A DNA stretch of 35,537 bases from a virus, in IMG/VR virus record IMGVR_UViG_3300040801_001642, positions 1 through 35,537 of that record. The stretch is one strand, 5' to 3'. The position numbers were made by a program, and so were the translations under genes. The notes beneath the pieces are model-generated. The model was not told the origin of the DNA. It did not search any database and saw only the letters and a program-made list of their open reading frames with translations. Numbering within the stretch: position 1 is the stretch's first letter; the number at the start of each line of letters is the position of its first letter. Below are positions 1-35,537 of this stretch, one piece after another.

Positions 1-158
1 CTGGCACGCAGGCCCATGTCGGCGATCACCGGGGCGAGCATCTCCCGCCATTCCTCGGGGCCGGCGCGGTTCGCCTTGAGGCTCTTGCGCATGTGGGCGA
101 GGATCTCGAGCATCTTGCCCACGCGGTTGAAGTTCGTTTGATTGTTGAAGCCGGTCAT
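1..158 (-). CDS. Seam-spanning hypothetical protein, N-terminal part
   Basis: This is the first part of a 119-residue protein cut by the window ends. It starts at ATG 158-156, preceded by AGGA four bases upstream, and its ATGA overlaps the stop of the gene at 155-415. It reads through position 1 and, once the 10-base terminal duplicate is removed, continues in frame at 35527 to a stop at 35326. The N-terminus (MTGFNNQTNFNRVGKMLEIL) is helical in character. I do not recognise the family. The good start, the tight four-base overlaps at both ends and the unbroken frame make it convincing as a gene and as evidence for circularity. Confidence 0.8.
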   Translation of the reverse strand, partial: MTGFNNQTNFNRVGKMLEILAHMRKSLKANRAGPEEWREMLAPVIADMGLRA

Positions 159-415
159 TTGATCCTCGCGAGTGTCATGGGGTTGATCGGTGCATCGTAT
201 CCGGAGCTCATCGAGGAGCGCACGCCGCCGGTGTGGATCTGGCGGGCGGCCTCGGCGGCCCGGTGCCAGCGCGCGGTCTGGTAGATGTTCCGCAGCGTGG
301 TAGCGAGGGCCGCGCGGAGCGGCTCTCCGTAGGCGTCGGCGCGGCGGCGTGCGATCTTCCACGCCTCCCGCATGAGGCTCGAGCGGTCGAGCTTGGCGAT
401 CTCCGAGAAGCTCAT
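155..415 (-). CDS. Hypothetical early protein (86 aa)
   Basis: Small basic protein of unknown function. I place the start at ATG 415 rather than an upstream in-frame ATG at 442, because GGGGAG sits five bases before it and the ATGA overlaps the stop of the preceding gene (412-708). The sequence begins MSFSEIAKLDRSSL and contains an arginine-rich helical middle (AWKIARRRADAYGEPLRAAL). No catalytic motif, signal peptide or membrane segment is visible. It is translationally coupled in the leftward early operon to the seam-spanning gene downstream. Confidence 0.75.
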   Translation of the reverse strand: MSFSEIAKLDRSSLMREAWKIARRRADAYGEPLRAALATTLRNIYQTARWHRAAEAARQIHTGGVRSSMSSGYDAPINPMTLARIK

Positions 416-708
416 GCCAGCTCCCCCGCGTAGGCCCTGCACCGCCTGAGCATGGCGTTCGCCGAGCTCCGCTCGCCGATCGTCAGCTCCCGCAGCCCAT
501 CGAGGGCGTAGCTCATCTCCTCGGCCAGCTCGAGGCAGTCGGCCCGGTTGACATCGATGTAAGCGGCCGCGAACCGGCCGACGCCGGCCTCGACCATCTT
601 CGAGTAGACATCGCCAGTCATGGGCGTGGTGCCGCTCGCGCGATCCTCGAGCTTGCCCTCGACCAGCCGCGCGACGGCGTGAGGGATAAGGAGTTTCTTG
701 GTTTTCAT
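412..708 (-). CDS. Hypothetical early protein (98 aa)
   Basis: First gene behind the leftward promoter at 738-765. It starts at ATG 708 with AAGGA six bases upstream in a leader shared with several other minus-strand genes. The product begins MKTKKLLIPHAVARLVEGKL and looks soluble and mostly helical, with two cysteines near the C-terminus but no pattern I recognise as a metal site. It overlaps the next gene by four bases. Function unknown; early regulatory or host-takeover proteins are common in this position, but that is inference. Confidence 0.75.
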   Translation of the reverse strand: MKTKKLLIPHAVARLVEGKLEDRASGTTPMTGDVYSKMVEAGVGRFAAAYIDVNRADCLELAEEMSYALDGLRELTIGERSSANAMLRRCRAYAGELA

Positions 709-714
709 GTCAGA

Positions 715-732
715 TCCTTTCGTTTCGATGCA
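715..732 (-). repeat. Recurrent early-gene leader, copy 1
   Basis: On the minus strand this reads TGCATCGAAACGAAAGGA, directly before the start of the gene at 412-708. Similar leaders (TGCA, then CGA with A-rich spacing, then GAAAGGA) precede the genes starting at 1223, 31583, 34230 and 34943. The GAAAGGA end is the ribosome binding site; the upstream half is conserved beyond what that needs. Confidence 0.6.
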
Positions 733-737
733 GGTCT

Positions 738-765
738 AATATACACGATGCAACAGGGGTTGCAA
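738..765 (-). promoter_or_regulatory. Leftward sigma70-like early promoter
   Basis: On the minus strand: TTGCAA (765-760), a 16-base spacer, then TATATT (743-738), about 30 bases before the start codon of the gene at 412-708. The spacer contains a second TTGCAT word, so the TTGCA word is repeated with close spacing. The same arrangement occurs at 1254-1282 and 34973-35001. This argues for host RNA polymerase use and possibly for a common operator. Confidence 0.65.
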
Positions 766-797
766 GGGGGGTAAGGTGCGGCAGGGCGCCGCACCCG

Positions 798-1127
798 TCA
801 CCTTGACAGATCCCGGGCGAGCTCGAGATCCCGGCCGGTGCCGCCGTCATCCTCATCGAGCAGGGCCTCGAGCGCGCCGATCACCCATGTCTCGAGGTAG
901 ATCCGGGCGGAGGATCCCGGGTTATCCGGGCCACACTGGATTGTCAGCCGCTCGCGCTCGGCGGGCCGTAGGATCCGCGCGGGGTCCACGCTGCCGGTCA
1001 GGGTGTAGCGCACGCGCTCGCACTCGCCGTAGCTCGGCCGGCCGAATGCTGCCGTGTGGCGCGGGCTCTCGGCGCAGCGCAGGCGGCGGATCACGTTGCG
1101 GATCACTTCTTTCTCGGTGGTGTTCAT
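798..1127 (-). CDS. Hypothetical early protein (109 aa)
   Basis: Starts at ATG 1127, three bases beyond the stop of the 30-residue gene upstream, with GGGAG about eight bases before the ATG. The N-terminus (MNTTEKEVIRNVIRRLRCAE) is a basic helix and the C-terminus is acidic. A middle segment has alternating polar and hydrophobic residues of beta character. No known domain is recognised. It lies in the same transcription unit as its upstream neighbour, driven by the promoter at 1254-1282, and ends about 30 bases before the next leftward promoter. Confidence 0.7.
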   Translation of the reverse strand: MNTTEKEVIRNVIRRLRCAESPRHTAAFGRPSYGECERVRYTLTGSVDPARILRPAERERLTIQCGPDNPGSSARIYLETWVIGALEALLDEDDGGTGRDLELARDLSR

Positions 1128-1130
1128 GGA

Positions 1131-1223
1131 TCAATACTCCCGGAAAACTGCGGAACCGGAGGGGAGCGCGCGGGCGAGGGCCTTGGCTTCCGAGGGGGTC
1201 CATCCGGCGTGTGCGTGGCTCAT
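1131..1223 (-). CDS. Small hypothetical protein (30 aa)
   Basis: A 30-codon gene starting at ATG 1223 with AAAGGA six bases upstream, in the recurrent early leader. The product is MSHAHAGWTPSEAKALARAL followed by ten residues ending FREY. It is the first gene after the promoter at 1254-1282 and its stop lies three bases before the next start. Promoter, leader and ribosome binding site are all present, so translation is likely. It may act as a small protein or a leader that couples to the gene at 798-1127. Confidence 0.6.
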   Translation of the reverse strand: MSHAHAGWTPSEAKALARALPSGSAVFREY

Positions 1224-1229
1224 GGTGTG

Positions 1230-1248
1230 TCCTTTCTCGTTCGATGCA
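1230..1248 (-). repeat. Recurrent early-gene leader, copy 2
   Basis: Minus strand reads TGCATCGAACGAGAAAGGA before the gene at 1131-1223. It matches copy 1 with a one-base spacing difference. Confidence 0.55.
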
Positions 1249-1253
1249 CCCCC

Positions 1254-1282
1254 TATGTAAACGGGGTCGCAATGGAGTGCAA
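1254..1282 (-). promoter_or_regulatory. Leftward sigma70-like promoter in the divergent control region
   Basis: Minus strand TTGCAC (1282-1277), 17-base spacer, TACATA (1259-1254). It lies in the 120-base gap between the leftward gene starting at 1223 and the rightward gene at 1344. The spacer holds an ATTGCG word, echoing the internal TTGCA-like words of the other two leftward promoters. I see no equally good promoter for the rightward direction in this gap. Confidence 0.6.
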
Positions 1283-1343
1283 GGGGGTTTCTGTAGATTT
1301 CTCGAAAAAAATCGCATACGGTGAGGAGGTCGCGCACCGACCA

Positions 1344-1730
1344 ATGGAGAAAATCGTGTCAGATCAAACACCTAGCGACGAGGAGATCCTCGAGCTCGCG
1401 CAGTCTATCAAGAAGGAAAAGGGGATCCCGCTCGCCGAGGCGATGGACATCGCGGCGCACCGGCTGGCCAAGGCGGGCGCGAACACCGAGACCACATTCG
1501 AGCTGACGATCGAGCTCAAGCCGAGGGTGGCCAAGTTCTTCCGGGAGGAGTTCGCCGGGCACCCGACGCTCTCGGTCGAGGAGCGGCTCGCGAAGTTCAT
1601 CGAGATGCAGCTCAACCGGCTGCGCGGTCAGGCTCTCGCCCGGTCGCGGAAGGATCCCGAGATCTCGGAGGGGCAGGCTCACGCGGTAAGCCGGAGCTCG
1701 TTCTTGCAGCAGACCAAGGGGCTCATGTAA
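1344..1730 (+). CDS. Hypothetical protein, possible regulator (128 aa)
   Basis: First gene of the rightward block, divergent from the early operon. I chose ATG 1344 (MEKIVSDQTPSDEEILELAQ); the nearest purine-rich site (GAGGAGG) is about 14 bases upstream, which is long, so GTG 1356 or an upstream ATG at 1272 are alternatives. The product is highly charged and helical, with runs such as LAQSIKKEKGIPLAEAMDIA and a C-terminal half resembling a dimerisation helix. No clear helix-turn-helix is identified. Its position beside divergent promoters is what one expects of a regulator, but that is inference only. Confidence 0.6.
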   Translation: MEKIVSDQTPSDEEILELAQSIKKEKGIPLAEAMDIAAHRLAKAGANTETTFELTIELKPRVAKFFREEFAGHPTLSVEERLAKFIEMQLNRLRGQALARSRKDPEISEGQAHAVSRSSFLQQTKGLM

Positions 1731-1736
1731 ACGATC

Positions 1737-1768
1737 GAGGCCCGGAGCGAGCAGACGCACCGGGCCTC
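1737..1768 (+). terminator. GC-rich hairpin after the first rightward gene
   Basis: Perfect 9-base stem GAGGCCCGG / CCGGGCCTC with a 14-base loop, starting seven bases after the stop at 1730. There is no T-run, so it may act as a weak or Rho-aided terminator, or as a protective or attenuating stem. A stem of the same sequence (GAGGCCCG/CGGGCCTC) occurs at 32407-32435. Confidence 0.45.
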
Positions 1769-1798
1769 TAGGGAATGTCTTGAAAGGATTAAGACGCA

Positions 1799-1837
1799 AT
1801 GAATACAGCACAGAACCCGGCGCCCGGCAATGACTGA
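1799..1837 (+). CDS. 12-residue leader peptide
   Basis: ATG 1799 follows AAAGGATTAAGACGCA, a better ribosome binding site than anything in front of the next gene. It encodes MNTAQNPAPGND and stops at 1837, five bases past the ATG (1830) of the DUF1376 gene in another frame. This looks like a translational coupler feeding ribosomes to the downstream start, which has no purine-rich site of its own. It is too short for homology. Confidence 0.45.
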   Translation: MNTAQNPAPGND

Positions 1838-2438
1838 ATTGCCCGTGATGCCGTTCTATGTGGACGATTGGCTGCTCGACACCAGAGACCTCTCGCCCCA
1901 TGCCTACATGGCCTATCACCGGATCCTCTGCGAGCTCTGGCGAACCCGGGCGGATGGTCTCCCGATGGACCACACGATCCTCAGAAACCGCGCCGGGATC
2001 TCGCCGCAGAAGTGGGGTTTCGTGTGGGCTGAGATCGAGCATCTTCTCGTGGTCGAGGACGGACAGGTCCGGTCTCTGCGCCTAGGTAAGGTCAAGGGTC
2101 AGGCCCGAGCTAAGTATGCCGCTAGGTCCGCAGCAGGGGCGGCAGGTGCAAAGGCTAAGTGGCGGAAAACAAAGGGGGCACCCTCTGGCAAAGCCAATGG
2201 CAAACACAATGGCAAGTCGGATAGCAACCAAAACCATACTGATATAAATATCAGTGCGCGCGAGGCGCGCGGGGAAATTCATGGGGGGAAAGGGGACACC
2301 TTGTCGGCGTGGGAGATCGGGAACATCTCGCAGGGCAAGTGGATAGGTCCGCAGCCCATGGCCGCAGCCGTTCAAAAGCATATCAAGGCCGGAGACCTCA
2401 CCGAGGACCAGTGCCGAAGGGCAGGGGTGATCTTCTAA
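1830..2438 (+). CDS. DUF1376-type replication protein
   Basis: A 202-residue protein whose N-terminal ~75 residues match the DUF1376 pattern: LPVMPFYVDDWLLDT, then HAYMAYHRILCELWRTRADG and LPMDHTILRNRAGIS. DUF1376 proteins resemble the winged-helix N-termini of phage replication proteins, and it is the only replication candidate in the genome. Residues ~85-135 are a basic, Lys/Asn/Gly-rich linker and the C-terminal ~45 residues form a second small domain. The start lies inside the end of a short leader peptide, suggesting coupled translation. The stop overlaps the start of the small terminase gene (TAATG). Confidence 0.75.
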   Translation: MTELPVMPFYVDDWLLDTRDLSPHAYMAYHRILCELWRTRADGLPMDHTILRNRAGISPQKWGFVWAEIEHLLVVEDGQVRSLRLGKVKGQARAKYAARSAAGAAGAKAKWRKTKGAPSGKANGKHNGKSDSNQNHTDINISAREARGEIHGGKGDTLSAWEIGNISQGKWIGPQPMAAAVQKHIKAGDLTEDQCRRAGVIF

Positions 2439-2917
2439 TGGGCAAGCCGTTCGTTCTCACGTTCACAGATCCCGAGGAGCTCGAGGCCCTCATCGAGGAG
2501 TATTTCCAAAGCCGATGGGATACCCGCTACATCATCTCGAACGAGCGGGATGAGAACGGCGATCGGATCCGGATCGAGGAACCCTTCATGCGCCCACCGA
2601 CCATGGCAGGGCTCGCCCGGCATCTCGGCGTGGTGCGCGACACCCTCTGGCGGATGCAGAGAGACAAGGGGGATCCCGATGATCTCATCAGACCCGTCGT
2701 CCTGCGCGCGCTCAACCGGATCGCCGAGTGGAGCGAGGAGGCGCTCTACACCCGGGATGGGGTGACGGGCGCCCGCTTTACACTCGAGGTCAATCATGGC
2801 TATGGTCGGGAGCAGGGATCCGGAGGCGGCGCCGGGTTCTCGCAGCAGATCTTGCCGCCACGCACCGACACCGAAACCAGAGCGATTCCCAAGTGGAATG
2901 ACGAGGAGGATCAATGA
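2438..2917 (+). CDS. terS: Terminase small subunit (gp3-like)
   Basis: A 159-residue protein resembling the DNA-packaging gp3 family of small terminases, which recognise the packaging site and recruit the large subunit. Visible family features are the helix-turn-helix-like segment RPPTMAGLARHLGVVRDTLW (about residues 48-67), followed by helices and a C-terminal GVTGARFTLEVNHGYGREQ that matches the usual GA-F-L-N-GW ending. The Gly-rich tail probably contacts the large subunit or portal. The start ATG 2438 overlaps the previous stop. The large subunit follows after three short genes. Confidence 0.75.
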   Translation: MGKPFVLTFTDPEELEALIEEYFQSRWDTRYIISNERDENGDRIRIEEPFMRPPTMAGLARHLGVVRDTLWRMQRDKGDPDDLIRPVVLRALNRIAEWSEEALYTRDGVTGARFTLEVNHGYGREQGSGGGAGFSQQILPPRTDTETRAIPKWNDEEDQ

Positions 2918-3117
2918 ACCTGCAGGATCTTCACGAGGAGCGGGACGAGCTGGCCGCGATCGAGAGCGAGGCTTCCGACGCCATGAAATACACCCGCGTC
3001 GGCGGCTTCTGGTGGCGCGTGTTCCAGTGGTTCGAGCGCCGTGCCCGGGCCGATCGGCGCGAGGTCGAGGACGAGCTGCGATCTCTCGGCTATCCAGCGC
3101 GGAGGGGTGACGAATGA
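2914..3117 (+). CDS. Hypothetical protein (67 aa)
   Basis: Small charged protein (MNLQDLHEERDELAAIESEA) joined to both neighbours by ATGA overlaps. The N-terminal half is likely coiled coil; the middle has an aromatic stretch, GGFWWRVFQWFERRARADRR, that could lie against a membrane as an amphipathic helix. No family recognised. It sits between the two terminase genes, a common place for small packaging-region proteins. Confidence 0.65.
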   Translation: MNLQDLHEERDELAAIESEASDAMKYTRVGGFWWRVFQWFERRARADRREVEDELRSLGYPARRGDE

Positions 3118-3374
3118 TCGGCGGCATGACCGACCAGATCGTGACATGGCATGGCGTGCCGCTCACCGAGGAGACCGACAAGGCCACGCTCCTCGATGTG
3201 AGCCGGCACCTCGCGGATCTCTGCAATTCTCAGCGGCAGCGCATCGCGGAGCTTCACACCCGGCTTGCCATGGCGCGCCACGCGGCCGGGCAGGCCGAGT
3301 TCCCGTTTGCGCCCGGGCCTGCGCTTTTCCTCACCGGCTTGGCGATCGGGCTCAGCGTGGGGCTGGTGATATGA
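3114..3374 (+). CDS. Hypothetical protein with C-terminal membrane segment (86 aa)
   Basis: The first ~65 residues are soluble and helical (DVSRHLADLCNSQRQRIAEL). The last ~22 residues, ending ALFLTGLAIGLSVGLVI, form one strong hydrophobic segment, so it is probably a tail-anchored membrane protein. Both ends overlap the neighbouring genes by four bases. Function unknown. A holin-type role is possible but there is no support beyond topology, and a separate lysis cassette lies at the far end of the block. Confidence 0.65.
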   Translation: MIGGMTDQIVTWHGVPLTEETDKATLLDVSRHLADLCNSQRQRIAELHTRLAMARHAAGQAEFPFAPGPALFLTGLAIGLSVGLVI

Positions 3375-3691
3375 CTGACTTCCTCGACCAGCTCGCCGCG
3401 ATGGAGGGGCGGCCGGTGCCAGCGATCGAGACGCCGGAGGATTGGAAGGGCGAGCAGAAGATCCGCGACGCGAAGCGCTCGCACCAGAATGAGGGAAACT
3501 ACACGCTGCGCCGTGAGCTGGCCGAGAGGCTGGGCCCGGCGAACCCGCAGCGACAGCCGAACAAGGTGGAGACCCACCACTGCCAGAGCTGCGGCAAGGC
3601 CCTCGATCGGCGGAACAAGCTGGGGTATTGCAAGGAACACCGGCACCTTTCGGGCTACGGGAGCAAGCGCCGGGGAAGGCGGGACATGTGA
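3371..3691 (+). CDS. Zinc-finger hypothetical protein (106 aa)
   Basis: Starts at ATG 3371, overlapping the previous stop. The C-terminal part carries HHCQSCGKALDRRNKLGYC followed by KEH, a zinc-ribbon-like C-x2-C...C-x2-H arrangement, and the protein ends in a very basic tail (YGSKRRGRRDM). It could bind nucleic acid. Its last codons overlap the GTG start of the large terminase gene, so the two are translationally coupled. No specific family recognised. Confidence 0.7.
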   Translation: MTDFLDQLAAMEGRPVPAIETPEDWKGEQKIRDAKRSHQNEGNYTLRRELAERLGPANPQRQPNKVETHHCQSCGKALDRRNKLGYCKEHRHLSGYGSKRRGRRDM

Positions 3692-6162
3692 ACGCCCATG
3701 TTTGGGATTTCAGCGCAAGCCCGACGGCTTGGGATTTTCGGCAGTGCCGGGAGTTCGCGAGCTTCATCGTGGGCCCGGTCGGATGTCTGGCACCGGAGAC
3801 GATCGTGCTCACCGAGCTAGGTCCGCTTCCCATCGCGCGCATAGATCGCCCCATGCGCGTTCTATCGTGGGACGATCAAGCACGTGAATTCCGGCTTTCG
3901 CCAACTGGCGGTGCGTTCCCAAAAGGAACGGGCTGTCTGGTCCGAGTGTCAACGCCGCGCGGAGAATGGCGCGCAGCCGCAGATCACCGCGTGCTCTGCG
4001 CAAACGGTGAATATCGACGCGCGGCCGACCTTCGGGCAGGCGACCTTGTTCAAGTATGTTCTGACGACCTGACGCGGAAATTTCCTTTGCGCGCCCCGCC
4101 AGTGTCGCGGCCAGATGATCCCCGTTCGTGGCAAACAGTCGCAAGTTTTCTGGCGCATTGTGCAAGGTCAGCCCGTCGATGTGATCGACAACCTCAGCTG
4201 GATGCAGGAGCCGGCCAATCTCGCGCTCCATCACAAGCCGATGTTCCGCAATGCGCCCTGTCCGTCGGGCGCGCGGATGACCTGCAGGCGCCGGCACCGT
4301 CGCATAGCCATCCCGGCAGATTGACCGACCGCCCCGCCAATCCGGGTTTTGATCGCCACTCGGCGGGCCAGGCTGTCGCCGCGGTATGTCAGGGGGATCG
4401 CGCAGCACGTTCTTCACCATCTTCGGCGTCAGGCCGCACCTCTCTGCAATCTGCCGAATACTCAGATCCCCATCCGCAATGCGGCGAACCGCGCTCTCTC
4501 TATCCATCGCCTTACTCCATATCCTACGAGCCCATCGTATCGGTGCAGGTCGAGACCGTCGAGACTGAATTTTGGGACATGCAGGTATGGGCCACCTGCA
4601 ATTACGTGACGGCCGATGGCGCGATCCACCACAACAGCGGCAAATCGGTCCCGCTCCTGCAGCGGATCCTCGAGCATGGCCGGGAGCAGATGCCATCGGC
4701 CGACGGTAAGCGGAGGACGCGGTTCGCGATCGTGCGCAACACGATGCCGGAGCTGCGATCCACCACGGCCGTGACCTACGGGCAGATCTACCCGGCCGAC
4801 CACTTCGGCGACATCGTGTGGCGATCGCCGGCGACGCATCACATCGCGGTTGAGGATCTCGAGGTCGAGGTCAACCTCATCGCGCTCGACAAGCCGCAGG
4901 ACGTGAAGAAACTGCTCTCGCTCGAGCTCACCGGCGCCGCGCTCAACGAGATCCGCGAGATCCCCCGCTCGGTGGTGTCGAGGATGACCGAGCGCGTCGG
5001 CCGCTACGGGCTCAACGAGCGGGCCACGACATGGCGCGGGATCTGGGGCGACACGAACCCACCGGACAGCGACCACTGGTTCTATCGCTGGCACCACGAG
5101 CAGACGCCGCAGGGGTTCCAGTTCTTCGCCCAGCCGCCCGGCGTGCTCGAGGTCGAGCCGCGCGGATCCCGTGGCGCCGAGATCATCGATGAGAATTTCC
5201 CGCAGTATCAGGGGGTGAAGCTCACCAGCGCGATCGTGTGGACGTGGTGGAAGGGGGAGATCCGGCAAGTCGAGTGCCCGATCGAGGTGATCCCGGCGGC
5301 CGGCCGCTATTGGATCATCAACCCGTGGATGGAGAACCTGCCCGCGCTCTCGAAGGTGTCGGCCGAGACGAACCCGCTCGGCGCCCGGAGCTATTACGGG
5401 CTCGCCCTCGGCGGCAAGACGGTCGAGGAGATCCAGAGCTACCTGCAGGGCGTCTACACGTTCGTGCTCGATGGCAAGCGGTGCGTGCCGTCCTACAACC
5501 CGCAGGTTCACGGCGTCCAGCATCTCCCGGTGCTCGAGGATGCGAAGATCATGGTCGGAATGGACATCGGCGGCGGCACGCTGCAGCCCTCGGCCGCGAT
5601 CTTCCAGCGCCACCCGCGCGGCCCGTATCTCTTCCACCGCGAGGTGGTGTGCTTCGATATGGGGGTCAAGCGCTTCGGCGAGCTGGTGGCCGGCGCGCTC
5701 ATCGAGCATTTCCCGCAGCACGTCGAGCGCGGGCTCATCGGCACGTTCTACGGCGACCCGGCCGGCGAGAAGCGGGACGAGATCTTCGAGACCGCGAGCT
5801 TCGACTTCCTCCGGAACACCTACGGGTGGACGGTCATGGCGGCGCCGACGCAGGATCCGAAGATGCGGATCGCCGCGCTCAACGCGCCGTGCGAGCGAAT
5901 GATCGATGGCAGGCCCGGGATGCTGGTCAACAAGACCGGGTGCCCGATGCTGCACAAGGGGCTGAGCGGCGCCTACCACTTCAAGCGGATGGCGATCTCC
6001 GGCGAGGAGCGGTTCATGGACAAGCCGAACAAGAACGACGAGAGCCATATCTGCGAGGGGGCAGGATATGGCTTGCTCGGCGCCGGGGAATTTCTTAGGC
6101 TCGGAGGACGCACCGAAGGATCCTCTATGCCCGACATGGCAGATGGGGATTTCATGCCATAG
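3688..6162 (+). CDS. terL: Terminase large subunit precursor, interrupted by an intein
   Basis: ATPase-nuclease that drives DNA into the procapsid. The precursor is 824 residues from GTG 3688 (GTGA overlap with the previous stop; GGAAGG upstream). An in-frame ATG at 3628 is possible but lies inside the previous gene. Residues 33-316 are an intein; removing it leaves 540 residues, normal for this family. Splicing rejoins GPVG to SGKS and restores the Walker A motif GPVGSGKS. Downstream are a Walker B-like segment (LTGAALNEIREIP), the coupling motif IWGDTNPP, and nuclease-domain landmarks MVGMDIGGGTLQPSAAIF (first metal Asp) and FYGDPAGEKRDE. Without splicing the ATPase site would be split, so packaging should depend on it. 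The extein has the strong G/C third-position bias of the phage; the centre of the intein does not. Confidence 0.9.
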   Translation: MNAHVWDFSASPTAWDFRQCREFASFIVGPVGCLAPETIVLTELGPLPIARIDRPMRVLSWDDQAREFRLSPTGGAFPKGTGCLVRVSTPRGEWRAAADHRVLCANGEYRRAADLRAGDLVQVCSDDLTRKFPLRAPPVSRPDDPRSWQTVASFLAHCARSARRCDRQPQLDAGAGQSRAPSQADVPQCALSVGRADDLQAPAPSHSHPGRLTDRPANPGFDRHSAGQAVAAVCQGDRAARSSPSSASGRTSLQSAEYSDPHPQCGEPRSLYPSPYSISYEPIVSVQVETVETEFWDMQVWATCNYVTADGAIHHNSGKSVPLLQRILEHGREQMPSADGKRRTRFAIVRNTMPELRSTTAVTYGQIYPADHFGDIVWRSPATHHIAVEDLEVEVNLIALDKPQDVKKLLSLELTGAALNEIREIPRSVVSRMTERVGRYGLNERATTWRGIWGDTNPPDSDHWFYRWHHEQTPQGFQFFAQPPGVLEVEPRGSRGAEIIDENFPQYQGVKLTSAIVWTWWKGEIRQVECPIEVIPAAGRYWIINPWMENLPALSKVSAETNPLGARSYYGLALGGKTVEEIQSYLQGVYTFVLDGKRCVPSYNPQVHGVQHLPVLEDAKIMVGMDIGGGTLQPSAAIFQRHPRGPYLFHREVVCFDMGVKRFGELVAGALIEHFPQHVERGLIGTFYGDPAGEKRDEIFETASFDFLRNTYGWTVMAAPTQDPKMRIAALNAPCERMIDGRPGMLVNKTGCPMLHKGLSGAYHFKRMAISGEERFMDKPNKNDESHICEGAGYGLLGAGEFLRLGGRTEGSSMPDMADGDFMP
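3784..4635 (+). mobile_element. Intein (284 aa) in the terminase P-loop
   Basis: The protein-splicing element begins at Cys (codon 3784, CLAPETIVLTELGPLPIARI) and ends HHN (4627-4635), with Ser as the +1 residue: the classical Cys1 / His-Asn / Ser+1 chemistry. The N-terminal splicing domain (residues 1 to ~92) shows block A, a block B-like RAAADHRVLC with the conserved His but Ala where Thr is usual, and YRRAADLRAGDLVQV. The C-terminal domain (4525-4635) shows block F (IVSVQVETVETEFWDMQV) and block G (NYVTADGAIHHN). Between them, ~155 sense codons carry no recognisable domain, are low in G/C third positions, and lie opposite an antisense HNH gene. The splicing residues look intact, so I predict an active intein with no sense-strand endonuclease. 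Confidence 0.88.
3809..4507 (-). CDS. HNH homing endonuclease, antisense inside the intein
   Basis: A 232-codon gene lying entirely within the intein on the opposite strand. ATG 4507 is preceded by GGAG (4518-4515) seven bases upstream. Residues ~12-37 resemble a helix-turn-helix (DGDLSIRQIAERCGLTPKMV); next comes the linker QNPDWRGGRS seen in many phage HNH proteins, then GYATVPAPAGHPRARRTGRI and the nuclease core: AEHRLVMEREIGRLLHPAEV, VDHIDGLTLHNAPENLRLF and NGDH (about residues 67-131), carrying the family His-His-Asn set (EHR, DHID, HN, EN). Recognisable homology ends near 4076, just where the sense N-terminal splicing domain ends (~4060). The remaining ~88 codons are readthrough opposite that domain and may be dispensable. 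Its codon use is more coding-like than the sense strand here. The likely role is cutting intein-free terL alleles to spread the intein. Confidence 0.85.
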   Translation of the reverse strand: MDRESAVRRIADGDLSIRQIAERCGLTPKMVKNVLRDPPDIPRRQPGPPSGDQNPDWRGGRSICRDGYATVPAPAGHPRARRTGRIAEHRLVMEREIGRLLHPAEVVDHIDGLTLHNAPENLRLFATNGDHLAATLAGRAKEISASGRQNILEQGRLPEGRPRVDIHRLRRARGDLRLRAILRAALTLGPDSPFLLGTHRQLAKAGIHVLDRPTIERAWGDLCARWEADLAR

Positions 6163-6175
6163 GAGGATCAACCCC

Positions 6176-6427
6176 ATGAGATACTCACCGGGCGACTTGC
6201 ATCGCATGATCGCCAGTTCATCCGCCGACCTCGAGCTCGGCTCGATCTACGTTCACGCCAAGGGCGATCGCTACATGCTCATCTCGGTCGCGCTGCGCGA
6301 GGCTGACCTCGAGCCGCTCGCGATCTACGCGCCACTGCAGCCCGAGGCGCTCGGCTTCTCCATCTCGTTCGCCCGGCCGGTCTCGGAATTCCGCGATCGC
6401 TTCTCGCTGGATCACGGGCATGAATAG
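6176..6427 (+). CDS. DUF1653-like small protein (83 aa)
   Basis: Starts at ATG 6176 with GGAGG nine bases upstream. The segment GSIYVHAKGDRYMLISVALR followed by EADLEPLAIYAPL resembles the DUF1653 fold (G-Y-H-KG-Y-V...E-L-P-VVY), a small beta-rich domain of unknown role common in phages. The protein is short, soluble and without catalytic residues that I can identify. It opens a run of overlapping small genes between terminase and portal. Confidence 0.6.
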   Translation: MRYSPGDLHRMIASSSADLELGSIYVHAKGDRYMLISVALREADLEPLAIYAPLQPEALGFSISFARPVSEFRDRFSLDHGHE

Positions 6428-6629
6428 GCCGACGCCGGCCGAGATCGATGAGACGCTCCGCGCTCACGCGATCCCGATCCCCGAAGGCTACACGCTCATG
6501 GGGCTCGCCTTCTCCAATGCCGATGGCCAGCCGACGCTCTACGTCGCCGGCGAGGGGTTGCCCTCGATGGTGTGGGAGCACAACCCGGCGCGATGGAAAC
6601 GCGTGGCCGAGGCCCAGCTCCATGGCTAG
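6420..6629 (+). CDS. Hypothetical protein (69 aa)
   Basis: Overlaps the gene before it by eight bases and the gene after it by eight. The protein begins MNRPTPAEIDETLRAHAIPI and has a beta-rich middle (YTLMGLAFSNADGQPTLYVA). No family recognised, no membrane segment. Its third-position G/C bias and tight packing support it as a real gene. Confidence 0.65.
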   Translation: MNRPTPAEIDETLRAHAIPIPEGYTLMGLAFSNADGQPTLYVAGEGLPSMVWEHNPARWKRVAEAQLHG

Positions 6630-6849
6630 GGAGCCGCGCCAGATCCCGCCTGTCACCCGGGAGAACATCGAGCTGGTGCTCGCCCGGTTCCGCGCGTGCA
6701 AGACGATCGAGCAGGTCAATCTCGCGGCAAAGGAAACGAGCCATTTCGTCCAAGACGTGGCCGACAGCGCGCGCCATTCGGTGCGGGCTTTGCACATCCG
6801 AAACCTCGCCGCCTATCAGCGGTGGAAGATCAGAAAGGGAATTCAATGA
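6622..6849 (+). CDS. Hypothetical protein (75 aa)
   Basis: ATG 6622 lies within the end of the previous gene. The product (MAREPRQIPPVTRENIELVL) is basic and helical, ending YQRWKIRKGIQ. Its stop overlaps the start of the GapR-like gene by four bases. The function is unknown; the basic character and neighbour suggest a possible DNA-associated role, but there is no motif to prove it. Confidence 0.6.
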   Translation: MAREPRQIPPVTRENIELVLARFRACKTIEQVNLAAKETSHFVQDVADSARHSVRALHIRNLAAYQRWKIRKGIQ

Positions 6850-7103
6850 CCGAGACGCCAGACAGCTACCGCGTGACGGCCGACGAGATCCGGCAGTTCG
6901 TGGAGCGCTTCGAGAACCTCGAGGCCGAGAAGGCCGATATCGCCGACCAGCAGAAAGAGGTGATGGCCGAGGCGAAGGCCCGGGGATACGACACCAAGGC
7001 GCTGCGCAAGATCATCGCGCTGCGGAAGCGTGAGCCCGACGACATCGCCGAGGAGCAGGCGATCCTCGAGATGTATGCCGAAGCTCTGGGGATGGTGATA
7101 TGA
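6846..7103 (+). CDS. GapR-like DNA-binding protein (DUF2312)
   Basis: 85 residues that closely follow the GapR/DUF2312 pattern: VTADEIRQFVERFENLEAEK, then ADIADQQKEVMAEAKARGYD, TKALRKIIALRKREPDDIAE and EQAILEMYAEALGMVI. GapR is a small coiled-coil protein of alphaproteobacteria that encircles overtwisted AT-rich DNA and supports replication and topoisomerase action. The length is normal and the conserved KALRKII-LRK core is complete. A phage copy could organise phage DNA or compete with the host protein. It is joined to both neighbours by four-base overlaps. Confidence 0.85.
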   Translation: MTETPDSYRVTADEIRQFVERFENLEAEKADIADQQKEVMAEAKARGYDTKALRKIIALRKREPDDIAEEQAILEMYAEALGMVI

Positions 7104-7243
7104 GCGCGATCCTCACCCGCTTCACCGACGAGCAGCTCCTCGCCATGCACCGCGTCGTCAAGACCCGGCTGCGCGCGTTCTTCTCTCACCCCCGGGACGT
7201 GATCGCGCTCCGGGGCGAGCTGCAGAGGAGGGGCCTGTCATGA
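7100..7243 (+). CDS. Small hypothetical protein (47 aa)
   Basis: A short gene fitted exactly between the GapR-like gene and the next one, with ATGA overlaps at both ends. The product starts MSAILTRFTDEQLLAMHRVV and ends ALRGELQRRGLS; it is a basic two-helix peptide. No family recognised. The double overlap and codon bias argue that it is genuine. Confidence 0.6.
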   Translation: MSAILTRFTDEQLLAMHRVVKTRLRAFFSHPRDVIALRGELQRRGLS

Positions 7244-7575
7244 ACGATCGAGCGATCGAACACGCGGGCCTCGACCCGTGGGAGATCCGGGCGCACCTCG
7301 AGCGGCTCGGCCACGATCCTGCGGCCCGGCTCATCCGGCAGCTCGTGGCGGCGCTCCCGATGCCATCGCGCAGCGTGGGCATGACCGCGCCGGGGCGGAT
7401 CCGGCATCTCGAGGAGGAGCTCGGCCTTGTCCCGGAGACCGAGATCCTCGGGGACGTGGCAATTGACGCGCGGAGGATCACGGGGATCGATCGAGCGGCC
7501 ACGCGCCCGGCCTTTCCCAAGCCCAACTTCGGCCCGGGCGTCGAGGTGATCCCGCACAAGGGCGAGATCTCGTGA
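7240..7575 (+). CDS. Hypothetical protein (111 aa)
   Basis: Begins MNDRAIEHAGLDPWEIRAHL and is helical over the first two thirds; the C-terminus (FGPGVEVIPHKGEIS) looks extended. No motif recognised. It overlaps the GTG start of the next gene by four bases. Part of the dense small-gene run between terminase and portal. Confidence 0.6.
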   Translation: MNDRAIEHAGLDPWEIRAHLERLGHDPAARLIRQLVAALPMPSRSVGMTAPGRIRHLEEELGLVPETEILGDVAIDARRITGIDRAATRPAFPKPNFGPGVEVIPHKGEIS

Positions 7576-8234
7576 CGTTCGCGGGCCACCTCACGGCGCA
7601 GCTCGAGCAGTGCACCGCCGAGGATTGGCGCGAGGGGGCGGGGTTCTATCCCGCCCTCCATCGAAGCCTCGCCGAGGTCGCGGATTACTACGGCTTCCCG
7701 CTCGCGCCGGTGGTCGGCGCCTTCGCCATCCTCTCGCCGCGCAACACGCTGGACGGGAACCTCCGCAGTCTGGTGACATGCCTTGCCGCGATCCGGCGGG
7801 GGATGCCGGCTGGCCTCGTGCCGGTGACGACGCTCAACCGCAACCGCGACACCGCGTTCCAGATCCTCACCGGCGAGGCCGACTTCGGGGATCTGGTCGA
7901 GGGCGTGAAGGTCACGGCGTTCCGGCATAACATCCTCTTCCCCAGCTCGAGCGATCGGATCACGATCGATGGCCACATGGTCAACCTCATGACCGGGGAG
8001 CACAGGTCGATGCTCGACGCCCTGCTCTTCATGCGCCAGACCGGCGGATATCAGGAATACGAGAGGACGTTCCGGCGCTGGGCCCGGCGGCACACCACGA
8101 CGGGCGCGATCTGCAACCTGCAGGCGGTGGTATGGACCGGGTGGCGCCGGCGGATCGAGAGCGCGAAGGTGCAGCCATTGCGGATCCAGCCCGCCTATGA
8201 GATCCAGCCCTATGAATTCAGGGGGATTGCATGA
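7572..8234 (+). CDS. HhH/DNA-glycosylase-like phage protein (220 aa)
   Basis: GTG start overlapping the previous stop (GTGA). The protein resembles a group of phage proteins with a helical fold related to helix-hairpin-helix DNA glycosylases: an N-terminal FYPALHRSLAEVADYYGFPL, then VVGAFAILSPRNTLDGNLRS, a region like FRHNILFP, and RITIDGHMVNL, comparable to the VTIDVHA segment of that group. Relatives are proposed to act in phage base modification or excision, so the substrate could be a modified base, but I cannot assign a reaction. A catalytic Asp may be D133 within ITIDGH. It could instead be an unrelated helical protein. Confidence 0.45.
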   Translation: MTFAGHLTAQLEQCTAEDWREGAGFYPALHRSLAEVADYYGFPLAPVVGAFAILSPRNTLDGNLRSLVTCLAAIRRGMPAGLVPVTTLNRNRDTAFQILTGEADFGDLVEGVKVTAFRHNILFPSSSDRITIDGHMVNLMTGEHRSMLDALLFMRQTGGYQEYERTFRRWARRHTTTGAICNLQAVVWTGWRRRIESAKVQPLRIQPAYEIQPYEFRGIA

Positions 8235-8734
8235 GTGATCCGAACCTCGACCCGCAGCTCGACCTATCGATCGAGAGCCTAGCGCGAGCCTGCAAGGGCG
8301 ACGTGTCCAAGCTCCCGAGCTTCGTGGTGCACGATGACGCCGCGTGGCCGTGGTATAACAAGGTGCGGCCGGCGAAGGGCAAGATCCACATCCGCCGATC
8401 GACGTTCAACCGCGTTGTGGTGGGGCAGGTTCCGGTGCGTGCCGGGCTCTGGATCCGCACCGACGCGCAAGAGTTCTTCATCGATCTGCAGCCGCATCAC
8501 CTGCAAGGATCAACGCCCGCCGGTGAGCACAAGGCCGATGCCCGCGCCGCCCGGCAGGTTGTGAAGGCCGACGCGGCCGGGCGGCTACCAGACGAGGACG
8601 GATATGGAACGGAGATTGTGGAACGATCTGAGAGGCGGAAAGTCGAACGCGGAGATCTTGAGCGAATTGCGGCCGATCCAGAACGCGGATCTGTCCGTAG
8701 CTCCGTTTTACCTCGAAGAGGCGGCGAGGAGTAG
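8231..8734 (+). CDS. Hypothetical protein (167 aa) with long C-terminal overlap
   Basis: Starts with an ATGA overlap. The first ~120 residues look like a normal folded protein (FVVHDDAAWPWYNKVRPAKG, then RAGLWIRTDAQEFFIDLQPH). The last ~44 residues overlap the next gene by 131 bases. In that stretch this frame loses the G/C third-position bias that the downstream frame keeps, so the tail is probably readthrough added after loss of an earlier stop. No family recognised. Confidence 0.6.
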   Translation: MSDPNLDPQLDLSIESLARACKGDVSKLPSFVVHDDAAWPWYNKVRPAKGKIHIRRSTFNRVVVGQVPVRAGLWIRTDAQEFFIDLQPHHLQGSTPAGEHKADARAARQVVKADAAGRLPDEDGYGTEIVERSERRKVERGDLERIAADPERGSVRSSVLPRRGGEE

Positions 8735-9053
8735 CTGGCAATGGGGCATGACCATTGACGATCAATGGATCGCGGGAATGGCGATCGTTCCGGGAGACCG
8801 CCCGGGCACGGGCTGGTTCTCCGGCTACACCGGGTTGGCCCTCCGATCGTTCTGGCAGATCCGCCCCATGTATCCGATTTTCCTCGATCTCCTGCGGCTT
8901 GGACCCTACCACGAGCTGCGGGCATGGGTGCACTGGCAGGATCCCGTCGATGAACCCTTTGCCAAAGCCTTCGGTTTCAGACTAGATTGCGGCCCAGCGT
9001 CAGCCTTTAGCCCGGCAGGGCATGATATGGGTCTATGGCTTTGGAGGCGATGA
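8604..9053 (+). CDS. GNAT-like acetyltransferase or virion-associated protein (149 aa)
   Basis: ATG 8604 with GAGGACGG just upstream. Residues ~22-50 (LRPIQNADLSVAPFYLEEAA, then a WGM-IAGMAIV strand) and the end (VHWQDPVDEPFAKAFGFRLD) follow the GNAT-like proteins carried by many short-tailed phages beside the portal gene, related in layout to T7 gp13 (DUF2833). The acetyl-CoA loop is not clear, so activity is uncertain. It overlaps the preceding gene by 131 bases and is followed two bases later by the next start. Confidence 0.5.
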   Translation: MERRLWNDLRGGKSNAEILSELRPIQNADLSVAPFYLEEAARSSWQWGMTIDDQWIAGMAIVPGDRPGTGWFSGYTGLALRSFWQIRPMYPIFLDLLRLGPYHELRAWVHWQDPVDEPFAKAFGFRLDCGPASAFSPAGHDMGLWLWRR

Positions 9054-9054
9054 C

Positions 9055-9267
9055 ATGAGCGGTTTTTTCGGTGGTGGTGGTGGTGGCAACGCGGAGGCGG
9101 CCGAAGCGAACGCGGCGGCCCGGCGGCGCGAGCAGGAAGGCGGCGAGGACGAGATGCGCGCCCGCCAGCGCGGTGAGCGCGGATCCGGCGGTGGCCGTGG
9201 GCGTGGCCGCGATATGCTGGTCGGCCGGCTGAGCAAGGTGCTCCCGACGAACCTCGGCGGCGTGTGA
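9055..9267 (+). CDS. Gly/Arg-rich small protein (70 aa)
   Basis: ATG 9055 with GGAGGCG upstream, chosen over an earlier in-frame ATG at 9022 that lies inside the previous gene. The product is low complexity: a run of Gly (FFGGGGGG), an Ala/Glu helix, a second Gly/Arg-rich tract (RGSGGGRGRGR), and a short hydrophobic C-terminus. Proteins like this often sit directly before the portal gene in T7-like phages and may be minor virion or assembly proteins. Function not established. Confidence 0.55.
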   Translation: MSGFFGGGGGGNAEAAEANAAARRREQEGGEDEMRARQRGERGSGGGRGRGRDMLVGRLSKVLPTNLGGV

Positions 9268-9270
9268 TCC

Positions 9271-10902
9271 ATGCCCCAATGGTCCGAGGAAGAGGCGCGG
9301 CGCCACATCCGGCGGGCGGAGGCTGACAAGTCGGCGAGCGATGAGATCTACCGCGAAGCCGTCGAGCTCACCTTCCCCGATCGCGAAAACTGGACGCGCA
9401 CCAAGGAAGGCACCGACAAGTCGGCGTATTCTTGGGACAGCACGCCGCAGGTCTCGGTGATCCGCGCGGCGAACCGCCTGTCATCGGACTTCACCCCGCA
9501 GTTCATGCCGTGGTGCGAGGTGGGCCTCGGCCCGGCCGCCGAGAAGATGCCCGACGCCGCTTTCGAGCAGGCGACCGGGCGCAACAAACAGCAGGCCAAG
9601 GGCGACCTTGAGAACCTCACGGCCGTGGTGCAGGCGATCTTCAACGGGCCCGGCTTCCCGACCGCCTCCAACGAGATGTATATCGATTGGCACTACGGGC
9701 AGGGTGGCATGAGGATCATGCCGAACGAGGATCCACTCGACGCGCCGGTCACGTTCTCGGCCATGCCGCTCTCGCATTTCTACGCTTACGAGGGCCCGAA
9801 CGGGAAGCTCGATCGCTGGTTCTTCTGGCACACGATGCGGCCCGATGCCGTCGAACAGGAGTGGCCTGACGCGAAGATCCCGGCCGAGCTCGAGGAGATG
9901 AAGAGCTCGACCCGGAAGCACGAGGCGAAGCTCTGCTCGGTGGTGTATCGCGACTACAAGGAGCGCGATCGGAGCTACCGTTACGAGGTATTCCTCCTCA
10001 ACAAGAGCGGGTGCACGCGGATCGTCCAGCGCCAGAGCCGCACGCCGCCGTTCGTCACGCCGCGCTACTCGAAGCTCCCGGGCGAGAACCGTGGGCGCGG
10101 GCCCGTGCTCTTCGCGCTTCCCGACATCCGCACCACGAACAAGATCGTGGAGATGACCCTGCGCGCCGCAGCTCTGGCCGTCGCCGGCGTCTACACCGCG
10201 ACCGAGCAGGGCGTTGACGGGCCGGTCAGGATCAAGCCGCTCGCGGTCATGAAGGTGCGGTCTAACGGCGGGCCCAACGGGCCGAGCCTGCAGCGCCTCG
10301 ACACGCCCAGCCGTATCGACTTCGGCGAGGTGCTGCTCGAGAAGCTCCATGAGAACATCAAGAAGGTCATCGGCGACAACAGCCTCCCGCCCGAGGCGGG
10401 CCCGATCCGCACGGCGACCGAGTTCGTCCAGCGGGCGCGCGAGCTCGTGAGCGACCAAGCCGGCGGCCTCGGCCGTCTCTATGCGGAGTTCGTGATCCCG
10501 GCGGTGCAGCGCGTGGTGGACATCCTCGAGAGCAAGAAGCTCATCTCGACCGAGGGGCTCAAGATCGACCAGTTTCTCATCGAGGTGCGGATGATCTCGC
10601 CGCTCGCGAAGGGCGAGCAGATGGCCGAGGTCGAGAACATCGTGCGGTTCGTGGAGATGCTCCGCGTCATGGGTGGCCAGCAGGGCGAGCAGCTCGTGGC
10701 CCTCGAGATGGACATCCCGGCCGCGACCGGCCGCCTCGGCGATCTCATGAACGTCCCGCAGGACGTGCGGAACAGCGCCGAGAAAAAAACCGGGATCCAG
10801 AAAGCGGCGGCCCGGGGTGGAGTGCAGCAGGCCGGCGGCTCGCCAGAGCAGGCCGAGGCTGCGGCGGCAGAGGTTGAACAGCTCGAGGCAAGGCGCGCAT
10901 GA
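9271..10902 (+). CDS. Portal (head-to-tail connector) protein
   Basis: 543 residues, the usual size for the T7-type head-tail connecting protein that forms the dodecameric DNA channel at one capsid vertex. Landmarks include the N-terminal YREAVELTFPDRENW, SYSWDSTPQVSVIRAANRLS followed by SDFTPQFMPW, a central stretch like KLPGENRGRGPVLFALPDIR, and the helical C-terminal third (PEAGPIRTATEFVQRARELV). The Ala/Glu-rich tail may extend into the capsid as a barrel. It follows the Gly-rich gene by three bases and overlaps the next start by four. Confidence 0.88.
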   Translation: MPQWSEEEARRHIRRAEADKSASDEIYREAVELTFPDRENWTRTKEGTDKSAYSWDSTPQVSVIRAANRLSSDFTPQFMPWCEVGLGPAAEKMPDAAFEQATGRNKQQAKGDLENLTAVVQAIFNGPGFPTASNEMYIDWHYGQGGMRIMPNEDPLDAPVTFSAMPLSHFYAYEGPNGKLDRWFFWHTMRPDAVEQEWPDAKIPAELEEMKSSTRKHEAKLCSVVYRDYKERDRSYRYEVFLLNKSGCTRIVQRQSRTPPFVTPRYSKLPGENRGRGPVLFALPDIRTTNKIVEMTLRAAALAVAGVYTATEQGVDGPVRIKPLAVMKVRSNGGPNGPSLQRLDTPSRIDFGEVLLEKLHENIKKVIGDNSLPPEAGPIRTATEFVQRARELVSDQAGGLGRLYAEFVIPAVQRVVDILESKKLISTEGLKIDQFLIEVRMISPLAKGEQMAEVENIVRFVEMLRVMGGQQGEQLVALEMDIPAATGRLGDLMNVPQDVRNSAEKKTGIQKAAARGGVQQAGGSPEQAEAAAAEVEQLEARRA

Positions 10903-11216
10903 CATACGATCCCTTCAAGGAATTCCTCGACGTGATGGGCACGCCCCAGATGCAGGGGAAGGTTGACCGCGTGAACGCGAATTTCGCGAACGAGGGGTTC
11001 CTCGATCCGGCCGTATACCTCGCCGTGTTCTCCTCGCCCGAGGGGCTCATGGTGCTGCAGGATCTTCATCAACGGTTCGTGGATGTGCACCGGGTTGTCC
11101 CGGGTGAAGGCGCAGACGCGGGCTTCTATCGCGAGGGCATGGCCGCCACCGTGATGCACATCGGCGCAATGATCGAGCGCGCAGCACAAGGAGAACAGGA
11201 CGATGGTCAAGACTAA
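10899..11216 (+). CDS. Bbp19-like structural protein (105 aa)
   Basis: Overlaps the portal stop by four bases. The central part (LAVFSSPEGLMVLQDLHQRF, then VVPGEGADAGFYREGMAATV) resembles the Bbp19-type family found after portal genes in short-tailed phages, with the usual F-P-G--VL-DL and G--RE pattern. The family is thought to be structural but its role is not defined. It ends inside the next gene's start region. Confidence 0.55.
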   Translation: MTYDPFKEFLDVMGTPQMQGKVDRVNANFANEGFLDPAVYLAVFSSPEGLMVLQDLHQRFVDVHRVVPGEGADAGFYREGMAATVMHIGAMIERAAQGEQDDGQD

Positions 11217-11595
11217 GGCTCAGCTCATCGAGGAGCTGCAGGACGCGGGAGCCCCGCTCGAAAAGGAAGTGCTCGAGCAGATGACCGTCAAGGAGCTGAC
11301 CGCGCTCATCGAGGGCGAGGGCGATGTTCCGGAGACGGCCGTCGCGACCGTGCGGCGCAAGGTCAATCGCGGATCCATCCGCCGGATCAACAAGGCGAGC
11401 GATACCTTCCGGGGCGCGCTCAAGGCGTTCGCCGAGGAGCTCGACCGGCAAGCGTGGGTCGAGGATGACCAAGGCTCCCGCGTCGGATCCGTCGCGCTGG
11501 TGCAGTATCTCCGGCAGTGCGAGGCCGACGTGAACGATGAGCTCAACAAGCTCCTCGGCTCGCCCGCCGCAAAGGATCCTTCCGCGATCGAATAA
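11203..11595 (+). CDS. Hypothetical protein of the head region (130 aa)
   Basis: Starts at ATG 11203, 14 bases inside the previous gene, with AGGAGAACAGG upstream. The first ~50 residues have a SAP/HeH-like helical pattern (KAQLIEELQDAGAPLEKEVL, then MTVKELTALIE) seen in DNA-binding and phage head proteins. The remainder is helical and acidic. No firm family. It lies between portal and scaffold genes, so an assembly or DNA-contact role is possible. Confidence 0.6.
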   Translation: MVKTKAQLIEELQDAGAPLEKEVLEQMTVKELTALIEGEGDVPETAVATVRRKVNRGSIRRINKASDTFRGALKAFAEELDRQAWVEDDQGSRVGSVALVQYLRQCEADVNDELNKLLGSPAAKDPSAIE

Positions 11596-11633
11596 CCAAT
11601 CCCGTCCACGCGTCACGAATGAAAGGAATACCC

Positions 11634-11888
11634 ATGACCAAAGGCGAATATCGCGTCGGCATCACGTTCAACCCGTCGGGCGACGATCGGGTGAGCGAGA
11701 TCAAGAGAATGGCCGCCGACCTCATCGACATGATCGAGGACATTCCCGCGCCGAATGCCGAGATCTCCCCCGAGCAGGATCGGCAGCGCGGCGAGGTGAT
11801 GCGGCTCAAGGCGCACGCTCAAACGCTCGTGGAAGATGCCGCGATGAATGCGGTTAAGGCAGCCACCAAGCGGCAGCCGGGAGAGTGA
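11634..11888 (+). CDS. Acb2/Tad1-like candidate anti-defence protein (84 aa)
   Basis: ATG 11634 with AAAGGA seven bases upstream, preferred over ATG 11619, which has no such site. The layout FNPSGDDRVSEIKRMAADLI and DMIED, a short linker, then RLKAHAQTLVEDAAMNAVKA and ATK follows what I remember of the Acb2/Tad1 hairpin domain: an NPS-V-IK-AADLID helix and a second helix ending E-AAMWAVKAATK. Those proteins sequester the cyclic nucleotides of CBASS and gcADPR of Thoeris. Here the usual Trp is Asn. Length fits. The position among head genes does not disprove this, since such genes are often found there. Without a search the assignment is tentative. Confidence 0.55.
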   Translation: MTKGEYRVGITFNPSGDDRVSEIKRMAADLIDMIEDIPAPNAEISPEQDRQRGEVMRLKAHAQTLVEDAAMNAVKAATKRQPGE

Positions 11889-11896
11889 GGTGAACC

Positions 11897-12910
11897 ATGC
11901 TCGTTAAATCCTATCTGCGCGGGTTTGATCCCCGCGCCTTCGAGAAACCGGGAGAGGGAGACGGCGGAGCTACGCCGCCGGATCCCGGGGTAAATCCCGG
12001 TCAGGGCGGAGAGGATCCACCGCCCGGGAGTGGAGGGCCGGGGGGCGAAGATCCCCCGCCCGCCAAGCCTTCCTCCATCCTCGACTTCGCCACCAAGGGT
12101 GAGGATCCCAACGCGCCGCGCGGGAAATTCGAGGTGCCCGATGGGCTCGAGATCCCCGATCATCTGGTCGGCGACGACGCCACGACCACGCTCTCGAAGG
12201 TGCTCAAGGCATATCAGGGCGCGCGGGCCGAGCTCTCGAAGGGTGGCCAGAAGCCCAGCGAGGCGATCGGGGAGATCCCCAAGGATCCCGCCGGTTACGA
12301 GATCACCTCCGAGGATCCCGAGGATCCCGTGTTCAAGGACATGACCTCGGAAGAGAGCAAGCCGATCATGGACGCGTGGCGCAAGGCGGCGAAGGAAGCC
12401 GGCCTCGGCACCAAGCAGTTCGATGCCTTCATGAAGATGGGGTATCAGAACATGATCGAGGGCGGGCTCAAGGTCGAGACCGATCCCGAGAAGGCGGCGC
12501 AGATCAACGGCGAGGCCGAGATGCAGAGCCTCGTGCAGGAGGTCGGCAAGGCCGAGGCTGACCAGATCCTCCGCCAGCTCGACACCTTCGCCGTAGGGCT
12601 GGCCAAGCGCGGCGTTCTCAGCTCGGAGGATGACGTGCAGGAATTCGGGCAGATGGTGGGCACCGCCCGCGCCGCCCGGATCATGCAACGGATCATCGTT
12701 GGCGAATTCGGCGAGAAGGCGATCCCGTCGAACACCGATGGCCCGGCCGGCACGCCCACCGTCGAGGAGGCATACGCCGCGAAGGATGCCGCGCTCCGGA
12801 TGCCGCCGGGATCCGATCGGGATCTCGCGGTGCAGCGCGCCGAGGAGATGATCGGCAAGGCGCTGCAGGAGGGTGGACAGACCGGGACGATCCGCTCTAG
12901 GGTTCTCTAG
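11897..12910 (+). CDS. Scaffolding protein
   Basis: 337 residues, acidic, directly upstream of the major capsid gene, as scaffold genes usually are. Residues ~15-60 are a Pro/Gly/Glu/Asp-rich disordered tract; the rest is mostly helical, with a central segment EAGLGTKQFDAFMKMGYQNM as in T7-like capsid assembly proteins, and a basic C-terminus (TGTIRSRVL) suited to contact with the capsid protein. ATG 11897 has GAGTGAGGTG upstream. It is followed by a strong terminator and then the capsid promoter. Confidence 0.75.
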   Translation: MLVKSYLRGFDPRAFEKPGEGDGGATPPDPGVNPGQGGEDPPPGSGGPGGEDPPPAKPSSILDFATKGEDPNAPRGKFEVPDGLEIPDHLVGDDATTTLSKVLKAYQGARAELSKGGQKPSEAIGEIPKDPAGYEITSEDPEDPVFKDMTSEESKPIMDAWRKAAKEAGLGTKQFDAFMKMGYQNMIEGGLKVETDPEKAAQINGEAEMQSLVQEVGKAEADQILRQLDTFAVGLAKRGVLSSEDDVQEFGQMVGTARAARIMQRIIVGEFGEKAIPSNTDGPAGTPTVEEAYAAKDAALRMPPGSDRDLAVQRAEEMIGKALQEGGQTGTIRSRVL

Positions 12911-12940
12911 TCTGGTTTCGATACTGCCAAGGAACACCTC

Positions 12941-12976
12941 GCCCGCCCGGATCCTCCCCCGGGCGGGCTTTTTCTT
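12941..12976 (+). terminator. Rho-independent terminator after the scaffold gene
   Basis: Perfect 10-base GC stem GCCCGCCCGG / CCGGGCGGGC with an eight-base loop, followed by TTTTTCTT. This is the strongest terminator in the window, 30 bases after the scaffold stop. Its T-run touches the -35 box of the capsid promoter. Confidence 0.88.
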
Positions 12977-13002
12977 GACAGCCCGGCGCGCTCCCGTATG
13001 TT
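12975..13002 (+). promoter_or_regulatory. Strong sigma70 promoter for the major capsid gene
   Basis: Consensus TTGACA at 12975-12980, a 16-base spacer, and TATGTT at 12997-13002. Transcripts would have a leader of roughly 105 bases before the capsid ATG at 13118. It lies immediately behind a terminator, so capsid expression is insulated from the upstream operon and set separately. Confidence 0.8.
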
Positions 13003-13117
13003 CTGTGCGCAGATGCAGACCCGCGAAGGATCGGCACCCGGGGCGCAAGCCATCTAGGCCCGGATCCCTTCAAGGCCCTCGATCTATCCCGATTGAAACC
13101 TTGAATGGAGATGGCCA

Positions 13118-13969
13118 ATGTCCACTTCTCTCTCCGCCGCAGCCATTGCGTCCTTCGACGCAGACGTGAAGCACGCGTATCAGGACAAGGTGTCCAAGCT
13201 GCGCGACACCGTGCGCGTCAAGACCGGCGTTGTCGGCTCGACCCACCGCTTCCCGAAGCTCGGCTCGGGCATCGCGACGCAGCGCGTCCCGCAGACCGAC
13301 GTGGTTCCGATGAACCTCGCGCACACCAACGCCACGGTGACGCTCGAGGATTGGAACGCCGCCGAATACACCGACGTGTTCAACGATGCGAAGGTGAATT
13401 TCTCGGAGCGCCAAGAGCTCGCAGCCTCGATCGCCGGCGCCATCGCGCGTCGCGAGGACCAGCTCATCATCGACGCCCTCGAGGCCACCGCCACCTCGCT
13501 CACCGTCGCCAGCTCGATCGGCGGCGCGAACACCGACCTCAACGTCGCCAAGCTCCGCCGGGCATCCCGACTGCTCGGCGATAACCAAGTCGGCGAGGAT
13601 GAGGAGATCACCTATGTGGGATCCTACATCGGCCGCGAGGCGCTGCTCGGCGAGACCGAGACCACGAGCTCGGACTTCAACACGATCAAGGCCCTCGTGA
13701 ACGGCGACATCTCGTCCTTCATGGGCATGAATTTCAAGTGGATGGCCTCCCGGGCCGAGGGCGGTCTCGACCTCACCGGCGGCGATCGCTCGACGTTCGC
13801 CTATGCCAAGAGCGCGATCGGCCACGCCATCGGCATGGATCAGCGGATGGAGGTCAACTACATCCCGACCAAGACCTCTTGGCTGGCCAACATGCTCTTC
13901 TCGGCGGGTTCGATCGAGATCGACGCCGGCGGCGTGGTGGATATCACCTGCGACGAGGACGGCGCCTAA
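13118..13969 (+). CDS. Major capsid protein
   Basis: 283 residues, beginning MSTSLSAAAIASFDADVKHA, with GGAG eight bases before the ATG. It fits the short HK97-fold capsid proteins of short-tailed phages: an N-terminal arm, a segment like RFPKLGSGIATQRVPQTDVV, the spine-like FNDAKVNFSERQELAASIAG, AIARREDQLIIDAL, and a C-terminal P-domain-like region (ERMEVNYIPTK-type, here DQRMEVNYIPTKTSWL). It has its own promoter behind a terminator and is followed by a hairpin, consistent with very high expression. Confidence 0.85.
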   Translation: MSTSLSAAAIASFDADVKHAYQDKVSKLRDTVRVKTGVVGSTHRFPKLGSGIATQRVPQTDVVPMNLAHTNATVTLEDWNAAEYTDVFNDAKVNFSERQELAASIAGAIARREDQLIIDALEATATSLTVASSIGGANTDLNVAKLRRASRLLGDNQVGEDEEITYVGSYIGREALLGETETTSSDFNTIKALVNGDISSFMGMNFKWMASRAEGGLDLTGGDRSTFAYAKSAIGHAIGMDQRMEVNYIPTKTSWLANMLFSAGSIEIDAGGVVDITCDEDGA

Positions 13970-13975
13970 GCCTCT

Positions 13976-13997
13976 GGGGCGGCCTTCGGGCCGCCTC
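13976..13997 (+). terminator. TTCG-loop hairpin after the capsid gene
   Basis: GGCGGCC-TTCG-GGCCGCC, extendable to nine pairs, six bases after the capsid stop. The UUCG tetraloop makes it very stable. There is only a weak T-rich tail (TCTTCGCTC), so it may reduce readthrough or protect the 3' end of capsid mRNA more than terminate fully. Confidence 0.55.
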
Positions 13998-14025
13998 TTC
14001 GCTCATCTGAAAAGGAGGCCATCAC

Positions 14026-14274
14026 ATGGCATTCGACATCACCAAGCTCGAGAACCACTCCGGCTCCGGCCCGGCGCCGAAGCTCTGGACCTACGACAGC
14101 GGCACGGACAACCGGGCGGCCGTCAAGGGTGCGGGCTATTTCAACAGCGCCGCGAACCTTCTGACGGTCGGCGATCGCATCATGATCCACGCATCGGACA
14201 CCGACTTCGATTGCCACGTCTCGGCGATCTCGGCCGGCGTGGTCACGATCGCAGCCGTGGACGCGTTCGCGTAA
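14026..14274 (+). CDS. Putative head decoration protein (82 aa)
   Basis: ATG 14026 with AAAAGGAGG upstream. The sequence (LENHSGSGPAPKLWTYDSGT, then GAGYFNSAANLLTVGDRIMI, ending ISAGVVTIAAVDAFA) is beta-rich and resembles small proteins coded right after capsid genes in many podoviruses, thought to decorate or cement the head. No signal or membrane segment. It is flanked by stem-loops on both sides, so its level may be tuned separately. Confidence 0.6.
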   Translation: MAFDITKLENHSGSGPAPKLWTYDSGTDNRAAVKGAGYFNSAANLLTVGDRIMIHASDTDFDCHVSAISAGVVTIAAVDAFA

Positions 14275-14308
14275 GGTTTCGCTCGGTCCTTTCTGACGCG
14301 TGGACGGG

Positions 14309-14348
14309 GTGAAGGGGCCGGGCGGGGGAGACCTCGCCCGGCCTTCAC
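14309..14348 (+). terminator. Long GC hairpin before the tail genes
   Basis: Nine-base stem GGCCGGGCG / CGCCCGGCC (14316-14324 with 14335-14343), extended past a two-base bulge by GTGAA/TTCAC. There is no T-run. It lies in an 89-base gap between the decoration gene and the tail adaptor gene and probably attenuates capsid-region transcription into the tail genes. Confidence 0.5.
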
Positions 14349-14363
14349 ATAGGGGGAAGCCGG

Positions 14364-15020
14364 ATGGCCGACAGCAAAGAAGATATCGCCTCGCAAGCTC
14401 TCACCCGCCTCGGCGAAGGCACGATCTCATCCTTCGATGAGGACACCGAAACCGCCGAGAGCGTGGCCCAGCTCTATGAGCCGACGATCCTTTCCCTGCT
14501 CGCCCGCTACCCGTGGCGCTGGGCCAAGGCCAGATCCGTTCTGAGCAAGGACGGCGCCGTCACGCCGGCCAATGAGTGGCGCTTCGCCTTCCTCATGCCC
14601 ACCGCCCGGATCGATCGGGCCGGCGCGCCGCTCGCGGTGTTCAATTCCACGTCCCTGCGCGCGCCCGAGGTGTTCGATTGGGAGCTCGAGGGGAAGCACA
14701 TCTTCACGAATTTCGACACGATCGTGATCGAATACATCGCCCGGAAGCCGGAAAGCGAGTGGCCGGGCTATTTCATCGAGCTCGCCCGCGAGGCGCTCGC
14801 CGCAGCGCTGGCCCTGCCCGTCACCGAGAACGCCTCGAAGGAAGAATTCCACTCGGTCAAGGCATTCGGAAGCGCCAGCGAGAAGATGGAGGGCGGCCTC
14901 ATGGGCGCAGCCATCCGGGCCGACGCCCGCTCGCACCCGACGCCCAGCCTGCTCGACGCGTCGGATCCGATCACCGAGGCGCGCTTCGGTGGGTCTCGCG
15001 GCAATTCGGGGCAGTGGTAA
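14364..15020 (+). CDS. Tail tubular protein A-like adaptor (218 aa)
   Basis: Resembles the T7 gp11-type gatekeeper that joins portal to nozzle. The N-terminus DIASQALTRLGEGTISSFDE followed by TAESVAQLYEPTILSLLARY and PWRWAKARSVL is the classical opening of the family, and the middle has a beta strand-rich WELEGKHIFTNFDTIVIEYI. Length is normal. ATG 14364 is preceded by AGGGGGAAG. Its stop abuts the nozzle gene start with no gap. Confidence 0.82.
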   Translation: MADSKEDIASQALTRLGEGTISSFDEDTETAESVAQLYEPTILSLLARYPWRWAKARSVLSKDGAVTPANEWRFAFLMPTARIDRAGAPLAVFNSTSLRAPEVFDWELEGKHIFTNFDTIVIEYIARKPESEWPGYFIELAREALAAALALPVTENASKEEFHSVKAFGSASEKMEGGLMGAAIRADARSHPTPSLLDASDPITEARFGGSRGNSGQW

Positions 15021-17777
15021 ATGCCGACGGCGCGCCAGACGAATTCTACCTTCGCCTCCGGTGAGTTCGATCCGCTCCTCTCCGATCGCGAGGACGTGGC
15101 GTTCTTTTACTCAAGCGCCAAGCGGATCGAGAACGGGATCGTGCTTCCGCAAGGCGGCATCAAGCGGCGCGAAGGGATGCGCCGGGCAGGCAAGCAGCGC
15201 GGCCCGATCACGGCCGTGGATATTTCAGGATACACCTTCGGAGCTCCGAACGGAGGCACGGCCGCGAACCTCGACAGCGAGACCGCATCCGACAACGTGA
15301 CGACAACCGGGGAGATCAACACCGCCACCGAGTATGTCGTGGCCACGATCGACGCCGGATCCGCGCAGCGCGTGAGTATGGCCGACATCACGCCTCGGCT
15401 CATCGGCGGCACGATCGCCACCGGCACCCTCGCGCTGCAGTCGAGCGACGACGACGTGACCTATACCACGCGCGCCTCGATCCTCATCGGCACGTCATCG
15501 TTCACGCGGCGGTTCGCCACCGCGCCCGACACGGATCTCGGCACCCATCGGTATTGGCGGCTCGCCTTCCTCAATCCCGACGGCGACGACTACGGCACGG
15601 ATGAGGTCGAGGTCTACGGGTTCAAGATGTGGACCGAGGCGGGCAAGTCGCAAAGCGGCGCGGTGCCCGGGGCGGTGCGGAAAGAGCGGATCACCGCGAC
15701 ACCCACCTCGGAGTTCTGGTGCGTCATGACAGCCGGGAACGCGGACATCTGGTCGGCGGATGGCGTGTGGAAGGCGGCCGTCCCGATCCCGCACGCGGAG
15801 GCGGATGTGCCGTGGATCCGCACCTCGCAGAACCGCGACAGCCTGCTCCTCTACCAGATCGAAAACCCGGTGCACCAGATCCAGCGCCTCGAGAACGATG
15901 ACAGCCAATGGCGCGCGGATCCGTTCGTGTTCTCCACCGTGTCGCAATTCCCCTTCCCGGATGCCACGACAGGCGGGCAGAACGAGCAGCAGGAGCTCAA
16001 TTTCCAGAGCATGACCGCCGGCAACCGTTTCGTTTTCGAGCTGAACGGCGACATCTCCGATGAGGTGGCGTGGAGCGCAACCGCCGCCACGAACATCACG
16101 AACATCACCGCCGCGCTCGAGGGGATGGAGGACATCACCTCGGTGACGGTCACGAACCCGACGGGCACCTCCTACCTCATCGAATTCGACGGCGACGACG
16201 CCAACACGTTCTTCCCGATCCTCATCGTGGATATCCTCGATGGATCTGGCATCGTGACCAATTCCCGGAAGCAATACGGCCGACCGAACCAAGAAGATCT
16301 CTGGTCGCCGACGCGCGGCTATCCAGCGTGCGGAACCTTCTATCAGGGCGGGCATTGGATGGGCGGCTTCAAGGCCGTTCCCGACGTGGTGGCCAGATCC
16401 CGGGCCGGTGACTTCACCGACTTCAAGGGAGATCAGGATCCGGTCGCGACCTCGCCGCTCGTGCTGCAGCCCGACATCGATGATCTGGTGGAGATCCGCG
16501 CGATCTATCCCGGCCGCTCGCTGCAGATCTTCACGAGCTCGGTGGAGCTCTACGCTCCGGATGAGCCGATCACGCCCGACAATGCCGCGCTCAAGGTCAC
16601 GTCGCGGCGTGGCCACCAGAGCCGCACGCAGCCGGTGGATGTGCAGGGCGGCACGTTTTTCGTGGATCGCAACGGCACCGCGCTGCGGGAGTATCTCTTC
16701 TCGGAGAGCGAGCAGAGCTACACCGCCGAGCCGATCTCCACGCTGGGCGGCCATCTCGTGGCGCAGCCGGTCGATATGGCGCTGCGCCGCTCGGTCGATA
16801 CCGATGAGCCGACGATCGTCTATCTCGTGAACCAAGGCCGCGACCGGAATTTCGAGAAGGTGCCGGGCGCCGCGCTCACGGTGGACCGGGCGCAACAGAT
16901 CTCGGCCATGGCGCGGATCACCACGCGCTTGGGAGATCTCGAGGCCGTATCGGCAAGCCAAGGCGGCGACGTGGCGTTCATGGTCAACCGCCGGCTGGCC
17001 GGCAACGCTTGGAATTACCTCGAGGTGCTGGACGAGAACCACATGGGGGATCACTCGGTCGAGGTGGCAAACCCGGATCTCGAGACCTTCACCGCCACCG
17101 CCGCGCAAACGGTTTTCACCTACACGTTCACGAACCCAACCGACGAGATCGACATCGGAGTGTTCACCCGCGAAGGGCCGCTCGACTTGTGGCGCAGGGT
17201 CGAGCCTGACCTCTACACCCTCGACACCGGGGCAAAGACGATCACCTTCGACACCGGGCTCGATGCCGGGAAGGTGGTCGCGATCGCGCCGCGCCAGACG
17301 AGCTTTACCGTGGGCCACGCGGATCTCGACGGGATCGAGTGTTACCTTCACGTTGACGGCCGCGCCACGGGGGCGCACACGCCGGCCTCCGGGAGCGTCA
17401 CGATCCTCGGCGATGAAGGGTTCTGGTTCCAAGCGCGGCTCGGCCTGCGCATGGTGCCGCGCATCGTGCTGCAGGCGTTCAAGGGGCAGGGCGGGCAGTC
17501 GCCGACGATGCAGAAGCAGCGGATCTTCCGGGCTCTCATCAACCTCGAGCGGACATCGAACCTCGCGATCGGCCTCGAGGGCGAGGACGCCAAGGCGGTG
17601 TCACTGGCCAGCCTCGACAGCGGGCGGTATGACGCGGACCTCGAGGAGACGCTCTACTCGGGGCAAGTGCGGATCTCAGGTTTCAAGGGGTGGAAGATCG
17701 AGCCGCGCATCGTCATCACCCAATCCGAGCCGGGGCCGTTCTCGATGGTCGCGTCTCGATATGATATCCGGTTCTAG
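15021..17777 (+). CDS. Tail nozzle (tail tubular protein B-like), 918 aa
   Basis: Large beta-rich protein following the adaptor gene, as T7 gp12 follows gp11. The opening TNSTFASGEFDPLLSDREDV and FYSSAKRIENGIVLPQGGIK are typical of the family, as are the later YPACGTFYQGGHWMGGFKAV and the C-terminal EGEDAKAVSLASLDSGRYDA-type region. It is longer than T7 gp12. About residues 90-205 look like an inserted discoidin-type beta sandwich (ATGTLALQSSDDDVTYTTRA, then THRYWRLAFLNPDGDDYGTD, ending EVEVYGF), which may bind sugars at the tail tip. A second inserted domain lies near residues 325-405. Confidence 0.82.
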   Translation: MPTARQTNSTFASGEFDPLLSDREDVAFFYSSAKRIENGIVLPQGGIKRREGMRRAGKQRGPITAVDISGYTFGAPNGGTAANLDSETASDNVTTTGEINTATEYVVATIDAGSAQRVSMADITPRLIGGTIATGTLALQSSDDDVTYTTRASILIGTSSFTRRFATAPDTDLGTHRYWRLAFLNPDGDDYGTDEVEVYGFKMWTEAGKSQSGAVPGAVRKERITATPTSEFWCVMTAGNADIWSADGVWKAAVPIPHAEADVPWIRTSQNRDSLLLYQIENPVHQIQRLENDDSQWRADPFVFSTVSQFPFPDATTGGQNEQQELNFQSMTAGNRFVFELNGDISDEVAWSATAATNITNITAALEGMEDITSVTVTNPTGTSYLIEFDGDDANTFFPILIVDILDGSGIVTNSRKQYGRPNQEDLWSPTRGYPACGTFYQGGHWMGGFKAVPDVVARSRAGDFTDFKGDQDPVATSPLVLQPDIDDLVEIRAIYPGRSLQIFTSSVELYAPDEPITPDNAALKVTSRRGHQSRTQPVDVQGGTFFVDRNGTALREYLFSESEQSYTAEPISTLGGHLVAQPVDMALRRSVDTDEPTIVYLVNQGRDRNFEKVPGAALTVDRAQQISAMARITTRLGDLEAVSASQGGDVAFMVNRRLAGNAWNYLEVLDENHMGDHSVEVANPDLETFTATAAQTVFTYTFTNPTDEIDIGVFTREGPLDLWRRVEPDLYTLDTGAKTITFDTGLDAGKVVAIAPRQTSFTVGHADLDGIECYLHVDGRATGAHTPASGSVTILGDEGFWFQARLGLRMVPRIVLQAFKGQGGQSPTMQKQRIFRALINLERTSNLAIGLEGEDAKAVSLASLDSGRYDADLEETLYSGQVRISGFKGWKIEPRIVITQSEPGPFSMVASRYDIRF

Positions 17778-17789
17778 GAGGGCGGGAGC

Positions 17790-18371
17790 ATGGCATCTGC
17801 ATTCATGGCGATCACCAGCGCCCTCGGAGGGGGCGGAGCTGCAGCGGCAGGCGCCGGCGCGGCCACGGCGGCCTCGAGCATGTTCGCGGGCGGATCTGCG
17901 GCGGCCACGGCGGCGACCACGGCAGCAGCGGGCGGCGGCTTCGCATCCACCCTCACGACGGTTCTCTCGATCGGATCCGCGCTGGCCTCGATCGCGCAGG
18001 GGAACGCGCAGGCATCCGCGCTCAAGGAGCAGGCGACGCAGGTCGCGGTGCAGGACAGCCAAAGCCGCGCCTCCGACGCGCAGAAGCGCGCCTCGCTGGC
18101 CGAGGAATACGCGGACATGACCTCGGAGCAGGCGGCGGTGCAGCTCGCCAACGGGCTCAACCCGGGCGTTGGCACGCCGGCCACGATCCGGGAGGCCACC
18201 ACGAAATTCGCTGAGCGGAACCTCTCGGTGAGCCGCGAGAACACAAAGAACCGATCGACCGTCGCGCGGCTGCAGCAGCGTTCCCTCATGAAGCAGGCGA
18301 GCAGCGCGCGCATGGGCGGCTTCCTCGGCGCGATCGGATCCTTCGGTCGCCTCTACAGCGCGGTGGGCTAA
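17790..18371 (+). CDS. Internal virion protein B-like (193 aa)
   Basis: Occupies the place of T7 gp14. The first ~75 residues are a long Ala/Gly-rich hydrophobic stretch (MASAFMAITSALGGGGAAAA and onwards) that could insert in the outer membrane on ejection; the rest is a charged coiled-coil region (QAQASALKEQ-type, QSRASDAQKRASLAEEYADM). It ends with a small hydrophobic segment. ATG 17790 has GGAGGGCGGGAG upstream. It abuts the next ejection gene. Confidence 0.7.
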   Translation: MASAFMAITSALGGGGAAAAGAGAATAASSMFAGGSAAATAATTAAAGGGFASTLTTVLSIGSALASIAQGNAQASALKEQATQVAVQDSQSRASDAQKRASLAEEYADMTSEQAAVQLANGLNPGVGTPATIREATTKFAERNLSVSRENTKNRSTVARLQQRSLMKQASSARMGGFLGAIGSFGRLYSAVG

Positions 18372-20909
18372 ATGGCAGGACGCAGAAACTACGGGGCACG
18401 GGTTCGCCGGTATAGCCGGCACCAGCGCGTTCTCACCGAGGTGCAGCCCAGCTACACGCCGGAGAGCGCGGCGACGGCGCAGATGTGGGGCCAGATCAAG
18501 TCGGGCCTCGAGGACGGGATCTCGTTCCTCCGCCCGGCCGTGGAGCAGGAGCAGACCGTGCGCGGCGAGCGCGAGGCTCTCGAGGCATACGAGAGCGGAT
18601 CCTTCGAGATGCGCTCGCCGCTCACCCTGCGAAGCCGGGCGTTCAACACCACGGGCGAGCGGCTCATCACGAACCGCGCGATGCAGCGTTTCGAGGAGGG
18701 GCTGCGCGATGTGCAGTCGCGGTCTACCTCGGTCAGCTCGGTGCAGTCGAACCTGCAGGAATTCATGGGGCAGTTCTTCGAGGAGATGCCCGACATCCCC
18801 GGCCTGCGCACGCGGTTCGTTTCGCAATTCGAGCGGGCCGAGGCGTCCATGGTGCGCGCCGCAACGCAGCGTGCCGTCGCCGCAGCGAACGCCTCGCGCC
18901 GCCGGGCCGTCACGGAAACCCGTGAGCTCATCGAGGCCGAGGCCGAGCGCACGGCTCTGACCGCCGGAACGGAGGGCGAGGTGGCCGAGGTCATCACGCA
19001 AGGGATCGAGCTGCTCGCGGCCGATGGCCCGCCCGAAGCCTTTGAGGCCGCCGGCGTCATGTTCCCCCCGGATCCGAACCGCTCCGGGATCCTCCGCGCC
19101 GAGCAGATCAACAGCTCCGCAACCGAGATGCGCCAGAACGCGGAGGAGGTATTCCTTCGCGCGCAGATCCTCCAATCCGACACCCCGATGCTTCTGGCCC
19201 GGGCCTATGAGGAGGAGGTGTTCTCCGGCAACGCGGATCTTCCGCCAGAGCAGTCGCTCCGCCTTCTGGGATCCCTGCGATCGACGGCACGCCAGCGCGA
19301 AAGCGAACGGCTCGCGGCCGAGCGGCAGGTCGAGACGCAGCTCGCCGAAGCGGCGAACGAGGAGCTCAATCCCTACATCGTCGCGGCCGAGAACGGCGTC
19401 CCGCAGGCGATGCCGCAAGCCGACCGGGCGGCGCTCCTCGAGAGCGTCTCCGGCAACCCGACGCTGCTCGGTCAGGTCGAGACGCAGCTCGAGATTGCCG
19501 ACGCGGTGGTCACGCTCCACGGCATGAGCCCGCAAGAGCAGATCAACTTCATCGAGGAGCAGCTCGCCGCCTTCGAGGCGACGCCGGGTGTCGATCGCCG
19601 TGAGGCCGCGCTCATCTCGGAGCTGGCGCCACGGCTGCAGGCGCTCCGCCGCGCGATCGATGAGGAGCAGGTCGGCCTCGATGCCGCCGAGGTCGCGGTC
19701 AATTCCGGCGCGCTGCTCGATGAGGAGCAGATGGCGGAGCTCGCCTCGCGCGTCGCGGGCTACCCCGAGCTGCAGGCGGCATACGACACGATCGAGGCGG
19801 CGCAGGACTACATCACCGGCACCGAGGCGCTCACCGGCGCCCAGCGCGAGCAGCAGTTCAACGCCATCGAGGACGCGCTCACCACGCTCTCGATCGAGGG
19901 CGGCCGTGTCGGCGCCGCAGCAGCTCGGCAGCTCGACGCGCTCGAGGGCGCCCGGTCGCCCTCCCCCGCGCTCACGGCTCTCGCGGCGACTGACGCGGCC
20001 CGCTTCGCGTCGCGCGTCGGCGTGGAGCTCGAGCCCTTCCCGGAAGAGGCAAGCCTCATGGATGTGGGCGCCACCGTGGCCACCCGCATCGCGCAGATCC
20101 AGCCGCAGACGCAGCGCCTCGGCGTCGATTACCCGGTGCCGATCACACAGTCGGAGCTCGAGGCCATCTCCGACATGTTCCAAGGGGCGAACAACGCGAG
20201 CCGCGTGGCCTTCCTGCAGGGCTTCGCGGACATGCCGGCACCGCAGCGCGAGCGGATCTTCTCGGCGCTCGGGCAGGATAACCCGCAGATCCTCGCGGCC
20301 GCGCGGGTTTCGACCACGGCGCCGGCCGCCTCGAGGGCCATCCTCGCCGGCACCGGATCCACGCTCAACGCCACGCCCACCGTGGTCTCGACGGTCGAGG
20401 CGCAGGCGATGGCGCCGATCATGCAAGCCGGGATCCTGCCACCCGCCGAGCTCGACACGGTGCGCACCACGGCGCTGCAATACGCGCGCGGCATGGCGGT
20501 GCGGCAAGGTCTCACGGAGATCTCCCCGGCGGATCTCGAGCGCGGCTATGATCTGGCGCTCGGGGCGAATGACGAGGGGGTCGGTGGCATCGAGCCCGTG
20601 GCGCGGCGCGGCTTCCTTGGCGGCCGTGACTTCGGCGTTACGATCCTGCCCACCGGCGTGTCCGGTGAGGAGGTGGCGATGGCCCTCGAGAGCCTCACGG
20701 TGGAGCGGCTCACCGAGCTGACCGGCGGCCGGATCCTCGATGGCTTCGAAAACGAATACAACCTCGAGCGCTTCACCCGGCAGATCGCCGGCTTGCGCCC
20801 GGTCGCCGAGGGCGTCTACGCTCTGACAGACGCGCAGGGCGGTGTGTTCCGCACGCCCGACGGCGAGAACCCGGTGCTTCTCATCCGCCTCGAGGATCTT
20901 CTGCAATGA
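18372..20909 (+). CDS. Internal virion protein C-like ejection protein (845 aa)
   Basis: Corresponds in place and size to T7 gp15. The start MAGRRNYGARVRRYSRHQRV is basic and short; the body is a long helical array rich in Ala/Glu/Gln (for example ERAEASMVRAATQRAVAAAN), as in core proteins that form the periplasmic tube. The C-terminal ~130 residues are more compact (GFLGGRDFGVTILPTGVSGE). No lytic transglycosylase motif is visible. ATG follows the previous stop directly and the stop overlaps the next start by four bases. Confidence 0.72.
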   Translation: MAGRRNYGARVRRYSRHQRVLTEVQPSYTPESAATAQMWGQIKSGLEDGISFLRPAVEQEQTVRGEREALEAYESGSFEMRSPLTLRSRAFNTTGERLITNRAMQRFEEGLRDVQSRSTSVSSVQSNLQEFMGQFFEEMPDIPGLRTRFVSQFERAEASMVRAATQRAVAAANASRRRAVTETRELIEAEAERTALTAGTEGEVAEVITQGIELLAADGPPEAFEAAGVMFPPDPNRSGILRAEQINSSATEMRQNAEEVFLRAQILQSDTPMLLARAYEEEVFSGNADLPPEQSLRLLGSLRSTARQRESERLAAERQVETQLAEAANEELNPYIVAAENGVPQAMPQADRAALLESVSGNPTLLGQVETQLEIADAVVTLHGMSPQEQINFIEEQLAAFEATPGVDRREAALISELAPRLQALRRAIDEEQVGLDAAEVAVNSGALLDEEQMAELASRVAGYPELQAAYDTIEAAQDYITGTEALTGAQREQQFNAIEDALTTLSIEGGRVGAAAARQLDALEGARSPSPALTALAATDAARFASRVGVELEPFPEEASLMDVGATVATRIAQIQPQTQRLGVDYPVPITQSELEAISDMFQGANNASRVAFLQGFADMPAPQRERIFSALGQDNPQILAAARVSTTAPAASRAILAGTGSTLNATPTVVSTVEAQAMAPIMQAGILPPAELDTVRTTALQYARGMAVRQGLTEISPADLERGYDLALGANDEGVGGIEPVARRGFLGGRDFGVTILPTGVSGEEVAMALESLTVERLTELTGGRILDGFENEYNLERFTRQIAGLRPVAEGVYALTDAQGGVFRTPDGENPVLLIRLEDLLQ

Positions 20910-23900
20910 CCGGATCCGTCGGCCTCAACTTCACCCCGCTCGAGCCTGACGTTGCCGTCGCTCCCGGATCCGCGATCGGTGAGCGCGTCGGCTTCGGCGA
21001 GGCCGTCGGTGCCGGGTTCCGCAGCGCCTCGGAGCTGGGCTTCCGGCGGGATGATGCGCGCCGCCGCGAGGCGTATGGGATCTACATGGACCCGATCGAC
21101 CGGGCAATTCAGGGCCACATCGATCTCCCGGATCCGATCATGCGCACGGTGGCGGAGGAGGGGTTCGATCCAAGCCTCGAGACGCTGGGGCGGATCCGCT
21201 CGTGGGTCGAGGAGAACGGCGCGCAGTATGGATACGATCCCGAGGAGTTCGACCCTCCCGAGGATGTGATCGCCCGGCGTGAGGAGATCCTCTCCGATGC
21301 AGCGGCATTCGTGGATGAACAGAACGAGATCCTCGGCCGCGCTGGCCCGGGCACCGCGCTTGCCGGCCAGCTCATCGGTGGCGTCGGCGCCGAGTTCACG
21401 GACCCGTTCAACGTGCTCACCCTGCCCGCCGGTGCGCCGGCCCGGGCGGGCCTGCTCGCCACGATGGGGGTCGAGGCCGCGATCAATGCCGGCCTCGAGC
21501 TCGCAGAGCTGGGCGCGCGCAACCGCTTTGCCGAGGAGCTGGGGCAGGAGACGCAAAGCCCGCTCGAGGCCGCGACGATCGGCGCGCTCTTCGGTGCCGG
21601 CGGTGCGGCGGCCATGCGTGGCCTCGAGGTCGGGACGATCCGGGGCTTCGAGCGCATCGGCCGGTTTCTCTCGCAGCGTGAGCTCCGCGCGCTCGCCGAA
21701 GCGGCGGCCGGGAGCGCCAATCCATCCGAGGCCGCGCTCGGGAACGCGCTCCTGCAGGATCTCGCGGAAGCCGGGCAGGTAGGCGCGAACACCTCGCGGG
21801 CCGCCGAGGAAGAGCATCAGCGCCGCCTCGCGGAGGCTACGGCCGCCCTTAACGAGGGCCGGGCGGTGAGTATGCCCGACCAGCCGGCGACACTCAGGCC
21901 GCGCCCAGACGAGCCCGGCGGCGCCCTCGAGATGGCCGACACCCGGGATATCCAGATCGACACCGGCCGAAGCGACGCGCCCCAGCGGATCAACGAGCCC
22001 TTCGATCCCGATCGCGCCGGCGTCGCCATGATCTTCGAGGCCGAGGATGGAACCCGCACGCTCGTGGATGGGCGGGCCCGGCTCGATGCCGCGCGCGAGG
22101 CCGGGATCGATGCGCTCCCGTCGCGGATCTATCGCGAGGCCGATGGCTTCCGGATCGAGGATCTCCGGCGGGTTCTCGATGAGATGGACGGCGCCGAGCG
22201 CGAATTCCTGCCCGCCACCCTCCGGGCCTATAACGCCATGTCCGATGACGCGTTCAACGTCATGGCCATGGGCGGCGTGGATGCCGGCGTGGCGATGGTG
22301 GTCGCGCGCCAGATGGAGAGCAGCCCGGAGCTGCAGTTCGCCATGATCCGCGCTCTGCAGCGTGCCGGCATCAACACGCCGGAGGGCGCGCTCCGCGCCA
22401 TGCCGGAGCTCTCGCGGGGGCTCGAGCCGATCGTGCCGGAGGCCGACTACACCGCGCGCCAGAAGGTGACAGCGCGGGCGATGGACGGCATCCTCGAGGA
22501 CGATGAGCTCCTCACCGCCCTGCGCGAGCAGCGTGCCGCCGTGCGCGGCGAGCCGGCCGGCGCGGGATCCGCAGCAGAGGACGCGATCCTCGCCGATGAG
22601 CTGCGCTCCCGGGTGATGGAGAACATGGGGCGCAACCCCGCATTGGAGAGGGCGATCAATGCTGCAGCGAAACACTATGCCGCCACCGGCCGACTTGGGG
22701 ATGGTGCCGGAAGGCTCCTTTCTGAGCTCCGAGGTCTCACCAGATCAGGCGCGCTCGATCGCGCAGGAGACAGCCTTCCTCGAGCAGATGCGGAACCTCA
22801 AGGCCCGGCTGCACCGGCACAGGACGGGAATGAGAGGTTCTCCGACCCGATCGACGGTGAGGGAGCAGCCGGACAGGTAGCCGCAACCCCGCTCGTGCGG
22901 GATCCTCCGCCGGAGGGCTTCTCGGATGACCTCGCCGGCCGCGAGGATCTCAAGCGCCGCGTCGAGGATGGCGCGCCGCGCGAGGAGATCGACACGCACC
23001 CGGCGCTTGTGCGGGCTCTCGAGGAGATGGAGGCCCGCGCCGAGCAGGCCACGGATCTCGCCGAGGTCTACGGCACCCGGGAGTGGCACGACAGCCGTCA
23101 GTATGTTTTCGGATCCGAGGTCGAGAGCGGCACCCGGGCGGCAATCCCGCGCTGGCGTGATGAGGCCGAGAGCTTCGCCGGTGAGATGGGCCCGCTTCGG
23201 GAGCGCGAGGTCACGATCCTCCTCGGCCCGCCGGCCGCCGGCAAGAGCACGATCGCCGAGGGGCTGGCGCTCGATCGCCGGGCCGCCATCCTCGATCCCG
23301 ATGAGATCAAGAAAACGCTCCCGGAATACGAGGGCGGCATCGGCGCGGCGGCCGTGCATGAGGAGAGCTCCGATCTGGCCAAGATGCTCGAGGGCGTCAT
23401 GCGCGAGGAAGGAACGAACATGATCGTTCCCAAGGTCGGCGGATCCCCGGGCAGCATTCGCGCCATGGCCCAGCGCTTCCAAGAGAGCGGCTACCGGGTT
23501 TCGATCGTCAACATGGCGGTGTCACCCGACGAGGCATACATCAGGATGATCGGGCGCTTCATCGGCACCGGCCGGATCATCCCGCCGAAATACATGGACG
23601 CGGTGGGCGACAACCCGACGCGCACCTATCAGACACTCAGGGATGAAGGAGCTGCGGATGGCTTCGCGGAAATCGACAATAACGGGGGCTTCAACGCGCC
23701 AAAGCCCATCACCGAGCGCGTCGGAGAATTCGACCCGTTCGCAGGATCCCGCTTCGATCTGGGCGCGGGCAGAGGAAGCCTACTCGAAGCCGCTAACGGC
23801 GGAGCAGGAGCAGGTGATCGCGGGGCTGGCGCGGCCGACATCATCCGGCGAGACGCCCTAGTCGATCGCGTGCCGATCGGCGTGGAGCAGATCGACCGAT

Positions 23901-23998
23901 CGACCACACGCGCGACAACGATGACGCGGCAGGAGCTCGAGGACGAGCTCGTGGCCGAGGAGACGTTCGCCGAAGTGCTGCAGTATTGCGTGAGGTAG
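20906..23998 (+). CDS. Polyvalent ejection protein with ParB-like and zeta-toxin-like domains (1030 aa)
   Basis: Lies between gp15-like and gp16-like genes and is probably carried in the virion. The N-terminal ~270 residues have ejection-protein features, including hydrophobic stretches (TALAGQLIGGVGAEF, then GALFGAGGAAAMRGLE). Residues ~365-430 resemble a ParB N-terminal domain (AEDGTRTLVDGRARLDAARE). Residues ~770-905 match zeta-toxin kinases: VTILLGPPAAGKSTIAEGLA with Walker A G774-S781, then ILDPDEIKKTLPEY, MLEGVMREEGTNMIVPKVGG, and the PDEAYIRMIGRFIGTGRIIP basic segment. Zeta toxins phosphorylate UDP-GlcNAc or related substrates. Near 22690-22830 and 23755-23850 the G/C third-position bias moves to the +1 frame, suggesting compensated frameshifts or sequence errors. 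The stop is three bases before the next gene. Confidence 0.72.
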   Translation: MTGSVGLNFTPLEPDVAVAPGSAIGERVGFGEAVGAGFRSASELGFRRDDARRREAYGIYMDPIDRAIQGHIDLPDPIMRTVAEEGFDPSLETLGRIRSWVEENGAQYGYDPEEFDPPEDVIARREEILSDAAAFVDEQNEILGRAGPGTALAGQLIGGVGAEFTDPFNVLTLPAGAPARAGLLATMGVEAAINAGLELAELGARNRFAEELGQETQSPLEAATIGALFGAGGAAAMRGLEVGTIRGFERIGRFLSQRELRALAEAAAGSANPSEAALGNALLQDLAEAGQVGANTSRAAEEEHQRRLAEATAALNEGRAVSMPDQPATLRPRPDEPGGALEMADTRDIQIDTGRSDAPQRINEPFDPDRAGVAMIFEAEDGTRTLVDGRARLDAAREAGIDALPSRIYREADGFRIEDLRRVLDEMDGAEREFLPATLRAYNAMSDDAFNVMAMGGVDAGVAMVVARQMESSPELQFAMIRALQRAGINTPEGALRAMPELSRGLEPIVPEADYTARQKVTARAMDGILEDDELLTALREQRAAVRGEPAGAGSAAEDAILADELRSRVMENMGRNPALERAINAAAKHYAATGRLGDGAGRLLSELRGLTRSGALDRAGDSLPRADAEPQGPAAPAQDGNERFSDPIDGEGAAGQVAATPLVRDPPPEGFSDDLAGREDLKRRVEDGAPREEIDTHPALVRALEEMEARAEQATDLAEVYGTREWHDSRQYVFGSEVESGTRAAIPRWRDEAESFAGEMGPLREREVTILLGPPAAGKSTIAEGLALDRRAAILDPDEIKKTLPEYEGGIGAAAVHEESSDLAKMLEGVMREEGTNMIVPKVGGSPGSIRAMAQRFQESGYRVSIVNMAVSPDEAYIRMIGRFIGTGRIIPPKYMDAVGDNPTRTYQTLRDEGAADGFAEIDNNGGFNAPKPITERVGEFDPFAGSRFDLGAGRGSLLEAANGGAGAGDRGAGAADIIRRDALVDRVPIGVEQIDRSTTRATTMTRQELEDELVAEETFAEVLQYCVR

Positions 23999-24001
23999 GT
24001 C

Positions 24002-26512
24002 ATGGGTTTCAAGGACTGTCTCAATCGCGGCATTGCCGACGGATCCATGCCACGCGCGCGGGCCGAGGAGATCGTGCGGCAATACGAGGCGCATTTCAGC
24101 GAGCTCGAGATGGAGATGGGCCCGACGCAGGCCGACTATGAAGCAGCGCGTCGTGTCGTCATGGCAGCTCGAGCGGCCGCGAAAGAACGCCGCCGGGTGG
24201 CCCAGCTCCAAGCCGATGCGGCCCAGCGACAGGCGCAGCGGTTGCAGGCGTGGACGAACATCTATGGCAACGAGGATCCCGGCGACGCGGTGCAGGCGAT
24301 CCTTTCCCGGCGGCGCGGCGCCCGGGGCCAGACGGTCGAGGGGCTCTATGAGAGCGTGCGGCGCAGCTACCGACGCGAGATGACCGACGCGATCGTCGCC
24401 TTCCGCGCCCGGCTCACCGGCCAGCGCCGCAACAAGGACACCCTCAACAACGTGGTGCGCGAGCTCTTCGGTGAGGGCACCGGCGACGCCATGGCGCGCG
24501 GCATCGCGGAGAGCTTCTCGACGGTGGCCGAGAAGGCCCGCACCCGGTTCAACGCGGCCGGCGGGCACATCGGCAAGCTCGAGCGCTGGTCCCTGCCCCA
24601 GACGCACGACAGCTCCAAGATCCGCCGCGTGGGGCGCGATGAGTGGACGGCATACATCGATCGGCTTCTCGATTGGGACGCCATGGCGGTGAGCCATAAC
24701 AACGGCGTGAGGTTCACTCAGGCCGAGAAGCGCTCGATCCTTGAGCAGAGCTATCAGGACATCCGGACCAACGGTTATTCCAAGACCGAGCCCGGCGTGC
24801 GTCGCGGCTCGGCGAAGTATAACCAGCGCGCGGATCATCGGTTCTTCCAATTCCGCGACGCGTCGGCTTGGCAGGAATACAACGCGAAATTCGGATCCGG
24901 CCGCGACGCGTTCCGGGTGATGCTCGGCCACCTCGACAGCATGGCCAGCGACATCGCGCAGATGGAAATGCTCGGCCCGAACCCGAACCACGGCTTCGCC
25001 TACCTCAAGGATGTGGCGATGGATCTGGCGCAGCGCTCCCGGGATCCGAAGGCGCCGGCCCGGGCGGAGCAGCGGCTCAAGCAAGCTGACCGCATGTTCG
25101 ATATGCTCAACGGCGTGACGAACATCCCGGAGAACGAGCGCGTGGCGCGCGGGTTCTCGGCTCTGCGATCGAGCCTCACGGCCGCGCACCTCGGCTCGGC
25201 GGTCATCTCCTCGGTCACGGACTTCAACACGAACCGGCTGGCCGCCTCTTTCGTGGGCATGAACCAAGCCGGCTTTCTCCGCCAGATGCGCCGGCTGGTG
25301 TCGAGCAAGGACTTCCGCGAGGACGCGAACCGGCTGGGCCTCATCTTCGAGAACGCGGTCGATCAAGGCAACGCGGTCGCGCGATACGAGCTCGAGAACG
25401 TCCATGTCGAGTGGGCCTCGCGCGCGGCCGACTTCACGATCCGCGCCTCGGGGCTGGGCTACCTGACCGAGATCCAGCGCCAGAGCTTCGGTCTCGAGTT
25501 CATGAGCACGATGGCCTCGAAGTGGCGGAGCTCGAGCTGGGAAGAGCTCGGCACCACGGGCACGGGCTGGCGCCGCACGATGGACAAGCGGTTCAAGCGC
25601 GCGATGGAGGATTACGGCTGGGACGCTGAGGCATGGGAAGCGCTCCGCGCGGCCGGCACCTACAGGCTCAAGAACGGGCTCGAGGTGGTGCGGGCGCAGG
25701 ACATCGAGGCGGCCGGCAGTCAGCGCGTCGCGGATCTCTACATGGAGACGATCTCGCAGATGACCGAGTTTGCCGTTCCCTCGAGCGACACGCACGGCCG
25801 CGCGCTTGTGCTCAACGGGACGCAGCCGGGATCCCTCGGCGGCGAGCTCATCCGGGCCGGCCTGCAGTTCAAGGCGTTCCCGATCACGATGATGACAACG
25901 CAGATCTCGCGCGTCATGGCCGAGTGGAACGCCGGCAGGAAGGCGAACGCGGTGGGCTACGGCGCGAGCCTCGTGATCGGATCCACCATGCTCGGCGCCG
26001 TGGCGCTATGGCTCAAGGATATCGTGGCCGGCCGGGATCCGCGCAACGCGGCGACACCGAAATTCTGGGCGGCGGCGATCGCGCAGGGCGGCGGGTTTGG
26101 TCTCTTCGGCGACTTCTTTTTCTCCGACGTGAACCGCTTTGGCGGCGGCGTGGGATCCAGCCTCGGCGGCCCGCTCACCGGGTTCTTCGATGACTTCGGC
26201 AAGCTCACGATCGGGAATGTGCAGGAGGTGCTGCAGGGCGAAACGCTGGCCGAGGCGAACGCGGGCCGCGAGGCGGTGCGGTTCCTCGAGCGGTATACAC
26301 CGGGCAGCTCTCTATGGTATGCCCGGCTTGCGCTCGAGCGGGAGATCTTTGATCGCTTGCAACGTGTCGTGGATCCGAACGCGTCCAGATCCTTCGGCTC
26401 GCAGAACCGCTACCCCGACGACATCGGGACGCAGTTCTTCGCACCCCCCGGCGAGCGCATCGGAGATGCTCGCTTGCCTGACCTCGGCAACATCATCGAA
26501 AGGCGCGAATAA
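24002..26512 (+). CDS. Internal virion protein D-like ejection protein (836 aa)
   Basis: Third large ejection protein, in the place of T7 gp16 but without a recognisable N-terminal transglycosylase. It has a coiled-coil N-terminal third (EEIVRQYEAHFSELEMEMGP, and later VMAARAAAKERRRVAQLQAD). The middle and C-terminal parts resemble the conserved end of gp16-type proteins: HHRFFQFRDA-type (here ADHRFFQFRDASAWQEYNAK), LGHLDSMASDIAQMEMLGPN, LTAAHLGSAVISSVTDFNTN and GGELIRAGLQFKAFPITMMT. Near residue 655 a hydrophobic segment (YGASLVIGSTMLGAVALWL) may cross the inner membrane. The stop overlaps the fibre start (TAATG). Confidence 0.72.
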   Translation: MGFKDCLNRGIADGSMPRARAEEIVRQYEAHFSELEMEMGPTQADYEAARRVVMAARAAAKERRRVAQLQADAAQRQAQRLQAWTNIYGNEDPGDAVQAILSRRRGARGQTVEGLYESVRRSYRREMTDAIVAFRARLTGQRRNKDTLNNVVRELFGEGTGDAMARGIAESFSTVAEKARTRFNAAGGHIGKLERWSLPQTHDSSKIRRVGRDEWTAYIDRLLDWDAMAVSHNNGVRFTQAEKRSILEQSYQDIRTNGYSKTEPGVRRGSAKYNQRADHRFFQFRDASAWQEYNAKFGSGRDAFRVMLGHLDSMASDIAQMEMLGPNPNHGFAYLKDVAMDLAQRSRDPKAPARAEQRLKQADRMFDMLNGVTNIPENERVARGFSALRSSLTAAHLGSAVISSVTDFNTNRLAASFVGMNQAGFLRQMRRLVSSKDFREDANRLGLIFENAVDQGNAVARYELENVHVEWASRAADFTIRASGLGYLTEIQRQSFGLEFMSTMASKWRSSSWEELGTTGTGWRRTMDKRFKRAMEDYGWDAEAWEALRAAGTYRLKNGLEVVRAQDIEAAGSQRVADLYMETISQMTEFAVPSSDTHGRALVLNGTQPGSLGGELIRAGLQFKAFPITMMTTQISRVMAEWNAGRKANAVGYGASLVIGSTMLGAVALWLKDIVAGRDPRNAATPKFWAAAIAQGGGFGLFGDFFFSDVNRFGGGVGSSLGGPLTGFFDDFGKLTIGNVQEVLQGETLAEANAGREAVRFLERYTPGSSLWYARLALEREIFDRLQRVVDPNASRSFGSQNRYPDDIGTQFFAPPGERIGDARLPDLGNIIERRE

Positions 26513-27753
26513 TGACGGTTGCATCTAACGATCTGCTAGTCGGCCCGGTGACGCCCACCGTCGGGACCACGCTCATCTCGCTCGACTTCTATTTCGAGAG
26601 CGCCTCGGATCTCGAGGTATACAAGAGCGGATCGAACACGCCGCTCACGATCACCACGGATTACACGGTGAGCCTGCCAAGCGCGGTGGGTGCGACCGAC
26701 GGCTCGATCTCTCTGGTGGTCGCGGCGAACGGGACCGATCGGTATTCGATCTACCTCAAGCAACCGTTGCAGAGATCCGCGGATCTGCAATTCCGTGGGG
26801 ATCTGCGCTCGCCCGTTCTCAACGTGGAGCTCGACCGGCTCTGGCGCGCGGTGCAGGGGATCAACACCGCGCTCGATCGGGTGTTCCGGTTCTCGCAGAC
26901 TTCCGATGTGCCGGCGCCCCTCGATGCTGAGACGGCCGCCTCGAGAGCTGACAAGATCATCGGCTTCTCGGCCGACGGCACCGGGCTCGCACTCATCGTC
27001 ACGCCGAACGAGCTCGCCACGCTGGCCGGGTTGACCTCGGAGATCGCGGTGATCGGCGGGCTAGAAACCGAGATCACCACGCTGGGCGCCCTTGGGACTG
27101 AGATCTCCGGGGTCTATGCCATTCGAAATGACGTGAGCACGGTTGCCGGGATCGCCGGGAATGTCACCACGGTTGCCGGGATCTCTGCCAACGTGGGCAC
27201 CGTCGCGGGCATCGCTGCGAACGTCACCACGGTGGCCGGTCTCGACACCGAGATTGCAGCCTTGGCCGCCATCACGGCCGACATTTCCGCCGTTGCCGCC
27301 ATCGATACCGAGGTGGGCACGGTGGCCGGTGACAGCGCGGACATCGCGACACTCGCCGGGATCTCGGCCGACATCTCGGCTCTCGCGAATGCGACCGGGG
27401 GGAACATCGCCGGGGCGTGGAATTTCACCGGGACATTCGAGGTCACGGGCGTGTTCGTCGTCTCGACAGAGGCGATCAACTGGACCGGATCCGTAACGCT
27501 GGACCCTGCCAACGGTCTGGTGCAGGAGATCACGCTCACCGGGAACGTTACCGCCGTGACGGACAACCTCGCCGACGGTGAAAGCGTGATCCTGCACATC
27601 GATGATGGCACCGCCTACACGATCACATGGCCGACGATCACATGGGTCTCCGGCGATGGCGTGGCGCCGACGCTGCAGGCGACGGCCGACACGGTGGTGT
27701 CGATCTGGAAGGTCGGAGCCACGCTCTACGGCTTCGCGAGCAACGGAGCATAA
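26512..27753 (+). CDS. Tail fibre protein with decapeptide repeats (413 aa)
   Basis: The N-terminal ~150 residues follow the T7-type fibre head that attaches to the tail: ISLDFYFESASDLEVYKSGS, ending LQFRGDLRSPVLNVELDRLW and the coiled coil AVQGINTALDRV. Residues 171-290 are twelve ten-residue repeats of the type VAGIAANVTT. The C-terminal ~120 residues form a beta-rich tip (TFEVTGVFVVSTEAINWTGS, then DGTAYTITWPTITWVSGDG), probably trimeric and in contact with the receptor or a partner. The ATG overlaps the stop of the ejection gene, and a second fibre-like gene follows by one base. Confidence 0.8.
   Translation: MTVASNDLLVGPVTPTVGTTLISLDFYFESASDLEVYKSGSNTPLTITTDYTVSLPSAVGATDGSISLVVAANGTDRYSIYLKQPLQRSADLQFRGDLRSPVLNVELDRLWRAVQGINTALDRVFRFSQTSDVPAPLDAETAASRADKIIGFSADGTGLALIVTPNELATLAGLTSEIAVIGGLETEITTLGALGTEISGVYAIRNDVSTVAGIAGNVTTVAGISANVGTVAGIAANVTTVAGLDTEIAALAAITADISAVAAIDTEVGTVAGDSADIATLAGISADISALANATGGNIAGAWNFTGTFEVTGVFVVSTEAINWTGSVTLDPANGLVQEITLTGNVTAVTDNLADGESVILHIDDGTAYTITWPTITWVSGDGVAPTLQATADTVVSIWKVGATLYGFASNGA
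27022..27381 (+). repeat. Twelve 30-bp repeats coding a fibre shaft
   Basis: Twelve in-frame decapeptides, pattern roughly hydrophobic-A-G-I-x-x-hydrophobic at positions 1, 4 and 8, for example VAGIAGNVTT, VAGISANVGT, VAGIAANVTT, LAGISADISA. The central units are most alike at the DNA level, so copy number could change by recombination or slippage. The spacing suggests a trimeric shaft. Confidence 0.8.
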
Positions 27754-27754
27754 G

Positions 27755-28372
27755 ATGGCAGGCTTGATCCTTCCGCATCAGGGCCTCATCAGGGGCGGCG
27801 TCGTGCTTCCCGACATCCAGCTCGACCCGCTCGACTGGTCGGTTGACGGTGAGCCGATCACCGTGAGCTACCCGGGACCGGGTTTCGTCGCGATCGGCAT
27901 CGTGTATTTCGGCGGCGGTTCTTTTTCGATCTCCTCTGGCATCAGCATTGACGGCGTGGCGGTGCCGAATATCACGGGCTCCGGGGGGACGAACGCAGGG
28001 AGCGGCCTCTTCGCCACCATGCTCGCCAGCGGTGGCAGTAAGGACGTGGAGTGGATCGGCGGCACGAGCACGGTTTACAAGGCGTATAGCATCTACACGC
28101 CGCTCGTGAGCAGCGCCACGCCCGTGTTCTCGCGCACCAGTAACAACTCGGCGCAGACGGTTGGAGCTGGCGATATCTTTCTGGTCGGCTGCGCCTACGA
28201 CACGACGCAGGCAGCAGGGGGCAACGCCTTCACCGGAGACTTCACCGACACCGAGGATATCGCTCTTTGCGACTTCGGATACTCGCTCCCGCTCGCCACC
28301 CCGAACGGCAGTAACCAAGTCGCGGTCAGTCACTCAGGGTTCCGCTCGGCGTGCTTTGCCGGCTTCCGTTAA
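27755..28372 (+). CDS. Putative tail tip or receptor-binding protein (205 aa)
   Basis: ATG 27755, one base after the fibre stop. The sequence is beta-rich and Ser/Gly/Thr-rich (YFGGGSFSISSGISIDGVAV, then TSTVYKAYSIYTPLVSSATP), without a signal peptide, and ends ...GFRSACFAGFR. No catalytic motif is seen. Composition and position directly after the fibre gene suggest a receptor-binding or fibre-cap protein; G/C bias is a little lower than in its neighbours, which fits a frequently exchanged adhesin. The family is not recognised. Confidence 0.55.
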   Translation: MAGLILPHQGLIRGGVVLPDIQLDPLDWSVDGEPITVSYPGPGFVAIGIVYFGGGSFSISSGISIDGVAVPNITGSGGTNAGSGLFATMLASGGSKDVEWIGGTSTVYKAYSIYTPLVSSATPVFSRTSNNSAQTVGAGDIFLVGCAYDTTQAAGGNAFTGDFTDTEDIALCDFGYSLPLATPNGSNQVAVSHSGFRSACFAGFR

Positions 28373-28384
28373 CAGGAGGACACC

Positions 28385-28849
28385 ATGTCTCGCTTCATTC
28401 GCCTTGTGAACGGAACGCCCGAGCCGATCACGATCGCCAAGATCCGCCGGGCCTTCCCGAATGTCAGCTTCCCGCAGGGCTTCCCGGCCGGGGCGCTCGC
28501 CCGGTTCGACGTGTTCCCGCTCGTGGATCCCGGGCCGCCTGACATCGATCCATCCCGGCAGACGATGGCGGTCGGCCCGATCCGTCAGGTGGACGGTGAG
28601 TGGACGCAGACCTATGTCGTGACCGATATCCCGCCGGCCGAGCGCGAGGCCGAGGCCGAGAGGGAGACCGGCCGGCTTCTCGATGAGGCCGGGGATCTCT
28701 TCATCTCGGGGATGATGGCGCAGCTCGACGTGACCCGGGCGCTGGTCGAGCGAGCGCGCGCCGGGCAGGCAACGCCGGCGATCAACGTGATCCGGCAGCA
28801 GTTTCGAGATCGGGTTCTTTTCTATGAGAGGCGGAAGCGGGGGCTCTGA
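28385..28849 (+). CDS. Hypothetical tail-region protein (154 aa)
   Basis: ATG 28385 with AGGAGG six bases upstream. The N-terminal half (FIRLVNGTPEPITIAKIRRA, then FPQGFPAGALARFDVFPLVD) looks like small phage tail-region or fibre-assembly proteins. Residues ~85-154 are a charged helical region (PAEREAEAERETGRLLDEAG). It could be a fibre-assembly chaperone. No definite family. Confidence 0.6.
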   Translation: MSRFIRLVNGTPEPITIAKIRRAFPNVSFPQGFPAGALARFDVFPLVDPGPPDIDPSRQTMAVGPIRQVDGEWTQTYVVTDIPPAEREAEAERETGRLLDEAGDLFISGMMAQLDVTRALVERARAGQATPAINVIRQQFRDRVLFYERRKRGL

Positions 28850-28853
28850 GTGA

Positions 28854-29066
28854 ATGCCGGATCCCATATCCCAGACAGACCTCGCCCTCATGAAGCGGGA
28901 TATCGAGGATCTGCGAAAGCAGAACGCGGAGCTCGAGGCGAAGGTGGACGAGCTGCAGCGCCTCGACACGTCTCGCGTGCGGGCGGCGGCGGTGGCGCTG
29001 GGCGGGGCGGTGCTGGCGCTTGGAACATACATATGGACCTCGCTCGTTGGGAGCGTGCCGCGATGA
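28854..29066 (+). CDS. Putative holin-like or XhlA-like membrane protein (70 aa)
   Basis: ATG 28854 follows closely on the previous stop. The product is a coiled coil (LALMKRDIEDLRKQNAELEA) followed by one transmembrane helix (AAAVALGGAVLALGTYIWTS) and a short tail, the layout of XhlA-type proteins and some single-span holins. It opens the lysis cassette and overlaps the next gene by four bases. An alternative GTG at 28850 is the start of another frame and does not change this call. Confidence 0.6.
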   Translation: MPDPISQTDLALMKRDIEDLRKQNAELEAKVDELQRLDTSRVRAAAVALGGAVLALGTYIWTSLVGSVPR

Positions 29067-29530
29067 GTAAGAGAGCAGCCGAGGGCGTGGCGTCTTTTCT
29101 CGGGGTTCTCACCGTGCTCCTGCTCGGTGTCGTGATCTACCTGCAGGCCACAATCAACCGCACGCCGCCGATCTCGGCCTTCACCTCGACGGAGGTCATC
29201 AACGAGGATTGTTGCGTTGTGCCGGGCGGGACGCTCTTCGTGCGGATCTACCGCGAGAAGCTCCGCGATGACTGCTCGGTCACGAGCCTGCGCTCGGCCG
29301 TCGCGCTGGACAACGGGAACAACGGCCGCGCCTACCAGCTCCCGCCCTCGATCGACATGGCCGGCGGCCCGACCGATCAGAGCTATTTCGACCAAGGCTA
29401 CCCGATGCCCGCATGGCTCTCCCCGGGTGAGTATCTCCTGCGGGTGCATCTGATTTACGATTGCCATGGGATGGTGTTTCACTATGACCAGCCCGACACC
29501 CCTTTCACGATCACGGAGGCGCGAGGGTGA
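29063..29530 (+). CDS. Membrane-anchored hypothetical protein (155 aa)
   Basis: ATG 29063 lies in the overlap with the previous gene. Residues ~8-29 are a strong N-terminal anchor (VASFLGVLTVLLLGVVIYLQ). The remainder should be periplasmic, beta-rich and with four cysteines (EDCCVVPGG, DDCSV, YDCHG) that may form disulphides. It stands between the holin-like and amidase genes, so a role in lysis or in superinfection exclusion is possible. No family recognised. Confidence 0.65.
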   Translation: MSKRAAEGVASFLGVLTVLLLGVVIYLQATINRTPPISAFTSTEVINEDCCVVPGGTLFVRIYREKLRDDCSVTSLRSAVALDNGNNGRAYQLPPSIDMAGGPTDQSYFDQGYPMPAWLSPGEYLLRVHLIYDCHGMVFHYDQPDTPFTITEARG

Positions 29531-30153
29531 TGAAGCGGATCATCATGCACTGGACGGCAGGCGGGCATACCGCCAACGCGACGGACAAGCGACATTATCA
29601 CTTCATCGTGGATCTCGACCCGAACGGGAAGCCGCGCGTCGTCGCCGGGAACCAGCCCGTCGAGGCGAACGAGCGGATCGCGAAGCCGAACGACGGCGAC
29701 ACCTACGCCGCGCACACCCGGGGCACGAACACCGGATCGATCGGCGTGGCCGTGGCCGGGATGAGGAGCGCGCGCGAGCGCCCGTTCTCGGCCGGGCCCA
29801 GCCCGATGACCGAGGGGCAGATCGATTTGCTGGTCGCGTTCGTCGCGGATCTCGCGAAGCAATACGGGATCCCGGTCACGCCCTCCACGGTGCTGACCCA
29901 TGCGGAGGTCGAGCCGACGCTCGGCATCAAGCAGCGCAACAAGTGGGACATCATGTGGCTTCCGGGCATGAACGCGACGCAGGATCCCATCCAGATCGGG
30001 AACATCCTCCGCGCGCGCATCAAGGCCGCGCAGGCCGGCCGACCCACCGCCGGCGTGATCGACCCATCGAAACCCTTGGGGGCGCCCAGCGTCGCCGTGG
30101 TGATCGGTGTGATCCTTGCGGCGGTCGCCGCGTTCTTCGGCTTCGGAGGCTGA
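29530..30153 (+). CDS. Endolysin: N-acetylmuramoyl-L-alanine amidase (Amidase_2) with C-terminal membrane segment
   Basis: Cuts the amide bond between MurNAc and L-Ala of peptidoglycan. The first ~150 residues are an Amidase_2 domain with probable zinc ligands H7 (IIMHWTAGG), H124 (VLTHAEVEP) and D140 (NKWDIMW); the YHFIVD strand and the GSIGVAVAG strand are also typical. Residues ~187-206 (PSVAVVIGVILAAVAAFFGF) are hydrophobic, so the enzyme is probably tail-anchored, an unusual topology since SAR endolysins have the anchor at the N-terminus. I chose ATG 29530; GTG 29527 directly before it is possible. It overlaps the previous stop. Confidence 0.85.
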   Translation: MKRIIMHWTAGGHTANATDKRHYHFIVDLDPNGKPRVVAGNQPVEANERIAKPNDGDTYAAHTRGTNTGSIGVAVAGMRSARERPFSAGPSPMTEGQIDLLVAFVADLAKQYGIPVTPSTVLTHAEVEPTLGIKQRNKWDIMWLPGMNATQDPIQIGNILRARIKAAQAGRPTAGVIDPSKPLGAPSVAVVIGVILAAVAAFFGFGG

Positions 30154-30156
30154 CCA

Positions 30157-30387
30157 ATGCGCTACGTTCAACCGAGATCCCTGACGTGGTGGAGCGGCGT
30201 GGTCGCCGTTCTCCTCGGCGTTCTGTCCATGGCAATCCCGGAAAGCATGGCGCTCACCGAGCTCGGCCGTGTCGTCGCCACGCTGGCCGCGTCGGGTGAC
30301 AGCTCGCCGGCCGGGCTCATCCTTCTCGGGACCGGCATGATCGGGATCCGGGCGAAGCTCGAGCGCACCGCCAGAGGCGCGCCGTGA
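30157..30387 (+). CDS. Small membrane protein, holin candidate (76 aa)
   Basis: Two hydrophobic segments: SLTWWSGVVAVLLGVLSMAI (~residues 8-27) and SPAGLILLGTGMIGIRAKL (~50-66), with a basic C-terminus. Placed directly after the amidase, this is a good holin candidate, competing with the coiled-coil membrane protein at 28854. It overlaps the GTG start of the spanin gene. Confidence 0.6.
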   Translation: MRYVQPRSLTWWSGVVAVLLGVLSMAIPESMALTELGRVVATLAASGDSSPAGLILLGTGMIGIRAKLERTARGAP

Positions 30388-30641
30388 GCGCCGTGCTGGC
30401 CGCCTTCCTTGGTGCGGTGCCCGGAGAGGTCTGGTCGGCGCTGGGCGCGCTCCTCGTGGGCGCGGTGGGCGCGTGGGTGCAGAAGGTGCGGGGGCGCCGC
30501 GAGGGCCGCCGGGAAACGATCCACGAGCTCGAGGAGCTCGACAAGGGGGAAGCCGATGAGATCCGTAGACGGCTGGAAAGCATCGATCGCGAGCGTTCTA
30601 CTTCTGAGCGGCTGCGCCGTATTGGGCGGTGGCGCGGATAG
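30384..30641 (+). CDS. Rz-like inner-membrane spanin (85 aa)
   Basis: GTG start in a GTGA overlap. An N-terminal hydrophobic helix (EVWSALGALLVGAVGAWV) is followed by a highly charged helical region (RETIHELEELDKGEADEIRR and on), the layout of i-spanins that link inner and outer membranes in the last step of lysis. The second half overlaps the lipoprotein gene at 30556 in a different frame, the characteristic nested Rz/Rz1 arrangement. Confidence 0.6.
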   Translation: MSAVLAAFLGAVPGEVWSALGALLVGAVGAWVQKVRGRREGRRETIHELEELDKGEADEIRRRLESIDRERSTSERLRRIGRWRG

Positions 30642-30804
30642 CCTCCGGCCTCAGAGCTTTGGGGATGAGACCCGCCGCGCGTGGTGCGAGGCGCTCATCG
30701 GGAACGCGCCCAGCGCCTCGGCCGAGGACACCGAGCAGACGCAGGAGGAGGTGGCCGACATCGGCGAGGTGATCTTCCTGCTCTGCGAGGACTTCATCCA
30801 ATAG
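30556..30804 (+). CDS. Rz1-like outer-membrane lipoprotein (82 aa)
   Basis: ATG 30556, with AAGGGGGAAG upstream, lies inside the Rz-like gene in another frame. The signal sequence ASIASVLLLSGCAVLGG carries a lipobox (LSGC; Cys at ~19), so it should be lipidated and sent to the outer membrane. The mature part is short, acidic and not as Pro-rich as classical Rz1. With the overlapping Rz-like gene it forms a predicted two-part spanin. It is the last rightward gene before the convergent hairpin. Confidence 0.7.
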   Translation: MRSVDGWKASIASVLLLSGCAVLGGGADSLRPQSFGDETRRAWCEALIGNAPSASAEDTEQTQEEVADIGEVIFLLCEDFIQ

Positions 30805-30806
30805 GA

Positions 30807-30832
30807 AAGGGGCGAGCCGAAGCCCGCCCCTT
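30807..30832. terminator. Bidirectional hairpin between convergent operons
   Basis: Stem AAGGGGCG / CGCCCCTT with a ten-base loop, in the 47-base gap between the last rightward gene and the end of the leftward block. The A/T ends of the stem give short T-runs in both directions, so it probably serves both operons. Confidence 0.65.
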
Positions 30833-30851
30833 CCATCCACGAGCGTGCGGC

Positions 30852-31583
30852 TTACTGGATCACTTCTCCGAAAAACCCGCAGCGATCGGTGCGCGGCCCG
30901 GGCATCCGGGGCAGGGCGCCGTTGCCCTCACGCTCGACCGTGACAGTCGTGGTGATCGTGTCCAGATCATCGAAGTTCTGGGGGCCGGCCGCCTTCACGC
31001 GCTGCCCGCCCTGCACCGAGAACGTGGCGCGGTAGGTGGCGGATCCGGCAAAGCCCTCATCGCGCACGAGCGTGTAGCCCGCGCCGACATCGACGTTGAG
31101 CGTCGGGCCGCCGAGCCGCTCGATGGCCACGGCCTGCGGCACGGTGGAGCGAACAGCGAGCACGTTGTCGCCGAAGGCTTCGGAGATCCCGTTGGAGGTC
31201 AGGTTCTCCCCGGTGACGGGCGCGCCCCATGGCGTGGTTTCGGTGGTGGTGCCGTATTCCACGGTCACCACATCCTGCTCGACCTCTTCCTCCTCGGTGC
31301 CGCCGGAGGCGGTGCTCTCCACCGAGCAGTGCTCGCCAAGGCTCATGACCTGTTGCGGCGTGAGGGGCTGATACTGGAAGCGATCACACCCGTGGATGTA
31401 GACAGGGAGTGCGGATGTATCGACCAGCTCGCCGCCCCGGAAGAGCGTGACCTCACGCTCGCACCAGTCTTGTGCGAAGGCCGCGCCGGCCATGGCGTTG
31501 AGGATGATGCAGCCTCCGACGATCGCGGCCGTGCGGGCGTTGAGGTGCTGGCGTTCGCAGAAATTTGCGATTGCGGTTTTCAT
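30852..31583 (-). CDS. Exported hypothetical protein (243 aa)
   Basis: ATG 31583 with GAAAGGA upstream in the recurrent leader; earlier in-frame starts overlap the Erf gene and lack such a site. An N-terminal signal peptide runs from a basic start through TAAIVGGCIILNAMAGAAFA, with a likely cut before QDW. The mature part contains cysteines near both ends, an acidic stretch (GGTEEEEVEQDVVTVEYG) and a beta-rich C-terminal half. The family is not recognised. A secreted or periplasmic early protein could block further infection, but this is speculation. It is the last gene of the leftward block. Confidence 0.7.
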   Translation of the reverse strand: MKTAIANFCERQHLNARTAAIVGGCIILNAMAGAAFAQDWCEREVTLFRGGELVDTSALPVYIHGCDRFQYQPLTPQQVMSLGEHCSVESTASGGTEEEEVEQDVVTVEYGTTTETTPWGAPVTGENLTSNGISEAFGDNVLAVRSTVPQAVAIERLGGPTLNVDVGAGYTLVRDEGFAGSATYRATFSVQGGQRVKAAGPQNFDDLDTITTTVTVEREGNGALPRMPGPRTDRCGFFGEVIQ

Positions 31584-31589
31584 GGTAGA

Positions 31590-31604
31590 TCCTTTCGGTT
31601 TCAG
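31590..31604 (-). repeat. Recurrent early-gene leader, copy 3
   Basis: Minus strand CTGAAACCGAAAGGA before the gene at 30852-31583. The GAAAC-CGAAAGGA part matches the other copies; the TGCA word is missing. Confidence 0.45.
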
Positions 31605-32344
31605 TCGTGTTGTGCGGCGGCTTCCTTGAGCGAGGCGTGGTGCCCGCCGTCGATCAGCCATCCGCGTTCCATGTTGCTCCGAGACTTGAACCATTGGCCA
31701 TAGCTCTCAGAGCCCTTCGTCGCCGCGATCTGCGCCGCGTCGAGAAGCTCATCGGCGTTCATGCCCGGGAGCGTTGCCGCCGGTGCTGAGCGCCCGCCAC
31801 CGTCATCGTCGTGACCTTCCGTCACGATGTTGAAGGCTGCGCATAGGGTGTATCGCTGGCCGTAGGATCCCGAGGATCCCGCGCCCTGCGTCGGGTTCTT
31901 GGCGCCGCTCTGGTCGATCGCCAGAGGCATCGGGCCGAAGCGCTCGACATGCCCGCCGGTATGGCTGACGATGCAGGTGACGAGCAGGCGGCCCTGCTGG
32001 CCCTCGTTGTAGTCGAAGCCGTAGGTCAGGCCAGCCGCCTCCACGATCGGGCGCACGATCTTGTCGATCGCCTCATATGTCGAATACCGGGATTGCACGT
32101 TGCCTTGCTTGTTGGTGATCGCGCCATCCTTCCGGATCCTCGGCATGTTCGCCCGGGCCTTGTGCATCGCGCGGTTGAATTCCTGTTGCGCGGTGCGGTC
32201 GATCATTCGCTCCTGCAGGCTGACCAGCGCCTCGAGCTTCTGCGGATCCACATCCGGATCCTTTGCCAGCTCGGTGATGCTCGCCCACATGTCGCCGAGG
32301 CTGAGTGCCGCCGGCTCTTCTCGGGTTGCGACTTCGTTCGCCAT
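31601..32344 (-). CDS. ERF-family single-strand annealing protein
   Basis: 247 residues. It follows the ERF superfamily of recombinases that anneal complementary strands after exonuclease resection: DRTAQQEFNRAMHKARANMP, then QSRYSTYEAIDKIVRPIVEA, TCIVSHTGGHVERF and the signature GSYGQRYTLCAAFNIVTEGH with DDDGG. Start ATG 32344 is preceded by AAAGGA. The C-terminal tail (~60 residues) is variable in the family and may bind SSB. With the exonuclease just upstream it forms a two-component recombination system, probably used for replication or genome circularisation. Confidence 0.88.
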   Translation of the reverse strand: MANEVATREEPAALSLGDMWASITELAKDPDVDPQKLEALVSLQERMIDRTAQQEFNRAMHKARANMPRIRKDGAITNKQGNVQSRYSTYEAIDKIVRPIVEAAGLTYGFDYNEGQQGRLLVTCIVSHTGGHVERFGPMPLAIDQSGAKNPTQGAGSSGSYGQRYTLCAAFNIVTEGHDDDGGGRSAPAATLPGMNADELLDAAQIAATKGSESYGQWFKSRSNMERGWLIDGGHHASLKEAAAQHD

Positions 32345-32406
32345 GTCTCATATTCCTTTCAGATCCTCGAGGGCCTCTTCGGAGTGACCCCTCGGTTTCG
32401 GTGCAA

Positions 32407-32435
32407 GAGGCCCGTCGGTTCGCCCGGCGGGCCTC
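32407..32435 (-). terminator. Hairpin between the exonuclease and Erf genes
   Basis: Stem GAGGCCCG / CGGGCCTC with a 13-base loop, just after the exonuclease stop, in a 97-base gap. No T-run. Its stem sequence is the same as that of the hairpin at 1737-1768, in the other operon. It may moderate transcription into erf. A GGTTTCGGTGCA word beside it resembles the recurrent leader. Confidence 0.45.
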
Positions 32436-32441
32436 GTCAGT

Positions 32442-33647
32442 TTAGCGGGGATCCTCGACGCTATCGAGCCAGTAATCCGAGAAATCCGCATCCTCGATAT
32501 CGCCCATCATGTCGCGCGGGAACCACGGTTCACCGGGGAGATACTGCTCGAGGCTCTCGCGGTAGAGCTGCAGGCATGAGCGCACCTCGAGGTCAGCCTT
32601 GCGGCACATCGCGCTGGCGACCTTCTGGAACCCGTCGGTGCTGGCGCCGATCTCTTGCTCGCGGATCCCGGGCGGGAGCGAAAACCAGCGGATCCGGCGC
32701 GCCCTGATATCCGGCACACCGCCACGGCGCAGGAAGAGGAAGAACGTCTCCCGGCCGCCACCGTGCTCGCTCATGTGCGTGGCCAGCACGCCGGCCTCGG
32801 GCGCCTCGATATCGGTGATCTTCATGGGGGATCCGTCGCGCGTGTGGCGCACCGTGAGATCCTGCTCGCGGATCGATCGCATCCCCAGCTCATAGAACCA
32901 GCCGGTGCGATAGTATCCATTGAACCGGAAGGCGTCGGCAACCGCTTGGTTCCCGGTCTTGCCGGCCGATCGCGTATCCCAAGTCTTGAGGTGGGTCACG
33001 AACCCGGCGCCGATGTAGTCGGGCCGGATCTTGCAGGGCACACCGTCGAGCGTGAACAGGATTGTGACCTCGGCGAGCCCGTCCTCGATGAGGCTGGCCA
33101 CCTCCGGGTTGGCGCGCAGCCGGGCGGCGTCGCGCTGAATTTCGTCGAACGTCTTGGGGTCGATCGCCGCTCGGCCGTCGCGGCCTCTGGCGGCGTCGAA
33201 CGCGGCGCGCTCGAGGGGCCAGATCACCGGGAGCTCCGACATCGGCTTGTCGATCTCGGTCGCGTAGACGGTGCGCAAGCGCTCGGCCTGCTCGAGGACG
33301 GTCTCGCCAGACTTCTTTTTCGTGTGGCCCATGTTCGCGAGGGCCTCGCCGATATCGGTTCCGTTCATGAGGATCGTGCGGCCCTTGTAATCCTCGGCCG
33401 TCACGTCGCGGACAAAGCGACGGGGGAATTCCTCGGGCTCGAGGCGGGCGCAGTGGTAGGCGCTCCCGTGGAGCATGGCCTTGCTCGGCTCTTCCTCCTC
33501 GCGATCGGGGTTGAGCCATGAGCGCGCCCAGAACGCGGAGGGGCCCTCCATCATATCGGTGAGCCCGCCGGCGCTCATGCGCTCGAGCTCGAGATACTGG
33601 TCGAAAGGCATGTCGAGGTAGATGCCATCGGGCAGGTGTTTGGTCAT
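32442..33647 (-). CDS. RecE/exonuclease VIII-like nuclease (DUF3799)
   Basis: 401 residues, PD-(D/E)xK superfamily exonuclease that resects double-strand ends for ERF. Landmarks: GIYLDMPFDQYLELERMSAG at the N-terminus, MLHGSAYHCARLEPEEFPRR (the usual G-A-H...EPE-F signature), RANPEVASLIEDGLAEVTIL, and the metal-site Asp in CKIRPDYIGAGFV. The following motif, normally DLKT, is HLKT here, a D-to-H change at a catalytic position. The C-terminal region YLPGEPWFPRDMMGDI is less typical. Start ATG 33647 has AGAGGA upstream and overlaps the previous stop. Confidence 0.8.
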   Translation of the reverse strand: MTKHLPDGIYLDMPFDQYLELERMSAGGLTDMMEGPSAFWARSWLNPDREEEEPSKAMLHGSAYHCARLEPEEFPRRFVRDVTAEDYKGRTILMNGTDIGEALANMGHTKKKSGETVLEQAERLRTVYATEIDKPMSELPVIWPLERAAFDAARGRDGRAAIDPKTFDEIQRDAARLRANPEVASLIEDGLAEVTILFTLDGVPCKIRPDYIGAGFVTHLKTWDTRSAGKTGNQAVADAFRFNGYYRTGWFYELGMRSIREQDLTVRHTRDGSPMKITDIEAPEAGVLATHMSEHGGGRETFFLFLRRGGVPDIRARRIRWFSLPPGIREQEIGASTDGFQKVASAMCRKADLEVRSCLQLYRESLEQYLPGEPWFPRDMMGDIEDADFSDYWLDSVEDPR

Positions 33648-33913
33648 GTCAGATCCTCTTGCGGGTTGAAGCGGGTTTCGGTGCCGATCTCATCGAGGAG
33701 CATTGTGCGGGCGTCGTCAAGTGGCCCGCTCGGCAGGTGCTCCTCGGCGAGCAGGAGATCCACCAGCACACCGCCGCGCCGCTCTTTCCATGCGGCCCGG
33801 GCGCGCCGGCACTCCTCGCTGCAGAATTCTTGCGTGCGGCGCTTCGGCTCGAAGAGGGCCCGCGTGCGGTGCTTGCCCTTCCTGCAGCCGTGCCATTTGC
33901 AGGGGCGCTTCAT
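33644..33913 (-). CDS. Zinc-finger early protein (89 aa)
   Basis: Cysteines are arranged as CKWHGC near the N-terminus and FCSEECRRARAAWKERRGG after ~20 residues, a C-x4-C...C-x3-C zinc-binding pattern similar to small phage and MYND/HNH-like zinc ribbons. The N-terminal half is very basic and probably binds nucleic acid. The remainder is an acidic helix. It overlaps both neighbours by four bases and is directly upstream of the exonuclease gene. Confidence 0.7.
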   Translation of the reverse strand: MKRPCKWHGCRKGKHRTRALFEPKRRTQEFCSEECRRARAAWKERRGGVLVDLLLAEEHLPSGPLDDARTMLLDEIGTETRFNPQEDLT

Positions 33914-34230
33914 GCCTCGACCTCGGCCTCGGCCGCCTGCTCATCGAGCATGTGCTGCACGATCGGCACGAGCTTCGCGCGCATCGGGGCGCTGAGATCC
34001 CCGAGCCTGCCAAGCAGGAAGGCGGTGGCGTCGTCGAGGTGGTAGGCGGTCACATCGGCCTCCACGAGCCAGATCGGATCCGCCGTGTCCTTTTCGTTGC
34101 CCTCCATGGATTGGAACGAGAGCGTCACGGCGTTCGCGTTCTCCGGGGAGAAGCGTGTCTCGAGGCGGAGGCGCGCGCCGCCCGGGAATTTCTGGTAGCC
34201 TTGCGGGTGAATAGAGATGCTCATGCTCAT
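33910..34230 (-). CDS. Hypothetical early protein (106 aa)
   Basis: Start ATG 34230 (MSMSISIHPQGYQKFPGGAR) has AAAGGA six bases upstream, preferred over an in-frame ATG at 34308 that lies in the previous gene. The N-terminal two thirds are beta-rich (RLETRFSPENANAVTLSFQS); the C-terminus is helical and acidic. No known family. It has its own copy of the early leader, so it may be separately expressed. Confidence 0.7.
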   Translation of the reverse strand: MSMSISIHPQGYQKFPGGARLRLETRFSPENANAVTLSFQSMEGNEKDTADPIWLVEADVTAYHLDDATAFLLGRLGDLSAPMRAKLVPIVQHMLDEQAAEAEVEA

Positions 34231-34236
34231 GGTGTG

Positions 34237-34254
34237 TCCTTTCTGGTTTCGGTG
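34237..34254 (-). repeat. Recurrent early-gene leader, copy 4
   Basis: Minus strand CACCGAAACCAGAAAGGA before the gene at 33910-34230, matching the other leaders. I see no clear -35/-10 pair in the ~74-base gap upstream. Confidence 0.5.
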
Positions 34255-34304
34255 TCGAGCGTGGGCTCGGGATCGGGGCCGGCTGGCCAGCCCCTCACCG
34301 GAGA

Positions 34305-34943
34305 TCACGCGGCGATCGGGAGCATCCGCCTTTGCGCCATCCGATACAGGGCGGTGCTGCCATACTCCCCACTGTCAGTCGCGAAGTGGTCGGCGTTCTT
34401 GAAGTGCGCGCCGAAGTAGCCATCCTCGATCTCGAGCTCGCCGGCGGCGATCGCGTCGGCCAGAGGGTCAGCCCACTTCCGAGCGTAGGCTTGCGCCGTG
34501 CGCTTGAGGGCCTCGGTCGAGTAGTCCCGATCGGTGAACACATAGTCGGCGCAGAAGCTCACCGGGATCGCGCCGTCGATCGCGGCCTCGATCACCTCGC
34601 CGTCGGTGCCATAGTGCGCCTCGATCTTCCGGGTGCTGGCCGTGCCGTCGGGCATCAGCCAAGCGCCGACCGAGTATTTGTAATCGGTCATGCCGTCGAA
34701 GCCCGAGCCGGCGAAGCTCTTGACCACGGCGTCAACGAGGGCCTGCGTCGGGCCGTCGGTCCACCGGATCCGAATGCTCGATCCGCCGGAATACTTGTCG
34801 GTCCGCACGCTGAATTTCGTGCCGGGGAATTTCGCCTTGAGCTGCGCGCGGATCATCTTGGCGGTGTCGGTCGAGCCGATGTAGACGGTCCCGGTCGGGT
34901 TCGCCTTCCACTTCGCGAGCGCGTCTTTGTAGAGGTTGGACAT
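34305..34943 (-). CDS. LPD29-domain protein (212 aa)
   Basis: Starts at ATG 34943 with AAAGGA upstream; an in-frame ATG at 35015 lies before the promoter and is rejected. Residues ~17-100 match the LPD29 domain known from polyvalent proteins of phages and conjugative elements: YIGSTDTAKMIRAQLKAKFP, GTKFSVRTDKYSGGSSIRIR, WTDGPTQALVDAVVKSFAGS and GFDGMTDYKYSVGAWL. LPD29 domains are predicted to act on host or invading-element functions early in infection; no activity is established. The second half is helical with a conserved-looking AYARKWADPLADAIAAGELE. It is driven by the promoter at 34973-35001. Confidence 0.72.
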   Translation of the reverse strand: MSNLYKDALAKWKANPTGTVYIGSTDTAKMIRAQLKAKFPGTKFSVRTDKYSGGSSIRIRWTDGPTQALVDAVVKSFAGSGFDGMTDYKYSVGAWLMPDGTASTRKIEAHYGTDGEVIEAAIDGAIPVSFCADYVFTDRDYSTEALKRTAQAYARKWADPLADAIAAGELEIEDGYFGAHFKNADHFATDSGEYGSTALYRMAQRRMLPIAA

Positions 34944-34949
34944 TTGAGA

Positions 34950-34967
34950 TCCTTTCTTCTCGGTGCA
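34950..34967 (-). repeat. Recurrent early-gene leader, copy 5
   Basis: Minus strand TGCACCGAGAAGAAAGGA before the LPD29 gene; it matches copies 1 and 2, including the TGCA word. Confidence 0.55.
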
Positions 34968-34972
34968 ACCCC

Positions 34973-35001
34973 TATCTAATCGATTGCGACGGGGGTTGCA
35001 A
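34973..35001 (-). promoter_or_regulatory. Leftward sigma70-like promoter before the LPD29 gene
   Basis: Minus strand TTGCAA (35001-34996), 17-base spacer, TAGATA (34978-34973), about 30 bases before the ATG at 34943. The spacer and flanks contain GTCGCAAT and GGGTTGCACC, repeating the TTGCA theme of the promoters at 738-765 and 1254-1282. Confidence 0.65.
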
Positions 35002-35021
35002 GAGGGTCGGTGCAATTATTT

Positions 35022-35126
35022 TCAGCCCGGCAGAAAGAGCAGGGCTAGCGCGGTCATCCAGATCAGGAAGAGCTTGGCGCCTTCGGCGATCCAGAACACG
35101 GCGGGGAGCTTCTCGGGGCGCTTCAT
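35022..35126 (-). CDS. 34-residue membrane peptide
   Basis: ATG 35126 overlaps the stop of the gene before it (ATGA), with AAAGGTG about nine bases upstream. The peptide has a basic start (MKRPEKLPAVFWIAEG) and one transmembrane helix (AKLFLIWMTALALLFLPG). It is well below usual annotation cut-offs. Early single-span peptides of this size in phages often disturb membrane enzymes or act in superinfection exclusion; which of these applies here is unknown. Confidence 0.65.
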   Translation of the reverse strand: MKRPEKLPAVFWIAEGAKLFLIWMTALALLFLPG

Positions 35127-35329
35127 GCTGCATCACCTTTCATCGCCATCACCAGCCGGGCGGAGAGGTTCCGGTTAGTCTGTGCCGCGCAGGCGAGCAG
35201 CGCCCGGTTGTGGGGCGGGGTTGCTCCCGCCTCGATCTTCTCGTCATAGCGGCCGGCCTCGAAATTCAGCGCGTTGCCGATCCGCAGGATCTCCTCGCGG
35301 GTGAGGTTGAGTGTGTAGGTCTTGCTCAT
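35123..35329 (-). CDS. Hypothetical early protein (68 aa)
   Basis: Start at ATG 35329 (MSKTYTLNLTREEILRIGNA), with AAGGTG upstream and a four-base overlap with the seam-spanning gene. A beta strand is followed by helices, with a C-terminal part NRNLSARLVMAMKGDAA. No family recognised. Codon bias and overlaps support it. Confidence 0.7.
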   Translation of the reverse strand: MSKTYTLNLTREEILRIGNALNFEAGRYDEKIEAGATPPHNRALLACAAQTNRNLSARLVMAMKGDAA

Positions 35330-35527
35330 GGGTTCACCTTGATATCGATCTGAGCGGCGACCATGCCCATCAGGCTCGCGAGCTCTTGGACGCTCATCGC
35401 CTCGAGGGTGGCCCGGGTGGAGTGGAGCGCGGGATCCAGCGTCGGCTTCGCTGGCGCGCACGGCTTGCTCTCGGGGATCGGGGATCCGGTTGGACTGCAG
35501 GCCGGATCGCCCTGCACCCGCTCCACG
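35326..35527 (-). CDS. Seam-spanning hypothetical protein, C-terminal part
   Basis: Continuation of the protein that begins at 158 and crosses the window ends. In the linear window this part seems to begin at a GTG at 35526, but that GTG has no ribosome binding site and, when the circle is closed, is an internal Val codon. The segment is Pro/Ser-rich (ACSPTGSPIPESKPCAPAKP) and then helical (ATLEAMSVQELASLMGMVAA). It ends with a four-base overlap with the next gene. Function unknown. Confidence 0.75.
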
Positions 35528-35537
35528 CTGGCACGCA

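Follow-up and report, generated by a model that had tools for sequence, protein, structure and literature searches.

The terminase large subunit (TerL) gene of the virus studied here very probably carries a mobile intein whose homing endonuclease, a helix-turn-helix (HTH)-HNH protein, is translated separately from the opposite DNA strand and is partly dual-coded with the intein. The sequence is IMG/VR virus record IMGVR_UViG_3300040801_001642, a stretch of 35,537 bp that we refer to as the window. Splicing, antisense transcription, cleavage and homing are all inferred.

The terL gene (3688 to 6162, plus strand) holds the intein inside a single open frame. This ORF is open from 3628 to 6162, and the GTG start at 3688 is a plausible inference. 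The C-extein matches the PHROG terminase large subunit, the spliced TerL sequence shares 75% identity with the intein-less TerL of Dunaliella viridis virus SI2, and a neighbouring gene on the same strand encodes the terminase small subunit (2438 to 2917; PHROG 606, E=1.3e-12). The intein splits the Walker A motif PVG/SGKS, giving PVG/CLAPET...AIHHN/SGKS. The N-extein ends with PVG at 3775 to 3783 (plus strand), and SGKS, which supplies the +1 Ser, follows at 4636 to 4647 (plus strand).

The intein comprises 284 residues, from Cys1 to the closing HHN284 (3784 to 4635, plus strand). Pfam Intein_splicing (PF14890) matches it at E=3e-6 with 27.6 bits, under the gathering score of 35.8 bits, and structure prediction supports the assignment. 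AlphaFold2 models a Hint fold confidently (pLDDT 92-98) at residues 1-98 and 246-284, and Foldseek matched the model to the Mtu RecA, DnaB and DnaE inteins, with E values down to 2e-7 and target TM scores up to 0.88, the Mtu RecA intein 3ifj reaching 0.88 with an rmsd of 1.8 A. GenBank phage rows were left out of the alignments behind the structure models. The N-terminal Hint half (residues 1-98; 3784 to 4077, plus strand; pLDDT 92-98) is constrained on both strands across 3820-4071. It is followed by a linker (4078 to 4518, plus strand) that is a translated 'shadow' of the antisense gene, unconstrained at sense codon position 2 and predicted to be mostly disordered, with pLDDT <50 over residues 139-234. 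The C-terminal half (residues 246-284; 4519 to 4635, plus strand; pLDDT 95-98) lies outside the overlap and has an ordinary sense-only codon pattern. C1, H68, H283 and N284 are invariant among 55 relatives, and the +1 residue is Ser or Thr in 68/68 loci; these TerL inteins do not conserve the block-B Thr typical of classical inteins. The element thus meets the features of a mobile intein in having a Hint domain with splicing residues, an unbroken host frame, empty alleles and horizontal spread. It departs from them in one respect, the fusion of the endonuclease in frame, since all intact copies carry the HNH gene on the other strand. We conclude that the TerL intein behaves as a mobile intein, showing every defining feature tested apart from an endonuclease fused in frame, with protein splicing itself inferred.

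On the minus strand, an ATG at 4507 opens a frame of 232 residues that ends with a stop at 3809 (3809 to 4507), preceded at 7 nt by a Shine-Dalgarno (SD) GGAG (plus-strand CTCC, 4515 to 4518). The original prediction, made from the letters alone, had placed a sense intein and a complete antisense HNH gene with an upstream GGAG at exactly these positions (intein 3784-4635, ATG 4507), and these claims hold. It would have been refuted by a lack of HNH similarity in the antisense product, and that similarity proved strong: PHROG 10730 'HNH endonuclease' matches residues 10-224 at 8.7e-41, and HNH_3 matches at 2e-6, over its cutoff. An SD-like motif stands at the corresponding start in 44/61 relatives, compared with 5% of control codons (p=8e-44); no promoter was identified for the antisense gene. 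The AlphaFold2 model of the protein (mean pLDDT 88.7) comprises three parts, all encoded on the minus strand. An N-terminal HTH (residues 1-38; 4394 to 4507) has three helices at residues 3-36, where HTH_28 matches under cutoff. The HNH catalytic core (residues 51-140; 4088 to 4357) contains H89, R90, D108, H109, N117, N121 and H131, invariant among 60 sequences. The C-terminal domain (residues 145-232; 3812 to 4075) is all-helical, with a mean pLDDT of 92-97 across most of residues 171-230. The top PDB match of the protein is I-HmuI (1u3e), a weak hit both in the sequence search (E=0.06) and in Foldseek (E=0.22), and PDB searches with single sequences as query returned only noise. Judged by motif conservation, the protein is a homing-type endonuclease; its cleavage of the empty allele is inferred, with indirect support from the pattern of transfer.

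The original prediction confined the recognizable HNH protein to the slot of an ordinary intein endonuclease, from ~4507 to ~4076. The core is indeed there, but the protein extends past ~4076: its last ~88 residues, which are conserved, continue from 4075 to 3812, antisense to the N-terminal Hint half, and the gene therefore reaches beyond the usual position of an intein endonuclease. The segment 3812-4075, which codes for the helical domain, is the antisense of Hint residues 10-97.

The arrangement is not peculiar to this virus. By tblastn, the sense and antisense products matched the same places in Pectobacterium/Dickeya phages and in Pseudoalteromonas phage PHS3. Profile searching with the HNH protein retrieved 222 relatives from viral contigs, of which 80 were kept, and another 6 from bacterial genomes. 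With the exception of the distant L096, every relative examined has the gene wholly antisense within an ORF of ~550-1125 residues that carries ...HHN/SxK[ST] at the P-loop. We assembled a second set of loci, overlapping the first in part, with an intein-profile search and a DNA-pattern scan for the intein C-terminal motif. This set contained 120 loci with a full Hint domain and a full antisense HNH gene, 5 with an eroded HNH gene and 0 with this HNH on the sense strand. Pooling all loci gave 121 distinct intein DNA sequences, 105 of which have a full-length antisense HNH gene; besides these, there are ~9 intein sequences with a shorter HNH gene and six eroded copies (IMG/VR, phage genomes, prophages). 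Searches run independently with the HNH profile, the intein profile and the HNH C-terminal domain converged on the same loci. A single-sequence search of viral contigs with the sense intein returned no match, since sense-strand sequence is not conserved in the linker; the later profile search succeeded. The element was not found in plasmids.

The host gene of all antisense-HNH inteins is TerL, represented by several families including Terminase_3 and Terminase_6N types, and terL of the relatives is a single unbroken ORF through the insert in every intact copy. In a divergent second lineage (L004, L094, L095, L101-L107), orientation and frame are unchanged and the HNH gene is shorter, ending near intein nt 208-244, without the helical C-terminal domain and without the conserved sense motif 'GGAFPKG'. 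A sense intein with an antisense HNH gene in TerL is therefore an established family and not one isolated invasion. These genes are systematically misannotated: RefSeq lists E. coli terL as a pseudogene, and elsewhere TerL is truncated or the HNH gene is missing from the record.

Codon-position patterns tell apart what each strand encodes. Across 626 locus pairs, identity at sense positions 1/2/3 was.64/.71/.39 in the C-extein and.70/.81/.47 in the C-terminal Hint half, which is not overlapped. The corresponding values were.69/.41/.75 in the linker and.76/.71/.70 in the N-terminal half, which the HNH gene overlaps. Third-base identity at conserved four-fold codons was.34 in the C-extein,.39 in the C-terminal half,.84 in the linker and.70 in the N-terminal half. 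Substitutions at positions 1/2/3 in 85 close pairs were distributed as 1485/797/6559 in the extein, 199/55/682 in the C-terminal half, 774/3151/552 in the linker and 162/347/305 in the N-terminal half. Locus pairs are not mutually independent; the extein and the C-terminal half served as internal controls for relatedness. From these patterns it follows that selection acts solely on the HNH protein in the linker, solely on the intein in the C-terminal half, and on both proteins in the N-terminal half. In a 12-codon profile, the constraint switches coincide with the ends of the HNH gene. True dual coding, with both frames constrained, thus applies where the final ~88 HNH codons overlap the N-terminal Hint half.

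These patterns bear on whether the antisense frame is a real gene. GC-rich DNA often has antisense ORFs, and the window has many, so the frame might be nothing more than a shadow of the sense gene. Yet 3151 of the 4477 linker substitutions in close pairs fall at sense position 2, which is the HNH wobble position. The HNH family match, the SD enrichment at the start codon and the collapse of the antisense frame once HNH is lost (L199) argue in the same direction. We consider that the codon pattern refutes this reading, to which we give practically no credence.

We also compared the open frames with an expectation obtained by redrawing synonymous codons from each locus's own usage in 68 loci. 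The antisense frame over the N-terminal Hint half is open in all 68 (9.3 expected), as is the sense linker when the HNH protein is held fixed (0.6 expected); in the window alone, an open sense linker has p=0.005 if only the HNH strand is constrained. It follows that the linker is translated, a precondition for protein splicing in cis. This result weighs against removal of the insert as RNA, by a group I intron with an antisense homing endonuclease gene (HEG) in which the apparent intein would be incidental. Antisense homing endonuclease genes do exist in myxomycete rDNA group I introns (PMC13182076), but a sense frame open in 68/68 loci, a Hint fold and invariant splicing residues are hard to square with such an intron, and no ribozyme core around the HNH gene, or any Rfam intron family, was found at the locus at E<=1. 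We regard RNA removal as highly improbable.

Empty sites, losses and transfers indicate how the element moves. The SI2 TerL has the empty site GPVGSGKS and that of E. coli ET729 reads GFGSGKT, where the gap relative to the Enterobacter cloacae element is exactly its 1008-nt intein. Between E. coli MEI003 and Enterobacter cloacae, the intein DNA is 92% identical and the C-extein DNA 72%; even the fastest intein positions remain 80-84% identical, whereas extein third positions are saturated at 39%. HNH and Hint identities are correlated (r=0.875), and the intein and HNH pair is common to TerLs that blastp cannot align, such as those of PHS3 (Terminase_3) and L080. Two mini-inteins are without HNH, L221 (146 aa) and L199 (135 aa), the latter with an intact sense intein and an antisense frame full of stops; in these HNH-less forms the linker is gone too. 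Three further copies (L149, L227, L246) are partly eroded, always with the sense frame preserved. Empty sites, HNH-less mini-inteins and recent transfer between divergent TerL genes are consistent with homing, which remains an inference. Our comparisons establish that intein and HNH gene pass together from one TerL lineage to another and that loss of HNH can leave a mini-intein.

The same observations constrain what the HNH protein is for. HNH proteins encoded near terminase genes are packaging components in some phages. It is accordingly conceivable that this HNH, which always lies within terL, is a terminase partner needed for packaging, with the intein merely its site. However, it is absent from close TerL relatives (SI2, 75% identical, and E. 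coli ET729), L199 and L221 lack it while keeping an intact terL, it travels with the intein and not with TerL, and its closest relatives are homing-type HTH/HNH_3 enzymes. Its absence from close relatives and its loss from these two mini-inteins also argue against its being required for terminase function, the criterion for an HK97 gp74-like packaging HNH. On this genomic evidence, a packaging role of this kind is very unlikely. Less easily set aside, though still unlikely, is that both genes are real and the HNH now mainly cuts the DNA of competing phages, homing being secondary or extinct in many lineages. Phage HNH enzymes are able to exclude co-infecting phages (PMC7468147), and in some lineages no recent transfer is evident. 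Against this stand the sharp contrast between intein and extein in the enterobacterial prophages (92% versus 72%) and the sharing of the element among TerL types that cannot be aligned; moreover, the competition and homing roles are not exclusive.

We return to the mobile intein with its antisense endonuclease and to where this layout came from. The relative frame of the two genes is identical in 95/95 loci tested and in the short-HNH group: sense position 3 lies opposite HNH codon position 2, and sense position 2 opposite HNH position 3. With local codon usage and a fixed HNH core protein, the computed chance that the opposite frame is open was 0.010 for the frame used and 0.098 for the most permissive frame. 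Uniform use of an unfavourable frame points to common descent, not repeated chance, and the layout therefore probably has a single origin. The original prediction had proposed that an endonuclease gene invaded a mini-intein in reverse. As an account of the origin this is plausible, probably having happened once and long ago, but a single invasion does not describe what is now an established family. The two-layer mobile element on opposite strands that it also put forward is supported by >100 distinct relatives of identical layout, frame-specific constraint, empty sites, mini-inteins and lateral transfer. The search it proposed of related terL inteins for the same antisense gene yielded the 105 full-length sequences, and the selection it proposed to compare in both frames takes the form of HNH-only constraint in the linker and constraint on both strands in the N-terminal half. 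No relative has the linker conserved as protein with a broken HNH gene, a pattern that would have counted against it; where HNH is missing, the linker is missing as well.

The C-terminal domain of the HNH protein may have a separate history. It lies opposite the N-terminal Hint half in 80/80 loci and was found only there: a search of 50,697 phage records gave no further match at E<=1, and the short-HNH lineage is without it. On balance, we favour the view that it originated de novo, when the strand opposite the Hint domain was overprinted. If so, ~260 bp encode two unrelated folds, a beta-rich Hint domain and an all-helical endonuclease domain, and the part of this selfish element that splices is locked to the part that makes it mobile.

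We propose the following cycle. On the sense strand, TerL would be translated through the entire intein, the two Hint halves would fold together with the ~150-residue linker as a mostly disordered by-product, and the intein would splice itself out, restoring the Walker A motif, as inferred from its anatomy. On the antisense strand, the HTH-HNH endonuclease would be made from its own ribosome-binding site and is inferred to cut or nick intein-less terL at the conserved P-loop sequence. Repair from an intein-bearing copy would then insert the intein and the HNH gene together. The presumed target is a motif that every TerL must keep, which would account for the wide range of TerL hosts. The extein codons flanking the insertion have no extra DNA conservation past the P-loop protein motif, and we therefore propose no cleavage motif.

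In this element, splicing and homing fall to separate proteins encoded on the two strands of one stretch of DNA, and expression, regulation and loss of homing activity can therefore be uncoupled from splicing. Homing genes in antisense orientation were known from RNA introns and are thereby extended to protein introns. Because this opposite-strand pair at a single locus occurs in >100 natural replicates, and outgroups exist in which one partner died, the family is a clean system in which to study how overlapping genes evolve and how domains arise de novo. New mini-inteins inferred to splice in cis, and nucleases inferred to target the P-loop, are further candidates that it provides.

There is likely, though not certainly, no earlier report of an intein with an antisense homing endonuclease, a statement limited to the open-access literature. 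We did not find an antisense homing gene within an intein in open-access full texts, and subscription papers (for example, Dassa et al. 2009) were outside the search. The arrangement is absent from papers on Lactobacillus phages, cryoconite, N4-like phages and Jug phages, and from those on cox2 fission, PRP8 inteins, VMA inteins and T4 (review). Mic1 TerL inteins have their HED in frame.

In textbook mobile inteins, splicing and homing are coupled in one polypeptide. The TerL inteins resemble those with a nested endonuclease (VMA, Mtu RecA) in their Hint fold, Cys1...His-Asn residues, +1 Ser/Thr and insertion at an ATPase P-loop, and also in having an endonuclease between the Hint halves, empty sites and decay to mini-inteins. 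They differ in that the endonuclease is a separate opposite-strand protein overlapping the N-terminal Hint half. Dassa et al. 2009 reportedly described split inteins with a free-standing endonuclease between the halves ('fractured genes'), where, as here, the endonuclease gene lies between Hint halves and is separate from the Hint frame. There, the host is broken into two ORFs, whereas the TerL host is one unbroken ORF with cis-splicing and complete overlap. I-HmuI (1u3e), the best solved relative, and PHROG 10730 share the HNH_3 core and N-terminal HTH, but the TerL-intein HNH is not intron-encoded and ends in a helical domain that was found solely opposite Hint domains. Similar in orientation to the antisense gene are the Didymium S956 rDNA group I introns, in which a homing endonuclease gene is antisense: a homing gene reversed inside a self-splicing element and encoding an independent protein (PMC13182076). 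In the Didymium introns the partner is RNA, with no protein-coding constraint, whereas in the TerL inteins the opposite strand stays open and encodes a second folded protein.

The antisense HNH gene reaches further in the enterobacterial members of the related loci compared with the window (L003, L062, L063, L065, L069, L092 and L097), where it encodes a longer protein of ~300–350 amino acids with an HTH repeat at its N terminus that is apparently duplicated. We also distinguished a second lineage of terL inteins carrying an antisense HNH gene (L004, L094, L095 and L101–L107), in which the HNH protein is shorter and the Hint splicing domain divergent. Within this lineage, L094 is located in a Methylomonas MAG, and L106 and L107 are very divergent.

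On the sense strand of the window, AF2 predicted a helix in the linker between the Hint halves (intein residues 113–134; 4120–4185), opposite the HNH active-site core. The helix is probably a by-product of the conserved antisense codons. Elsewhere in the window, an exonuclease VIII-like gene (32442–33647, minus strand; PHROG 412, E=1.3e-31) lies on the strand opposite the structural genes.

Splicing leaves several host TerLs (L032, L045, L051, L060, L067, L073, L077 and L086) with an atypical P-loop, STKT or SAKS rather than SGKS/T, yet the position of the intein in these proteins is unchanged. The TerL of Dunaliella viridis virus SI2 (L099, HQ332136.1), an intein-less relative, is 75% identical to that of the window phage. 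SI2 is catalogued as an algal virus, but this similarity suggests that it is instead a phage infecting alga-associated bacteria.

Pairing an intein with an antisense HNH gene disrupts public gene annotation. In E. coli MEI003 (L097, 1480–3885), RefSeq gives the antisense HNH a gene call and, for this reason, marks terL as incomplete and as a pseudogene. The PHS3 locus (L005, 2893–5019) is annotated as a truncated TerL plus an HNH, while in Ymer (L006, 2448–4712) a fused ORF is annotated and the HNH has no gene call.

A portal-like protein (ORF 2311–6297) of a 484-kb uncultured phage (L008, LR756508.1) appears to contain three inteins; in one of them, an HNH-like endonuclease seems to be encoded in frame, the usual orientation.

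Follow-up and report, generated by a model that had tools for sequence, protein, structure and literature searches.

The DNA analyzed here, referred to as the window, is a viral record of 35,537 bases. Its gene order runs from a portal-type adaptor (9271), a major head protein (13118), and tail proteins (14364 and 15021) to a small internal virion protein (17790), an 845-residue protein, a kinase-bearing protein, a phrog_684 protein (24002), and a tail-fiber-like protein. The putative ejection cassette is composed of the following genes.

17790..18371, + strand: small internal virion protein of 193 residues, free of cysteine (phrog_418, E 3.1e-10)
18372..20909, + strand: second ejection-cassette gene, encoding a cysteine-free protein of 845 residues and overlapping the kinase-bearing gene by 4 nt (function by synteny only)
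20906..23998, + strand: third ejection-cassette gene, with an ATG start, encoding 1,030 residues comprising a helical scaffold, a ParB-like domain, an exchangeable kinase cargo, and a C-terminal tag
24002..26512, + strand: next ejection-cassette gene, encoding an 836-residue phrog_684 virion structural protein (E 1.7e-160)

The initial annotation of this DNA had described a 1030-residue product encoded between two ejection-protein genes, and both statements agree with our analysis. The open reading frame has the given length, and its direct neighbors are both virion-cassette genes, the upstream gene overlapping it by 4 nt and the downstream gene following after a gap of 3 nt. The downstream neighbor is assigned by its phrog_684 match. 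The upstream 845-residue protein, for which neither Pfam nor PHROGs gave a family match, is placed in the cassette through synteny with phages SI2 and epsilon15. The SI2 gene order is the same as that of the window and the gp12-gp17 order of epsilon15 is comparable, such that the kinase-bearing gene lies within a block syntenic to SI2 and to epsilon15 gp13-gp17, with phrog_418 and phrog_684 both present. Hence, as judged from gene order and family matches, the kinase-bearing protein is probably the third ejection (internal virion) protein of a podophage related to epsilon15 and SI2. It shares its cassette position with the gp16 proteins of T7, P22, and epsilon15, but differs from them in having a kinase near its C-terminus, none being known in those proteins.

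Three segments of the 1,030-residue protein are needed to describe its architecture.

21923..22420, + strand: ParB/Noc-like domain plus the helices that follow, about residues 340-505 (D388, G389, and R392 invariant in the family; boundaries approximate and model confidence low in parts)
22931..23857, + strand: residues 676-984, the cassette with the exchangeable cargo (missing in the SI2 homologue and swapped between near-identical phages)
23858..23995, + strand: residues 985-1030, a conserved tag at the C-terminus (matching SI2 in 22 of 46 columns; kept behind both cargo types)

Scanning viral contigs with the whole 1,030-residue protein as a single query found no relative, whereas alignments of the kinase (A1) and of the phrog_684 protein (A2) did find relatives. 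In the following we call the protein encoded directly upstream of the phrog_684 gene the slot protein. The slot protein of SI2, a virus of Dunaliella viridis (DVVG_00008), is 30.3% identical to the window protein over window residues 78-679. A ParB-like segment ahead of the kinase had been proposed in the initial annotation. Although the segment has no Pfam match in the window protein itself, the ddrB-ParB Pfam family matches the slot proteins of two relatives (L015 and L180), and the first 15 Foldseek rows for the backbone model were ParB, Noc, and KorB proteins (E 0.008-0.026, probability 0.99-1.00, for a model of low confidence). Note that this model, with a mean pLDDT of 56.8, is weak and only its ParB-like part was used; T7 core proteins appeared in the same search at E 1.4 in row 24, which is no test of fold. 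In the scaffold alignment (A5) residues G382, D388, G389, and R392 are invariant. A ParB-like domain and a zeta kinase in one protein give the at least two unrelated effector-type domains expected of a polyvalent protein, as the initial annotation had named it, and Pfam detects ddrB-ParB and Zeta_toxin together in the L180 slot protein.

The kinase domain has the following features.

23210..23686, + strand: zeta-superfamily kinase core, residues 769-927 (PF06414 Zeta_toxin, E 3.3e-18, 66.3 bits against a cut-off of 22.3)
23225..23248, + strand: Walker A motif GPPAAGKS, residues 774-781, in which K780 corresponds to zeta K46 (K in 51 of 51 relatives)
23300..23302, + strand: predicted catalytic base D799, corresponding to zeta D67 (D in 51 of 51 relatives)

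A zeta-toxin-like kinase had been read at 23210-23650 (residues 769-915) from the motifs GPPAAGKS, DPDEIKKTLPEY, and PDEAYIRMIGRFIGTGR, all of which are present in the protein. The PF06414 match was rejected as sufficient evidence by itself, because the family is unspecific and has matches in 14 of 14 control genomes. Kinase identity was therefore checked with an alignment profile and a predicted structure. When the PDB was searched with a profile of the window kinase domain plus three phage relatives (A1), the best match was zeta 1gvn (5.8e-18), followed by PezT (1.5e-13) and AvrRxo1 (5e-9). The same search with the kinase sequence alone was uninformative, returning P-loop noise with PezT at 0.22. 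Structure prediction with an alignment (A4) of 17 window and locus sequences gave a mean pLDDT of 83.5, and Foldseek ranks 1-8 were all zeta or PezT. VIA-align superimposed the model on 1gvn and 3q8x with Z 17.1 (rmsd 2.7, 199 aligned), on PezT with Z 15.9, on AvrRxo1 with Z 14.4-14.7, and on bacterial polynucleotide kinase with Z 14.1-14.3. Profile and modeled fold agree that the domain is a zeta-superfamily P-loop kinase. The match of the 1,030-residue protein to phrog_16619, labeled 'minor head protein', spans the kinase alone.

T4 Pnk repairs host RNA cut by the anticodon-nuclease defense, and a polynucleotide or tRNA kinase preloaded in the virion might do the same on entry. The Z of 14.3 for the bacterial polynucleotide kinase 4gp7 fits such an enzyme, as do matches to phrog_505 by the window (0.006) and by the relative L097 (6.4e-7). 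However, the matches to zeta and AvrRxo1 are better and longer, and neither Pfam nor PHROGs gave a ligase or phosphatase domain match in the 1,030-residue protein. We consider RNA repair rather improbable and retain the assignment to the zeta superfamily.

Global alignment with the SI2 protein showed that both flanks of the kinase align while residues 676-984 are missing in SI2, the last 46 columns containing 22 identities. As the SI2 protein without the kinase aligns on both sides, the kinase is an insertion between the scaffold and the C-terminal tag. To survey this slot, viral contigs were scanned with the phrog_684 alignment (A2) and the best 80 of 312 relatives were kept. Adjacent upstream proteins were present at 77 of these 80 loci and, together with ten earlier loci and SI2, gave 88 slot proteins. 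The remaining three loci and L009 (which was read separately) yielded no adjacent slot protein and are outside the 88. The zeta profile was found in 26 of the 88 and a second cargo profile in 43, with none having both and 19 having neither; these proportions are no census, because the loci come from the best 80 of 312 and A2 was built mainly from kinase-bearing loci. A profile of 24 members of the second cargo (A3) matched Tas1 (6ox6, E 1.2e-21) and then the GTP pyrophosphokinase 3l9d (7.5e-4). No RelA/SpoT Pfam match was obtained in eight proteins scanned, seven of which were second-cargo members. By its profile matches the second cargo is a Tas1-like RelA/SpoT domain and a putative (p)ppApp synthetase. 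Wall hydrolases are present in other slot proteins: a pesticin-type lysozyme in L006 and L007, GH108 in L008, and SLT in L015.

Exchange of the cargo is seen directly in near-identical phages, which differ in a cassette of ~950 nt. The slot proteins of L097 (kinase) and L104 (Tas1-like) share 98.1% identity through residue 718, are dissimilar between residues 719 and 1026, and have the tag in common from residue 1027. In the DNAs of L106 and L100, identity is 97.6% and 95.9% ahead of and including position 7875, is lost over 976 nt, and returns to 98.7% over 8852-13044; besides the cargo, only extra bases in the L100 scaffold set the two apart as an exchange in this stretch. Flanking DNA is 92-99% identical in three pairs (L097/L104, L106/L105, and L106/L100), and no neighboring gene, such as an immunity gene, was co-exchanged in the stretches compared. 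Where it precedes phrog_684, the zeta module is 36-57% identical to that of the window, and the scaffold is about 21-26% identical where alignable. Sequence comparison thus indicates that the kinase is a removable and exchangeable cargo of the slot protein. Two alphaproteobacterial contigs (L180 and L182) also have related kinases in slot proteins adjoining a phrog_684 gene, and other related kinases lie behind a portal protein (Pfam Phage_portal_3) in L028 and L054 and in giant proteins (L061, with LPD38). Bacterial genomes also contain zeta relatives of about 300 residues.

The cargo exchange bears on two other explanations of the kinase. In the first, the P-loop would help draw in the DNA or refold the ejectosome, with any activity on a metabolite being secondary. 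The kinase does sit in a protein of the DNA-translocation machinery, and according to PMC8954989 the C-terminal part of T7 gp16 is believed to enter the cytoplasm and to act there as a ratchet on the DNA. Since the kinase is missing from SI2 and others, and its place is taken by an unrelated enzyme in 43 relatives, we regard a mechanical role as very improbable. In the second, the protein would be a polymorphic toxin similar to the MuF toxins of temperate phages and directed against bacterial or phage competitors, its immunity gene lying elsewhere. MuF toxins (Apk2 and Bxa) follow the same logic of a constant capsid-targeting part and a variable C-terminal enzyme, including (p)ppApp synthetases, according to PMC12226406 and PMC11699363. 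However, immunity genes lie behind the MuF toxins (PMC11699363), whereas here no neighbor in the stretches compared changes with the cassette. Moreover, the 1,030-residue protein has no MuF domain match (Pfam up to E 1; PHROGs) and, unlike MuF toxins, a conserved tag lies behind its cargo. We think a competition toxin quite unlikely, and favor a cargo that acts in the infected cell.

The acceptor of the kinase was considered through its residues, zeta equivalences being read from the profile sequence alignment with residue numbers counted by hand. The equivalents of zeta K46, D67, and K70 are the same residue in all 51 relatives, and the lid arginines R884 and R890 (equivalent to zeta R158 and R171) are each present in 50 of 51, the exception being a gap. 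The family also has invariant residues of its own, E807, H818, and E820. PMC3062530 gives the zeta contacts to UNAG (UDP-GlcNAc) as E100 (ribose 2'-OH), T118 (beta-phosphate), R120 (phosphates), and T128 (uracil), and reports that PezT T118V is non-toxic. At these positions the window protein has K826, V844, G846, and M854, respectively. Some of the 51 relatives retain the zeta residue, with E at the E100 position in 11, T at T118 in 8, R at R120 in 3, and T at T128 in 7; going by these residues, part of the kinase family may bind UDP-sugars. Because all four UNAG contacts are changed in the window while the ATP and catalytic residues are kept, UDP-GlcNAc is doubted as acceptor and another acceptor is likelier. 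From this residue pattern we think that the kinase, which is predicted to be active, does not use UDP-GlcNAc.

This result bears on the proposal of the initial annotation that a UDP-sugar kinase delivered with the genome could halt cell-wall synthesis. The zeta-superfamily kinase, ParB-like domain, and ejection cassette on which that interpretation drew all stand, but the UDP-sugar and cell-wall role is not supported. Stated in full, the protein would be an authentic UDP-GlcNAc 3'-kinase like PezT that at entry stops peptidoglycan from being made or weakens the wall to ease injection, a role that PMC5512222 also puts forward in general terms. The nearest solved structures (zeta 3q8x and 1gvn, and PezT) and the wall hydrolases of slot proteins L006, L007, L008, and L015 are in keeping with such a role. 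The altered contacts, among them the T118 to V replacement that abolished PezT toxicity, argue against it, as does an alternative cargo that is a nucleotide enzyme and not a wall enzyme. We therefore consider a UDP-GlcNAc kinase unlikely. Compared with the zeta and PezT toxin kinases (PF06414; PDB 1gvn, 3q8x, and 2p5t), the window kinase shares the fold, the P-loop, the catalytic aspartate, and the lid arginines, but it has changed UNAG contacts, lies near the C-terminus of a virion-cassette protein, and has no small antitoxin-like gene between its gene and the direct neighbors.

A precedent for a zeta-like kinase with another acceptor is AvrRxo1 (PDB 4z8q series). This effector, which is injected into plants, is 18-20% identical to the window kinase and has the HxESS motif in common with it in the profile alignment. 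AvrRxo1 likewise keeps the ATP residues but not the UNAG residues, and phosphorylates NAD to 3'-NADP rather than UDP-GlcNAc (PMC5087710). AvrRxo1 differs in being a type III effector with a partner protein and no phage carrier, and the likeness was read from sequence and fold. NAD or another nucleotide as the acceptor is thus a guess by nearest relative, made from similarity to AvrRxo1.

Cysteine residues provide a further view of the carrier.

23987..23989, + strand: Cys1028, sole cysteine of the kinase-bearing protein (a single cysteine, at most 10 residues from the end, is the rule in 88 of 88 slot proteins)
24017..24019, + strand: Cys6, sole cysteine of the 836-residue phrog_684 protein (82 of 90 homologues have exactly one cysteine, near the N-terminus)

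The slot proteins are 392-1,873 residues long when complete (four are cut on the 5' side), and in 74 of the 88 the cysteine is third from the end. The pattern of a single tip cysteine survives removal of redundancy among the 84 complete proteins (57 of 57 clusters at 90% identity, 40 of 40 at 70%, and 26 of 26 at 50%). Only 3 of 308 other long forward reading frames of the slot loci (mechanically called, spurious frames included) have a cysteine in the last 12 residues. The remaining 8 of the 90 phrog_684 proteins have two cysteines, and the second cassette protein is cysteine free in 80 of 81 cases. In epsilon15 the only cysteine of gp16 is C629 of 634 residues and gp17 (918 residues) has C5, and thus the pair is kept, as it is in Pelagibacter phages Skadi-7 and HTVC100P and in Acinetobacter phage 4316. 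ZCVPP1 retains the pair although its two genes are not adjacent, and hence the pair is no by-product of the gene junction.

Scarcity of cysteine extends to other podophages. Slot proteins contain 0.97 cysteines per 1,000 residues, all from the tip, compared with 2.03 for tail tube B proteins, and portals and T7 tail tubes have several each. T7 gp15 and gp16 and P22 gp7, gp20, and gp16 are cysteine free, as are N4 gp50 (3,500 residues), gp51, and gp52, which we take to be ejected proteins. There are exceptions: a contig protein (L183) with a different C-terminal end has its sole cysteine at position 71, two cysteines occur in epsilon15 gp15 and likewise in the SPN1S counterpart, and T7 gp14 and epsilon15 gp14 have one each, at position 2. 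Absence of cysteine alone is no proof of ejection, since N4 gp56 and gp57 and the T7 scaffold gp9 are head proteins that stay behind yet lack cysteine. The same applies to a cysteine-free kinase domain, because the domain is cysteine free in 56 of 78 zeta relatives from other contexts. Taken together, the cysteine pattern indirectly supports ejection of the carrier. The scarcity could reflect selection against disulfides in proteins that thread the tail and periplasm, and the reserved thiol pair could join the C-terminus of the slot protein, tail to head, to the N-terminus of the phrog_684 protein. A carrier with a tip cysteine and swapped cargo suggests that interchangeable effectors share one delivery device.

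The reading we prefer, to which we give somewhat better than even confidence, is that of a third podophage ejection protein in which a ParB scaffold and a tag enclose a slot holding a zeta-superfamily kinase that acts on a nucleotide-type acceptor at entry. The carrier would be enclosed in the head and leave it together with the DNA, its lack of cysteine but for that at the tip fitting passage through a narrow tail and an oxidizing periplasm. In the cytoplasm the kinase would use ATP to phosphorylate a small acceptor of the nucleotide type, for which NAD or a different adenine or uridine nucleotide is more probable than UDP-GlcNAc. Host nucleotide metabolism or signaling would thereby be shifted at entry, ahead of phage gene expression, and the alternative Tas1-like RelA/SpoT cargo would act on the same nucleotide pool. 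Nucleotides are the currency of many anti-phage defenses. If this reading is right, the likely target of virion zeta kinases moves from the cell wall toward nucleotides.

A broader proposal is offered tentatively, as we hold it possible but less likely than not. Podophages of the epsilon15/SI2 kind would have a dedicated effector-delivery carrier, free of cysteine up to its tip and with one plug-in site for nucleotide-directed enzymes, either a zeta-type kinase or a Tas1-like alarmone synthetase. In the periplasm, a single disulfide or other thiol linkage would tie the C-terminal cysteine of the carrier to the cysteine near the N-terminus of the ejected protein that follows, and a scarcity of cysteine would characterize podovirus proteins that exit the head in general. 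If so, cysteine scarcity could be used to predict injected effectors from sequence, including metagenomes. Natural experiments, near-identical phages that differ only in the enzyme, here define the delivery slot. The carrier, the tag, and the tip cysteine are testable in the cultured model epsilon15 (gp16 C629 and gp17 C5).

Parts of this picture are already known. Zeta kinases in polyvalent proteins were described in 2017, with the idea that zeta weakens the wall, as were RelA/SpoT domains (Iyer et al. 2017, PMC5512222), and MuF toxins with (p)ppApp synthetases are also known. The polyvalent proteins of that paper share with the window protein the multi-domain make-up, the late-gene context, and the combination of a ParB-like domain with an effector. 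For zeta it names MuF fusions and conjugative elements, and its main text has no mention of 'internal virion', 'gp16', 'epsilon15', or 'cysteine'. A literature search that lay mostly outside the subscription journals returned nothing on the podophage slot, the cargo exchange, or the cysteine pair, which within the literature searched look new. A cargo-free counterpart is the SI2 protein, which has the same gene order and the same tag but no kinase cargo. T7 gp16 offers a parallel to the tag, in that its last five residues are needed for infectivity (PMC8954989), and the gp16 proteins of T7, P22, and epsilon15 have in common with the window protein a near-freedom from cysteine. The cysteines were outside the question asked, yet they are the strongest pattern of the analysis.

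Homologues of the window's third ejection-cassette protein (slot proteins) from related loci carry cell-wall hydrolase domains as follows.

L006:5691-10004, slot protein of ~1,430 aa with a pesticin-type lysozyme at its start
L007:5733-10004, slot protein of ~1,430 aa with a pesticin-type lysozyme at its start
L008:3549-6728, slot protein with a GH108 muramidase domain
L011:3510-6176, slot protein with a transglycosylase-like domain
L015:3246-6095, slot protein with SLT and ddrB-ParB domains

The hydrolases of the last three proteins lie mid-protein. Judged by eye, the L006 and L007 proteins also seem to contain a putative RelA/SpoT-like stretch.

The slot protein of a Roseococcus contig (L183:5015-8515) lacks the usual C-terminal cysteine, its sole cysteine being residue 71, a departure that may stem from a misplaced start, from a frameshift or from prophage decay. 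The giant kinase-bearing proteins of L045, L052, L055, L061, L064, L066, L071 and L090 (2,666-5,270 aa, some truncated at contig ends) contain no cysteine. At two other loci the zeta kinase lies behind a portal protein in a single fusion.

L028:5080-7401, portal-kinase fusion (Phage_portal_3, E 5.5e-98)
L054:5862-8600, portal-kinase fusion (Phage_portal_3, E 9e-82)

Other features of the window are given below.

17676-20906, minus strand, ORF of 1,076 aa antisense to the ejection genes
29527-30153, plus strand, endolysin gene (phrog_5867, E 1.6e-38)
32442-33647, minus strand, Exonuclease VIII-like gene (phrog_412, E 1.3e-31)

Base composition probably accounts for the putative antisense ORF.

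Dunaliella viridis virus SI2 (NC_023841, L002), the window's closest phage, has the green alga Dunaliella as its host on file even though it has a tailed-phage genome; no bacterial host is given in its record.
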